DNA of 64,000 nt from positions 14,270,001 to 14,334,000 of the forward strand of contig JAQISU010000210.1 in NCBI GenBank assembly GCA_029339505.1. The letters run 5' to 3'. Of this stretch, positions 1-64,000 are shown one piece after another (position 1 is the stretch's first letter; every line of letters starts with the position of its first letter). The notes under the pieces are model-generated. The model searched no databases, was not told the origin of the DNA, and saw nothing but the letters and a program-made list of their open reading frames with translations. The DNA comes from Unio delphinus. Taxonomy: Eukaryota; Mollusca; Bivalvia; Unionida; Unionidae. A program made the position numbers and the translations under genes.

Positions 1-62
1 TGTTGGATCCTTTTAAGTAATTGCTATCTTAATACCTATAAATACTGTTTTTCTTTCCACAG

Positions 63-150
63 TTACAATTACAACATTGATAGCAGTACCAGATCAAGTG
101 CACGAGATAAAGTCTCAGTCAGTCTTGGGCCTGTAATTGGGGGTCTATAA
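63..150 (+). pseudogene. Truncated exon 3 of a Cys/Tyr-rich membrane protein paralog
   Basis: A pyrimidine-rich tract ending in CACAG precedes an open stretch whose phase (one base, then codons) matches exon 3 of the intact gene at 10556-10722. Its end reads VSLGPVIGGL, like VIVGSVIGGVLG at the start of that gene's membrane segment. The similarity stops at about 147, where a stop codon follows and sequence of the decayed element A begins. I infer a paralog cut by the element or by a later rearrangement. The match is short, so homology is likely but not certain. Confidence 0.5.
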
Positions 151-239
151 TTTGATTTAGTTGTTGTTGTTGTTTAATTATCTCACGTGAAGTTATTAAA
201 CCGACCAGCAAGGATCGTTGCAGATAATCCAGAAGCTGG

Positions 240-1676
240 TTCAGCTTTGTTTGAAATAATTGTTTCATCGCGTTGAAGATCACAAGTAAACTTTTTTTTG
301 TGTAATTATAAATACACCTTGAGCGCCAAGTGCAAATCGCCATATTATAATACCATACTCGTTGTATTCGTATTTTCCAAGTGCATCAGTTTCTGTTCCG
401 TCGTAGACATCATATGAATACTTTTGATAGATATCCCTAGCAAGTAAAAAAAATAATGTCAAAATTGTAATTGTACTTTGGATCAACAGCAGGTAATTCA
501 TCAGTGAAGAAATCTGATTTTTATGTTCAGGTAGCTGGAAATGAACCGCAGGAAGATTATTCAACCACGCTGTGTGGATCCGTGGGGAGAATTCGTCGAT
601 GGTGTCACTGAGATTTTGGCACATCAATGTTACGTTATATCCTGGAAGCTTAAACGTGGGAATATCTTCAACGCTGATTTTATACTTCGTTGCAAATGTT
701 GTTCTTGTTTCATCGCGAGTAGCAGCTAATATAATCTGAATAGCTCGCTGATTAAATTCATCCATGTCAGCGATACTTTTATTACATACTTAAATGTATT
801 TGATTACCTCGGATCGGTCAAGTGGGATTTCACTTATTTTCGTTACTATAAAAAATCTAAATCGCTCAAATCCTTTATTCATGTTTGGGAAGTGATTAGT
901 AATAACTACGTCGAAAACTATTATCATTATAACGTCCAAAACTATCAGATTCATTTATCATCCTTTGTAGATTATTTAAATCATCATCTATCGGTGCATT
1001 TTATGATAAAATTTCACTAGTATAATCATGACCATACAGAACATAATTATCTAATTTATCAAAATCATTATAATCTTCTTTCGTGGAAATATAGTCGGAT
1101 TTTAGTGGCTCGCGTGGTAGGTCTTTAATATCAGTGGTACCTGGAATATACTCAGGATAACCTAAGAAGGTTCTAATTGAGCTGTTATATATATATACGG
1201 CGTAGTTAGGTGAATTTATCTCAATGGCCGTCGACAGCAGCGACTCATGTCCCCGTATTTCAATGGGAGATTTATCAGGTCCATCTTCGACGGGAATTAT
1301 ATTTTTTCCCGTGATTGCATCAATGGAATTTATAATCTCCGGGTTGATATCTTTGATGTCATATGCGCCAGCGGATAATTGTATTGTGTGCCATTCTGGT
1401 TCACCTGTACTGCCATCTGGTTTGACATTTTTATACAAGAATGTGAAGCTGTCATTGGGTGCTTTACCATTAAACGGTTTTGATCGGACATTAGGCCAAC
1501 TGTAATAACATCTTAATTGTTTTAGCGCTATCTAAGATGCTGGCATCGGAGGATTAAATTCAACGCTAACTCTGGTACTTTCGTTACCAGCGATATCCAT
1601 TTTGTTTTCGTCATTGTTGTATTTCCGCTATTCGTTGAAGCAGTTCTTGTGACATTGTTGTTATTGTAATTGTCAT
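240..1676 (-). pseudogene. Penton-like minor capsid protein, element A remnant
   Basis: The remnant is homologous to the C copy at 58749-60116. Pieces on the minus strand include SSIRTFLGYPEYIPG (compare SSIRTVLGWPELPPG in C), a central FKLPGYN segment, and FALGAQGVFII (compare FAPTAPPGFLII). The pieces are in different frames with stops between them, and the last third is poorly preserved. The start is placed at the ATG at 1676-1674, which follows the membrane gene as in B and C. In intact elements this is the last gene before the right TIR. Confidence 0.75.
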
Positions 1677-2120
1677 GTTTTAATTTCGACATCAATTGTG
1701 TAATTGTCATGCACTAATTTCGAATCATACAACAGGTCCATTTTTGAAACCTCGTCATCGTGTATAAATGTGTCATGGAGTGACGAGGAAATCATCGAGG
1801 ATAATTGCGAGTATGCGGTTGATGCAACATGAAATTTGATTATGTAGTCACGCAGTTTACGCTGGCTGCATGATGATATTTCTTTTGCTATCCCGGTTGA
1901 TATACCGGCGAAAGTAGCCACCACATAAATGAAAATTAGAACTACGACCGGAGCAATCATTGTAACTGATGCGTGTATTATTCCGGCGCCAGCAAGAACG
2001 ACTGACACCGAGTACACGGTAACATCAACTGCGGTGATTCTTCGTCGGTATTTTTTTTATTTCTGTTTGATACTCCTCAGTGAACGCATTGAGTTTAGTT
2101 AGTTTCTCTGACCAGATCAT
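1673..2120 (-). pseudogene. Virion membrane protein remnant, element A
   Basis: This matches the membrane protein of element C (58298-58942): a hydrophobic stretch followed by the near-identical KEISSCSQRKLRDYIIKFH and AYSQLSSMISSSLHD segments. The first part is frameshifted near 2050. The reading frame ends at VEIKT just where the penton gene starts, so the long overlap with penton seen in B and C is absent here. Confidence 0.75.
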
Positions 2121-2205
2121 AACAATATTGCTGTGGCGTTGTCATTTTATTTTCAAACTGCTTACAATTTCAATTTAAACCGCTAGTAAAAATCAAAGAT
2201 TTTCA

Positions 2206-3095
2206 GTTTAATCGTTTACTTAAATCCGCTACGAATTCCACATAGCATGTTATTGAAACCCTAGCTAGATTATTATCAGTGGTTGTTATCGTGAATTGTT
2301 CTATTGTATCCTTGTTGATATTGTATGATTGACCCCAGATGAACTCGACGATGATATATTAAATTGAGTTGGTGTCACTAGTGTTAATCGATATATACCT
2401 TTGACGGCCGCAGTGATATGTAAAATGTTGTTTGTAGGAGTCCACGCAAATGATCTGTATTGAATCGTGTATACCACGTTGTTGGTTTTCGCATAAGGAA
2501 TTTTTGTTGTTCGATGATTTCTATCATCCTCGTTGCATCACCCTTGATTGATTTGATGAGGTTTTTCATCTCATCGATGGATTTGTTTAATATCAGTGAG
2601 CTTTATGTCAATTTTATGCAACGTGGTTCCAAGAAATTTATCTACGATTTTTTTACGAAAAGTTGAAAACTGTTTTACATGTTCTTCATATCTAACTTGA
2701 AGTGTCAACATATAATTTTAATTTAATTTAATTTAATTTAATTTAATTTAATTTAAGTTCCAACATATAATTTTTTTTATCTCTGTGAGCTTCGGTGAGG
2801 TCACTGGTGGTTTACCAAAAAATTCTAACACAGGTTTATCAATATTATCCATGATGGATTTTTGTAAATCAGTAAACGTAATTATATGAGAGTTGTATTC
2901 ATCACGTAGTTTTTTTTTTTTAGAGCCTCGGTGGATTGTAAATCCGTAAGAGTATTTATTTGATCTCGTATTTTTTTTTAGTTCACCTAAGTTTGCTATC
3001 GATGAAATAGCTCTCTTGATCATTCGTTTTACTTGCCCGATGGTAACAATTTCTTCACGACGACGTGATACTGATCTTCCAAAAATATCAGCCAT
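2206..3095 (-). pseudogene. Fibre-like coiled-coil protein remnant, element A
   Basis: It starts MADIFGRS, corresponding to MIDIWGRP in B and C. The middle part is diverged and interrupted by an AATTT repeat. The distal part is recognisable (KNLIKSIKGDATRMIEIIE, compare the DDLSRMITAIEKT region of C). It lies between the protease and membrane genes as in the intact elements. Several frame breaks make it non-functional. Confidence 0.65.
2714..2756. repeat. (AATTT)n pentanucleotide run inside element A
   Basis: About eight tandem AATTT units lie inside the decayed fibre-like gene. The run is absent from B and C and looks like post-insertion microsatellite growth. Confidence 0.9.
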
Positions 3096-3115
3096 GATAT
3101 ATATCACATATTTCT

Positions 3116-3480
3116 CTTGAAGTGATTGATCATTGTGTACTCGTGGACGACCTTATGAGGTAATTTAAAACTCATCGAGATAGCTGTTAGAGCGCTAAGG
3201 ACCTCACGACCGCATATCGGATGATCTGTTAATGTCTGCGTGGGCAGCGTTGAATACCGATACATTACTGAGAAATACCATCAGCGGTGGTAATCCATAT
3301 GAATCAAAAAAAATAATTGGTTTTGGATAGATTGCGTAAAACGCCCAATGAGTTCCAGGTCCAGTGTTGTCATCTAGATTAATTATACCGGTTTCTGGAA
3401 TTTGTTGTTGTTTCGGTAATTTATCTTTCATGAATACACCTCCGAATTGTTTTCTTAGGAGTTTTTTACTGCGTCGGCGA
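3116..3480 (-). pseudogene. Adenain-like maturation protease remnant, element A
   Basis: Recognisable parts are ETGIINLDDNTGPGTHW (catalytic His context), FFDSYG (acidic residue context) and, in a shifted frame, PICGREVL (catalytic Cys context). The His-to-Asp part and the Cys part are in different frames, so the gene is broken near 3240. The order relative to the small hydrophobic and fibre genes matches elements B and C. Confidence 0.8.
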
Positions 3481-3539
3481 GGTCAAAATTAGAAGAGGGA
3501 GTCAAAGATTCCACAACCACAGAATTTATCCGGTCTTGT

Positions 3540-3951
3540 ATTTTTTTTTTGTGAACCGACTTCCCGGTAATCTGAATCCTTTTCCCTTTTTTATATCTCT
3601 GTCCAGTTACTTTCTTTAGGGCCATTTCTGCTGCAGTAACAACAGTTCCTTACGCTGCTGCTTTAGCTACAGCTGGGGCTGCTGCTGCAACCAACGCTGG
3701 TAACGCAGCTAACAACGATAATATACCGCCGGTTTTAATCATATCGTTGATCGCGGCTTGTGAAAAAGTCAACTTGATTCCTGTACCAGCAATTTTAGCT
3801 TTATCGAAACGGGTAAATTGAGTTTTTGTCAGCGATAACTTATTTGATCCACCTGTTATTTTATCGTTGCACCACACGTAGTAGAATTATTCGATTGTAG
3901 TTTTTTTACCTGACCAGCTGTCAGGGTGACAGTAACATGATTGTACGACAT
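3540..3951 (-). pseudogene. Small protein with Ala-rich hydrophobic tail, element A
   Basis: The ATG at 3951-3949 opens MSYNHVTVTLTAGQVKK, matching the B and C homologs. Here the N-terminal domain and the hydrophobic segment (GGILSLLAALPALVAAAAP) are in one frame, which shows the ancestral layout that indels break in B and C. An early frame break near 3880 and a stop after the Ala-rich part inactivate it. A Lys/Arg-rich tail continues beyond. The layout resembles small adenovirus core or membrane-active proteins, but identity is not established. Confidence 0.7.
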
Positions 3952-3977
3952 TTTATTTAGATAGTGATAATCTAATT

Positions 3978-5403
3978 ATCCCGTTTCATATATTCTATCG
4001 GTGCGTCAATGACTTGCATTTTTCGACCACCACCTTCGAGCGTCATAGATTCATCACTGAGAATAACAGCAATTGCTCTAAATCCTCCAAGACCATTGCC
4101 GATACAAGCCTGAAATTTTACATCAACAGACGAGTGTTTAGATAGATCAAGATGTTGCAACGAGAAGTAATAAATCGGGTACAATTCTTTAAAATCCCAT
4201 TGTGATATTCGCAGTCCAGTATCAATGTTTTGATGATGACCCATTTAAGACCACAACCGATGATACACTCTACCTATTTGATTACTACCGTAATCGAGAA
4301 TAAGCTGCTCTGCTGGTTCTTGCTGATTACTTATTCGCAATTATACCTCACTGATATTACATTTATCACATATCATATGGGACCGCAATTGTAAACTATC
4401 ATTTGCAACCAACTCTATTTTTTGAGTTCGATTCACATTTTGCAGCGCAACAAAAATATGTCTTGGAGCGAAAACATTTTTCATTAACGCAAGCTACCAA
4501 GTAAAAAGACCAACAACGTTACTAGTTATGGTAGCAGTTGTAATATCAGACCAACTCAGTAATGATTTTTCTCCATGATCCATAAAAGATAGCAACCGAG
4601 TCTCAACAGTCAACGAGGGAGTCAAAATTGGCATCCATAAAGCTAATTTTGTTAATTCTACATTACCATCAGTAACAGGATTAGCAACACGCTAAAGATC
4701 ATAAATCATCAGTTGATCTTCGCGTGAGCACTACAGTATGACTAGAACCAAAGATAACTGTTCTGATGTCTCGGCAAAATCCAAATATATGCGACAACGA
4801 AATCGCACATGAAAATCTACCAAGGTTGGCTATCATCTTTTTTCGCGCTGCGAATCCTGGGTTATAATTAGGATTATTATCTATAACAACAGGTTCAACA
4901 TCAGCAATATCGTTTTCAGCATTATTTTGTGGCCGTCTTATAAGAAATGGATTATGATCAGTGCTATTGGTAGTATCCTTCGCAAACATCATTGAATGAT
5001 CCGCAGATTTAATAAAATCGTCAGAGTATCTAGCTAAACCTGTTATTGTGGTTGCAACATCAACATCGTTATCGATGGATTCGATTCTAGTAGAATTGAT
5101 TATATACTGCGCGCTGCTAAATAACGCCATTATGCCATTGTTGACAAACCCAAAGGGAATATTTTCGAGGTGATCAGCATCAGCAAATGGAGTGTGATCA
5201 TTTTTGACTAGTTTCCTCTATAACTCGATGAATGCTTCACATGGCAAGAAGTATTTAGATGTGTCATCAAATCTAAGTTCAATTCGTGATCTTGTATTTG
5301 GATACTGAGCATTTTACGAAAAATATCGATAATCGCGTATAGAATCAATTTTTCGTACAGGAGCATCTACATCAAAAGCATCATATATCTCATGATTAAA
5401 CAT
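3978..5403 (-). pseudogene. Major capsid protein remnant, element A
   Basis: The remnant is homologous to the MCPs at 36734-38155 and 55008-56426. The start is at the ATG at 5403-5401 (MFN...DAPVRK context). Conserved blocks include TSKYFLPCEAFIEL, DVDVATTITGLARYSDD, SCAISLSHIFGFCRDIRTV and QWDFKELYPIYYFSLQHLD. Multiple stops and indels are present, with the clearest open pieces at 5130-4699 and 4244-3972. It is the most diverged of the three MCP copies. Confidence 0.85.
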
Positions 5404-5423
5404 TTTATTATATAGTCGTTAAT

Positions 5424-5850
5424 CTAAATTATAATCGTTTTAGACCGGAACCAACAATTAATCTCAATCGCTGTTTTGCATAATTTGTTTTTTTTTGCCC
5501 TACCTACCTTAGGTGGCACTTGATTCGTATATTGTAATTGAAAATCCTTTAGATTTTTCACTGTTTTTTTTCCTCTTGAGATGAAACATCTCGCCAACGA
5601 CATAAGCTTCTGTTTTGCGGAATCAAACACACGTCAATAGCCTTGCTACCAAAATCTGTACCAATCTTATCACCGAGAAATCTACAGCTTTTGACGCTAT
5701 TTTTTTACCGATCGGTTGCAGTTTTGGAGCAACTCGAGTAAATAATCCGGTGACAACATCACCTAATCCATCTCCGTATGTCACCTTGTACACTGGCAAT
5801 CGTGAATGTACGACATAAACAGGTCTTGCTCTGCTCATACTACAATTCAT
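5424..5850 (-). pseudogene. GDGLG-motif virion protein remnant, element A
   Basis: The ATG at 5850-5848 opens a protein containing RPVYVVHSRLPVYKVTYGDG, matching PVYVVNSRFPVYKAYYGDG of element C. The frame is lost near 5640, and a Lys-rich tail (KPSRGKKTV-type, 5424-5630) lies in another frame. It sits between the Asp-run gene and MCP as in B and C. Function unknown. Confidence 0.75.
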
Positions 5851-5881
5851 TTTATTTAAACGATATTTATCTAATCGGTGA

Positions 5882-6733
5882 TCAATCGCTGTAATAATCA
5901 TCAGTAAGTTCATCAATAAAACTACGATACAGTCCCATATCCATCACACGACCTTGAAATAATCGTTGACAAATTTCATCATTAATTATCTCCGGAGAAT
6001 TATATCCAGCTCGTTGTACTCCGATGAGAACTTCTAAGCGTGATATATCATCAAGGATACCTCTTGAACATGGTATATTACCACCGTAATATCCACTACC
6101 AATTTTGTCTCCTTGGGGTTCTTCTTGCGGTTGAGGAACTTGTCTTCGTGGTCGTCCTCGTCCTCGCGATGGTATAAGTTTTAGTTGTTCTTTTTTTTTG
6201 ATCAGCGTCTTTTATTTTAACTGCAGCATCAAATGAACTATACCTATTGTTGGCTTTGCTAAGTTGGTTTAACCCTGTTCTAATTTTATAAACCACATCA
6301 ATCAATTTGTTAAAATCACCGATAAACGTTTCTTTTGTTTTGGTTTTTAATAATTATATCTATCAACAAAAACAGAAGCTGTAAATTTTATCAATTCGTC
6401 TGGATCACTTTCATCGATATGTGCTAAAAACTCTTCTGTAAATTTATCTCGTAATTCTTGATTTCTACTATCAATTTTCTTTGTCGGTTTTTCCTCTTGT
6501 TCAACCTCTGGTTTTACCTCTTGTTTACTCTCTCTTATCGCGGTTACAACTTCTCCAGTTGCTGTAGTTATCGGCTTAAATAATTGTTCAGTATCAGAAG
6601 TAAAATCTAATTTCGCTTGTTGTCGAGCTTGCACGTTATCTCTGAAAGAATCTCTCGCCGGGAGAAATTTCTTTATCGTAGCCAACCGTTCTCTAGTTAA
6701 TCTAGTTTTTTTTGCTTCTCCGACGTTTGCCAT
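5882..6733 (-). pseudogene. Asp-run virion-associated protein remnant, element A
   Basis: It opens MANVGEAKKTRLTRERLAT, followed by DSFRDNVQARQ and EQLFKPITTATG, clearly related to the 323-residue protein at 35215-36186. The C-terminal block (RLFQG... FIDELTDDYYSD) ends at the stop at 5884-5882. Several frame changes occur between 6350 and 6000. Confidence 0.75.
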
Positions 6734-6973
6734 TTATATAGAAATTATATTGCTAATTCATCATCGTAAATTGCTAGCAATTTCAACATTGATTGTTAAC
6801 CCGGTAGCACCATCGGGGCCAAGACAACGACCATGGCGTATATTTATTTTACGATTTCATTTTTGCCGAATGGACGCTTCTATTCAGCATTTACGAACAA
6901 GCCTAGTCGACGCCTGTAAAAAGTTAGCCTGTTTGTGTATGTGGTAAAATCTTAACAACGTTGTTGTGGTGAT

Positions 6974-7123
6974 GCAGCAGCACACGGTGACAAAAATCTG
7001 GCGTCGTCTTTTTTTAATTCTGCTTTGCCAAATGGACGCTTCTATTATGCATTTACGAACAAGCCTTGGTTAGCCGAATCGACGCATATAAAAGGGGTTG
7101 TCCGATTCACCCTCTTTGCTGCT
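6974..7123. repeat. Element A terminal repeat
   Basis: The outer tip at 7097-7123 ends CCGATTCACCCTCTTTGCTGCT, matching the right-end tips of B and C. An inverted partner (GCAGCAGCACACGGTGACAA) lies at 6974-6993. The block at 7030-7100 is closely similar, in inverse orientation, to the left TIR of element D, so A and D share a TIR subfamily. An imperfect direct repeat of its inner part (GGACGCTTCTATT...CATTTACGAACAAGCCT) lies at 6866-6905. Confidence 0.75.
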
Positions 7124-7131
7124 TATATACA

Positions 7132-7622
7132 TTACATGAACATCATCGCTTGCAGAAAATTTACAAATATACATTACCCCACAGTAGAGGAAGCATCCCC
7201 CCCCCCCCAACTGTGTTGTAATTGTAAATGAAGACATGTACCTATCTTTTACGGTCTGAGACCAAAACGATATTGATCAACATATTTACCTATCAGTATG
7301 AACATGTAGAAACGATGCACACTAACACACAAAGAAAAACTTTTTCTTCCACCAATCTATCTACCTCTCTCTCCGTACAGACGGATTTATATTTTGCAGA
7401 CACCACATGGTATACTTGTGGCAAATATATACCTTTTGAGATGAACGGTAAACGTATAATGTCATTTGTTGAGCTATATTGATGTAATTGCAAACATGTT
7501 GCTCACATTAAGTCGGAACGGAAGCCAGGCGTTATGCTCGTTCAGTGTAATTTATTGTACGTCCACACAGGCAGTTATATATTATTTATTGAATCTTCAC
7601 AAACATGTTGTGATATATATAT
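7132..7622. repeat. About 490-bp host direct repeat, copy 1
   Basis: The sequence from TTACATGAACATC to TTGTGATATATAT recurs at 9411-9892 with scattered substitutions. Copy 1 starts a few bases after the tip of element A. Copy 2 starts directly after a TA microsatellite. No protein is supported in either copy. Confidence 0.9.
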
Positions 7623-7626
7623 AAAT

Positions 7627-7633
<7 letters not shown>

Positions 7634-7693
<60 letters not shown>
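7634..7693. repeat. (TA)n microsatellite
   Basis: Near-perfect TA dinucleotide run following direct-repeat copy 1. Confidence 0.97.
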
Positions 7694-7696
<3 letters not shown>

Positions 7697-8342
7697 AAAT
7701 TAACACTAACATATCTAAAGTGGACTAAGTACCCGAATCGCTTTCGACTTTCAATGAGTTTTTTTGAAAGGCAAATAAAAATATAAAAGACATATACAAG
7801 AGAAACAATTAAAGCAATCAATTTGGGTATGAAAAAGACGCGTTATGAAAGGAAATGGATTAGCCTTATTAGATAACCTACTGAATCCAGTGCACCTGAA
7901 AGGACTGGTATTCGCCATCTTACGTGTGTTTCGTTTATATATATATATAATGGTAATAATAAACATATCGTTCTTGGTTACAAACATATTCTTAGTATAA
8001 TCGTTGTACTGTAGACTCAACATTTTGCGTTTAAAGCTTTGTGTAAACATTAAAACTAAACCCTTAGTAGTCATGATACTACAGCATGATTACGTATATA
8101 TTTGAAGTGCATACATATATTTTCTTTGGAATCAATAACATTTTCTTGGAAAGAACATGATTAGTAATGTCCTTGTCCGGTAAGATAAAAACTTTTAGGA
8201 TTGGCACATGCGGATTACGTATTGATTATTTTACTTTGGAATTACGTCAAATATTCGGTGTCTTCGTTACATTTATCCGTTGTATAACATAGAACTGAAA
8301 AGAAGCCCTGTTGTTCACATCAATACGTCTGAGACCAGAGAG
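7694..8342. other. Upstream region of the Cys/Tyr-rich gene
   Basis: This is AT-rich sequence between the TA microsatellite and the first coding exon. It presumably contains the host promoter and 5' UTR. I see no convincing TATA box or other gene here. Confidence 0.3.
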
Positions 8343-8385
8343 ATGATTGTATGCGCTATGTTGGCGATTTTTATCTTACTACAAG
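8343..8385 (+). CDS. Exon 1: signal peptide
   Basis: The ATG at 8343 opens 14 codons of a hydrophobic signal peptide. The donor is G|GTAGGT at 8386, and one base is carried into the next exon. Confidence 0.8.
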
Positions 8386-9321
8386 GTAGGTAATTCAAAA
8401 TAGTAATATTATATTCTCTCCCTCTCTATAATCCATAATGTTCCAAAACGCGACACATTGGACTATCCAAAATATTTATTAAACGGTTTAATATGTTTAT
8501 TTTAATTGACATTACATAAAAACAACATCATATGCATCTTTTAAGACACATTACCCAAACGGACCTTAACGGCAACTATTAAGATAAGGGCGCCTATTAG
8601 ACCAAAATATCATGCTTTGTACCAAAGTCCTGATAAGTGGATGACTGGCAAGAAATTCTGTGATTGGAGACAAAATCATAGCTTTACGTGATACTTATTT
8701 TGACATGATGAAAGATCTTAATGTAACTATGGATTGAAGTTTTAGTTATTCAACTAAAATTAATTGTATAAACAAGTCGTTTAGAATATACAACACCTAT
8801 TACAAAATGTTGCGTTTTATTTGCAAATTTAAAAAGGTTTCGCTATTTAATTTTGTTCAGTTCCTAAATAAATTTTGATATACTTCAGGTACAATTGATT
8901 TGTTCTAGATTAAACCGTAATTATAGGCTGTAAACTAACAGAATAAATCCTTTTGTGAATATTTTTACATCATAATAATATAATGAATTGCTCTCTAGGA
9001 CATCTCAATGTTTATTAATGTTTCCCACAATGACGTAAATACAGATATACTTCTTCTACTTGAAACCGAGGAGAGGGTACTAACGTGATATGTATCATAA
9101 AGTAAAATAATTGACTTTGAATTTTAGTTGTGTGGAATATTTTATCCTGCTTGCACTACCTACATTAGAATTCGTCTACACCTCTCTCCATCTGTAAGAA
9201 GGAGCTTCTCTGTTTAGGATTTTGTATTGTCACATCTCATTCTAAATTGTTTCTCGTCTTTTCTGACTCACACATTCATTTCAACGCAATAGCTTGTCGT
9301 TTTCTACATTTATACATTCAT

Positions 9322-9413
<92 letters not shown>

Positions 9414-12400
9414 CATGAACATCATCGCTTGCAGAAAATTTACAAATATACATTACCCCACAGTAGAGGAAGCCTCCCCCATACTGTGATGTAATTGTAA
9501 ATGAAGACATGTACCTATCTTTTACGCTCTGAGACCAAAACGATATTGATCAACATATTTACCTATCAGTATGAACATGTAGAAACGATGCACACTAACA
9601 CACAATGCAAACTTTTACTTCCACCAATCTATCTACCTCTCTCTCCGTACAGACGGTTTTATATTTTGCAGACACCACATGGTAAAATTGTGGCAAAAAT
9701 ATACCTTGTGAGATGAACGGCAAACGTATAATGTCATTTGTTGATCTAGACTGATGTAATTGAAAACATGTTGCTCACATTAAGTCGGAACGGAAGCCAG
9801 GCGTTACGCTCTTTCAGTGTAACTTATGGTACGTCCAGAAAGGCAGTTATATATTATATATTGAATCTTCACAAACTTGTTGTGATATATATAATGTATA
9901 TGCAGATACAGACAGAGAGAGAAAGAGAAAGAAGAAAAAATTACACGATATTAATATTTATAATTCAGCCGTGCATGTGGTAGCTGGGGAATACTGTCAG
10001 TACGATGACTCGACTTCATATTACTACAAATCGAGATACTGTGATGATGGATGTTGTGGCAATAAAGACAGCGATTACAGTGACGTTTGTTGTTCGTAAG
10101 TTACTGACATGTACCAATGTCTACCTACCTACCTACCTACCTACCTACCTACCTACCTACCTACGTACCTACGTACGTACATACATACATACATACATAC
10201 ATACATACATACATACATACATACATACATACATACATACATTGGTACATACATACATACATACATACATACATACATACATACATACATACATACATAC
10301 ATACATACATACATACATACATACATACATAGTATACATACATACATACATACATACATACATACATACATACATACATACATACATACATACATACATA
10401 CATACATACATAGCATACGTACCTACATACATACTTTCATTTTGTCATTGAGTTCGGTGGTTATATTTCGTTGATTGAAGCTACGTGTCCCATTGTAGTG
10501 AAAAAAAAATATTTACTCAATAGTTACAGCACCAACAAACATTTCCTTTGTACAGTTCCAGCTCAGATGTTCCAGTCATTGTTGGGTCTGTGATTGGGGG
10601 TGTGCTTGGGCTTTCTATCCTGATTGGAATCATCAAATGCTGCTGTGTTGCCATAAACAATTCCAGTAGACGGACTGGGACCGTTATTCAACCTGCTAAT
10701 ACTACTATGCAAACATTTGTCGGTAAGTAATTGAATATTGGGTCAAATACAAGTAGAACGTATTATTTGTTTTAATGAAATCAAATATAATGCAAACTTA
10801 GACTAAACTATGTGCAATTCAAATAACATACAATACAGTAATATGCTGTACTGAAGAAACAATAATAACAGTAAAAAAGCGCCGTGTTTTTTTCAAAATT
10901 AAATTGACTCTAACGATGGGTTATTTCTCTGTGTTTATCGTGGTTTGAGATGTAAATTTGCCGAATCGCACGGCAGATAACGCTAAAAAGATTAGCATTA
11001 TAAAAGTCATGTGAATTGACATTGATAGTTTATATCATGGGATTATCAGTAAAAGGAATGTTAAACTCATATAATTGGAATTATATTATTTACTATTCAT
11101 TTTGTACTATGTTTTTAGAAACCTTTTTACTCATCAGGTTAAGAGCCTGCTGAAATCAATTTTGTATTGACTAACAGTTTAGGTTACCCACATGTGATAT
11201 TTGCTAATAAAATGAAAGCTTTTCGCAAATGATTATAGTAATAGAGGTCAAACAATTTAATACATTTCGATTATCGGTTACGAAAGGATTGTAGCGAATT
11301 TCTCTCCTCTCCCAAGTCGCACATATCAAGCTCGGCGTATTGTATTGTAAGACTATGAATCGAATTCGTATAATGTTAGTCTTTGAACCCCTCCTGTCAA
11401 TTTCTTTAGCATTGTACCTATAGTTTTAAATTCATTTGTAAGGAGATACCGGGAAAATGGTGTACCCACAAGGTTATATGCAGATTATAAATTTGCCAGT
11501 TTTCCTTCGTTGAAACCTGGCCAAATGAATAATATATATAGCTATACAAAACAGCCGGGATATATTATTTTACTGTGTAAACTCAATATATGTAGTTTTC
11601 TACAAAATATATAAACCCAGTGGTTTTTTTTTTTAAAGTCATGCAGTGTGTCTTATCAAGAGTAACCGTTTGTTACTTCGCACGTTACCGTATTTACAGT
11701 TTATATAGAAATTAGGCGACTGCGTCGCCATATGCAGCAATTAGTAAATTGAATCTAAATTGTAAACTAAAAACAATATAATATACAAGATAATATTACA
11801 CTGGTAACTGTGATTTCCTTGTCACTGCTCAAACCCGAACGTATATTATTTGTCTCATCCAATTGTTTCCTTTAAGTGTAAAAAACTCTTCCCTAGTGTT
11901 CACCTCCCAATGTTTACATTAGGCACTTAAATATTAATGGGTTAAGGGTGTGATGGTTACATCTAAAATACACAGTTTATTCGCGTGAGCCAAGAACATT
12001 AAGATCATAAAACATCTCATTGTAATGAGTTATTAACACATTTAATATACGGAATTCATAAGAGATTGATAATAAATGATACATATTTAGTACAAGACAC
12101 TGTTTTATTTCATCAGTTCCAATTCTACAAATATTATCCCCTCCCTATTAAAAGATTATACAAACATGGACCCTAGCGGATAATCACCTGCCAAACTTTC
12201 AAATTATCTGATTATCTGAAGCGTTCTTTTTTCTTCTCTGCTTTGAAATGTAGTATGTGCTGCAGTGGAATTTACTTAGGGATTATTGAATTGACGAATA
12301 ATTGTTTGCTTCAGGCTATACGTACAATAGTTGTCGATACATATTACAGGTGTTTTTTAATTGATCTGGGACACAGTGGAATTGCTTAAAATAATTAGAA

Positions 12401-13145
12401 TAAAGCCTGTTAAATTATAGAATAAATTTTTTAGAAATTTTTATTGATTCGTCTTTGAATGATAGAATGGCTTGGACGAAGAACCACATTCGTATGGACA
12501 AGAATTATCATTTCGGTACTCAAGCATTTCAAATTTTGACGAAATAAGTGAATAATGTAAGCGAGTATACCTACTTGTGTTTTGTTGAATCATTTCCTTT
12601 TGAAATATTTATATCACGGTTGAATAACAAAGTGTTATTGTTTTCATGAATGTGCAACAGAGCGAGGTGAATCTAGTTTTTAAACCTTTCATAACGTGAT
12701 AATTGCTGCATTTCAATAATTCATTGCGCATCGGTGTGTACATTTTTTCAAAATTAGTATAATTAAACATTGTTATTGTCTGTAGGAAAAACAAGTTCAT
12801 TGTCAAAAAAAGAAAGTTTCGAAAGGTAATTTATTTTGCCACGCTTTGAATTCAGACGGAATGTTCATTGCGTGTGGTTGTGTGCGCTTGGGTGTGGATC
12901 GCTGAAAATTATACTTTAACTTCCGTCGAAATGAAAGTGGCTAAATTTCTAGTTTTGAAATTCTATCCCAACATTATGATGATATTGTAATACAGCTAAA
13001 CATATTCCTTTTAATCACTTTAGTGAATACCACCGCAGTATCCCAGGGACAGTCAGCCACCCCTGTTCAGCAAGGAGCAGTCGGATACGCTTATCCCAGT
13101 GCTGGTCCCCCACCTCCATATGTCCATCATCATAATGTGTCATAG
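8343..13145 (+). CDS. Small Cys/Tyr-rich single-pass membrane protein (host, 4 exons)
   Basis: Four exons (8343-8385, 9969-10095, 10556-10722, 13024-13145) join in consistent phases (1, 2, 1) with GT-AG junctions throughout, giving 152 residues. Exon 1 is a signal peptide (MIVCAMLAIFILLQ). Exon 2 is a short ectodomain rich in Cys, Tyr and Asp with CC pairs (YCDDGCCGNK). Exon 3 carries one membrane helix (VIVGSVIGGVLGLSILIGII) followed by KCCC, a likely palmitoylation site. Exon 4 is a Pro/Gln/Tyr-rich cytoplasmic tail with a PPPPY motif that could bind WW domains. The layout resembles CYYR1/Shisa-like proteins, which act as membrane adaptors, but the specific function here is inferred. Confidence 0.85.
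9326..9410. repeat. (CA)n(TA)n compound microsatellite
   Basis: A CA run followed by a TA run lies in intron 1, directly before direct-repeat copy 2. Confidence 0.97.
9411..9892. repeat. Host direct repeat, copy 2
   Basis: Second copy of the segment at 7132-7622. It lies in intron 1 shortly before exon 2. Confidence 0.9.
9969..10095 (+). CDS. Exon 2: Cys/Tyr-rich ectodomain
   Basis: The acceptor is TTCAG at 9964-9968 and the donor is GTAAGT at 10096. It encodes 42 residues including six Cys in CC and single spacing. Confidence 0.85.
10117..10425. repeat. (CTAC)n/(CATA)n tetranucleotide microsatellite
   Basis: About 300 bp of CTAC then CATA repeats in intron 2. The long open frames here (YIHT- and MYVC-type) are artefacts of the repeat. 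Confidence 0.98.
10556..10722 (+). CDS. Exon 3: transmembrane segment
   Basis: The acceptor is TTTGTACAG and the donor is GGTAAGT. It encodes Ser-rich stalk, one membrane helix, a KCCC juxtamembrane motif and the start of the cytoplasmic tail. Confidence 0.9.
10723..13023 (+). other. Intron 3 of the Cys/Tyr-rich gene
   Basis: 2.3 kb of AT-rich sequence between the GTAAGT donor and TTTAG acceptor. No further gene or mobile element is recognisable. Confidence 0.7.
13024..13145 (+). CDS. Exon 4: cytoplasmic tail with PPPPY
   Basis: The acceptor is CACTTTAG and the exon ends at TAG 13143-13145. It encodes 40 residues rich in Gln, Ala, Pro and Tyr, ending VHHHNVS. Confidence 0.85.
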
Positions 13146-13263
13146 AAAACGATTGATCTGGCCTGTCATCCACCGCAAGAAGCGAAATATTAACAGCTGC
13201 TTTCTTTATTTGAATTATGCTACTACAATCAGCTACCGAACCTGCTACAGTTAGATAACATTG

Positions 13264-13264
<1 letters not shown>

Positions 13265-13317
<53 letters not shown>
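13265..13317. repeat. (GA)n microsatellite
   Basis: GA dinucleotide run downstream of the host gene's stop codon, probably in its 3' UTR or just beyond. Confidence 0.97.
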
Positions 13318-14387
<1,070 letters not shown>

Positions 14388-14589
14388 CATTATGCATTTG
14401 CTGTGTTGATTCGAAATGTTTTAGTTTTAATTTTATAGAACAGAGCAGCCCAGTGTTGTAGAAGTCCTAACAACAAGAGCTGGAAACGTTTCTGAATCAG
14501 TTTTGTCGATTGCCTTAAATAACATCTTCAGCATATTTATTTCGTAATTCTTTGATCACTTGTTCATCATTTTTCTTCTTTGCTTTCAT

Positions 14590-16278
14590 AATTTATTTAG
14601 TCAGTTTAGTCATTGACCCTAAGATCTTGTATAAGCCTGGATACTTCAATACATTCAGTTTTTTTTTTTTTCAAGTTGAAGTTTTCTTTGTTTCAGTAAC
14701 AGGTTTGAATAATAGTTCAGAACTTTCTGCATAATCAACCTGATAATTCTGGCATTCTTGTAATTTTCCCTGACAGAATCATGGACTGGTATAGATTTCC
14801 TACTTGCTTCTAATCCCTCATGGACCAATCGACTGGTTACTGCCTTACCTACAATTACTGATATAACAATGATTTAATGTACACCACCAGGAAGGGCGTG
14901 ACCTCGATTAGAGGTCATCTCAATAATCACATGCAGACACCAAATGGAAATATTCAAAACAATAGTAACGAAAATAACTAACCCCAAGATAGCATCTTTG
15001 AGAAAAATCTTGGTAAGTTTGAGGCTTAGATCTGGCAAAAATGTTTTTGATTGTTCTTCTCGTTTTTGTAAGAAGACATGGTTTAGCAAATGGAAATTTA
15101 TAAAATTAGGTTGTCGTGCCCTGCTGCATGTCTTTGTTTTACCAGGGAAAATTTAAAAGACGGTACATCATCTTCATTTATCGAATATGCATTTTACAAA
15201 TATATGTGTATCGTGCTCTCTGTAGTTACCATAATCAACTGTCCTCCCGGGTAACTTTAATCCAAATTGATGTCATACTCTTGCTGATATATTTATATCG
15301 CGGCTGATAATGTTGGTTCTTGAAACAGTAAAGCTTCTTGTGACCATCACCGTAATTTGCTTTATTGACTCGCAATCGGTATAGGTCTACGGTGTCGTTG
15401 ATAATCTTATTTGTTATATATTTATCAAATCAGGCAATTAGTCTCTGTGATAGCCATTAACGAATTCATTGATACGTGTCCGGCAAACGCTAATATATCC
15501 ATGCTTTTACCTTGAAATAATCGTTGACATATTTGACCAGCTTCATGAATTATTAATATTGAGTTCTTTCATGCTAGTGTTCTCCCATAAGAATATATAA
15601 ACTTGCTAAGTCGGAAATAAACACTAATAGTGAATGAAATAAGACCACGCAATCCTGATGTTTTCAATGTAAAGAAATCGTTTCCGGTTGCGCCGAGGTG
15701 ATGATTGTGCCTGCTGTCCAACTTGTTGCTTTCATTGTGAATGTAAAACCCTACTCCGTTTAATTTCTTCAAATTGCGAATATTCCTTTCCCGCAATACG
15801 GGTTGGTCTTATTAGCGCTATTACCAGCGTTCAAATACGTTTTTTTTTGTCTAGTTATCTTTATAAAAAGACAGTGTTTCTCGTTTGTTTTTTAATTATT
15901 TTTTTTTATGCAAATTTGTGCAATACCCTTGAAGTCGGCACATTTACTATCGGTCCACTAGCTTTCATGGGTGTAATAATACTCTAGATTTAGAAGCTGA
16001 TGCCGTAGTTGATATCCTACCTCAGCAACCTTAACACAATCAGGCGTAACTTCTATATAGCCTTCATAAGTAAAACATATATAGTGTTTCATCCTGGTTT
16101 ACACTCCATAGCTTCCTTAATTTGTTTGGCTAATGCTCCATTAACCTGCTGTAATGTACTTCGAGCCTCAGCGATCTTTTAGGTTTGGTCGGCATTTGAT
16201 TACAAAAATTGATCTGTACCGCGTACAAATTGTAACGTGTGCTTCCTGGCATTATTGTGATTCTTTATAACAGAATCA
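14590..16278 (-). pseudogene. Scrambled scraps of an older Polinton copy
   Basis: On the minus strand, 14870-14590 resembles the start of the Asp-run virion protein (TSRLVHEGLEASRKSIPVHD, compare STRLARERLDAIKRFIPIRD). The piece at 15570-15445 resembles its end (QRLFQG, then a MDI block), 15430-15330 resembles the GDGLG gene (NKANYGDGHK), and 16280-15990 resembles its early-middle region. The order and number of pieces imply more than one fragment or a rearrangement. All are heavily broken. Element D appears inserted into this material. Confidence 0.5.
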
Positions 16279-16280
16279 CT

Positions 16281-16463
16281 AGCAGCAGCAGCAGGGGCGA
16301 ATCCGACAACTTTTTAGAGGCGTCAAATTGGCAAACCAAGGCTTCTTACAAAATCGTAAAAAAGCGTCAATTTGGCTAACTAAGACTTCCTCGTAAATGC
16401 TTAATAGAGGCTCATTTAGCGAAAAAAGGAGCCAAAATTGTTGTCGTACCCCCCTCTGCTGCT
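16281..16463. repeat. Left terminal repeat of element D
   Basis: The tip AGCAGCAGGGGCGAATCC starts at about 16287 after extra AGC units. Its inverted partner TACCCCCCTCTGCTGCT ends at 16463. Between them are two imperfect copies of a GCGTCAAWTTGGC-type block. The region is homologous to the TIR of element A. Confidence 0.75.
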
Positions 16464-16479
16464 ATGCTAACAAATTTTT

Positions 16480-17127
16480 CAAGTCAAATACGATATCTTG
16501 ATCTAGGATCATGCAAATGTATCGTTACAAATTCATGTGGAATAGACTGAGAGCGACTAAAGAAATTTCTAAAAAGATTATAATCTATATCACCACTGCA
16601 CCAAGTCTGGTGAATATTTTGCAGCGCAAGTGAATCAACTCCGTTGAATACAGAAAGAATACTACAGTTATCTCAGATCACTTTTGGTATTTGAGTGTAT
16701 CGTTGAGTGACATATATCACGTCAGTGTTTTTATGCCTACCTCTGGAAAATATCTTAGCAGGATTCTTTTGATTGTCTAACATCATATCATCATATACGA
16801 TCAAATTGTTAATGCTTCCATCTAAATCTTATATTGTTGGCGCTTCGACAATATCAGTTTTAAACTCTATAATACCATCGCCGGTGACTTCTGCTGCCTT
16901 TTCGTTGTAATCCTTTAACACTTCCGTAGCATCGCTGATCATCTACACTTGGGACTAATAAATAAAAACTTGTCAGATTTCATCCATCTCGTTATTAAAT
17001 TAAGTAGCAGTTGCGTCTTGACACTTCCAGATTGTCAGATTATAATTATACCAATACAATTTGGTAGCGATGCATCATGCTTAACTTGTTCTCGTGTTTT
17101 AGTCGCCGAAAAATCAATTATATTCAT
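16480..17127 (-). pseudogene. Packaging ATPase remnant, element D
   Basis: It starts at the ATG at 17127-17125 with the same beginning as the C copy (MNIIDFSATKTRE). Homology continues through the DQRCYEV-like and NNLIVYDDMMLDN-like (Walker B) regions to the C-terminus, but indels, including loss around the Walker A loop, break the frame. Confidence 0.8.
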
Positions 17128-17144
17128 GTTATTATAAATATATT

Positions 17145-17590
17145 ATGGATCTATATTCTGTGAAATGTAAGACGCGTACTGGCACAGATGACTTGACGAC
17201 GATTACAACTAAAAATAACAGATCAGCACTTTCTAAGTGTGTACAATGTAGTACAAAAATAAACTCCCAGGAACACCATGGGCAAAATATCCAGGAGAAA
17301 AACACCTTCCAGGGTATTGTTATTGTGGACCATGGGCTAGACTCGATATCAGACTCGATGATCCAAACCAACTCCGACCCGGTGAAAACCGAAAAAACTC
17401 CATTGATAAGGCTTGCCATGCTCATGATGTTGCTTATACAAGCAGTAATCTGCAACAGAGACATATCGCAAATGTGAAATTGATTCACGCGTTGAATACT
17501 ATCACTGATAAGTCCTTTAAAGAAAACATTTTCTTCATGGTTGATAAAATCGGCAATGAAAGATAAATTGATGATGGGTGCTGTTAATTA
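17145..17590 (+). pseudogene. Zinc ribbon/PLA2 remnant, element D
   Basis: The zinc-ribbon start is present but its first CxxC is changed to SVKC, and the linker with the A-run is deleted, so the PLA2 part lies in a different frame. The calcium-loop motif reads CGPWARLD instead of CGPGTRLD. The His-Asp dyad region (HAHDVAY) is preserved. Elements B and C keep the motifs that are lost here. Confidence 0.8.
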
Positions 17591-17598
17591 ATAACAAC

Positions 17599-18538
17599 AT
17601 GGAATCTATTTATTAATTTCCAAGACAATACTGGAGGGGTAAATCAGCAATCGGTTAACTCGCTAGCGCGCAAAGGTGACAAATACCACTGCAGCGGATA
17701 TGTTATCCAAATAGGCGATATGGCAAATTTATTTACCACCGCCTAAACAAATTAACTTTTGATGTGAACGTCCCTAATGAAGTTCATCAGGCCGATATAT
17801 TATTTCTACCGCATGGTGATTTTTACAAATACGCGCTAAATGCAGTTGATGTTGCGAGTCGATACAAACAAGCAGAACCACTAAGGACAAAATCATCAAC
17901 TGAAGTTGCTTCTGCGTATGAAAGGATTTATCGAAGGGGTCCTCTGCATTGGCCAAATCTATTACAAGTTGATCCTGGCAAGGAGAATGTCAGGGTGCAG
18001 TATTATCAATAATGAAGCATCATAATGTCACCATCAGACGAGGACATACTGCATTACATCGCGATCAGGCAATTGTTGAACGATTTAATCGAACGCTTGC
18101 TGAGCGGTTATTTGGATATCAATACACAAAGAACTTTATTCAGGATAAACGATCTCGTGAATGGGTTAAGAGATTATCAGGCGTAATTACCGGACTGAAT
18201 AATGATAATACTCGAACAATTAATACGAAACCTAACAACGCTATTAAAAAGAAATATATACCTGTAAAACCGCAAAATAATTTTTTAAAAAAATGACCAA
18301 TACTCGGCAATGTTACTGTTAGATATTTATATGAAGCAGGAGAGCTCGAAGGTGCCAAAAATGTGCTACTGATCCTAATTGGGATGTCACCGTGCATAAA
18401 ATATCTAGTATAACACGATCCATGGGTAGACCAGCAATCTATAGATTGGATTCAACTGCTCCTCAGCGAGGATTTACTTGTGAACAGCTACAAGTGATAC
18501 CCGAGGATACTCAATTACCACCGCGCGGTCTTAACTAG
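17599..18538 (+). pseudogene. Integrase remnant, element D
   Basis: It is homologous to 27714-28667. Catalytic-core pieces survive (NEVHQADILFLPHGD, LLQVDPGKE, HRDQAIVERFNRTLAERLF), but at least two frameshifts (near 17700 and 17985) and later stops disable it. It ends at a TAG inside the TTAACTAG shared with the convergent polymerase gene. Confidence 0.85.
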
Positions 18539-21500
18539 CACCAATGCGTCTGTTGCACTTAAGAGAAGTCAGCATCACATTTTTTCTGGTATGACTAATA
18601 CTGTTAATTTTTCTGTCTACGGTAAATTGTCGAGAGTCTTTATCCGACGATCACCAACTCATTATACAGTTGCAACTCGCGCAGTGATTATTTTGTTGTT
18701 CTTCCAGTGCAATTATTAATACGGCATCAATATCAAATTCTCTATCATTTTTTTTTTCATCCTGCGGTTTAAAAACAGAGAGGTTTTTTTCTGATTATAT
18801 CATCGCTGACAAGATCAATTATTGTAGTGTCATTAGCATATAGAACAACTCTTCAAGGTTGATTTATTCTTCATACTCTGGATATTGCAAGATAAGCTAA
18901 ATTCGAAGACGCGATGTTATTATCTATGATCCAAACAACTGTATCTGATATAGCCAATCCCTGTGAGGAATGTATTGTTGCTGCGTAACCTAGCCTCATT
19001 GGTGATGTATCAGCGTGTAATGCATCTTTGACGACATTGATATCAAATAACAGGATATCATTTAACACTAAATTCTGATTCTCACCTTGCCCAGGAATAT
19101 CAACTTCGATACTTTGTTTACGTGTTTCCTTGGGTCTATAAATTTGTCTTTATGTAATTAAAAATAACTTCATCTGAAGTGTGTATATGACTATTTTTCT
19201 ACTTGCCACTATCAAATCGTTTGGTCTCCACTCTTCCCAGAAATCATTTAATGAGGTTTCCGAAATTATTTCACGGGCTATTTCACACTTGATTTTATCC
19301 GGTTGTAATCTGATTAATTTCTTGAACTCGCGTAATTGTTCATCAAGTGCTCTATGATCAGTATTAATTTCTTCATAATAGTCTACAATATTATTTAGCC
19401 ACTCATGTGGAGACAAAACGACAAATGGTGGTGGTTGACTATAATCTCCGCACATTATCACTTTTGTATTCGATAGTAATAACCACTCGTGAAACCTTTG
19501 TAATACATCTAACGACACCGTGCATATTTCATCCCAAATCATGACTTCAGGAATAAAGGCATTATTTCCTCTTCCTTTCATCTCCCTTGTAAGTCTGTGG
19601 GTCGGTGTTATCATGTTTGATTTCCCTCGAAATAATTCAATCGCACGAGTCGTCTTTCCTGACCCACCACAGCCGTTTAAATAAACTATTTTATATCTAC
19701 ATATTGGATCAGATATCGACGGTGCATTAGATAATTCTGATATCTGATTATTTTTCAAGTAATTGCTTTCAATCGTAACATCTGCTGATTTTATTTCCTT
19801 TTTAATTCTCCATGATCCCCAAATCTCGTCTGAATTAGTGAATTCAGCTACTGCTTCTTTATAGTTTGCGTTTATATAAATGAATCGGTGGCAACTGTAA
19901 CTGCTGATTCAGGAAAACTATTTGTCATCGAAAGTATATTAATAGAAGCATAAGCCAGCATAGACGACCTCACATGTGTATGCTGAAGACTGTATCCATC
20001 TGCGTAAGTAACATTTGTACCTAATGTGGTTCCATCGGACAAGAAAGCGTCTTTACGATCGACGTATATACCCCTAGATGTGACATCTGCGATTATAAAG
20101 TCGTATTCAGCATCATCTATAATCAACTGTGAAGATTATTGGTTATTGTTATATTTTGTTCCACCTTGTGTGAATTTACCAATTATTCTTCTACCGAGTT
20201 TTCTTGCTTGTCTATTTCTAACTTTAAATATCTGTCTGGACCATTTCAAGATATATTCTTCGTCGAGATCAGGGAATTGGTTTCTATAATCGCTGATTAT
20301 ACTATCTAGACTATCGGGTTGTGGTACTCAGACTTCAGTCTGCGCTCGATATGATATAATCGCTTCAATAACAATCAGCGATATCAGCATTTTAGAATCA
20401 ATCATATACCGTAATAGCACTATTGGCATCCAGTGTTTTTCAGATATGTGTCTACCAATCCAAATATAACAACACGGATGAAGTCCTATAGCCAATTCAA
20501 ATGATACCACACGAGCGAATCCAGTTAAATCAAAATCAAGTAGTGGTTCATTAATCGCATCACGGGTCATTTCATATGTGGGATGCCCAGATCGTTTGAA
20601 ATACTTAGCACATTCTCCGTACCCGAGAACACTACCAGGATAACACTCAACTATATCAACCGAAATAATATTTTCAGGGTCATATTTTGTATTCTATAAT
20701 CATCCATGGTTATATTTAACGCAGCTTGATTTGATATCTGATAGAAATTCAGCTTTTTTTGGATTCCCCATGTTTTTTCTTTCTCGCAAAATGACCTGCA
20801 ACCGACGGAATTGTAAAACAGTTTGTTAATAATTGTTCGTCGTCTTCTGTTGAAAAACTACTAGCTAGTTGTTTTCATTTCATTGCGCAGGGCTTCAGTA
20901 CGGTATAATTCGCCATTGGGTCTTAGAAATTGATCGAATTTACCCTCTTCGTCTTCAAAACTGTGCAGTAAACCACACTGACATAGGATCGTATTTACTT
21001 GACTGAGAAATAAAATCAAATAAATTTCACGTGTAATATATTACGGTTCTATCCCAATAAATATTGTTACTGCAGGTGTCCATGCGTGTTGGTTATGATC
21101 AATAATTTTGTTTAATATTTTGATTCATGCAATACTTCTCCTGTTATCGTCATTATGTTTATTAGGAATCTTAATGATGTTTCTAATTTGGCTATATCTT
21201 GAATCGTTGTTCCGTTCGTCCCAATTGTTAATTCCCATTCGTTTATTCTTTTACATCTTAGATCAGTCAATTTGGTTCCACGCAAAGCATTTGTGAAGTG
21301 TTCTATTTATTATTCGTTCTGCTACACAATTACACAATGACAGTTTCATTGGTTTTAGTGTTTTCAATACTCGGTTTATCATTTAACGAATATATTACAT
21401 AAACAACTGCTGCTGCAGGATAAGATCCATCGTAATACGGTTTGTCAATCCCAGTCAGAATTCCTGGTTTGGAATCATGACTCACAGTGATAGTTCTTTT

Positions 21501-21833
21501 ATCTTTGAAAATTGGTTCAAATTTGTCTCGAATAATCCAATTTCCCATTTCTGAACGGATAATGAATTTCATTCTAAAAAAATACTTTTTTTCTGGTGAA
21601 GATGTGCGATTAACACTGCTGCTCTTTCGTCTTTCATGGTAGCATCAACACTACCTTCAATTCGAAATGTTAACCAACAGTGAGATGCTCCATCGCGTTG
21701 GAATTCATTACAAAAAGGGCTGATTTTACCTATCATGGTTCCATCACTTATTAGACTCTTTGGTGTATCAGTGAAGATTAAATTCAGCATTTTTCTATGG
21801 TTTAATTTTCGATAATCTCTCGAAGTCCTCCAT
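18531..21833 (-). pseudogene. Polymerase-helicase remnant, element D
   Basis: It starts at the ATG at 21833-21831. Recognisable blocks include PGILTGIDKPYYDGSYP, the FDLTGFARVVSFE region, VTVATDSFI (polymerase motif C), NGCGGSGKTTRAIELF (helicase Walker A), WDEICTVS, MCGDYSQPPPF and GYAATIHSSQGLAISDTVV. Many stops and indels separate them. The HNH tail at the C-terminus is decayed. Confidence 0.85.
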
Positions 21834-21879
21834 ATTATAATTAAAACAAGTATTTAAATAAATAATTTATTATATAATT

Positions 21880-22200
21880 AATCACTGCAAATGGTTGATG
21901 ATATGATCAGTAACCGCATGTAACAAATCATGCAGAAGGGAATTATGTAGATATCATTTACAAAGCGTTCGTGTTGGGAGTTTTGGCCCACTCACTTGTC
22001 CTCGACGAGGGGTAGGTGTGCGTGGTAAATCGCAATTGTGTCTGAGTTGCGAAGGTAAGCGATACAGAGAGCTGAAGCGTTATTATGATAAGAGAATCAA
22101 AAACTCCATCAAAAAGTCCATCAATGACTCTAACAAAATCATAAGAACACCTCAAGATTATATTAATAGATTTCAAAGTAATATTTTAACCAAACAATGA
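21880..22200 (+). pseudogene. Second zinc-ribbon protein remnant, element D
   Basis: It is homologous to 32175-32498. The open part from 22018 keeps RGKSQLCLSCEGKRYRELKR and the C-terminal TPQDYI block. The first half lacks a usable start codon and carries frame changes. Confidence 0.7.
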
Positions 22201-22225
22201 ATTAGACAAATAGTATTATATATAA

Positions 22226-22710
22226 ATGGACCAAGAATTTCAGGCACATCCCGTGATCAGCTATTATGAAGCGTATCGTGATGGTATTGTCAGAAACAGC
22301 AGACTGAAGAATCCATTATCGACGGACAATGGCATGGGATATTTGAAGTTTGCTGTCGGAAAGAAGGAATATATTACTGGCACTGATTCATCTTTAATGG
22401 ATTGATCAAGGATGGATTTGTTATTGATCACATTGATTCCAATCCAAAGAACAATTATTTAAATAATTTACAATCTATTTCACAAAGTGAAAATTTAAAA
22501 CGAGGAGGGACTGGGAAACATAAAAAAATGCAAATTTTTTAAAATCCTTTGATATTGAAAATAACGAGCAAATAGTATTCCAATTAATTAATGAAACCAG
22601 TAGGTATTTCGATATATGTAGAACCTCAATATGGTTTGTTGGAGAGGGAATTTATCGGTAAGCGATTTACAAAAGGACTGGACAAAGAATTCAATTTAAA
22701 AACATTTTAA
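22226..22710 (+). pseudogene. HNH homing-type endonuclease remnant, element D
   Basis: It is homologous to the intact gene at 52189-52680. It begins MDQEFQAHPVISYYEAYRDG after a TATAA context. The GFVIDHIDSN core is present but in a different frame after an indel near 22380, with further breaks downstream. Confidence 0.75.
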
Positions 22711-22839
22711 ATTTCATTTTGTACTATTGTACATTGCGGGTATGTCGGCAAACCAAATAAGGGACCCAATGGATGATAATCGCTAATGATGGTTGTTGTT
22801 TCTTTTTGAAAAATAAATTATAAATATGTATTATTATAT

Positions 22840-23215
22840 ATGAATTCTGAAAATATCAATGAGGTCAAAACTGAGACTTCAAATTTAAAAATCAAGGAAT
22901 AAAATTATTAGATAATTAAATTGTGATCAGATTTTTTCTGATTTTCAAGATATTGACTACAGCGCTATGAATAATAAATATGTCTTACCAAAACGATACG
23001 CCTTTATAAAAAAAATCCAGAATGCTATTCACGATTCCCTTGTATTCTGTAACGACGTCTATAAATTTGTCCCGTTATTCAATGTTGTCGAAAAAATCAA
23101 AAAAGAATTGCGGCAGCAATATAAATTCAAACGCACAATTAATTTGAGGGTTAAAACAATAAGAGATATTATCCGCCAATCCGAAAATTCTCCCTTGGTA
23201 ACCTCAATAGAGTAA
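22840..23215 (+). pseudogene. Small conserved protein remnant, element D
   Basis: It is homologous to the 118-residue proteins at 34368 and 52725. It starts MNSENINE. A frame break near 22900 separates this from the second half (MNNKYVLPKRYAFIKKIQN), which stays open to 23215. Confidence 0.7.
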
Positions 23216-23428
23216 GTTCTAACCATCGATTTGACATGTACAAGACTTCAATACCTATTTGCAATACAAGTAATATAACACTGTAGTGAAATTCCGGGGT
23301 GGGAAAATTAATAATTTTATTTTTCTTAAATTGATATTTAGTCATTTATGTTGCATTTTTCATTGCTTTTGTTGCATTTTTCACTACAGTTAGATTGTAC
23401 ATTTAAAAACACTAGCGTATTCTATATA

Positions 23429-23520
23429 ATGGTAAACGAATCACTAACGACTAGATTAGCACGTGAAAGATTGTTTGCAATCAAAAAGTTAAAAAATACA
23501 ATTCTCTCCAGTCAACACCA
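23429..23520 (+). pseudogene. Truncated start of the Asp-run virion protein, element D
   Basis: It opens MVNESLTTRLARERLFAIKK after a TATATAATG context and a CACTAGCG motif, then loses homology within about 30 codons. This marks the broken right end of element D. Confidence 0.8.
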
Positions 23521-23660
23521 TCTTTCATCAGCCACACAAAAAGAAAAATAATCTAAAGAAATAAACTGTCAGCAGTGTAATACGCCATTGTCACGAGAAT
23601 TCTTTTTGGAATACATGAAATATATCAAAAACAAATTTATTTTTTGTCCTTTTCTGTATT

Positions 23661-24723
<1,063 letters not shown>

Positions 24724-25180
24724 TCGACCAACAACCACATGAAGCGACAGGTTTAACACCAAACTTACGGATGTTAGGGAGGAAAGTAAGGCTGCCTGCA
24801 GAACTTGCATTTTGATATGTGCAGAACAAGAAAAGAAAACATTTTACAAGGTATGGCGAGTATGTTGATCTGATTAGACATAGGATGCATCATGCTCATC
24901 AGATTGCCATAAAACATGTACAGTCTGCTGCAAGGTGCTAAAAAAGGATTTGTATGATGCCAGGGTATCTTAGAGTACCTACCAGCCAGGAGATTTAGCA
25001 TGGCTAATATCAGTTAGTAGGAAGATAGACGTGTCCCCAAAATCGCAGAACACGTATGAAGGACCATGCGTTTTCAAGAGGACAATAAGTTGTTTAAATT
25101 ATCTGATACAACTGGATCGATATGGGAGAGAAAAACGTGTTCATCACAACAAATTGTAGAAATATACAGGTGAACCCCCC
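24724..25180 (+). pseudogene. Ty3/Gypsy retrotransposon integrase fragment (C-terminal part)
   Basis: The plus strand reads EATGLTPNLRMLGRKVRLPA, the hallmark segment after the integrase core of Gypsy elements. It is followed in shifted frames by GEYVDLIRHRMHHAHQIAIK and a GDLAW-like then VGRKIDVSPKSQNTYEGPCV-like C-terminal domain. Stops and frameshifts are frequent. No long terminal repeats or other pol domains were recognised nearby, so it is a decayed fragment. Confidence 0.7.
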
Positions 25181-26268
25181 ACCCCACCCCAAAATGGACA
25201 ATGAAGGCTTCCAAAGTGGCAGTCCTGGAATCAACAACATTTAAAGAACATTAGTTGTTAAAGACACAGTTCATAAGTATTGGCAGAGCTAGTTGTAAAG
25301 TAGTAATATGATGTCAAATTCAACGAGTAGGTGCAAGGATTATAACTTTAAAGTAGACAGGGATTTAAAAACAATAATAATATTAATAATAATATTACTG
25401 ATTATAATGTTAAGGTCAAAAAGTGGCACAGGCAGCCTGTTACACTGACTGCGTAGCATGCTTTTTCCTTTTTTTGGTAATCTGATGGGAGTCCTCTAGT
25501 TTTTTAGGCTAATGATTCTCATTACGATATTAGCTTTTAAGGACCAAAACATTCTTACCTTGTTATGGGCCGTCCTTTGTCTTGTGATATTATTACAACC
25601 TTTTCAGGGATTGCCTCCTTGATAATGGATTATCCATTGGTATATGTCAAACTTCATGCATCATACAATTATTTTGGCTGAGAGAGATACAACCAATGTT
25701 TTTTCAGGTCGATGTGGGCTCCTAGTGGCAATATTTTTTTCTTTCTATAGTCAGACATTGCATTCTATCGGCATATATATTATTGTTGTAAATTACTGAT
25801 ATTTGAATTTAAAATGTCATGATTTGGCCGACTGCTCGTATGTTTGCCAATTATCTCGTCAACTTCATCTGAACGACATGCACTGTAAAATTTTAACAGT
25901 ACAGACAGTCAATTTAATACATTATATACATATTCAATTCTTCTAGGCTTTCTTATATCATAATAGCACCATGAGTTTTTACACACATGCTGTTTAAAGG
26001 ACAATTGAGCACTTCAAAATAAATTACCTCATACAAGTGTAAAATATATTTATTTCTTCTACAATATGAGAAAGCTTCATATGATCACAGTAGGAATGTA
26101 TTTTATTTTCTTTTAACAGTACCATGCAGTGCAATATTGAATAATTGAATAGTATCATGTTCGTATTGTCACATACACTTGAAGTTACTTATTTTTTTTA
26201 ATACTGTGCAATGTATACTGAATAATAGCTAGAACAGGGAAACACAAACTTGTACTTAGAATTGCTCT
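25181..26268. other. Intergenic, no supported gene
   Basis: AT-rich host DNA up to the target duplication of element B. I see no coding or repeat structure. Confidence 0.5.
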
Positions 26269-26273
26269 TAAGT
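26269..26273. other. Target-site duplication TAAGT, left of element B
   Basis: TAAGT directly precedes the AGCAGCAG tip and recurs at 42362-42366 directly after the other tip. Confidence 0.9.
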
Positions 26274-26517
26274 AGCAGCAGAGAGGGTGAATCCTACAAC
26301 ATTTGTTTAGTATATTTTTGATTATACCCTCCAAAATAACACTAGACCCTTCTCGCGAATAACTAGAAAAAAAAATGACAGTGATTGTTGTCTGAAAACA
26401 TGAGATTCGCATTCGCGTTTTCGTTGATGAATCATAAAATGTCGCAACGTCGTTGTCACTCACCCCTCTCTGCTGCTAAGGTTTACGGTGATTTTAACCG
26501 AATATTTTATCAAGTCC
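26274..26517. repeat. Element B left terminal inverted repeat
   Basis: Reverse complement of 42120-42361 with few differences. It contains an internal inverted copy of its own tip (TCACTCACCCCTCTCTGCTGCT, ending at 26477). Its inner end covers the last codons of the ATPase gene. Confidence 0.95.
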
Positions 26518-27159
26518 GATACGATATCGTGTCCTAGGGTCTGCTAAATTTATTGTCACAAATCCGTGTGGTCTTGACTGAGCGTGACTAAAGAAATTTC
26601 TAAATTGATTATGATTCATATCACCGCTGCACCAGGTCTGATGAATATTTCGTAGCGTATGAGTATCAACGCCGTTAAATACACACAACACATTGCAATT
26701 ATCTCTGATCACTTTTGGTATTGGTGTGTACCGTTGAGTGACATAGATCACATCAGTGTTTTTATGCCTGCCTCGGGAAAATATTCTAGCAGGATTTTTT
26801 TGATTATCTAACATGATATCATCGTATACCACTAAATTGTTAATACTTCCATCGATGTCTTCCACGGAAGGGGCTTCCTCTATATCAGTAATAAACTCAA
26901 TAAAATCTTCATCGATTTGAAATTCTTTTGCTTTCTCGTTAAAATCCTTTAGCACTTCATAGCATCGCTGATCGTCTACACTCGGGGCTATTAAATACAA
27001 TTTGTTCCATTTCATCCATCTCGTTATCAAATTAAGTAGCAGTTGTGTCTTTCCGCTTCCAGATGGTCCGATTATAATCATTCTAATTGAATTCGGCAAC
27101 ATTTCATGATGTTTAATAGGTTCCCGTCGTCGGGTAGCTGAATAATCAATTATATTCAT
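26494..27159 (-). CDS. Virion DNA-packaging ATPase (FtsK/HerA-like)
   Basis: This 221-residue P-loop ATPase should power genome packaging into the capsid, as the Polinton and adintovirus ATPases are thought to do. The Walker A motif is GPSGSGKTQ (about residues 32-40), and the Walker B-like motif is NNLVVYDDIMLDN (about 106-118). A polar sensor region follows (DVIYVTQRYTPIPKVIRDN). The start is MNIIDYS, the same as in the C and D copies. It runs away from the zinc-ribbon gene, with only 17 bp between the two start codons. The final codons (RYRIGLDKIFG) lie inside the left TIR. The gene is intact. Confidence 0.93.
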   Translation of the reverse strand: MNIIDYSATRRREPIKHHEMLPNSIRMIIIGPSGSGKTQLLLNLITRWMKWNKLYLIAPSVDDQRCYEVLKDFNEKAKEFQIDEDFIEFITDIEEAPSVEDIDGSINNLVVYDDIMLDNQKNPARIFSRGRHKNTDVIYVTQRYTPIPKVIRDNCNVLCVFNGVDTHTLRNIHQTWCSGDMNHNQFRNFFSHAQSRPHGFVTINLADPRTRYRIGLDKIFG

Positions 27160-27176
27160 GCCGTTATATATAAATT
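27160..27176. promoter_or_regulatory. Divergent ATPase/zinc-ribbon promoter gap
   Basis: Only 17 bp, containing TTATATATAA, separate two divergent ATGs. The TATA-like sequence lies about 5 bp from the zinc-ribbon start, so transcription must begin very close to the start codons or inside the neighbouring genes. Confidence 0.5.
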
Positions 27177-27374
27177 ATGGATCTATATTGTGTGAAGTGT
27201 AAAAAACGTACTGGCACAGATGACTTGACGACGATTACAACTAAAAATAACCGATCAGCGCTTTCTGGTAAATGCATACAATGTAGTACAAAGAAATTTA
27301 GATTTGTTTCTAAACCCAAGGAACTCAAGGAACCTTTAAAAAAAAAAGAGGAGGTGATATCGCAGCCAAGCTAA
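27177..27374 (+). CDS. Zinc-ribbon protein, probable N-terminal part of a ribbon-PLA2 fusion
   Basis: 65 residues. The N-terminus has CVKC and, 20-odd residues later, CIQC, forming a four-Cys zinc ribbon (MDLYCVKCKKRTGTDD, then ALSGKCIQC). The fold resembles the DUF5679-type ribbon found in viruses. A Lys/Glu/Pro-rich linker follows and contains a run of ten A bases (27338-27347), after which the frame ends at 27374. The next open frame, in the -1 register, is a PLA2 domain without its own ATG. I infer that the full product is made by slippage on the A-run, with the 65-residue form as the unshifted product. Confidence 0.85.
   Translation: MDLYCVKCKKRTGTDDLTTITTKNNRSALSGKCIQCSTKKFRFVSKPKELKEPLKKKEEVISQPS
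27336..27347 (+). promoter_or_regulatory. Candidate -1 frameshift site (TTA AAA AAA AAA)
   Basis: Codons run TTA-AAA-AAA-AAA-GAG in the ribbon frame, so A-AAA-AAA heptamers sit in the correct phase for -1 slippage. The -1 frame then runs open for 120 codons, including the stop, through the PLA2 domain. A CCTGGAA/TTCCAGG stem (27383-27389 with 27423-27429) lies downstream, but about 35 nt away, which is farther than usual for a stimulator. Confidence 0.6.
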
Positions 27375-27706
27375 CTAAACTCCCTGGAACCCCATGGGCA
27401 AAATACCCTGGAGAAAAGCACCTTCCAGGATATAGCTACTGTGGACCGGGAACAAGACTTGATATCAGACTCAATGATCAAAATCAGCCCCGACCCGGTG
27501 AGGAACCAATAAACGCTATTGATAAGGCCTGTCACCTTCATGATGTATCTTATAAAAGCAGTAATCTGCAGCACAGGCATCTAGCAGATGTGAAATTAAT
27601 TCATGCCTTAAATGCTATTTCTGATAAATCTTTCAAAGAAAAATTGGCTTCCTTTTTGATAAAATCGGCTATGAAAAGTAAATTGATGTTAGGTGTTGGT
27701 AATTAA
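27347..27706 (+). CDS. Phospholipase A2 domain (parvovirus VP1-like), read in -1 frame
   Basis: 119 codons carry a secreted/viral PLA2 signature: calcium-loop motif YCGPGTRLD and, about 25 residues later, DKACHLHDVSY with the catalytic His-Asp pair. Such domains in parvovirus capsids and in Polinton relatives are thought to open endosomal membranes during entry. The frame has no ATG upstream of the calcium loop, so it must be reached by frameshifting from the zinc ribbon (or by an unrecognised splice). It ends 7 bp before the integrase ATG. The element C copy has the same length. Confidence 0.82.
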   Translation, partial: RGGDIAAKLTKLPGTPWAKYPGEKHLPGYSYCGPGTRLDIRLNDQNQPRPGEEPINAIDKACHLHDVSYKSSNLQHRHLADVKLIHALNAISDKSFKEKLASFLIKSAMKSKLMLGVGN

Positions 27707-27713
27707 TAACAAC

Positions 27714-28667
27714 ATGGAATTTATTTATTATTCCCCAAGAGGATACTGGAGGGGTAAATCAGCAATCCATAAACTCGCTAGCGCTGCGAAAGTGAAAAAA
27801 ACAACTGCGGCTCATTGGTTATCCAAACAGGCACTATGGCAAATTTATCTACCACCGCCTAAACAAATCAATTTCTCGCATTTTGATGTGACCGGACCCA
27901 ATGAAGTTCATCAGGCTGATATATTATTTCTGCCACATGATCGTGGTTACAAATACGCATTAACCGTAGTTGATATTGCAAGTCGATACAAAGAAGCAGA
28001 ACCGTTAAAAACAAAATCAGCCACTGAAGTGGCTTCTGCATTTGAAAGGATTTATCGAAGGAGTCCTCTGCACTGGCCAAATCTGTTACAAGTTGATCCG
28101 GGCAAGGAATTTCAGGGTGCAGTGTTATCTACAATGAAAAATCACAATGTCGCTATCAGACGAGGGCATACTGCGCTACATCGTGATCAGGCCATTGTAG
28201 AACGGTTTAATAAAACCCTTGCTGAGCGGTTATTTGGATATCAATATGCAAAAGAATTCATCCAAGAAAAAAGATCCCGTGAATGGGTTAAAAGGTTACC
28301 AGCTGTGATTACTGCACTGAATAACGAGATTACTAGAACCATCAACATGAAACCTATGAACGCGATTAAAAAGAAGTCAATACCTGAAATGGAAATTCAA
28401 ACAGATTTTATCGTTTCCCAACCAATTCTTGGTAGTAATGTCATTGTGAGGTACTTATACGAACCAGGAGAGCTTGAGGGTGGCACAAAAAGGGCTACTG
28501 ATCCTATTTGGAGTATTACTGCACACAAGATATCTAGTATAACACGATCTACGGGTAGACTTCCAATCTATAAACTGGATTCAACTGCGCCTCAACGGGG
28601 TTTTACTAGACAACAATTACAAGTGATACCTGAGGATACTCAATTACCACCGCATGGGCTTAACTAG
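27714..28667 (+). CDS. Retroviral-type (DDE) integrase
   Basis: 317 residues from the ATG at 27714; upstream GTG codons in frame overlap the PLA2 gene and are unlikely starts. The RNase H-fold core has the catalytic triad: Asp in VHQADILFLP, Asp in LQVDPGKEF, and Glu in QAIVERFNK, with 34 residues between the last two. The N-terminus has a small helical domain (STAAHWLSKQA-like) without a classical HHCC finger. The C-terminus (LGSNVIVRYLYEPGELEGG...) is an SH3/chromo-like DNA-binding domain. It joins element ends to target DNA with a 5-bp stagger, matching the duplications seen. The stop overlaps the convergent polymerase gene (TTAACTAG). Apparently intact. Confidence 0.93.
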   Translation: MEFIYYSPRGYWRGKSAIHKLASAAKVKKTTAAHWLSKQALWQIYLPPPKQINFSHFDVTGPNEVHQADILFLPHDRGYKYALTVVDIASRYKEAEPLKTKSATEVASAFERIYRRSPLHWPNLLQVDPGKEFQGAVLSTMKNHNVAIRRGHTALHRDQAIVERFNKTLAERLFGYQYAKEFIQEKRSREWVKRLPAVITALNNEITRTINMKPMNAIKKKSIPEMEIQTDFIVSQPILGSNVIVRYLYEPGELEGGTKRATDPIWSITAHKISSITRSTGRLPIYKLDSTAPQRGFTRQQLQVIPEDTQLPPHGLN

Positions 28668-31600
28668 CACCCTTGCGTCTATTGCACTCAAGACAAGTCA
28701 ACATCACATTATTTCTGACATGACCGAGATTGTTTTTTTTTCTGTCTACGGTGAATTGGCGAGGATCCTTATCCGAATACTGCCAACGCATTATACAATT
28801 GCAACTCGCGCAATGATTACCGGTATTCTGTTGTTGCTTCAGAGTAATTATTAATTCAGCATCAATATCAAATTCTCGTTGTTTTTTTTTGTCTTGTTGT
28901 TTGTAACCGGAGAGTTTTTTATCAATAATATCATCTATTGTGGTGTCATTATCATCGCCAATGATTTCATCATCGCCTGACTCTGTCAGGACAATTCTTC
29001 GAAGTTGATTTATTTTTCGTACTCTAGACACTGCGAGATAGACTAAATTCGACCACTCTATGCGATTATCTACCATCCAAACAATTGTATCCGATATAGT
29101 CAATCCCTGTGAAGAGTGTATTGTTGCTGCATAACCTAGCGTCCATGGGGATTTATTAGCACGCAATGCATCTTCAACGACATTGATATCAACCAGCACA
29201 ATATCATTTAATACGAGAATCTGCTTTTCACGCCTTGACTCTGTCAGGCCTGGAATATCAACTTCGATGTTCTGTTTTCGTGTATCCGATGGCCTATAAC
29301 AGAGGGGCACTGGAAGTGTTGCAAATTTTTGTTTATGCAATTCAAATAACTTCATCTGAAGTGTGTCCCTGACTATTTTTCTACTTGCAATGATTAAATC
29401 ATTTGGTCTCCACGCTTCCCAAAACTCATTCATGGGAGTTTCCGAAATTATTTCACGGGCTATTTCACACTGGATTTTATCCGGTTGTAATCTAATTAGT
29501 TTCTTAAATTCTTTTAATTCATTATCAAGTGATCTATGATCGGTATCAATTTCTTCATAATAGTCTACAAAACCCTTTAGCCATTCATGGGGGGATGCAC
29601 CGACAAATGGTGGTGGTTGCCCGTGATCACCGCACATGACGACTTTTGTATTTTTTAATAACAACCACTCAAAAAATATTTTTAAGACATCTTCTGACAC
29701 TGTGTCTATTTCATCCCAAAACATGATTTCAGGAATAAATTTCTCTCCCATGCGCTCAGGAGTCCATTTATCTCCCTTCCATCGGAAAAAGCTGTGATAA
29801 GTGCAGGCATTTACCCCTCTCTGTATCATTTCTCTTGCAAGTCTATGAGTTGGTGTTAGTACAATCATGTTTGATTTCCCACGATATAACTCAATTGCCC
29901 GGGTTGTTTTTCCTGACCCGCCACAGCCGTTTAAATAAACTGTTTTATATCTACAGATTGGATCCGAAATCGGTGGTGCACTAGAAAATTCTGAACACTG
30001 ATTGCTTTCTAAGTAATTATTTTCAATGGTAACATCTGCTGATGGAATATAATCATGAAGCATTTCCTTCTTAATTCTCCATGACCCCCATTTCTCGTTG
30101 CCAGTAGCCTTAAAATCAGCCATTTTGCTATTTATGTAAAATGAGTCAGTAGCAACTCTAACTGCGGTGGTAGGAAATCTATTGATCATTGAAAACAGAT
30201 TGATAGAAGCATAATCAAGCATAGAAGCTCTCAAATATGTGTACTGCGGATGGTATCCATCAGTGTAAGTAACAATTGTACCCAATTTGGTTCCATCGGA
30301 CATAAATGCGTCCTTACGATTGACATATCAAACCTTATTCGTTAAATCCGTGATTACAAAATCGTATTCAGCGTTGTCTATAATCAATTGTGAAGAATAT
30401 TTCGTATTATCATCTTTGCCACCTTGGGTAAATTTACCGATTATTCTTCGCCCAAGATTTTTTGCTTCATTGTTTCTGATTTCAAATAACTGTCTGGACC
30501 AATCCATGATTTGTTGTTCATTAAAATCAGGAAACAGTTTTCGCTCTTCGCTAATTATTTTTTCTAGATCAGTTTGGGGTAACCAGACTGATTTCTGTGC
30601 TCGATAGGATATAATTGCTTCACTGACAATTAATGATTTTAACATCTTACAATCAAGCATATACCGTAATAACACTATTGGCATCCAGTGTTTTTCAGAC
30701 ATGTGTTTACCAATCCAAAGATAACTACACGGATGAAGTCCTGTAGCCATTTCAAATGATACTACACAAGCGAATCCGGTTAAATCGAAATGTGGCAGTG
30801 GTCCATTAATAGCAACACGGGTCATTTCGTGTGTGGGGTGTCCAAATCGGTTGAAATATTTCTCACACTCTCCATACCCAAGAAAACTTCCTGGATAACA
30901 TGCAATCATATCAACTGAAATAACGGTATCAGCGGTGTATTTTGTGTTCCATAATACCCGCCGTGGCTGTATTCAAGACAGGACAATTTGACATCTGATA
31001 AAAACTCACTTCGTGTTGGTTTCCACGCGTTTTTCTTTCTAGCAAAATGTGCTGCAATGGATGGTACTGTAAAACAGTTTGCTAATAATTGATCGTTGTC
31101 TTCCTCCAGAGAAAACTCACTAGCTAGTTGTTTCATTTGATTATGCAGCTCTTCAGTACGGTACAAGTCTCCGTTGGGCCTTACAAACTGATCAAATCTA
31201 CATTCTTCGTCTGAAGTACTATGAAATAGCCACACTGACACAGGATCGTTTTTACTCAAATGGTAAATAGCATCAAATAATTTCTGCTCTGAAAAAAACT
31301 CTTCGGTTTGGGATAGATATTTTACGGTTCTATCCCGTGGGAATATTGTTACTGCAGATGACCACGCGTGTTCGTTATGATCAATAATCTGTATTGGGGT
31401 TCCATTTTTATTATATTTCGATTCGTATAATACTTCACCGGTGATTGTCCTTACCGATATTGGAAATCTCAATGATGTTTCTAATTTGGCTATATCTTGA
31501 ATTGTTGCCCCATGCTGTTTCACTGTCAGTTCCCATTCGGTTATTTTTTTTCGTCTTAGATCAGTTAGTTTATTTCCCCGGGACGCATTTGTGAAGTGTT

Positions 31601-32132
31601 CCATTATTCGTGCTGCTACACAATTGAGCCCTGTCGAATATTTCATGGGTGCTAGTTTTGCAATATCAGGTTTGTCATTGAGCGGATATATCCCGTAAAC
31701 AACTGCTGTGATAGGATAAGATCTTTCGTAGTAGGGTTTATCAATTCCAGTCAAAATTCCCGGTTTTGAATCCTGAGTCACAGTGACAGTTTTTTTGTCC
31801 TTAAGAATAGGCTCGTATTTGTCCCTAATGATCCATTATCCATTATCACGGATAAGGAATTTTATTCGAAAAAAATTTCTTTCTTCCCCAACATTTGAGA
31901 TTATCACTGCTGCTTTTTCATCATTCATGGTAGCGTCAACAACACCATCAATTCGAAATGTTGACCAACAATGAGCTGCCCCGTCACGCTTGAATTCATT
32001 AAAACAGTCTCTGATTTTACTAATCAAGGTTCTATCAAGAATTTTATTCTTTGGTGTATCAGAAACTCTATCAAGATTGAATTGAACACTTTTCCAAGGC
32101 TTAATTTTCGATAATCTCTCGAACTCCTCCAT
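28660..32132 (-). pseudogene. DNA polymerase-SF1 helicase-HNH fusion, broken in element B
   Basis: About 1156 codons. The N-terminal region is unassigned. Polymerase-like motifs follow: A (Asp in the VDMIACYPG context), B (NEAKNLGRRIIGKF) and C (VRVATDSFYI). Then comes an SF1 helicase: Walker A GCGGSGKTT, DEID, GDHGQPPPF, and a GYAATIHSSQGLT to AVSRVRK motif V/VI region. At the end is an HNH domain (CASC, FTVDR, GHVRNN, CLECN). Breaks: TAA at 31838-31836, a 2-bp insertion near 30955, and TGA at 30330-30328. The helicase-HNH half (30303-28660) is open. In the living element this would be the replication enzyme. Confidence 0.85.
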
Positions 32133-32174
32133 ACTATAATTAAAACAAGTATTTAAATGAAAGATTTAAGTATA

Positions 32175-32498
32175 ATGAATCATTGCAAATGGCTTATGAT
32201 TGGATCAGTGACACCGTGTAACAAATCATGCATAATTGAATTCTGTTGGTATCATATGCAAAGCTTTCGTCGTGGAAGCCTTGGTCCGTTACCCTGTATT
32301 CGATGTGGGGTTGGGGTCAGGGGGAAGTCGCAATTATGTCTTAGGTGTGGCGGCAAACGATACAGGGAACTAAAACGCTATTATGATAAAAGAATAAAAA
32401 ATACTGTCATTGACCCCAACGATGACAAAATCATAAAGACTCCTCAAGATTATATACAGAGACTTATAATTAAACCAAACAATGAATTAGAAAAATAG
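32175..32498 (+). CDS. Second zinc-ribbon protein, unknown function
   Basis: 107 residues from the ATG at 32175, chosen because it follows the TATAATG context seen at other starts. Paired cysteines (CIRCGVGVRGKSQLCLRCG) form a likely zinc ribbon in the centre. The first part has three more Cys (TPCNKSCIIEFC). The second half is basic and helical (KRYRELKRYYDKRIKN), suggesting nucleic-acid binding. It is present but broken in element D and deleted from element C, so it is dispensable or was lost there. Confidence 0.6.
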   Translation: MNHCKWLMIGSVTPCNKSCIIEFCWYHMQSFRRGSLGPLPCIRCGVGVRGKSQLCLRCGGKRYRELKRYYDKRIKNTVIDPNDDKIIKTPQDYIQRLIIKPNNELEK

Positions 32499-32511
32499 TG
32501 TTATTATACAA

Positions 32512-32780
32512 ATGAACCAATAATTCAGACTTCACCCGTGCTTGTTAATTATGAACATCCTGTGATGGTATTATCAGAAACCGCAGATTGAAGAATCCAG
32601 TTGGATTTGTGGTATTTGATCAGTCAGATAGATAGATTAATATCTGAACATTTAATGTTCTCTGTAGGTGTTGAATGATAACTTAATTCTTGAATAATAG
32701 AATCAAGGATGGTTATGTTATTGATCATATTGATTCCGATTCTCAGAATAATTCTTTACCATTTCAAAAGAGACATGACA
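32512..32780 (+). pseudogene. HNH homing-type endonuclease remnant, element B
   Basis: It is homologous to 52189-52680. The ATG is followed by a stop at codon 4 (32521-32523). Later pieces RRLKNPVG-like and DGYVIDHIDSDSQNNSL survive in other frames. Homology ends near 32780, where foreign sequence begins. Confidence 0.75.
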
Positions 32781-33850
32781 AAAAATTCGATTTTCGTATG
32801 TCTATAACACCAAGGGAGACAACTCTTAAATATAACCAATGGATATAACCAAGGGAGTTATCATTGTGATTTAGCGGCTGGGTATTGTTTTATAAGAAAA
32901 GAAATATTTTCTTTTTTTTTTAGTGTTTAAGTCAAATATTCTGTCTCACGTGCGATTAATGCGTATTTCATAAACATAGAATGTGATCCGGAGATGCAGG
33001 CGTTACAGGATAACACACGTGTATACTTTCTCCCTTAGATTGTGTTAACTTGTTTTATGGGTTATTGCGATTCAGCGGCTGGCATTGTTTTGTAAGAAAA
33101 GAAATGTTTTCAAACAATTATATTCTTTGTTTTAGTGTTTAAGTCAAATATGCTGTCTCATTTAAATACTGTGAAACACCATTAATAAGTAATTCAAGAA
33201 AATAAAATAGCATACCTTGCGGATTGCTGTATTAATTCCCTTTATATACCATATGAATATTTACAACATATATATGTTAAGAAACGTTATTCTTTATGGA
33301 CGTGAACAGTGGTCTAACGGTATCGTGTTTGGCTTGTAAACCCAGACAATTATTCTTCACATGTTCGCGCCCCATAGCAGACAATTGTCTGATGGTGAAA
33401 CGGTGGATGTTTTTTTTTCTATTTAATTGAGGGGAGGGAGGGGAAACCCCTCTGTGTTTACATTCACATAACATGCAAACCCATGCTATCAAATTTACGG
33501 TAGCGGTGGGTTGTCGGTTTTTGACAACTTACGCAACCATGAATTTGATTTCATGGGTTGCATGTTGAATGTAAACACATAAATGCCCTAAAATAAATAA
33601 CATCCATGGATGTAATTAGCTCTCCATCACATTTGGGTAGCCCCGTATGGTGTTCAAAATGAATTACCGGCCAAAAAAAGGTTCGTGGATGCACATTGGG
33701 TAACCCCAGAATGAATTATAGGCTAAAAGAAACGGTCATAGGGTCATATCTCAAAGAGCAAAAACAAAAAAAAACATTCTGATATAAAACAGAAACAGAA
33801 AAATGCTCTAACAAAGGAACCCTATGAAAGACACAAAGGCCTAATAAGGG
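32781..33850. other. Insertion in element B, host-type sequence
   Basis: About 1.1 kb has no counterpart in elements C or D. It contains two imperfect copies of an 85-95-bp block (32866-32949 and 33066-33160; AGCGGCTGG...TGTTTAAGTCAAATA) and a tRNA-like segment near 33298-33380. It appears to have entered next to the already broken HNH gene. No target duplication was identified. Confidence 0.5.
33290..33385 (+). repeat. tRNA-like segment, possible SINE head
   Basis: An A-box-like GTGGTCTAACGGTATCG, a CTTGTAA anticodon-loop-like stretch and a B-box-like GTTCGCGCCCC lie in order. Spacing and stems are imperfect, so this is a decayed tRNA-derived repeat at best. Confidence 0.35.
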
Positions 33851-33950
33851 ACCCAATGAATGCAAATAGAACCACAGCGGCCTATATCAAGGGGGCCAAA
33901 TGACTGATAATCGCTCATCATGGTTGTTATTTATTTTTGTCTGCATTTAT

Positions 33951-34313
33951 ATTTATATATACAGACTGAATTTTAAAAAAGATATTTATATATACAGACT
34001 GAATTTTAAAAAAGATAGTTATATATACAGACTGAATTTTTAAAAAAGATATTTATATATACAGACTGAATTTTAAAAAAGATAGTTATATATACAGACT
34101 GAATTTTTAAAAAAGATAGTTATATATACAGACTGAATTTTAAAAAAGATAGTTATATATACAGACTGAATTTTAAAAAAGATAGTTATATATACAGACT
34201 GAATTTTTAAAAAAGATATTTATATATACAGACTGAATTTTAAAAAAGATAGTTATATATACAGACTGAATTTTTAAAAAAGATATTTATATATACAGAC
34301 TGAATTTTGAAAA
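33951..34313. repeat. 33-34-bp minisatellite, 11 copies
   Basis: Eleven tandem units of the type TATATATACAGACTGAATTT plus TAAAAAAGAT. Units vary by one T and by ATTT versus AGTT. The array sits just upstream of the small conserved gene and is absent from C and D. Confidence 0.95.
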
Positions 34314-34367
34314 TATTAACGGCTCTTTTATTTTTGAAAAATGAATTAGAAATATGTATTATCATAT

Positions 34368-34724
34368 ATGAATTCTGAAAATATGAATAGCATCATAGTT
34401 GAAATTGGAAAATTGAAAAATGAGGATATTAAATTGTCAGATGGGTTAAATCCTGATCAAATCAAGTCGGATTTTCAGGATATAGAATACGGAGTTAGCA
34501 CTAACAAGTATATGTTACCAAAGAAATATGCACTCATCAAAAAAATTCAAAATTCTATTCGAGACTCTCTTGCATTTTCCAGTGAAGTAGATGTGTTTGT
34601 TCCGTTATATACTATCGTGGAAGGGATACGAAAAGAATTGGGTAACGAATATGAATTGAAAAAGGAAGTTAATTCTAAAATTAGAAACTTACGAGCGTTA
34701 ATTCAAGAAAATGAACTATTTTGA
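34368..34724 (+). CDS. Small conserved Polinton protein, unknown
   Basis: 118 residues, charged and predicted mostly helical, starting MNSENMNSIIVEI. It is highly conserved with the element C copy (same length) and recognisable in D. The block PKKYALIKKIQNSIRDSL is the best conserved. There are no Cys, membrane or enzyme motifs. The position between the HNH gene and the virion genes does not settle a role. A DNA-binding or regulatory role is possible but not shown. Confidence 0.75.
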   Translation: MNSENMNSIIVEIGKLKNEDIKLSDGLNPDQIKSDFQDIEYGVSTNKYMLPKKYALIKKIQNSIRDSLAFSSEVDVFVPLYTIVEGIRKELGNEYELKKEVNSKIRNLRALIQENELF

Positions 34725-35214
34725 TTGACCGACCCTCAAAAGATTTTGTCAGACAGTAAAACCTCTTTGAGATTTTCATTTTTTTTGTCATTTTTTTTAT
34801 TGAATCAGTGAAAATATTTCACACTGCGAAAATAAAATAGAATCCTAACTTTTAAGAACTTTTCCCTATGGAAATCGACTACTTGACCCTACGAGGTTTT
34901 TTGATGAAAATCGATGAAAAATGACCAAACATCACTGAAAACAGGCAAAAATTGATGAAAAATGGCTAAAAATCATCAAAAATGAGTTTTAACAGCTTTT
35001 CCTTATGGAAAATCCCATGTAAAATCGACTACTTGACTGTAAAATCTCTCTTTGAGATTTTCAACTGAAAACCACCAAAACTGTCAAAAAACAGGCAAAA
35101 TCAATGGATAAAAAATAAAAATATTTCACAGCAATAAAAAATGGACCGTTAGGGAAGGAATCATCGATGGGAAAAATTGGTTTGCAATTGAAAAATGGTT
35201 TCTGATTTCAAATA
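34725..35214. other. Non-coding spacer with short repeats, element B
   Basis: AT-rich sequence with imperfect repeated phrases (TTTCCYTATGGAAA, ATCGACTACTTGAC, CTCTTTGAGATTTTCA) and no open frame of note. Element C has a different spacer here. Confidence 0.6.
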
Positions 35215-35870
35215 ATGGTTAATGAGGCATTATCAACCCGATTGGCTCGTGAACGATTAGATGCAATTAAGAGATTTATACCAATTCGTGACTCTGTAAG
35301 GAATAAACTGCAACAACGACAGAGTTTACAAACTGATTTTGCTTTAGGGTCTGAAGAATTGTTTAAACCAGTAACCACAGCAACGAAAGGGGTTGAGCGT
35401 GCTTTACTGGGAGATGTTCCCGAGACGGGGAAATCTGTTATTGGTGAACTCGAAAAAATAGCAGCGAAAACTGAACAAACAAAACAAATGGAATCAAAAA
35501 GAACAGTAGATGATTTACGCGTGAGATTTAACGAGGAAGGGTTAGCAGAAATTGATAAGACTGATCCAACAAAAATTCCTGAGCTTGTTGTTACGTCTTA
35601 TGAAAACAGAAAAAAATGGTTGAAACCAGAACATCATAAGTTTGTTAAAAATTTCACTCACTGGGCTGATATATTCTATAAAATCAAAACTGGAAAAAGT
35701 CAAAAAAAGACAGATAGTGCATCATACATTGAATATATCAGGATGGTGGATCACGTGTATAATCAATACGAAGAGTTTAAACAACAACAAAAACCGCAAA
35801 AACCGCAAAGGCGGCGACAGCAACCTGCAAAGAAAATTTCTTTCTCTCCTAAAAAACAACAACTACCACG

Positions 35871-35902
<32 letters not shown>

Positions 35903-36186
35903 ATTTACAAGAAACGAATTTAGAAAAACTAGATGAAGCAACTGGTTATAGCGGAAGTGGATTAGGAAATCCAAGGATTGGAAACACTTGTCCTGATAGT
36001 GTTATCAATGATATATCACGATTAGATGTTCTTGTAGGAGGGTTCCGAGCTGGAAATAACTCTCCAGAAATAATTAATGAAGCAGCTGATATCTGTAGAC
36101 GGTTATTTCAAGGTGGTATCATGGATATCAAAACATATCGAGATTTTATTGGCGAGTTAGCGGAAAGTGGGTATCATAGTGACTGA
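35215..36186 (+). CDS. Asp-run virion-associated protein
   Basis: 323 residues. The N-terminal helical basic part (STRLARERLDAIKRFIPIRD) leads to a conserved EELFKPVTTATKG block. A central domain (KPEHHKFVKNFTHWADIFYK) is followed by a Gln/Lys-rich linker, a run of consecutive Asp from a GAT repeat (about residues 218-227), and a conserved C-terminal block (GNTCPDSVINDISRLDVLVG, then RRLFQGGIMDIKTYRDFI). All four elements carry it as the first virion-side gene. I infer a minor virion or scaffold protein, perhaps analogous to adenovirus cement proteins, but no homology to a named family is visible. Confidence 0.8.
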
Positions 36187-36196
36187 ATAACAATTG

Positions 36197-36212
36197 AAAA
36201 CACTAGTGTTTT
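36197..36212. promoter_or_regulatory. Palindromic start-proximal motif, GDGLG gene of B
   Basis: The palindrome AAAACACTAGTGTTTT is followed by TATAATAATG at the gene start. Related AACRCTAGYGT motifs precede the membrane gene in B and C and the Asp-run gene in D, each within about 8-15 bp of the ATG. Confidence 0.55.
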
Positions 36213-36219
36213 TATAATA

Positions 36220-36654
36220 ATGATTATACACTACAATCATGATAAACCAACCCCCGTCTATGTAGTTAATTCACGGTTTCCAGTTTATAGAGCATACTAC
36301 GGAGATGGTTTAGGTAATACCATTGCAGGGTTATTTACAAGAACGGCTCCAAAAGTGATGCCGTTAGCTAAACAACTAGGAATGAAAGCCATTGATGTTA
36401 TTCGTGATAAGGGTATTAGTGCTGTTGGAGATCTTGCCGGGAAAGCGTTTTCAACTGCGAAGGATAAAATAACATCATTAGTGAGACGAAAAAAGAAACC
36501 GTTACCGTCTACAGAAGAAATGCCTGCAAGTGTTAGTAAAATAATAAATAACGCAGTAGATGAAAAACTAGCGTCGATGGTAAATCAAGAGGGCCAAAAT
36601 AACATGACAGCAAACATGATAGCAGGAAGTGGCTTTAAAAAACCACGTCGATGA
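36220..36654 (+). CDS. GDGLG-motif basic virion protein
   Basis: 144 residues. The N-terminus has PVYVVNSRFPVYRAYYGDGL. The middle is amphipathic (APKVMPLAKQLGMKAIDVIR). A cluster RRKKK follows, then a flexible tail ending GSGFKKPRR. It is conserved in A, B and C directly before MCP. Small size, amphipathic helix and basic tail suggest an internal capsid or membrane-active protein such as adenovirus protein VI, but this is inference from layout only. Confidence 0.78.
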   Translation: MIIHYNHDKPTPVYVVNSRFPVYRAYYGDGLGNTIAGLFTRTAPKVMPLAKQLGMKAIDVIRDKGISAVGDLAGKAFSTAKDKITSLVRRKKKPLPSTEEMPASVSKIINNAVDEKLASMVNQEGQNNMTANMIAGSGFKKPRR

Positions 36655-36733
36655 AATCCTATGGATTTTCACGCTAGCGTTTTTCACAATGAAATGGAAA
36701 AAATCCGATTTAGACTCTGATAAATAGAATAAA

Positions 36734-38155
36734 ATGTTCAAAAGGTCATCTGATCCAGGATTTGATATGGATGCCCCAGTGCGTAAAGATGATTCTGTAC
36801 GCGATTTTCAATTTTATTCTTATCACGCAATACAACCCGATCTCCGATCACGAATTGAACTTCAAGTTCATGATACCAGTAAATACTTTTTGCCTTGTGA
36901 AGCGTTTATTGAAGTAGAAGGAGAACTTGTAACAAATGATGCTGCACATAATGATCCTCCATATGACATTAGCCAAACTACCCGAGTTGGTTTTGTCAAT
37001 AACGGTATCATGGCGTTATTTGAAAGCGCTAGATATCTCATTGATGGAAAAGAAATTGAATCCATTGACCGTGAAGTTGATGTGGCTACAACAATCATAG
37101 GGTTAGCAAGATATTCTGATGATTATACAAGATCAGCAGGTCCATCTATGATGTTTTCTAAGGATATTACTGATAACCCTGAACACAACCAGTATTCTAG
37201 AGTCAAGGCAACACACGCTTCTTCAGTTAATCCAGCACCAGCCTTATATACAAGACCAGCTGGTGATTTTGATGTCATAAATACTATTACTACTTACAAT
37301 CTAGGATTTGCAACACGTGTAGCAATGTTGCAAGGACAGCGTCGACAATTTTCATGTGCAATTCCACTGCATCATATATTCGGATTCTGTAGAAACGTCC
37401 GAAAAGTTATTTATGGAGCTAAACACACAGTAGCGCTTGTACGAAAGGGTACTGATAATGATGCAATATGGCATGAGGCTGGTGTTCCTGATGGTAAAGT
37501 CATTTTAACAAAACTATCATTGTGGATGCCAGTGTTAACTCCATCAATCACCTCAGAAGAAAAATTGTTATCATTTATGGACCAAGGAGGAAAGTCGTTA
37601 TTGAGTTGGTTATCAGTGACTACGGATACTAAACAAGACAATGTTGATGGTACATTCACATGGCACCTGGCATCAAAACAAGGGGTTTCAGCTCCACGTC
37701 ATATATTTATTGCATTACAGAATAATATACGAGTTGGTAATCAACAACGAAGTCATATGATATTTGATCAGTTAGGTGTTAATGAAGTCTCGCTGAGAAT
37801 AAACGGACAACAGGAACCATCTGAAGATGTGCAACTTGATTACGGTCAAAATCATATTGCACGTGTCTATCATAACATGTTGTCATTTATGGCACGTGAT
37901 CAAAATGTGGAATGCGGTTTGCAAATATCACAATTGGATTTTAAAGGCCTCTATCCGATTTATTACTTTTCGCTGGAACATCTTGATTTAACAAGACAAT
38001 CTGTCGTTGATATACACTTTAGAGCCCGTGTAACCCGTCCTGGTGCTGTTGCTAATTATAGAGCGGTTGCTGTCATTCTCAGTGATAAATCAATGCTACT
38101 TGAAGGTGTTGGTGGACGAATGAGATTTATTGATGCACCAGTGGAAAATATGTAA
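36734..38155 (+). CDS. Major capsid protein, hexon-like double jelly roll
   Basis: 473 residues, the longest conserved virion gene. Family blocks are TSKYFLPCEAFIEVEGE near the start, LFESARYLIDGKEIESIDRE, SCAIPLHHIFGFCRNVRKVI in the middle, and DFKGLYPIYYFSLEHLD near the end. Size, position after the GDGLG gene and before the protease block, and similarity to Polinton/adintovirus hexons support a trimeric double-jelly-roll capsid protein forming the shell. It is intact and close to the element C copy, with the greatest divergence around residues 160-200, where an exposed loop is likely. Confidence 0.9.
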   Translation: MFKRSSDPGFDMDAPVRKDDSVRDFQFYSYHAIQPDLRSRIELQVHDTSKYFLPCEAFIEVEGELVTNDAAHNDPPYDISQTTRVGFVNNGIMALFESARYLIDGKEIESIDREVDVATTIIGLARYSDDYTRSAGPSMMFSKDITDNPEHNQYSRVKATHASSVNPAPALYTRPAGDFDVINTITTYNLGFATRVAMLQGQRRQFSCAIPLHHIFGFCRNVRKVIYGAKHTVALVRKGTDNDAIWHEAGVPDGKVILTKLSLWMPVLTPSITSEEKLLSFMDQGGKSLLSWLSVTTDTKQDNVDGTFTWHLASKQGVSAPRHIFIALQNNIRVGNQQRSHMIFDQLGVNEVSLRINGQQEPSEDVQLDYGQNHIARVYHNMLSFMARDQNVECGLQISQLDFKGLYPIYYFSLEHLDLTRQSVVDIHFRARVTRPGAVANYRAVAVILSDKSMLLEGVGGRMRFIDAPVENM

Positions 38156-38183
38156 ACGATTTAGAATCAATCAATTATGTATA

Positions 38184-38600
38184 ATGTCATATAGTAATAT
38201 CAATGTGTCTTTGACACCTGGTCAAATCAAAAAATTGCAATCAAAATCCGCTAAACAATGTGGAACCACAATCACGTTGAAACCTAATCAAATGAATGGA
38301 GGGGCAAATAAATTGCCACTGACAACTCGTCAAGTGAAACATTTCAATGATGCTTTCAAGGATAAAAAAGGAGTTCAGATCACACTCTCTTCGGCTGCTA
38401 TCAAAAATATGATTAAAACAAGGCGGTATATTTCCGTTGTTAGCTGCAATACCAGCATTGGTTGCGGCAGCAGCCCCAGCAGTAGCAAAAGCGGCCGCAT
38501 TGGGGGTAGTTGGAGGCTTGGGAACAAAAGCGGTACAGAGCATTGCTGAATCATATGAACCGAAGAAAGGTCGAGGGTATAAAAAAAGGGAAAGGGTCTA
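38184..38600 (+). pseudogene. Small protein with Ala-rich hydrophobic tail, frameshifted in B
   Basis: The ATG at 38184 follows TATAATG and opens MSYSNINVSLTPGQIKK. The conserved N-terminal domain (about 78 residues, to AAIKNMIKT) is followed, after one extra base near 38421, by the Ala-rich segment GGIFPLLAAIPALVAAAAP in another frame. In the ATG frame an unrelated tail runs on to 38549. The element A copy shows that both parts were once one protein, probably membrane- or core-associated. Confidence 0.75.
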
Positions 38601-38700
38601 AGACTACCAGGAACCCCGTATTCATGGTACAGCGGAAAGGGTCTAAGACTACCAGGAACCCCGTATTCATGGTACAGCGGGAGATCCGTTCACGGATCAG
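38591..38700. repeat. 45-bp tandem repeat across the gene junction, element B
   Basis: Two near-perfect 45-bp units (GGTCTAAGACTACCAGGAAC... to TACAGCGG) plus a partial third. The period of 15 codons keeps all frames open. Element C has the same array at 56869-56978. Confidence 0.9.
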
Positions 38701-38758
38701 GCCTGAGACTACCAGGAACGATTTATTAATTGAGGAACCTATGGTTCCCAAATCTTCG

Positions 38759-39205
38759 ATGGTTCCCATGTCCAATTTTGATTTAATGGATGCGGCTAAA
38801 AAACTAGTGATTAACAATTTCAGAGGTGTTTTTATGAAAGATCAATTACCACATCAACCAAACAAAACTGAAACAGGTATTATTAATCTCGATAACAGCA
38901 CCGGACCTGGAACTCACTGGGTTGCATACGCTATTGATCCACGTGGGATTGTCTATTTTGATTCATATGGATTAGCCCCACCAAAAGAGTTTATGCGTTA
39001 TATAAAACAATTTCCAATGAAGACTTGGTATTCTACGCTACCAACACAACAAATCAATGACCCACCAATATGCGGCAGTGAAGTATTAAATGTCCTTGAC
39101 GCTATTTCTAACTCCTTGGGTAACCCAAGGGGGAAACCACCACACATTGTCGTAAATGACTACACCAGCAATCGCTTTTTAGAGAGAGAAAGAATTTTAC
39201 AATAA
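38759..39205 (+). CDS. Adenain-like maturation cysteine protease
   Basis: 148 residues from the ATG at 38759; the longer open frame upstream is the 45-bp repeat and is not conserved in element A. Catalytic residues are in the adenovirus-protease order: His in GTHWVAYAI, Asp in VYFDSYGLAPP (Glu or Asp in the family), and Cys in QQINDPPICGSEVL. A Gln expected for the oxyanion hole may be one of the QQ before the Cys. It should cleave virion precursors during maturation. The stop is 1 bp before the fibre-like gene's start. Confidence 0.9.
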   Translation: MVPMSNFDLMDAAKKLVINNFRGVFMKDQLPHQPNKTETGIINLDNSTGPGTHWVAYAIDPRGIVYFDSYGLAPPKEFMRYIKQFPMKTWYSTLPTQQINDPPICGSEVLNVLDAISNSLGNPRGKPPHIVVNDYTSNRFLERERILQ

Positions 39206-39206
39206 C

Positions 39207-40234
39207 ATGATTGATATTTGGGGGAGACCTCTGAAACCCAAACCCGATGACACTGCAACTCCTGATTCTATCAAGGAGATAAAAAAAAAATTAAAGATGA
39301 AATCGCTGAGACGTTGAACTTAACAAGTGTTGACCCGAATGAAATAGTTGTATTTCAGGACAAACAGGGTAAATTGAAATCCAGTGATATGTCGTTGGAT
39401 GATATTTTAGTTAAACAACGAAACGCAATCGAGAATACTATCGCGCTATTTTCCGATCAGGGTAAATTGAAAACCAGTAATGTCTCTCTGGATGATATTT
39501 TAGTTAAACAACGAAACGCAATCGAGAACACCGTTGCGTTATTTTCCGATCAGGGTAAATTGAAAACCAGTAATATTTCTCTGGATGATATTTTGGTTAA
39601 ACAACAAAATGCAATCGAGGATACTATCGCGTTATTTTCCGATCAGGGTAAACTCAAACCAGGTGTACTTTTTTCGACGATTACAGATCGATTTAAAACT
39701 CTCAACGATTCTGCGTTAGAACTAGCAACACTTCAATCTAAAACCGAAGAACACATTAAACAGTTTACCGCATTTCGTAGAAATATCATTGATAAATTTA
39801 TTGGAACTACATTCGATAAAATTGAACTAAAACTCCCTGATATTAAAAAATCCATCGATGAGACGAAAAACTTCATCGAAGCCGTCAAAGGTGATTTTTC
39901 GAGGATGATAACAGTTATTGAAAAAACAAAAATTCCTCATGAGAAAAATAACAACGTAGTATACACTATCCAACACGGATCATTTGTGTGGACACCTGAA
40001 AACAACACATTAGATATCACTGCAACCGTTAAGGGTATTTATCGATTAACAATAGTGAGAACGGCTCAATTTAATATTTCATCGTCGAGTTCATCCGGAG
40101 TCAATAATACGATTTCAACGATCATCGACAAGGATACAACTGAACAGTTCACGTTAATAGCTACTGATACAAATTTGGTTAGGGTTACAACAACATGGTA
40201 TGTGGAATTCGTAGCGGATTTAAGTAAATCGTAA
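39207..40234 (+). pseudogene. Fibre-like coiled-coil protein with three 32-residue repeats, frameshifted in B
   Basis: The ATG at 39207 opens MIDIWGRPLKPKPDD. An A-run of ten bases at 39281-39290 is one short of the in-frame length, so the frame is lost by codon 30. From 39314 it is open again. Three tandem 32-residue repeats (SLDDILVKQRNAIENTIALF plus SDQGKLKTSN) precede a coiled-coil shaft and a C-terminal beta-rich domain (ISSSSSSGVNNTISTIIDKD). The layout suggests a trimeric fibre or spike. Element C has one repeat and an intact frame. Confidence 0.75.
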
Positions 40235-40237
40235 TTG

Positions 40238-40254
40238 AAAACGCTAGCGTATTT
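40238..40254. promoter_or_regulatory. Palindromic start-proximal motif, membrane gene of B
   Basis: AAAACGCTAGCGTATTT lies 9 bp before the ATG at 40264. It is identical to 58272-58288 in element C. Confidence 0.55.
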
Positions 40255-40263
40255 AAAATAAAA

Positions 40264-40898
40264 ATGATTTCATCATCGCAATATCGCTATGATCAGATCA
40301 GAGAGTATCAAACTAGACTCAAAACCTTGTCTGAGGAGCATGCAATGAAAATTAAAAAATATCGCAGGAGAATTACCGCAATTGATGTTACTGTGTACGC
40401 TGTGAGTGGTGTAATCACCGGAGCTGGTATTATACTGTCTTCAGTGACAATGATGGCCCCGATAGCTGTTCCAATTTGCATTTCTGCGGCAACAACAATC
40501 GCTGGAATAATCACAAAAAAATATCCTCATGCAGCCAACGGAAACTACAAGACTACATAATTCAATTTCATGTTGTGTCCACTGCATACTCGCAATTATC
40601 CTCATTGATATCGTCATCGCTCGATGATACAATTATATCAGAGAGTGAGTTTTCAGCGATGGTAGATATATATGATTCTGCGATGTCAAAATTAGAAATA
40701 CAACATGAGTATAATAACAATGACAACACAGATGGAATTACTTCAACAAATAGTGGAGAACACGAACCCAGTACAAACAAGCATGATCTCAATAACCACA
40801 ACGAATCCAGAATTCAGTGTGAATTTCCCCTCTCCGGTCCCAGTGAAGGAGATAGCGCTAGCAAAATTACGAGTATACCACAATTGGCCAAATATTAG
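40264..40898 (+). pseudogene. Virion membrane protein, frameshifted in B
   Basis: It starts MISSSQYRYDQIREYQ, with a basic coiled region and a long hydrophobic region (about residues 44-80). Compared with element C it lacks 9 bp and one A near 40512, so the frame changes and the first open part ends at 40560. The second part (KISSCSQRKLQDYIIQFH...) stays open in the other frame to 40898 and overlaps the penton gene. Confidence 0.75.
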
Positions 40899-42067
40899 GT
40901 CAAAATCATTTGGTGGTCAACAACCCAATAATTCACTGGTATTTGCAAATAAGAATAAACCCGACGGTACCCCAGACTGGAACGTTGTTTCCATACCAAC
41001 CGGATCATACCAAATCGAACAAATCAATAACGAATTCGCGCGTAGAATAAAATCGATTACTGGAAAAGAGTCAAAAATAGCTATAACGGTTCATGAGCCA
41101 ACACTATCATCTGCCATTGAAATAAGCACAGAGGGTTATGTCGTAGATATCTATCAAAGTTCTATTAGAACCGTACTGGGATGGCCTGAAATCCCACCCG
41201 GGGGAAAAACCGTTGATTTACCAGAACCAAAAAAAAACTGATTATGTCACAGACAGGATAAAATCTGATAATCCAATAAAGAGTTATAAAGATTATAATA
41301 AGTGGGAACTTTTCAATGGAATAGTAGAAAATAACGTTGTCAAATTCGTACCCCGACAGAACAAAATTACTGAAAATTTCACAGCGATGGAATATGATTT
41401 TTTACTGTTGTTAATATCCATTAAATCCGGCACTCTCACCCGAGATGAATTTATCAGCGTTGTAGAAATATGTAACAAAATCATCAATGACATGGAAACA
41501 TTTCATTCACAAATTATTCAAGAGATATTAGGTGACGATAATCCTAAAACGAGAACAGAGTTTGCGATGAAAGGTAATATACGCGTAGAAGATATTCGTG
41601 AGTTTAAACTACCAGGATATAATATCTCAGAATTACAAAAATCTCTCAGTGATGCCATCGATGAAGGTTTCAAAAAAATCCATGATACGTGGAAAAAAAC
41701 AGCATCACCGGAAATAAAAATCCTCAAACATAATAATGATCCAGATGGTGGTGGCAGGCATATTGCTCCGTTCAATGTGAATATTTCAACGGTGATTGCG
41801 CTCAATTTAGTATGCGATGTGATCGATGGAAGCTATCAAATAAATTTAGAACGATCAAATCAAGCTCAGCAAGGATATATTTTGTATTCATTTGCACCAA
41901 CAGCTCCTCCAGGGTTTTTAATAATTGAGTCTCCGGTGAATCCAGTCTATATGCGATGTCATAATAATTCATTAACCAGAATTAATTTCAAACTCACTGA
42001 CCAGTCTAATAATCTGATTGATTTACAAGAGGAGGTTTTACAAATTAGTCTGTTTGTGAAATCCTGA
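40705..42067 (+). pseudogene. Penton-like minor capsid protein, frameshifted in B
   Basis: It is homologous to the intact 455-residue protein at 58749-60116. The N-terminal half is open to 41241 (SIPTGSYQIEQINNEFARR, SSIRTVLGWPEIPPGG). An A-run of nine bases (41229-41237), one longer than the matching stretch in C, shifts the frame. The rest is open from 41213 to 42067 and ends ISLFVKS. It would form the five-fold vertices. Confidence 0.82.
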
Positions 42068-42119
42068 AAGGATTTTCGTCGTAAAGACTTTCATCCTAAG
42101 GGGATTTTCGTCGTAGTAA

Positions 42120-42361
42120 GGACTTGATAAAATATTCGGTTAAAATCACCGTAAACCTTAGCAGCAGAGAGGGTGAGTGACAACGACGTTGCGACATTTA
42201 TGATTCATCAACGAAAACGCGAATGCGAATCTCATGTTTTCAGACAACAATCACTGTCATTTTTTTTTCTAGTTATTCGCGAGAAGGGTCTAGTGTTATT
42301 TTGGAGGGTATAATCAAAAATATACTAAAAAAATGTTGTAGGATTCACCCTCTCTGCTGCT
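42120..42361. repeat. Element B right terminal inverted repeat
   Basis: Inverted partner of 26274-26517. It begins about 50 bp after the penton stop codon. Confidence 0.95.
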
Positions 42362-42366
42362 TAAGT
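42362..42366. other. Target-site duplication TAAGT, right of element B
   Basis: Right-hand copy of the 5-bp duplication, adjoining the CTGCTGCT tip. Confidence 0.9.
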
Positions 42367-45300
42367 CCAATTAGTGTATATATGCTCTTAAACATTTCAT
42401 TGTTAACATAGTACATGTGCTTAGACCATGTGTCATATGTAGGCTTGGAGTTAAATATATAAATAAATATTAATGATATTAGTGTTTATGTACAATATCT
42501 ATTATAAATAGTTAACTTGAGTAATTTAATTCCATGTTCTTGTTCTTGAAGATAGTGAATTTTGTTTTTAGTTATAATAATTACATTTCAACTGCTTCTA
42601 CCGTTACTACAGCATTTCCCGATTTTTTTTAAAATACCAAAAGCATCAATTTGGTGTATGTATGTGGAGATTTTAAGAGTGTTGTGAGGACACTAACACT
42701 AAAGGCAGAGGGTAATGTAATAACCTGCCTTTAGGGGGTGAGGTGTGCATGTTTGCATACGGAAAACACTATTCATACAAGACGTCCAATTCGGCTCAAT
42801 TTTTATTTTGGCTGTTGTTAAAATTAGTGCATTACCAGTGAATTTCTCAAATGAGTTTACATTAATATTTTCTAGGTTCCTCTGTTCTGGTTAATTCGTC
42901 GATTAATAGTTAGTTGATATAGTCTACATGTTATGAGTTAATGAAAATAAGGAGTATCATGCCGGCGGATTCTATCCTTGATATTTTGATTAATGACTAT
43001 TTCTAGTTAACCGTTTAGTACTGTACGGTACATGCTCATTGTTTTTATAGTCCCTGATGTTTCTTTTGAAAACATCATAGCATTTAAGTTTGGATTTTCA
43101 CTTCAATATTTCTTTGGTACATACACATTTTGACTGCCCTGTCATTCGATCTTCCTCGGTAATATTGTAAGAGGGCATAACACAGTTTCCGAAACATTGC
43201 TATGAGCGATCGCATAAGACAGTATGTACCGCGAAATACACTTTTGTTTTTTCTTTCTTTCTTTTTGGGGCAATACAATCGTAATATAGCAATGTTTAAA
43301 ATATAAAGCTGTTAATTCAATAAATTGTGAATTTTGATGAAATATACGTATGCAATAATTGCTTGTTCGCATATTCCAACGAAAATTGTGGGTTTTGTTA
43401 GAACTGGGTTTTGTGTACTCTGTTGGTTGTGGGTTTTGTGGGCGTTTTGTGTTTTGTTGGATTTGTGTCTTCTGTTGATAGTTGGCTTTGTCATTAGTAT
43501 ATAAGGCTTTATGGGCTTCTTGTGGGAAATTCTGTCAGCTAGCAGCCATCAAATATCACAATTATTGTGAGTTGTATTTTTATTTTTTGTATTTTTGTTT
43601 TATTTAGTTTATTATAGAGTCATGAAACTTTAAACAATATTTTTGACATCAAATTTTTCTTAAAGTTTATTTATTACGGATCAGTATTTATAGAAGGAAT
43701 TTTTTTTATTTTCAATTATTTTGTCTCTTTGAAATTATATGCATTCTAGTCACCGCTAATGTATTTATTTTTCCAAGCAGACTAGATATTGTTGAATCAA
43801 TTGCTATTTTAAAAACTCACTTATATGGTCCAGTGAGTGTTGTCCTCATAGACCAATACTGTTATTTATTAATTTTCGTTATTTAATTAGTTTTATGACT
43901 CTAATGACATAATGAAATTTCTCTACCTTTTAAATATATAGATACGTTTCCTAAATTATAGGTACAACAAAGTTCTTAGGGAAATATAATGTCTAAGTCA
44001 TTGTGCGTGTTTTGTTTGGTCAGAAGAGAAAAACGGGCAAAATGAGGATTGATATTATATGTGTTGTAATTGCAGGATTGTCAAGTAGAAAGAACGAAAA
44101 TGGTGGTGTAAGAACCTGGGTTCCTGAGGTCAGATCAATAAATTTAAAAAAATGAATGCAATCATTGGGGGTTTTGTATTACTAAAGTCAAAAAAATAAT
44201 TTTAAATACATTTATAAACTTCATGGGTGTTAGGGGATACTAAAGTCAAACAAATAATCTGAAGAACCAAATTGCAAACACGGGTGTTTTTAATTATTGA
44301 AATAAATCAGGAAAAACTAACAGGCATAAGTGCAAAATTATAGTTTTTTTGATGGTATTTGGATCTTCATTTTAACTTCTAATTCTGATAATGCCATTAG
44401 CTACCTGCATGTGCTTGAACAAACCATACAGGGTGCACACATTCCAACATTTGAAACTCATAAAATGCCATGACGTTTGTGTCAATGATACACATAAGGT
44501 AAGGTATTTGTGTGATTTGCCGAGGAAGGACAGGACACACCAGACGGCAACATGATTTAACCCAAGGAAAGTATATGGTGTGTAATTCATGAAGGTTGTA
44601 TTCTGAGGAATTTTTGCAAATTATGCAAGTATCAGTCTTTATATACTGATACAAATGTGCATGTTACATATTTGCATTACCTGTGTTCACATTGTGTGTG
44701 CTTGTGTGGGGCGTATGGGATTACAGTCTTATCTATATATTAAGCATGTATATGTCTAGCTAAAGAGAGGTATTCGTATTGCCTGTGTTCACGATGTGGA
44801 AGTATTATCAGATCAATCTATTTTGCGGATAACATTCTAACAAAAGAAATAGTCATTTTTAAAAGCCAATGTTCATGAGAAGATGGGACTAATTATTATT
44901 ATTATATTGTTTCATTATCAATCCAATTAGACGAATACATAATTATATTCCCGACGTCAACGTATTGTGAAGGTATCGATCTACCAAAACTCGTATACGT
45001 GTTTGCAATTACCGGAATTCCTATCTAGTCACTGTATAAAGTGACATTGGAACTACAGTACTGTCGAAGTAATTTGTTTTATGCAAAGCATATCCGAGTA
45101 CAGAAACAAAATGAGTATAGGACTGTGTTTTGATAAGCACTCTAGTGCATTGATTTGTTGAGATGAAAACAATATTTGGATGTTATTTAATTTGCTTGGG
45201 AAGGGGGGAATAATGAGACAATGTGTAAGTTACTTCTCCATAAATACAAGTCTGACAATAACGCGTCTGGGTGTTAGTACATTTAGCCACGTACACGCAA

Positions 45301-45823
45301 GTATGCTCTTTTCATCTACCATAATCAACTACGTCCTAATCTCAATGGAATAAGTTTCGCATCAAAATTCATCGGGTCCTATTCATAAATGAACCATCTA
45401 AAATTAATGACAAACAGGAAGAAAGACGACGGACGACAGACGTACGGCCATACCAGAACCTTAGTTCACGTCTGCTATGTAAACTAGGCCGAATGACAAA
45501 TGTGTGACTACTCTTTCCCACTTTGTTTTCAAAGCAATATTATACAGTGTTTATAAGTGTACATGCACCATGCATATATTGTATACTTATTTTGGATGCT
45601 GTCGATTCGAAGTTCATTGTCACTATATAGGACAAGATAGGTTTTATATGGCGGCCTGTATAAAAGGGTGAAGGTAAAAGCTTGGTAAATTATTTCGATC
45701 CACGTAAAGTTACTAGCAGTTTTCTCACATATCCATATTAGCCAGCCCGACACCTAAGCGACAGATGTGAGGTATTGGCTAATGGCTACTCGTCAAGTCG
45801 AGACCCCCTTTAATTTTGGTTAT
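42367..45823. other. Intergenic host DNA between elements B and C
   Basis: 3.4 kb of AT-rich sequence. It includes a G/T-rich imperfect repeat with GGGTTTTGT phrases at 43390-43490. No gene, RNA or mobile element is recognised. Confidence 0.6.
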
Positions 45824-45828
45824 CCATA
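45824..45828. other. Target-site duplication CCATA, left of element C
   Basis: CCATA adjoins the AGCAGCAG tip and recurs at 60424-60428. Confidence 0.9.
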
Positions 45829-46108
45829 AGCAGCAGAAGGGGCGAATCAGACAACATTTTTAGACAAGTTTTCACTGAAATCACGCTTAAAAACAATGAA
45901 ACCAGTGACATCAGGACCCAATGTGTGTGTGAATCTGATATCGTTTCATGGATTAGGTCCCAAAAAAAAATATGAAAAAATCAATGAAATTAATGAAATC
46001 CTCCATCGATTTTTGGGAAAAAAGGGACTACAACATCGTTGTCACTCACCCCTTCTGCTGCTATGGGTTAACCGAATATTTGATCCAGTCCGATACGATA
46101 TCGTGTTC
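45829..46108. repeat. Element C left terminal inverted repeat
   Basis: 280 bp matching the reverse complement of 60144-60423. An internal inverted copy of the tip (TCACTCACCCCTTCTGCTGCT) lies at 46042-46062. The inner 41 bp encode the last 13 ATPase codons. Confidence 0.96.
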
Positions 46109-46727
46109 GAGGGTCATGTAAATTTATTGTTACAAATCCGTGTGGGGCAGACTGAGCATGACTAAAGAAATTTCTAAATTGATTGAAGTCCATATCAGAA
46201 CACCATGTCTGCCAAATATTTCGTAGCGTATGTGTATCAACGCCGTTGAATACAGCAAGCATATTACAGTTATCTCTAATCACTTTTGGAATCTGAGTGT
46301 AGCGTTGAGTGACATAAATCACATCAGTGTTTTTATGCCTGCCTCGGGAAAATATTCTAGCAGGATTTTTTTGATTATCTAACATGACATCATCGTATAC
46401 AACTAAATTGTTGATACTTCCATCGAGGTCATTCACGGATGGCGCCTCGTCAATATCGGTTATAAATTCAATAACATCCTCGCCGGCAATCTCTGAAGCG
46501 TTTTCATTAAAATCTTTTAGCACTTCATAGCATCGTTGATCATCTACGCTAGGGGCAATTAAATACAACTTATCCCACTTCATCCATCTCATTATTAAAT
46601 TGAGCAACAATTGCGTTTTACCGGATCCAGATGGCCCGATTATAATTGCGCGGATAGAGTTTGGTAGCGCTGCATGATGCTTCACTGGTTCTCTTGTTTT
46701 AGTCGCTGAAAAATCAATTATATTCAT
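46068..46727 (-). CDS. Virion DNA-packaging ATPase (FtsK/HerA-like)
   Basis: 219 residues from the MNIIDFS start. An in-frame ATG four codons upstream is not shared with B or D. Walker A is GPSGSGKTQ, and the Walker B-like motif is NNLVVYDDVMLDN. It is intact and very close to the element B copy, differing mostly around residues 80-100. The C-terminal codons lie in the left TIR. It is divergent from the zinc-ribbon gene, with 17 bp between starts. Confidence 0.93.
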   Translation of the reverse strand: MNIIDFSATKTREPVKHHAALPNSIRAIIIGPSGSGKTQLLLNLIMRWMKWDKLYLIAPSVDDQRCYEVLKDFNENASEIAGEDVIEFITDIDEAPSVNDLDGSINNLVVYDDVMLDNQKNPARIFSRGRHKNTDVIYVTQRYTQIPKVIRDNCNMLAVFNGVDTHTLRNIWQTWCSDMDFNQFRNFFSHAQSAPHGFVTINLHDPRTRYRIGLDQIFG

Positions 46728-46744
46728 ATCTCTATACATAAATT

Positions 46745-46942
46745 ATGGATCTATATTGCGTGAAGTGTAAGGCGCGTACTGGCACAGATGACTTGACGAC
46801 GATTACAACTAAAAATAACCGATCAGCGCTTTCTGGTAAATGCGTACAGTGTAGTACAAAGAAATTTAGATTTGTTTCTAAACCCAAGGAACCCAAGGAA
46901 CCTTTAAAAAAAAACGAGGAGGTAATATCGCTGCCAAATTAG
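46745..46942 (+). CDS. Zinc-ribbon protein, probable N-terminal part of a ribbon-PLA2 fusion
   Basis: 65 residues. CVKC and CVQC form the ribbon, and a Lys/Pro-rich linker follows. The linker codons TTA-AAA-AAA-AAC contain the classical slippery heptamer A-AAA-AAC in the right phase. The unshifted frame ends at 46942, and the -1 frame enters the PLA2 domain. Confidence 0.87.
   Translation: MDLYCVKCKARTGTDDLTTITTKNNRSALSGKCVQCSTKKFRFVSKPKEPKEPLKKNEEVISLPN
46904..46915 (+). promoter_or_regulatory. Candidate -1 frameshift site (A AAA AAC)
   Basis: The tenth A of the element B run is replaced by C here, yet a canonical slippery heptamer and the -1 relationship to PLA2 are kept. A CCCTGGAA/TTCCAGGG stem of 8 bp lies downstream, about 35 nt away. 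Confidence 0.65.
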
Positions 46943-47274
46943 CAAAACTCCCTGGAACCCCATGGGCAAAATACCCCGGAGAAAAACACCTTCCAGGGTA
47001 TAGTTATTGTGGACCGGGAACAAGACTTGATATCAGACTCAATGATCAAAATCAGCCCCGACCCGGTGAGGAACCAATAAACGCTATTGACAAGGCCTGT
47101 CACCTTCATGATGTTGCTTATAAAAGCAGCAATTTGCAACACAGGCATCTAGCAGATGTGAAATTAATTCATGCGTTGAATTCTATCACTGATAAATCCT
47201 TCAAAGAAAAATTGGCTTCATTTTTGATAAAATCGGCTATGAAAAGTAAATTGATGTTAGGTGCTGGTAATTAA
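46915..47274 (+). CDS. Phospholipase A2 domain, read in -1 frame
   Basis: 119 codons, the same length as in B. The calcium loop is YCGPGTRLD and the catalytic pair is in DKACHLHDVAY. No ATG precedes the calcium loop in this frame. It ends 7 bp before the integrase ATG. The predicted role is endosomal membrane breach during entry. Confidence 0.83.
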   Translation, partial: RGGNIAAKLAKLPGTPWAKYPGEKHLPGYSYCGPGTRLDIRLNDQNQPRPGEEPINAIDKACHLHDVAYKSSNLQHRHLADVKLIHALNSITDKSFKEKLASFLIKSAMKSKLMLGAGN

Positions 47275-47281
47275 TAACAAC

Positions 47282-48223
47282 ATGGAATCTATTTACTATT
47301 CCCCAAGAGGATACTGGAAGGGTAACGCTGCAATCAGTAAACTCGCTAGCGCCGCAAAAGTGAAAAAAACCACTGCGGCTCATTGGTTATCCAAACAGGC
47401 ACTATGGCAAATTTATCTACCACCGCCTAAACAAATTCAATTCTCGCATTTTGATGTAACCGGACCCAATGAAGTTCATCAGGCTGATCTATTATTTCTG
47501 CCACATGATCGTGGTTACAAATATGCGTTAACTGTAGTTGATATTGCAAGTCGATACAAAGAAGCAGAACCGTTAAAAACAAAATCGGCCACTGAAGTCG
47601 CTTCTGCATTTGAAAGGATTTATCGAAGGAGCCCTCTGCACTGGCCAAATCTGTTACAAGTTGACCCGGGCAAGGAATTTCAGGGTGCAGTGTTATCTAC
47701 AATGAAATATCACAATGTCGCTATCAGACGAGGGCATACTGCATTGCATCGTGATCAGGCCATTGTAGAACGATTTAATCGGATTCTTGCTGAACGGTTA
47801 TTTGGATATCAATATGCAAAAGAATTCATCCAAGAAAAAAGATCCCGTGAATGGGTTAAGAGATTACGAGGTGTAGTTACCGCACTGAATAACGAGATTA
47901 CTAGAACCATCAACATGAAACCTATCAACGCGATTAAAAAGTCGATACCTGAAAAACCACAAAAAGATTTCAAAGAACCAATTCTTGGTAGTAATGTCAT
48001 TGTGAGGTACTTATACGAACCAGGAGAGCTTGAAGGAGATAGAAAAAGGGCTACTGATCCTATTTGGAGCGTCACTACGCATTAGATATATAGTATAATA
48101 CGATCTACGGGTAGACCTCCAATCTATAAACTGGATTCAACTGCCACTCAACGGGGTTTTACTAGACAACAATTACAAGTGATACCCGAGGATACTCAAT
48201 TGCCACCCCATGGGCTTAACTAG
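47282..48223 (+). pseudogene. Retroviral-type integrase with premature stop, element C
   Basis: The ATG at 47282 opens MESIYYSPRGYWKG. The catalytic core is intact (VHQADLLFLP, LQVDPGKEF, AIVERFNR). A TAG at 48083-48085 (AAG in element B) removes the last 46 codons, which include part of the C-terminal DNA-binding domain; the frame stays open behind it to the natural stop at 48221-48223. A truncated enzyme with a complete core might still be made. Confidence 0.85.
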
Positions 48224-51200
48224 CACCCTTGCGTCCATTGCACTCAAGACAAGTCAACATCACATTATTTCTGACATGACCGAGATTGTTATTTTTTCTG
48301 TCTACGGTGAATTGGCGAGGATCCTTATCCGAATACTGCCAACGCATTATACAATTGCAACTCGCGCAGTGATTATTCTGTTGTTTCTTCAAAGTGATTA
48401 TTAATTCAGCATCAATATCAAATTCTCGTTGTTTTTTTTTTGTCCTGTTGTTTGTAACCGGAGAGTTTTTTATCAATAATATCATTATCGTCACCAATGA
48501 TTTCATCATCGCCAATGATTTCATCATCGCCTGACTCTGTCAGGACAATTCTTCGAAGTTGATTTATTTTTCGTACTCTGGATACTGAAAGATAGACTAA
48601 ATTCGACCATTCTATGCGATTATCTACCATCCAAACAGTTGTATCCGATATAGTCAATCCCTGTGAAGAATGTATCGTCGCTGCATAACCTAGCGTCCAT
48701 GGGGATTTATTAGCACGCAATGCATCTTCAACAACATTGATATCAACCAGCACAATATCATTTAATACGAGACTCTGCTTTTCACTCTGTCCTGGAATAT
48801 CAACTTCGATGTTCTGTTTTCGCGTATCCGATGGCCTATAACAAAGAGGCACTGGAAGTGTTGCAAATTTTTGTTTATGCAATTCAAATAACTTCATCTG
48901 AAGTGTGTCCCTGACTATTTTTCTACTTGCAATGATTAAATCGTTTGGTCTCCACATTTCCCAGAAATCATTCATGGGAGTTTCCGAAATTATTTCACGG
49001 GTTATTTCACACTGGATTCTATCCGGTTGTAATCTAATTAGTTTATTCAATTCTTTTAATTCATTATCAAGTGATCTATGATCGGTATCAATTTCTTCAT
49101 AATAGTCTACAAAACCCTTTAGCCATTCATGGGGGGATGCACCGACAAATGGTGGTGGTTGGCCGTGATCACCGCACATGACGACTTTTGTATTCTTCAA
49201 TAACAACCACTCAAGAAATATTTTTAAGACATCTTCTGACACTGTGTCTATTTCATCCCAAATGATAATTTCAGGAATAAATTTCTCTCCCATGCGCTCA
49301 GGAGTCCATTTATCTCCCTTCCATCAGAAAAAGCTGTGATAAGTGCAAGCATTTACCCCTCTCTGTATCATTTCTCTTGCAAGTCTATGAGTTGGTGTTA
49401 GGACAATCATGTTTGGATTGGAAACACGAAATAACTCAATTGCCCGGGTTGTTTTTCCTGACCCACCACAGCCGTTTAAATAAACTGTTTTATACAGGCA
49501 TATTGGATCAGAAATCGGTGGTGCACTAGAAAATTCTGAACACTGATTGCTTTCTAAGTAATTATTTTCAATGGTAACATCTGCTGATGGAATATAATCA
49601 TGAATCATTTCTTTCTTAATTCTCCATGATCCCCATTTCTCGTTGCCAGTAGCCTTAAAATCAGCCATTTTGCTATTTATGTAAAATGAGTCAGTAGCAA
49701 CTCTAACTGCGGTGGTAGGAAATCTATTGATCATTGAAAACAGATTGATAGAAGCATAACCGAGCATAGAAGCTCTCAAATGTGTGTACTGCGGATGGTA
49801 TCCATCATTGTAGGTAACAATTGTACCCAATTTGGTTCCATCGGACATAAATGCGTCCTTACGATTGACATATAGGCCCTTATTCGTTAAATCCGCCATT
49901 ACAAAATCGTATTCAGCGTTGTCTATAATCAATCGTGAAGAATATTTCGTATTATCATCTTTGCCACCTTGGGTAAATTTACCGATTATTCTTCGTCCAA
50001 GATTTTTTGCTTCATTGTTTCCGATTTCAAATAACTGTCTGGACCAATCCATGATTTGTTGTTCATTAAAATCAGGAAACAGTTTTCGCTCTTCGCTAAT
50101 TATTTTTTCTAGATCAGGTTGTGGTAACCAGACTGATTTCTGTGCTCGATAGGATATAATTGCTTCACTGACAATTAATGATTTTAACATTTTACAATCA
50201 ATCATATATCTCAATAGCACTATTGGCATCCAGTGTTTTTCAGACATGTGTTTACCAATCCAAAGATAACTACACGGATGAAGTCCTTCAGTCATTTCAA
50301 ATGATACCACACAAGCGAATCCGGTTAAATCAAAATCAGGAAGTGGTCCATTAATAGCAACACGGGTCATTTCGTGTGTAGGGTGTCCAAATCGTTTGAA
50401 ATATTTCTCACACTCTCCATACCCAAGAAAACTTCCTGGATAACACGCAATCATATCAACTGAAATAACGGTATCAGAGGTGTATTTTGTGTTCCATAAT
50501 CCGCCGTGGCTGTATTCAAGACAGGATAATTTGACATCTGATAAAAACTCACTTCGTGTTGGTTTCCACGCGTTTTTCTTTCTAGCAAAATGTGCTGCAA
50601 TGGATGGTACTGTGAAACAGTTTGCTAATAATTGATCTTCGATTTCCCCCTCAGAAAACTCACTAGCTAGTTGTTTCATTTGATTCTGCAGTTCTTCAGT
50701 ACGGTATAATTCTCCGTTAGGCCGTACAAACTGATCAAATCTGCATTCCTCGTCTGAATTACTATGAAATAGCCACGCTGACACAGGATCGTTTTTACTC
50801 AAATGGTAAATAGCATCAAATAATTTCTGCTCGGTAAAACATTCTTCAGGTCCCAACCCTGTTGGGGATAGATATTTTACGGTTCTATCCCGTGGAAATA
50901 TTGTTACTGCAGATGACCACGCGTGCGCGTTATGATCAATAATTTCAATGGGGGCTCCCTGTGATTTATATTTCGATTCGTATAATACTTCTCCGGTGAT
51001 TGTCCTTACCGATATTGGAAATCTCAATGATTTTTCTAATTTAGTTATATCCTGAATTGTTGCCCCATGCTCTTTTACCGTGAACTCCCACTCGGTTATT
51101 TTTTTTCGTCTTAGATCAGTTAGTTTATTTCCCCGGGACGCATTTGTGAAGTGTTCTATTATTCGTTCTGCTACACAATTGAGCCCTGTCGAATATTTCA

Positions 51201-52101
51201 TGGGTGCTAGTTTTGAAATATCAGGTTTTTCATTGAGCGGATATATCCCGTAAACAACTGCTGTGACAGGATAAGATCTTTCGTAGTAGGGTTTATCAAT
51301 TCCAGTCAAAATTCCCGGTTTTGAATCCTGATTCACGGTGACAGTTTTTTTGCCCTTGAGAATGGGTTCAAATTTATCCTTAATAATCCATTTGCCATCC
51401 TCACGGATAACGAATTTAATTCGGAAAAAATGACTTTTTTCCCCAATACGTGAAATGATCACTGCTGCCTTTTCATCATTCATGGTAGCGTCAACAACAC
51501 CATCAATTCGAAATGTTGACCAGCAATAAAATGCTCCATCACGCTTGAATTCATTAAAACAGTCTCTGATGGGTTTATCAAGAATTTTATTCTTGGGTGT
51601 ATTAGAAACTATATCAAGATTGAATTGAGCATCCTTCCATGGTGATCTCATGTTCCCCCCTCTTGGACGTTTGTTACGTTTTTTGGGTCTATCGCGATTA
51701 AATCTAGGATTGATTTTCAATAATCTCTTAAACTCTTTCATGTTTCCGTCTATTGGGCGTTTTGGACGTTTTTTGGGTCTATCGCGATTAAATCTAGGAT
51801 TGATTTTCAATAATCTCTTAAACTCTTTCATGTTTCCGTCTATTGGACGTTTGTTACGTTTGTTTCCGTCTATTGGACGTTTTTTGGGTCTATCGAGATT
51901 AAATCTAGGATTGATTTTCAATAATCTCTTAAACTCCTTCATGTTTCCGTCTCTTTGACGTTTGTTTCTGTTTACTACACGTTTTTTGGGTCTATCGAGA
52001 TTAAATCTAGGATTGATTTTCAATAATCTCTTGAACTCTCTATCAGCATTGAATTTAGCATTTTTCGAAGTCAATCTCTTGAACTCCTTCATGCTATACA
52101 T
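48216..52101 (-). pseudogene. DNA polymerase-SF1 helicase-HNH fusion, element C
   Basis: About 1294 codons. Residues 1-150 carry a tandem repeat (MKEFKRLLKINPRFN units). Polymerase-like motifs follow: A (SVDMIACYPG, about 549), B (NEAKNLGRRIIGKF, about 697) and C (VATDSFYI, about 802). The SF1 helicase has Walker A GCGGSGKTT (about 874), WDEID (about 949), GDHGQPPPF, and a GYAATIHSSQGLT to SVSRVRK region. The HNH tail has CASC, FTVDR, GHVRNN and CLECN. A single TGA at 49326-49324 (CGA in B) and one extra T in the run at 48432-48441 break it. The first 925 codons are open, so polymerase and the helicase Walker A are covered. Confidence 0.87.
51650..52090 (-). repeat. In-frame tandem repeat at polymerase N-terminus, element C
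   Basis: Four main units of about 80-95 bp plus a degenerate fifth encode MKEFKRLLKINPRFN followed by DRPKKR and a basic Gly/Asn linker. Element B has a single equivalent (KIKPWKSVQFNLDR). Confidence 0.92.
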
Positions 52102-52188
52102 AAAACATGCGTCTAAATGAAAGATTTATGTATAATCAATCACTGCAAAATGAGTCAGACATTGAATTAGACAATAGTGTAGTATATA

Positions 52189-52680
52189 ATGACCCAAGAA
52201 TTCAGGCTACACCCAGTGATTAAAAATTACGAAGCATCCAGTGATGGTACTGTCAGAAACTGTAGACTGAAGAACCCAATTGGGTGGGATAATGGTATGG
52301 GGTATTTGGTGTTTAATGTTGGAAGGAAGACATTTCGCAATCATCGTTTCGTATTTGAATGTTTTAATGGATTGATCAAAGATGGTTTTGTTATTGATCA
52401 CATTGATTCTAATCCAAGGAACAATTCTTTATCCAATCTGCAAGCTATCACACAAGGTGAGAATATCAAACGAGGAAGGAATGGCACTTGTTCAAATAAA
52501 GCGAGACCAGTGAAATCTTTGAATACAACAACTAACGAAGAGAAAATATTTCAATCATTATATGAAGCCGGCAAGTATTTCAATATTTGTAGAACTTCAG
52601 TACGATTCGTTGCAGAGGGGATAACCAAAACGGCTATTTCAAAAAAGACGGGGCAAAAAGTTCAATTTAGTTATATCTGA
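52189..52680 (+). CDS. HNH homing-type endonuclease (NUMOD4-HNH-NUMOD1 layout)
   Basis: 163 residues, intact. The N-terminal NUMOD4-like segment (HPVIKNYEASSDGTVRNCRL) is followed by an HNH core: HRFVFECFNG, then GFVIDHIDSNPRNNSLSNLQ, giving the His-Asn-Asn set. A C-terminal NUMOD1-like DNA-binding segment follows (FQSLYEAGKYFNICRTS). Such proteins are mobile nucleases of phages and large viruses. The start follows TATATAATG. Homologs in B and D are broken, so this is the only usable copy. The role in the element (self-spread or replication) is unknown. Confidence 0.88.
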   Translation: MTQEFRLHPVIKNYEASSDGTVRNCRLKNPIGWDNGMGYLVFNVGRKTFRNHRFVFECFNGLIKDGFVIDHIDSNPRNNSLSNLQAITQGENIKRGRNGTCSNKARPVKSLNTTTNEEKIFQSLYEAGKYFNICRTSVRFVAEGITKTAISKKTGQKVQFSYI

Positions 52681-52724
52681 TGCGTCATAATTTCCAATTA
52701 AAGATATGTCATTCTTATAGAATA

Positions 52725-53081
52725 ATGAATTCTGAAAACATGAATAGCATCATAGTTGAAATAGCAAAATTGAAAAATCAGGATATCAAACTATCAGATG
52801 GGTTAAATCCTGATCAAATTGTGTCTGATTTTCAGGATATAGAATACGGGGTTAGCACTAACAAGTATATGCTACCCAAGAAGTATGCACTCATCAAAAG
52901 AATTCAGAATTCTATTAAAGACTCTCTTTCATTTTCCAGTGACATCAGTGTGTTCGTCCAATTGTATGCTATCGTAGAGGGAATACGAAAAGAATTGGGG
53001 TACGAATACGAATTGAAAAAAGAAGTCAACTCTAAAATTAGAAACCTACGAGCATTAATTCAAGAAAATGAACAATTTTGA
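52725..53081 (+). CDS. Small conserved Polinton protein, unknown
   Basis: 118 residues from the MNSENMNS start. The 15 in-frame codons upstream are not conserved. It matches 34368-34724 along its whole length, with PKKYALIKRIQNSIKDSL as the conserved core. There are no recognisable enzymatic or membrane motifs. Confidence 0.75.
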   Translation: MNSENMNSIIVEIAKLKNQDIKLSDGLNPDQIVSDFQDIEYGVSTNKYMLPKKYALIKRIQNSIKDSLSFSSDISVFVQLYAIVEGIRKELGYEYELKKEVNSKIRNLRALIQENEQF

Positions 53082-53516
53082 TTGCCCGACCATTGATTGC
53101 CCGACCATTTTATCATTCCGACCCTCAAGAGATTTTCATTTTTTTAGCCGACCCTCAAAGGAGATGTCAAAAATCGATGGACGATGTGTCCGATTGATCA
53201 ATGAAAAAGTGTGGAGAAACTATCAGTATTATTTATTTTATATACAATTATGATACTTTCTCCATCAATGATAGAAGGTGCCTCACGTTGAAATAACACT
53301 TCCATGGTGGTATTAAAAATCATCCGACATGTAACAAAAATGGAGCAACTCACAGTATTATTAATTTTATATACAATTATGTGACTTGCTCCATCAATGA
53401 TAGAAGGTGTCTCACGATGAAATAACACTTCTATGACCGTATCAAAAATCATCCGACATGTCAAAAAAGTGAGGAAAAGTGTTTTGCAATTGAAAAATGG
53501 TTTCTGATTTCAAATA
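53082..53516. repeat. Spacer with 128-bp tandem duplication, element C
   Basis: Two imperfect units at about 53212-53340 and 53341-53463 share TTTTATATACAATTATG and CTCCATCAATGATAGAAGGT. There is no gene. Element B has an unrelated spacer at this position. Confidence 0.85.
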
Positions 53517-54488
53517 ATGGTCAATGAAGCATTAACAACCCGATTGGCTCGTGAACGACTGGATGCAATCAGGAGATTTATACCAATTCGTGACTCTGTA
53601 AGAAATAAACTGCAACAACGACAGAGTTTACAAACTGATTTTGCTCTGGGGTCTGAAGAGTTGTTTAAACCAGTAACCACAGCAACGAAAGGGGTAGAGC
53701 GTGCTGTACTGGGAGATGGTCCCGAGACGGGAAAATCTGTTATTGGTGAACTTGAAAAAATAGCAGCAAAAACTGAACAAACAAAACAAATAGAATCAAA
53801 AAGAACAGTAGATGATTTACGCATGAGATTTAACGAAGAAGGGTTAGCAGCAATTGATGAGACTGATCCAACAGAAATTCCTACGCTTGTTGTTACTTCT
53901 TATGAAAACAGAAAAAAAATGTTGAAACCAGAACATCATAAGTTTGTTAAGAATTTCACTCACTGGGCTGATATATTCTACAAAATCAAAACTGGAAAAA
54001 GTCAAAAAAAGACAGATAGTGCATCATACATTGAATATATCAGGATGGTGGATCACGTGTATAATCAATATGAAGAACTAAAACAACAATAAAAACCGCC
54101 AAGATTGCAAAGAAAGCGAGAGCAACCTGCAAAGAAAATATCTTTCTCACCTAAAAAACAACAACTACCACCTGATGATGATGATGATGATGATGATACT
54201 CTTGATTATTTACAAACCACGGATACAGACAAACTAGATGAAGCAACTGGTTTTAGCGGAAGTGGACTGCAAAATCCAAGGATTGGAAACACTTGTCCTG
54301 ATAGTGTTATCAATGATAGATCACGATTAGATGTTCTCATCGGAGGAAAACGAGCTGGAAATAACTCTCCAGAAATAATTAATGAAGCAGCTGATATCTG
54401 TAGACGGTTATTTGCCGGCGGTATCATGGATATCAAAACCTATCGAGATTTCATTGACGAGTTAGCAAATGGGTATCATAGCGATTAA
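53517..54488 (+). pseudogene. Asp-run virion-associated protein with one stop, element C
   Basis: It is homologous to 35215-36186 from end to end. A single TAA at 54090-54092 (CAA in B) lies in the Gln/Lys linker after residue 191. Behind it the frame continues with an eight-residue Asp run and the conserved C-terminal block to YHSD. Both halves could be made only by readthrough; otherwise the gene is inactive. Confidence 0.82.
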
Positions 54489-54521
54489 ATAACAATTGAA
54501 AACACTATTGTTTTTATAATA

Positions 54522-54953
54522 ATGATCATCCATTACAATCATGATAAACCAACCCCCGTCTATGTCGTTAATTCACGGTTTCCAGTTTATAAAGCATACT
54601 ATGGAGATGGCCTCGGCAATACCATTTTAGGATTCTTTTCAAGAATGGCCCCAAAAGTGATGCCGTTAGCTAAACAATTATCAATGAAAGCCATTGATGT
54701 TATTCGTGATAAGGGTATTAGTACTGTTGGAAATCTTGCCGGGAAAGCGTTTTCAACTGCGAAGGATAAAATAACATCATTAGTGGGGCGAAAAAAGAAA
54801 CCGTTACCGTCTACAGAAGAAATGCCTGCAAGTGTTAGTAAAATTATAAATAACGCAGTAGATGAAAAACTAGCGTCGATGGTAAATCAAGGGGACCAAA
54901 GCAATATTGCAAACATGATAGCAGGAAGTGGCCTTAAAAAACTACGTCGATGA
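54522..54953 (+). CDS. GDGLG-motif basic virion protein
   Basis: 143 residues, intact, closely matching 36220-36654. PVYVVNSRFPVYKAYYGDG is followed by an amphipathic stretch, RKKK and a GSGLKKLRR end. It is preceded by a motif AAAACACTATTGTTTTT, a one-base departure from the palindrome in B, then TATAATAATG. Confidence 0.78.
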   Translation: MIIHYNHDKPTPVYVVNSRFPVYKAYYGDGLGNTILGFFSRMAPKVMPLAKQLSMKAIDVIRDKGISTVGNLAGKAFSTAKDKITSLVGRKKKPLPSTEEMPASVSKIINNAVDEKLASMVNQGDQSNIANMIAGSGLKKLRR

Positions 54954-55007
54954 AAATGGAAAAATCGTTTACGATTTCACTATTTAGACTCTGATAAATA
55001 GAATAAA

Positions 55008-56426
55008 ATGTTCAAAAAATCATCTGATCCAGCATTTGATATAGACGCCCCAGTTGGCAAGGATGATTCTGTACGCGATTATCAATATTACGCCTATCAT
55101 GCCATAGCCCCAAATAGTCGAGCAAGAATTGATCTTCAAGTCCATGATACCAGTAAATACTTTTTGCCCTGTGAAGCATTTATTGAAGTAGAAGGAGAAA
55201 TTGTAACAGCTGCTGATACTACTGCTGTACCAGCACCGTATCCAGCTGGTACTCAAGTCGGTTTTGTCAATAATGGTATTATGGCGCTATTTGAGAGTGC
55301 TAGATATCTCATTGATGGAAAAGAAATTGAGTCCATAGATCGTGATGTTGATGTGGCTACAGCAATAATCGGGTTAGCGAGATATTCCGATGATTATACA
55401 AGATCAGCAGGACCCTCTATGATGTTTGCAAAAGATGCTAAGAATACCGCTGGAGGAAAACAATTTATTATAAGACAACCAAGGGATCGTGCTGCTAACC
55501 CTGCTAATGCTGCTGGTATCGAGAATATGATTATAAACAACGATCCTGATTTCAATCTAGGAGCCGCAACACGAAACGCAATGTTGCAAGGAGAGCGTAA
55601 ATCATTTTCATGCGCGATTCCACTGCATCACATATTTGGATTCTGTAGAAACGTCAGAAAAGTTATCTACGGGGCGAAGCATACAGTATCGCTTGTACGA
55701 AAGGGTGATGATAACGACGCAATTTGGAGGATTCCAGCAGATGCTGCAGCCGCCAATGCTGATGCTGGTAAAGTCAATTTAACAAAAATATCATTGTGGA
55801 TGCCAGTGTTGACTCCAGCAATCACCGCAGAAGGACGATTACTATCATTTATGGACCAAGGAGGAAAATCATTACTAAGTTGGCTAACCGTGAGTACAGA
55901 TGTGAAGCAATCAAATATCAACGGGTTATTCACTTGGAACCTAGCAGCAAAACAAGGTGTTTCTGCGCCACGTCATATATTTATTGCGTTACAGGATAAC
56001 ACACGAGTTGGCAATCAACTCTTCAGTCATATGATATTTGATCAATTAGGTGTGAAAGACGTCTCACTGAGAATAAACGGCCAGCAGGAACCATCTGAGG
56101 ATATACAGCTTAATTACACAGAAAATCATATTGCACGAGTTTATCATCGTCTGTTGTCATTTATGGCACGCGATCAAAATGTGGATACTGGTTTGCAAAT
56201 ATCACAATTTGATTTTAAGAATCTGTATCCGATCTACTACTTCTCACTGGAACATCTCGATTTGATGAGACAGTCAGTTGTTGATATACACTTTAGAGCT
56301 AATGTGACTCGTGGTGGTATTGCTGATTATAGAGCGGTTGCTGTCATTCTCAGTGATAAATCAATGCTACTCGAAGGTGTTGATGGAAGAATGAGAGTGG
56401 TAGATGCCCCAGTAGAAAATCTTTGA
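55008..56426 (+). CDS. Major capsid protein, hexon-like double jelly roll
   Basis: 472 residues, intact. Conserved blocks are as in the B copy: TSKYFLPCEAFIEVEGE, LFESARYLIDGKEIESIDRD, CAIPLHHIFGFCRNVRKVI and DFKNLYPIYYFSLEHLDLMR. Two regions differ strongly from B (about residues 65-85 and 145-185), probably surface loops. It builds the icosahedral shell. Confidence 0.9.
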   Translation: MFKKSSDPAFDIDAPVGKDDSVRDYQYYAYHAIAPNSRARIDLQVHDTSKYFLPCEAFIEVEGEIVTAADTTAVPAPYPAGTQVGFVNNGIMALFESARYLIDGKEIESIDRDVDVATAIIGLARYSDDYTRSAGPSMMFAKDAKNTAGGKQFIIRQPRDRAANPANAAGIENMIINNDPDFNLGAATRNAMLQGERKSFSCAIPLHHIFGFCRNVRKVIYGAKHTVSLVRKGDDNDAIWRIPADAAAANADAGKVNLTKISLWMPVLTPAITAEGRLLSFMDQGGKSLLSWLTVSTDVKQSNINGLFTWNLAAKQGVSAPRHIFIALQDNTRVGNQLFSHMIFDQLGVKDVSLRINGQQEPSEDIQLNYTENHIARVYHRLLSFMARDQNVDTGLQISQFDFKNLYPIYYFSLEHLDLMRQSVVDIHFRANVTRGGIADYRAVAVILSDKSMLLEGVDGRMRVVDAPVENL

Positions 56427-56475
56427 ACGATTTTTCTCGATTTTTCATTGAATTAGAATCAATCAATTATATATA

Positions 56476-56894
56476 ATGTCATATAGTGTTATTAGTGTTG
56501 CGTTAACTCCTGGTCAAATCAAAAAATTGCAATCAGAATCGGCTAAAAAATGTGGAACCACAATCACGTTGAAACCCAACCAAATGACGGGTGGTGAAAA
56601 TAAATTATCGCTGACAACTCGTCAGGTGAAACATTTCAATGATGCTTTCAAGGATAAAAAGGGAGTTCAGATTACTCTCTCTGCGGCTGCTATCAAAAAT
56701 ATGATGAAAACAGTATGTTAGCTGCAATACCAGCATTGATTGCAGCAGCAGCCCCAGCGGTGGCTAAAGCAGCAGCGTTAGGAGCCGTTGGTACTGCAGC
56801 AGGAATGGCACTTAAGAAGGCAGCTGGACAAGGATATAAAAAAAAGAGACGATCCGTTCAAGGATTGGGTCTAAGACTACCAGGAACCCCGTAA
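56476..56894 (+). pseudogene. Small protein with Ala-rich hydrophobic tail, broken in C
   Basis: It opens MSYSVISVALTPGQIKK after ATATAATG. A deletion right after AAIKNMMKT removes the start of the hydrophobic segment and shifts the frame. The ATG frame stops at 56721, while the Ala-rich part (LAAIPALIAAAAPAVAKAAA) and basic tail stay readable in another frame to 56894. Confidence 0.75.
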
Positions 56895-56978
56895 TCTTGG
56901 TACAGCGGAAAAGGTCTAAGACTACCAGGAACCCCGTATTCATGGTACAGCGGAAGGGGTCTAAGACTACCAGGAACG
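56869..56978. repeat. 45-bp tandem repeat across the gene junction, element C
   Basis: About 2.4 units of the same 45-bp sequence as at 38591-38700, spanning the end of the hydrophobic-tail gene and the start region of the protease gene. Confidence 0.9.
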
Positions 56979-57001
56979 GTTTATTAATTCAGAAATCTTC
57001 G

Positions 57002-57433
57002 ATGGTTCCAATGTCCAATTTTGATTTAATGGATGCTGCTAAAAAACTAGTGATTACAAATTTCAGAGGTGTTTTTATGAAAGATCAATTACCACATCAA
57101 CGAAACAAAACTGAAACAGGTATTATTAATCTCGATAACAGCACCGGACCTGGAACTCACTGGGTTGCATACGCTATTGATCCACGTGGGATTGTCTATT
57201 TTGATTCATATGGATTAGCCCCACCAAAAGAGTTTATGCGGTATATAAAAACCCTTCCAATGAAGACTTGGTATTCTACGCTACCAACACAACAAATCAA
57301 TGACCCACCAATATGCGGCAGTGAAGTATTAAATGTCCTTGATGCTATTTCAGCATCTAGAAAACCACCACACATTGTCGTAAATGACTACACCAGCATT
57401 CGCTTTTTAGAGAGAGAAAGAGTTTTACAATAA
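57002..57433 (+). CDS. Adenain-like maturation cysteine protease
   Basis: 143 residues from the ATG at 57002, equivalent to the chosen start in B. His in GTHWVAYAI, Asp in FDSYGLAPP and Cys in DPPICGSEVL form the catalytic set. It is five residues shorter than B because a short segment near the C-terminus is missing. It ends 1 bp before the fibre-like gene. Confidence 0.9.
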   Translation: MVPMSNFDLMDAAKKLVITNFRGVFMKDQLPHQRNKTETGIINLDNSTGPGTHWVAYAIDPRGIVYFDSYGLAPPKEFMRYIKTLPMKTWYSTLPTQQINDPPICGSEVLNVLDAISASRKPPHIVVNDYTSIRFLERERVLQ

Positions 57434-57434
57434 C

Positions 57435-58268
57435 ATGATTGATATTTGGGGAAGACCTCTGAAACCCAAACCCGATGGCACTGCAACCGGTGATATAACA
57501 AAAAAAATTAAAGATGAAATCGCTGAGACGTTGAACTTAACAAGTGTTGACCCGAATGAAATAGTTGTATTTCAAGACAAACAGGGTAAATTGAAATCTA
57601 GTAATATTTCTCTGGATGATATTTTAGTTAAACAACGAAACGCAATCGAGGATACTATCGCGTTATTTTCCGATCAGGGTAAACTCAAACCAGGCGTACT
57701 TTTTTCGACGATTACAGATCGATTTAAAACTCTCAACGATTCCGCGTTAGAACTAGCAACACTTCAATCTAAAACCGAAGAACACATAAAACAGTTTACC
57801 GCATTTCGTAGAAATATCATTGATAAATTTATTGGAACTACATTCGATAAAATTGAACTAAAACTCCCTGATATTAAAAAATCCATCGATGAGACGAAAA
57901 CTTCCATCGAAGGCATCAAAGATGATCTTTCGAGGATGATAACAGCCATTGAAAAAACAAAAATTCCTCATGAGAAAACCAACAACTTAGTATACACAAT
58001 CCAACACGGATCATTTGAGTGGACACCTACAAACAACAAATTAGATATCACTGCAACCGTTAAGGGTATTTATCGATTAACACTAGTAACACCATCGTCT
58101 CAATTTAATATTTCATCGTCCAGTTCATCTGGAGTCAATAATACGATTTCAACGATCATCGACAAGAATACAACTGAAAAGTTCACAATCACATCTACTG
58201 ATAAACATTTGGTTAGGGTCTCAACAACGTGGTATGTGGAATTCGTAGCGAATTTAAGTAAATCGTAA
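57435..58268 (+). CDS. Fibre-like coiled-coil protein with one repeat
   Basis: 277 residues, intact. It opens MIDIWGRPLKPKPDG. One SLDDILVKQRNAIEDTIALF repeat is present, followed by a long heptad-rich shaft (DIKKSIDETKTSIEGIKDD), and a Ser-rich beta C-terminal region (FNISSSSSSGVNNTIST) ending FVANLSKS. The layout of shaft plus C-terminal domain, next to protease and penton, suggests a trimeric spike used for attachment. No named fibre family is recognisable. Confidence 0.75.
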   Translation: MIDIWGRPLKPKPDGTATGDITKKIKDEIAETLNLTSVDPNEIVVFQDKQGKLKSSNISLDDILVKQRNAIEDTIALFSDQGKLKPGVLFSTITDRFKTLNDSALELATLQSKTEEHIKQFTAFRRNIIDKFIGTTFDKIELKLPDIKKSIDETKTSIEGIKDDLSRMITAIEKTKIPHEKTNNLVYTIQHGSFEWTPTNNKLDITATVKGIYRLTLVTPSSQFNISSSSSSGVNNTISTIIDKNTTEKFTITSTDKHLVRVSTTWYVEFVANLSKS

Positions 58269-58271
58269 TTG

Positions 58272-58288
58272 AAAACGCTAGCGTATTT
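58272..58288. promoter_or_regulatory. Palindromic start-proximal motif, membrane gene of C
   Basis: AAAACGCTAGCGTATTT lies 9 bp before the ATG at 58298 and is identical to the B copy. Confidence 0.55.
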
Positions 58289-58297
58289 AAAATAAAA

Positions 58298-58942
58298 ATG
58301 ATTTCATCATCTCAATATCGCTATGATCAGGTCAGAGAGTATCAAACTAGACTCAAAACCCTGTCTGAGGAGTATGAATTGAAAATTAAAAAATACCGCA
58401 GGAGAATTACCGCAATTGATGTTACTGTGTACGCTGTGAGTGGTGTAATCACCGGAGCTGGTATTATACTGTCTTCAGTGACAATGATGGCTCCGATAGC
58501 TGTTCCAATTTGCATTTCTGCGGCAACAACAATCGCTGGAATAATTTCAATAATCACAAAAAAAATATCCTCATGCAGCCAACGGAAACTACAAGACTAC
58601 ATAATTCAATTTCATGTTGTGTCTACTGCATACTCGCAATTATCCTCATTGATATCGTCATCGCTCGATGATACAATTATATCAGAGAGTGAGTTTTCAG
58701 CGATGGTAGATATATATGATTCTGCGATGTCAAAATTAGAAATACATCATGAATATAATAACAATGACAACACAGATGGAATTACTTCAACAAATAGTGG
58801 AGAACACAAACCCAGTACAAACAAGCATGATCTCAATAACCTCAACGAATCCAGAATTCAGTGTGAATTTCCCCTCTCCAGTCCCAGTGAAGGAGATAGC
58901 GCTAGCAAAATTACGAGTATACCACAGTTGGCCAAATATTAG
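58298..58942 (+). CDS. Virion membrane protein overlapping penton
   Basis: 214 residues, intact. The N-terminal basic coiled part (YQTRLKTLSEEYELKIKKYR) is followed by a hydrophobic segment pair (VYAVSGVITGAGIILSSVTM and PIAVPICISAATTIAGIISI). Then comes a conserved domain (KISSCSQRKLQDYIIQFHVV, LDDTIISESEFSAMVDIYD). The last 65 codons are Asn/Ser-rich and overlap the penton gene in another frame. The element A copy ends before the overlap. Confidence 0.8.
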   Translation: MISSSQYRYDQVREYQTRLKTLSEEYELKIKKYRRRITAIDVTVYAVSGVITGAGIILSSVTMMAPIAVPICISAATTIAGIISIITKKISSCSQRKLQDYIIQFHVVSTAYSQLSSLISSSLDDTIISESEFSAMVDIYDSAMSKLEIHHEYNNNDNTDGITSTNSGEHKPSTNKHDLNNLNESRIQCEFPLSSPSEGDSASKITSIPQLAKY

Positions 58943-60116
58943 GTCAAAATCATTTGGTGGTCAACAACCCAATAATTCACTGGTATTTGCAAATAAGAAT
59001 AAACCCGACGGTACCCCAGACTGGAATGTTGTTTCCATACCAACCGGATCATATCAAATTGAACAAATCAATGATGAATTCGCGCGTAGAATAAAATCGA
59101 TTACTGGAGTAGAGTCAAAAATAGCTATAACAGTTCATGTGCCGACACTATCATCTGCCATTGAAATAAGCACAGAAGGATACGTCGTAGATATCTATCA
59201 GAGTTCTATTAGAACCGTACTAGGATGGCCTGAATTACCACCCGGTGGAAAAACCGTTAAATTACCAGAACCACAAAAAACTGATTATATCACCGACAGG
59301 ACAAAATCTGATAATCCAGTAAAGAGTTATAGAGATTATGACAAATTGAATTTTTTCACTGAAAAGATAGATAAGGGAGGGGAGAAATACTACATAACTC
59401 GACAGGATAAAATCACTGAAAACTTCACAGCGTTCAATAACGATATTTCGTTGTTGTTAATATCCCTTAAATCCGGCTCTCTCACCCGAGATGAATTTAT
59501 CAGCGTCATAGAAACATGTAACAGAATCCTCAGTGACATTTATATATTTCATTCACTAATTATACGAGAGGTAGCCCTTGCCAGACACCCTAACACGAAA
59601 ATAGAATTTACGACAAAATATCATATAAGCGTAGAAAATATTTCCGAATTCAATCTACCAGGATATAATCTCTTAGAACTACAAAAATCTCTCAGTGATG
59701 CCATCGATGAAGGTTTCAAAAAAATCCATGATACGTGGAAAAAAACACAATCACAACCACAAACAACTATCCTGACACACAATAATGACCCAGATGGTGG
59801 TGGCAGGCATATTGCTCCGTTCAATGTGAATATTTCAACGGTGATTGCGCTCAATTTAGTATGTGATGTGATCGAAGGAAGCTATCAAATAAATTTAGAA
59901 CGATCAAATCAAGCTCAGCAAGGATATATTTTGTATTCATTTGCACCAACAGCTCCTCCAGGGTTTTTAATAATTGAGTCTCCGGTGAATCCAGTCTATA
60001 TGCGATGTCATAATAATTCATTAACCAGAATTAATTTCAAACTCACTGACCAGTCTAATAATCTGATTGATTTACAAGAGGAGGTTTTACAAATTAGTCT
60101 ATTTGTGAAATCGTAG
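58749..60116 (+). CDS. Penton-like minor capsid protein
   Basis: 455 residues, intact. The N-terminal jelly-roll-like region has PTGSYQIEQINDEFARRI and YQSSIRTVLGWPELPPGG, typical of Polinton penton proteins. A variable central helical region (SLLLISLKSGSLTRDEFIS...) follows, and the C-terminal domain (GYILYSFAPTAPPGFLIIES) is nearly identical to B. It forms vertex pentamers with MCP. Divergence from B is concentrated in residues 190-340. It starts inside the membrane gene. The ATG at 58749 is used here, though Met codons 6 and 10 are alternatives. Confidence 0.87.
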   Translation: MNIITMTTQMELLQQIVENTNPVQTSMISITSTNPEFSVNFPSPVPVKEIALAKLRVYHSWPNIRSKSFGGQQPNNSLVFANKNKPDGTPDWNVVSIPTGSYQIEQINDEFARRIKSITGVESKIAITVHVPTLSSAIEISTEGYVVDIYQSSIRTVLGWPELPPGGKTVKLPEPQKTDYITDRTKSDNPVKSYRDYDKLNFFTEKIDKGGEKYYITRQDKITENFTAFNNDISLLLISLKSGSLTRDEFISVIETCNRILSDIYIFHSLIIREVALARHPNTKIEFTTKYHISVENISEFNLPGYNLLELQKSLSDAIDEGFKKIHDTWKKTQSQPQTTILTHNNDPDGGGRHIAPFNVNISTVIALNLVCDVIEGSYQINLERSNQAQQGYILYSFAPTAPPGFLIIESPVNPVYMRCHNNSLTRINFKLTDQSNNLIDLQEEVLQISLFVKS

Positions 60117-60143
60117 TGATTTTCGTCCCCCAGACAAGGTCTG

Positions 60144-60423
60144 GAACACGATATCGTATCGGACTGGATCAAATATTCGGTTAACCCATAGCAGCAGAAG
60201 GGGTGAGTGACAACGATGTTGTAGTCCCTTTTTTCCCAAAAATCGATGGAGGATTTCATTAATTTCATTGATTTTTTCATATTTTTTTTTTGGACCTAAT
60301 CCATGAAACGATATCAGATTCACACACACATTGGGCCCTGATGTCACTGGTTTCATTGTTTTTAAGCGTGATTTCAGTGAAAACTTGTCTAAAAATGTTG
60401 TCTGATTCGCCCCTTCTGCTGCT
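60144..60423. repeat. Element C right terminal inverted repeat
   Basis: Inverted partner of 45829-46108. It begins 27 bp after the penton stop. Confidence 0.96.
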
Positions 60424-60428
60424 CCATA
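60424..60428. other. Target-site duplication CCATA, right of element C
   Basis: Right-hand copy directly after the CTGCTGCT tip. Confidence 0.9.
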
Positions 60429-61276
60429 ATAGTAAATATTAATTTATGCCTAACACGTTAATCTTTTATACACAAGCTGATATTTCTTCGATACTCTTTT
60501 TAATTTAACAGTAGCTATTCCCTGATTTCGACTGGACGTTTGATGTCTATATTTTGCAGACCGGGACAATCTAACATCGTCACTGTATTTGGTTAACAAC
60601 TAACTTCACCTAGAGTCTGTATCGACATTTCATTGAAACGACACAATGGCCACTATAAGATCGCACGATGTTATTTGCAGAATATTCAAAGATGGGATTT
60701 TAGAACTCGAAACGAAAGGTGTTTAATAGATAAGTCATATATAAAAATGCTTAATGATGATTACTATCACATCAATGAGTACACATGGTTTCCAAAATAT
60801 ACTACACACAATAGGTGCAAATTACAACGTTTTAATAAGCCTAAGTTTAGATAACATTGTTCAAACTGATTCTTTACTTAATGTTGAATATATGCAGCGA
60901 ATTATTTCAGCAAATTACCGTATACGTTGCGTGTGAGTATCATTTATGTTGACAACAGTGGTCCGATGGATGTACAGTGATTATGTTATTCAGCATAACG
61001 ACAGTTACTATATGTTTAATGTTTGAACTGTTTTATATTTGCTACTTAAATTGTGCCATTCGCCGTTTTATACAACTTGATATACTGAGAAGGAAACAAA
61101 AGCTGATTTTTCCTCTGCTAAGTCGGTGTGTCATCAACATTATTATTTTCAGGTCTTGCTTCTAATGATAATACAGTTACAGTTTTAGTATGTCCTTTTA
61201 ATATGCTGCATTAGTTATTAAAAAAATACATTTTCAATGATGATATTTTAAGAAAGGAGACATTTAGACAATTTCT
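60429..61276. other. Intergenic host DNA right of element C
   Basis: AT-rich sequence with no supported gene, RNA or repeat. Confidence 0.5.
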
Positions 61277-61288
61277 ACGTTGTTAATC

Positions 61289-61534
61289 GGGGTCCCGAGT
61301 GGCCGATTGGTCTAAAGCGCTCTTCGTTACGGATCACTGCCATCTCACCTCTGTCTGCGTGAGTTCGAGTCTAAGATTAATGTAGTTATGTGAGAAAGCT
61401 TGCCAGTAGCTTCTCGTGGGTCAGTGGTTCTTTCTGGGGTTTTCCCGGGTTCTTCCTCCACCAGTAATACTTGCCGCCATGTATAGCCTATCGTGTGCTG
61501 AAAAATGGCGTTAAACCCTACAACAACAACAACA
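61289..61534 (+). mobile_element. tRNA-derived SINE with perfect 12-bp target duplication
   Basis: A tRNA-like head (A box in GTGGCCGATTGGTCTAAAG, B box in GAGTTCGAGTC) is followed by a conserved body (GTCAGTGGTTCTTTCTGGGG... CTTCCTCCACCAGTAA) and an (ACA)n tail. ACGTTGTTAATC flanks it on both sides (61277-61288 and 61535-61546). The body resembles the conserved central domain of mollusc SINEs. This supports a mollusc host. Confidence 0.85.
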
Positions 61535-61546
61535 ACGTTGTTAATC

Positions 61547-61834
61547 AAGTCAAAGGCATATTTCCATCTGAACAAGTACAATCGGCAGGAAAACGATTAC
61601 ATTTGTTTCCAAATGTTTCTTTCATTTGTTTAGCATCACCATAAATATAAATTTAAAACTAAACCAGACAGGTATTCACCTTATTTAGCTCTCAAAAACA
61701 GAATACATGGTCGTGGTCCCACAATGTCATTTTTCCATTCAATCATGCAACTTGCTAACGGTTTTCGTTTGGTGTGAAGTGATATACAATGAATTCATTG
61801 ACTGCTGTAACAGGTTTGCATGATGAATGATGAA
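61547..61834. other. Intergenic host DNA
   Basis: No feature recognised. Confidence 0.4.
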
Positions 61835-62010
61835 CCCTAATGGTTAGATATAGATAACATGATCCTCCCTAATGGTTATACATAGTTAACATGATCCGCC
61901 CTAATTGTTTGACATATATAATATGACCCCCTTATGGCTAGACACGGATAACATCATCCATCATAATGGTCAGATTTATATAACAATGTCTACTCTAATG
62001 GTTAGTCTCT
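61835..62010. repeat. Degenerate 32-33-bp tandem repeat, six units
   Basis: Units of the type CCCTAATGGTTAGATATAGA plus TAACATGATCCT recur with growing divergence. Confidence 0.85.
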
Positions 62011-62954
62011 ATGAAGTATCTTTTAGATGCAACCTTTTATTTCAACACTAGATTCTGTCAATCATCACAAATTGAAATTAAATTGTTTGTACAAAAGAAC
62101 GTAACACGTGAAGGTGTGTGCATAATAATAGAAACAAATATGCTTACATGTTTCTTCCCAATCCTACAAGATACATTTTAAACTTGGGTACAATTATCAA
62201 ATTAGATAGGAAAGAATATAAAGTCAAGCACATATTGATACCTACCCTTTCAAAGAAATGACATGCTCAAAAACATCAACATAGTGTGCATACTGTAATA
62301 AAAAAAATATAGAAAACAACAAGTGTATACTTTTTGTTCATGAAGTACGTAAGTACATGAAACACTCGTCTCTTAGCTTCATGTACACAAAGTTTTGTAA
62401 AGAGTTATTCAATGATATGTTTTATGTTTCACAAAATGAAGTAATAAATAGAAACGTATCATTTGGTTCCTGTTTAACTGCACTGGCGGCTTGTAACTAT
62501 TTGACTCGCAATGTTTCTTTAGGTGATTTTCCCCCTCTATCCTGACTACGGCTTCCAAAATATTGAAAGCACTAGTATTAGGTACAAAAATCCTTCTCAA
62601 CAAAGCCCTGTATTCATTCCCCCCCTTCCAAATCTGTCCAAAATAAAAGGCCATATCTGTGTTCATGTTTGCCGTACCCACATGGAATTCGTGTTGAAAA
62701 TTCTGATGTTTCTAACAATGAGTGAAAACTCATATGTGCCGTGTCATCATGGCTTTGTCTGATATTTTAAAAGCCACTGGTAATTATAGTGTGCCCTGTT
62801 TAAAATAATATGTTATCCAGAGGCGTACCAAGGGTAAATGGTGCCTGGACGACGACTAAGACCCAAACAAAACTTTTGTTCCGCCAAGAGGTATGATGCC
62901 AAGGGCCACCGTCCTCCTCACCATCGCCGTTAGTAATTTCTAATTAGAAACATT
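62011..62954. other. Intergenic host DNA
   Basis: No gene supported. A minus-strand open stretch at 62409-62681 has no recognisable motif. Confidence 0.4.
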
Positions 62955-63033
62955 AAAGTGCCTTGCTCAAACAGACCGCTTTTTGTTGTATTTATAAATG
63001 TGCTATTTTAAACAGACGTGAGACTTACAGTGC
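62955..63033. repeat. 79-bp direct repeat, copy 1
   Basis: The sequence AAAGTGCCTTGCTCAAACAG... to GAGACTTACAGTGC recurs at 63308-63386. Flanking sequence (CCAGAGGCG and CGTTAGTA phrases) is also partly repeated, implying a larger, decayed duplication. Confidence 0.8.
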
Positions 63034-63307
63034 GTTTTGCAATTTTGGAATACTCTAACAATATGATAAGAGCTGATGGCAAAATACGAAACTAATGTAT
63101 AAGGTGAATTGCAAAAGCTCTCGTTCAACCGATTTAGAGTCTGACTATCCTATTTAGGTTCTGCAATTACACTTCCAAATATTGCATTGTTATGCATAAG
63201 GTGTCCGGGACATGTACTTTAAGACTGTGCCAGAGGCGACCGCCCATCCCCAACCCAGTCGTTAGTACTTTAGTCGGTGTTTCCAAAAATTAGTAAATAT
63301 TATGAAT

Positions 63308-63386
63308 AAAGTGTCTTGCTCAAAAAGACCGTGTTGTGTGATATTTCTGAATGTGTTATTTTAAACAGATGTGAGACTTACAGTGC
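63308..63386. repeat. 79-bp direct repeat, copy 2
   Basis: Partner of 62955-63033. A third, weaker relative with CTCAAAAGACCGTGTT starts near 63440. Confidence 0.8.
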
Positions 63387-63747
63387 ACCCTGTTTTAAGT
63401 ACTGTATTATCTGACTGGTTCCAAAAGAAGTAAAACTTAGTGTGTGCTCGGCTCAAAAGACCGTGTTTTCTGGTGTTTCCAAATATGAGGAAATTGTTGT
63501 GTGCCCTATTTAAAAGACTGTGTTGTCTAATGTTCCAACGACGACGAGTGCAGGCAACATTGTTGTATAAAATATCTTCTTTGAATATTTATTGTAAGAC
63601 ATTGATACATGTTTGCACCAACAACTTTCATTATATTAATTTGAAAATAACGGTTATTAATTCTTTGATGCTCAAGAATTACTCATTTTTCCACCTCACC
63701 AAACCTGTGAATTGTTTGTATCAGGACACGTGGATCCAGACTTTTAA

Positions 63748-63782
63748 CACACACACACACACATATAAATATATATATATAT

Positions 63783-63825
<43 letters not shown>
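63748..63825. repeat. (CA)n(TA)n microsatellite
   Basis: A short CA run then TA runs with AAA interruptions. Confidence 0.97.
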
Positions 63826-63827
<2 letters not shown>

Positions 63828-64000
63828 GCCTGTTTATCTCTTAGATCAGAAAACCTTTACGTTATCTGACTTTTCTTAGGTTTTGTGAACTTATTCAGAA
63901 GCGACCCAGTTTATGAAGGAAATAGTGGTTATGTCGAAATTAAGCAATCAATAACAAGAAAAAAAGAAGGAAACAAAATCACCAACTCAAAATGTTGCTG

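What the first reader, a model, noticed from the sequence alone, without database searches (positions are those of the whole stretch)
27336..27706. Probable programmed -1 frameshift joining a zinc ribbon to a PLA2 domain
In elements B and C the zinc-ribbon frame ends shortly after an A-run, and PLA2 continues in the -1 frame with no ATG before its calcium loop. B has A10 and C has A9 then C, a substitution rather than an indel, yet both keep an in-phase slippery heptamer (A AAA AAA; A AAA AAC at 46909-46915) and the same 120-codon downstream frame. That is what selection on a frameshift signal would leave. It would give two products from one gene, the longer carrying the entry enzyme.
Basis: partly seen in the sequence, partly recalled or inferred. 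Interest (0 to 1): 0.8.

Follow-up and report, generated by a model that had tools for sequence, protein, structure and literature searches.

The report
Ribbon and PLA2 domains, offset frames
In virus-like transposons of what looks like a mollusc genome, a small zinc-binding domain and a membrane-cutting enzyme that many relatives make as one protein sit one reading frame apart at a run of A's, perhaps joined by slippage of the ribosome or RNA polymerase, though mutation of dead copies is not excluded.

Summary
In copies B and C a DUF5679 ribbon ORF (27177-27374; 46745-46942) runs into a PLA2 frame (27314-27706; 46882-47274) offset by -1 at an A-run, with no ATG in the PLA2 frame before the enzyme. 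In-phase heptamers are A AAA AAA (B) and A AAA AAC (C), plus an unreported T TTA AAA in both. Decayed copy A has the same offset. PLA2 in the -1 frame is under purifying selection (B vs C dN 0.022, dS 0.286). The offset recurs: 11 of 16 ribbon-only homologues and 6 of 14 testable PLA2-only ORFs decode to -1; 3 of the 16 look +1. Split and fused states are scattered over the tree, and no clear downstream stimulator was found. Best reading: the gene makes a ribbon-PLA2 fusion, and A-run carriers can reach it by -1 slippage (ribosomal or transcriptional). Main rival: active elements are in frame and split copies are A-run casualties. Own-genome copies could not be searched. Interest moderate.

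The parts
27177..27374 (+). B: DUF5679 zinc-ribbon ORF, ATG to stop (0 frame)
   Evidence: Pfam PF18930 E 2.2e-13
27335..27341 (+). B: in-phase slippery heptamer T TTA AAA
   Evidence: sequence; phase counted from ATG 27177
27338..27347 (+). B: A10 run; in-phase A AAA AAA at 27341-27347
27314..27706 (+). B: open frame in -1 holding the PLA2 domain (PF08398), no ATG before the calcium loop
   Evidence: selection
46745..46942 (+). C: DUF5679 zinc-ribbon ORF
   Evidence: PF18930 E 1.3e-13
46903..46909 (+). C: in-phase heptamer T TTA AAA
   Evidence: sequence
46906..46915 (+). C: A9 then C; in-phase A AAA AAC at 46909-46915
46882..47274 (+). C: open -1 frame with the PLA2 domain
17145..17590 (+). 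A: decayed copy of the same locus (end approximate); same -1 offset, A-run lost in an 84-nt deletion at about 17257
26274..42361 (+). Element B: terminal inverted repeats 244 bp at 98.8%; 6-bp target-site duplication TTAAGT read by eye
45829..60423 (+). Element C: terminal inverted repeats 283 bp at 98.9%; 6-bp target-site duplication TCCATA read by eye
27714..28667 (+). B: rve integrase, 7 nt after the PLA2 stop
   Evidence: PF00665 E 4.9e-8
26494..27159 (-). B: packaging ATPase (Pox_A32-like), divergent, 17 nt from the ribbon ATG
   Evidence: PF04665 E 5.4e-16

Best explanation
The gene encodes a two-domain protein, a DUF5679 ribbon followed by a parvovirus-type PLA2. Many relatives make it from one frame. 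In the lineage of A, B and C, and in several relatives, PLA2 lies one base back. Translation starts at the ribbon ATG. At the A-rich Lys run (in-phase T TTA AAA then A AAA AAA or A AAA AAC) a fraction of ribosomes slips -1, or RNA polymerase makes slipped transcripts, and goes on into PLA2. The rest stop a few codons later and release a ribbon-only protein. Shown: the offset, its recurrence, the heptamers, and constraint on both domains. Inferred: that slippage happens, and whether it is ribosomal or transcriptional.
For: PLA2 -1 frame B vs C dS 0.286, dN 0.022; A vs C dS 0.483, dN 0.113; ribbon A vs C dS 0.332, dN 0.036. No ATG upstream of PLA2 in its open frame. Same offset in A, B and C. 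Of 16 ribbon-only homologues, 8 continue past the run into the ribbon-frame reading of PLA2 DNA, and 11 of 16 decode to -1 (ten by the 8-residue test at 0 of 40 shuffles, P0086 only by the 4-residue test). Six of 14 testable PLA2-only ORFs (P0001, P0002, P0008, P0009, P0012, P0020) have N-terminal extensions that decode to the ribbon motif at the -1 relation, 0 of 200 shuffles each. All six have a Lys triplet at the junction against 6 of 18 in-frame fusions, p 0.014; in one of those six the triplet lies inside the ribbon. Iterated AAA codons make ribosomes lose frame (PMC4363877; abstract and passages). A AAA AAC is the slippery sequence of astroviruses (PMC3835772; passages).
Against: In-frame relatives are common (38 of 76 carry both Pfam domains in one ORF). 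On the tree of 38 rows the split state needs 6 changes, with 51 of 500 shuffles as low. Downstream folding is not better than shuffles in B or C at 80 or 120 nt (z 0.08 to -0.62). A constrained scan with a home-made shuffler gave low counts only for C at some spacings (0-3 of 60 at spacers 6-10), not in B (6-9 of 60 at the same spacers), only in 80-nt windows, and in most of these the first base was not in fact paired. A runs of 9-10 mutate easily (general knowledge), so copies could drift in phase. Three ribbon homologues look +1 (P0089-P0091, by hand; not significant). The -1 excess on the ribbon side alone is weak (11 to 3: p 0.057 against equality, 0.26 against a 2:1 bias to loss). No RNA or protein data.
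Confidence: 0.5

Rival explanations
1. Active elements encode ribbon-PLA2 in one frame. A, B, C and the split database sequences are genomic copies whose A-rich run lost or gained a base by replication slippage after insertion; PLA2 constraint reflects the active lineage.
For: In-frame fusions are common and scattered among split ones. Split ones carry Lys runs. The large replication gene is also broken, differently in B and C, so post-insertion lesions exist. Three sequences look +1 (by hand).
Against: A, B and C all share the same offset, whereas the replication-gene breaks of B and C are not shared. The excess of -1 over +1 is 17 to 3, p 0.0026 against equality, but only 0.06 against a 2:1 loss bias, and the clusters are not independent. 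The six split PLA2 ORFs look full length (by eye).
Confidence: 0.32
2. The A-run is a frame toggle: lineages switch between in-frame and -1 by run-length mutation, and slippage keeps both states viable, changing only the ratio of ribbon-only to ribbon-PLA2.
For: At least 3 state changes forced by well-supported branches, 5-6 by parsimony; few +1.
Against: Same data fit decay; no expression data; P0012, P0020 and P0088 have linkers beyond the run that are not simple run-length variants of fused forms.
Confidence: 0.12
3. Sequencing or assembly error in the homopolymer.
For: The run is A10 or A9, a length prone to miscalling (general knowledge; no call).
Against: Same offset in B and C, in A without the run, and in other contigs with shorter or interrupted Lys runs such as P0084 and P0093.
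Confidence: 0.04
4. A small intron or internal non-AUG start expresses PLA2 separately.
For: None found; the Sinanodonta gene model P0068 drops the stretch between the ribbon and mid-PLA2.
Against: Fused relatives of the close family keep both ribbon knuckles and the linker before PLA2 in one ORF; a splice across the run would have to remove these or be implausibly short.
Confidence: 0.02

Closest known systems
Programmed -1 ribosomal frameshifting of animal viruses (astrovirus and retrovirus type; PMC3835772, passages)
   Same: In-phase A AAA AAC or A AAA AAA, -1 offset, overlapping downstream frame without its own ATG, short main product and longer enzyme-bearing product
   Different: No convincing stimulatory structure 6-9 nt downstream in B or C; a DNA element; the offset is not constant across the family
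Proposed -1 frameshifts in adintovirus Penton, and a similar relationship for Hexon-Adenain fusions (PMC11071296; section 16 and passages)
   Same: Same kind of element, same proposed mechanism, also computational only
   Different: Different genes; there the shift adds an alternative C-terminus, or a protease in Hexon-Adenain; here it would add PLA2
In-frame DUF5679-PLA2 proteins of relatives (P0004, P0006, P0095, P0110 and others)
   Same: Same two domains in the same order; the same GGD linker in the closer ones
   Different: One continuous frame
[quoted passage not shown] abstract and passages)
   Same: A-rich Lys run
   Different: There it leads to termination at out-of-frame stops and mRNA decay, not to a second functional product

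Membership tests
Programmed -1 frameshift gene | In-phase X XXY YYZ slippery heptamer in the overlap | tested here: met
   B 27335-27341 and 27341-27347; C 46903-46909 and 46909-46915
Programmed -1 frameshift gene | Downstream coding frame under purifying selection without its own start | tested here: met
Programmed -1 frameshift gene | Offset and site conserved in relatives | tested here: inconclusive
   17 clusters -1, about 3 +1, many in frame
Programmed -1 frameshift gene | Stimulatory RNA structure 6-9 nt downstream | tested here: inconclusive
   z near 0 in B and C; weak signal in C only; pseudoknots were not tested
Programmed -1 frameshift gene | Both products made | not testable with these tools
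   no RNA or protein data
Polinton/Maverick element | Terminal inverted repeats and 6-bp target duplication | tested here: met
   (duplications by eye)
Polinton/Maverick element | rve integrase, packaging ATPase, double-jelly-roll capsid protein | tested here: met
   PF00665 and PF04665 in B; PF21738 in B and C. C's integrase and ATPase ORFs were not scanned; they align with B's
Polinton/Maverick element | Adenovirus-type maturation protease | tested here: inconclusive
   PF00770 E 0.0031 (B) and 0.0044 (C), below Pfam cut-off
Polinton/Maverick element | Protein-primed PolB | tested here: inconclusive
   No PolB hit in the 925-aa ORF 49324-52101 (Pfam, PDB, PHROGs, NCBIfam); PolB-like palm motifs seen by eye, from recall
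Parvovirus-type PLA2 (PF08398) | Calcium loop YCGPGT and His-Asp catalytic pair | tested here: met
   both read in B and C; H60, D61, G28, T31 invariant in 36 aligned sequences, P29 and G30 at 90% or more

The most novel reading that the evidence does not exclude
A DNA transposon/virus lineage of molluscs uses a Gag/Gag-Pol-like recoding switch, a slippery A-run between a zinc ribbon and a membrane-lysing PLA2, to set how much enzyme-bearing protein is made, and the run toggles over evolution between in-frame and -1 while avoiding +1.
Probability: 0.28. Interest if true: 0.7.

Novelty: new variant of a known kind. Interest (0 to 1): 0.48.

Why it matters
Recoding is well known in RNA viruses. 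For this kind of element I found it only as a computational proposal for adintovirus Penton and Hexon-Adenain genes (PMC11071296, section 16). A slippage site that controls dosage of a predicted membrane-attacking enzyme would give a simple testable clue that such elements make virions with a regulated minor component. In the listings, and in the passages of the papers that I opened, I saw no report of it for PLA2; most listed papers were not opened.

Tried and rejected
Own-genome copies, the best test: the genome search was asked 12 times; it was always busy and never answered. IMG/VR: the PLA2 query gave two 47% matches over 32 residues; the one examined (L001) lies in an unrelated 271-aa ORF, so it was dropped, and L002 was not examined. 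The ribbon query and the alignment A1 gave no relative, nor did GTDB contigs. DNA of the homologous proteins was therefore not available, so the frame of relatives was inferred by decoding proteins.

Downstream structure: and the constrained scan; no pseudoknot program was available. The +1 test could not score P0089-P0091 because a stop precedes the motif; these were read by hand. P0087 and P0092 stay undetermined. Of 16 PLA2-side ORFs given, P0018 and P0101 were too short; P0003, P0022, P0025, P0027, P0028 and P0102 decoded to neither; P0014 and P0096 carry the ribbon motif in the PLA2 frame itself and look like lesions inside the ribbon. P0055, P0071 and P0077 change frame inside PLA2 (by eye; P0055 also) and may be gene-caller artefacts or decay; P0071 and P0077 are still among the 18 fusions, since they are in frame at the junction. 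In the tree P0021 went in untrimmed; 114 of 194 columns were kept.

The PLA2-only side is biased: the conserved ribbon codons supply an ATG in the -1 reading but none near the junction in the +1 reading of B or C, so +1 cases are under-seen there. Ribbon and PLA2 clusters may in part be halves of the same contigs. Splicing and internal initiation were considered and set low.

Full report
What is there. The window holds three related Polinton-type copies. A is decayed (about 16.4-23.0 kb). B is 26274-42361 with terminal repeats of 244 bp at 98.8%. C is about 45829-60423 with repeats of 283 bp at 98.9%. Six-base target duplications, TTAAGT for B and TCCATA for C, can be read at the ends by eye. 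B carries an rve integrase and a Pox_A32-type packaging ATPase; the matching ORFs of C were not scanned but align with B's. Both have a double-jelly-roll capsid protein and a weak adenovirus-protease match. The host is not given. Named PLA2 homologues are from the mussel Sinanodonta (82% over 45% of the query) and the limpet Lottia, so a mollusc is likely (inference).

The locus. In B a ribbon ORF (DUF5679) starts at 27177 and stops at 27374; PLA2 (PF08398) is in the -1 frame, open 27314-27706. In C the same is at 46745-46942 and 46882-47274. The PLA2 frame has no ATG before the calcium loop. Both also have an in-phase T TTA AAA just upstream. B and C align over 544 nt without an indel. The A-to-C difference changes the ribbon-frame codon (Lys to Asn) but is synonymous in the PLA2 frame (Arg to Arg). 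It therefore needs no selection on a slippery signal, only on PLA2.

Selection. B against C in the PLA2 frame: 19 synonymous and 6 nonsynonymous differences, dS 0.286, dN 0.022; the other two frames show no such pattern (dS 0.067 and 0.044, dN 0.079 and 0.081). The ribbon up to the run: 4 and 4, dS 0.116, dN 0.032. A against C: PLA2 dS 0.483, dN 0.113, ribbon dS 0.332, dN 0.036, although A is decayed. In A the distance between ribbon start and PLA2 is again -1 (mod 3 = 2 in A, B and C) after an 84-nt deletion that removed the run. Part of this constraint may predate insertion, so it shows that PLA2 was in use, not by itself in which frame the active element carried it.

Relatives. A search with the PLA2 frame gave 77 proteins. 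A search with the ribbon gave 16, its length limits excluding most fused forms. A search with the natural fusion P0006 gave 76, of which 38 carry both Pfam domains in one ORF. So one-frame fusion is common, also among the more distant proteins that have a DUF5679 ribbon; it is probably ancestral (inference). Many other distant PLA2 homologues show no ribbon at all. The split form also recurs. Eight of the 16 ribbon proteins run on into the ribbon-frame reading of PLA2 DNA (P0078-P0084, P0093), and decoding puts 11 of 16 at -1 (P0078-P0086, P0088, P0093). Three (P0089-P0091) look +1 by hand; two are undetermined. On the PLA2 side, of 16 ORFs given to the test 14 were long enough; six (P0001, P0002, P0008, P0009, P0012, P0020) decode to the ribbon motif at -1, 0 of 200 shuffles each, and none stands out at the opposite shift.

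Pattern. -1 against +1 is 11 to 3 on the ribbon side (p 0.057 against equality, 0.26 against a 2:1 bias to base loss). It is 17 to 3 with the PLA2 side (p 0.0026 against equality, 0.06 against the 2:1 bias). The clusters are not independent, may in part be halves of the same contigs, and the PLA2 side is biased against seeing +1. All six split PLA2 ORFs have a Lys triplet at the junction; 6 of 18 in-frame fusions do, one of these inside the ribbon (Fisher p 0.014). On a tree of 38 PLA2 rows the split state (8 rows with B and C) needs 6 changes, at least 3 forced by well-supported branches, and 51 of 500 shuffles are as low. So split and fused forms interchange; there is no sign of a single old split clade.

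Mechanism. Either the A-run lets -1 slippage restore the fusion, so that the phase can wander between in frame and -1, or the split sequences are mutated copies of in-frame active elements. For slippage: same offset in A, B and C, while the replication-gene breaks of B and C are not shared; shortage of +1; constraint; no ATG; known slippery sequences (PMC3835772 passages; PMC4363877 abstract and passages). Against: abundance of in-frame kin, scatter, ease of run-length mutation, and no clear stimulator. I put slippage at about 0.5 and mutated copies at about 0.32.

Prior knowledge. A figure legend of PMC3671162, whose figure includes Polintons and insect genome fragments, lists a parvovirus-type PLA2 domain; I did not see which element carries it (passage). 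A preprint proposes -1 frameshifting for adintovirus Penton and a similar relationship for Hexon-Adenain (PMC11071296; section 16). PMC11071308 has no mention of PLA2 or frameshift, and PMC8097293 mentions frameshift only as decay and PLA2 not at all (term searches). The literature searches listed nothing by title that reports this gene, but most listed papers were not opened, and DUF5679 is named in no paper of the library. Most subscription papers are not in that library.

Noticed in passing
49324-52101 (-) and 48418-49293 (-); B 28660-31646 (-): The replication gene looks like a diverged PolB-like palm (motifs by eye) followed by an SF1 Dda/RecD-type helicase and, in B, an HNH or endonuclease VII-like end, recalling the Tlr1 pPolB-helicase-endonuclease fusion described in PMC12721341 (passages). 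It is broken differently in B and C.
   Followed up: partly
51648-52039: The N-terminus of that protein is built of tandem repeats of 90-102 bp (MKEFKRLLKINPRFN.. units).
   Followed up: no
27704-27714 and 47272-47282; proteins P0104, P0105: PLA2 stop and integrase ATG are only 7 nt apart, and relatives exist with PLA2 and integrase in one ORF (P0104 has both Pfam domains; P0105 by eye), so the whole ribbon-PLA2-integrase block may be expressed as linked products.
   Followed up: no
27159-27177 and 46739-46745: Divergent ATPase and ribbon start codons are 17 and 5 nt apart, leaving almost no room for a promoter between them.
   Followed up: no
33949-34313: Array of about 11 copies of a 33-bp AT-rich unit inside element B.
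   Followed up: no
B vs C, 36734-38155 and 26494-27159: B-C divergence is uneven: dS 0.53 in the capsid gene and 0.77 in the ATPase against about 0.16-0.19 in the integrase and three other ORFs, which might mean recombination between element lineages.
   Followed up: no
1763-4270 (-): Fragment of a fourth, reversed copy (capsid and protease end), 74-80% like B and C.
   Followed up: no
P0108-P0115, P0117, P0118, P0120-P0124: A distant set of 15 one-frame DUF5679-PLA2 proteins (31-42% identity to P0006) lacks the Lys run between the domains (by eye).
   Followed up: no
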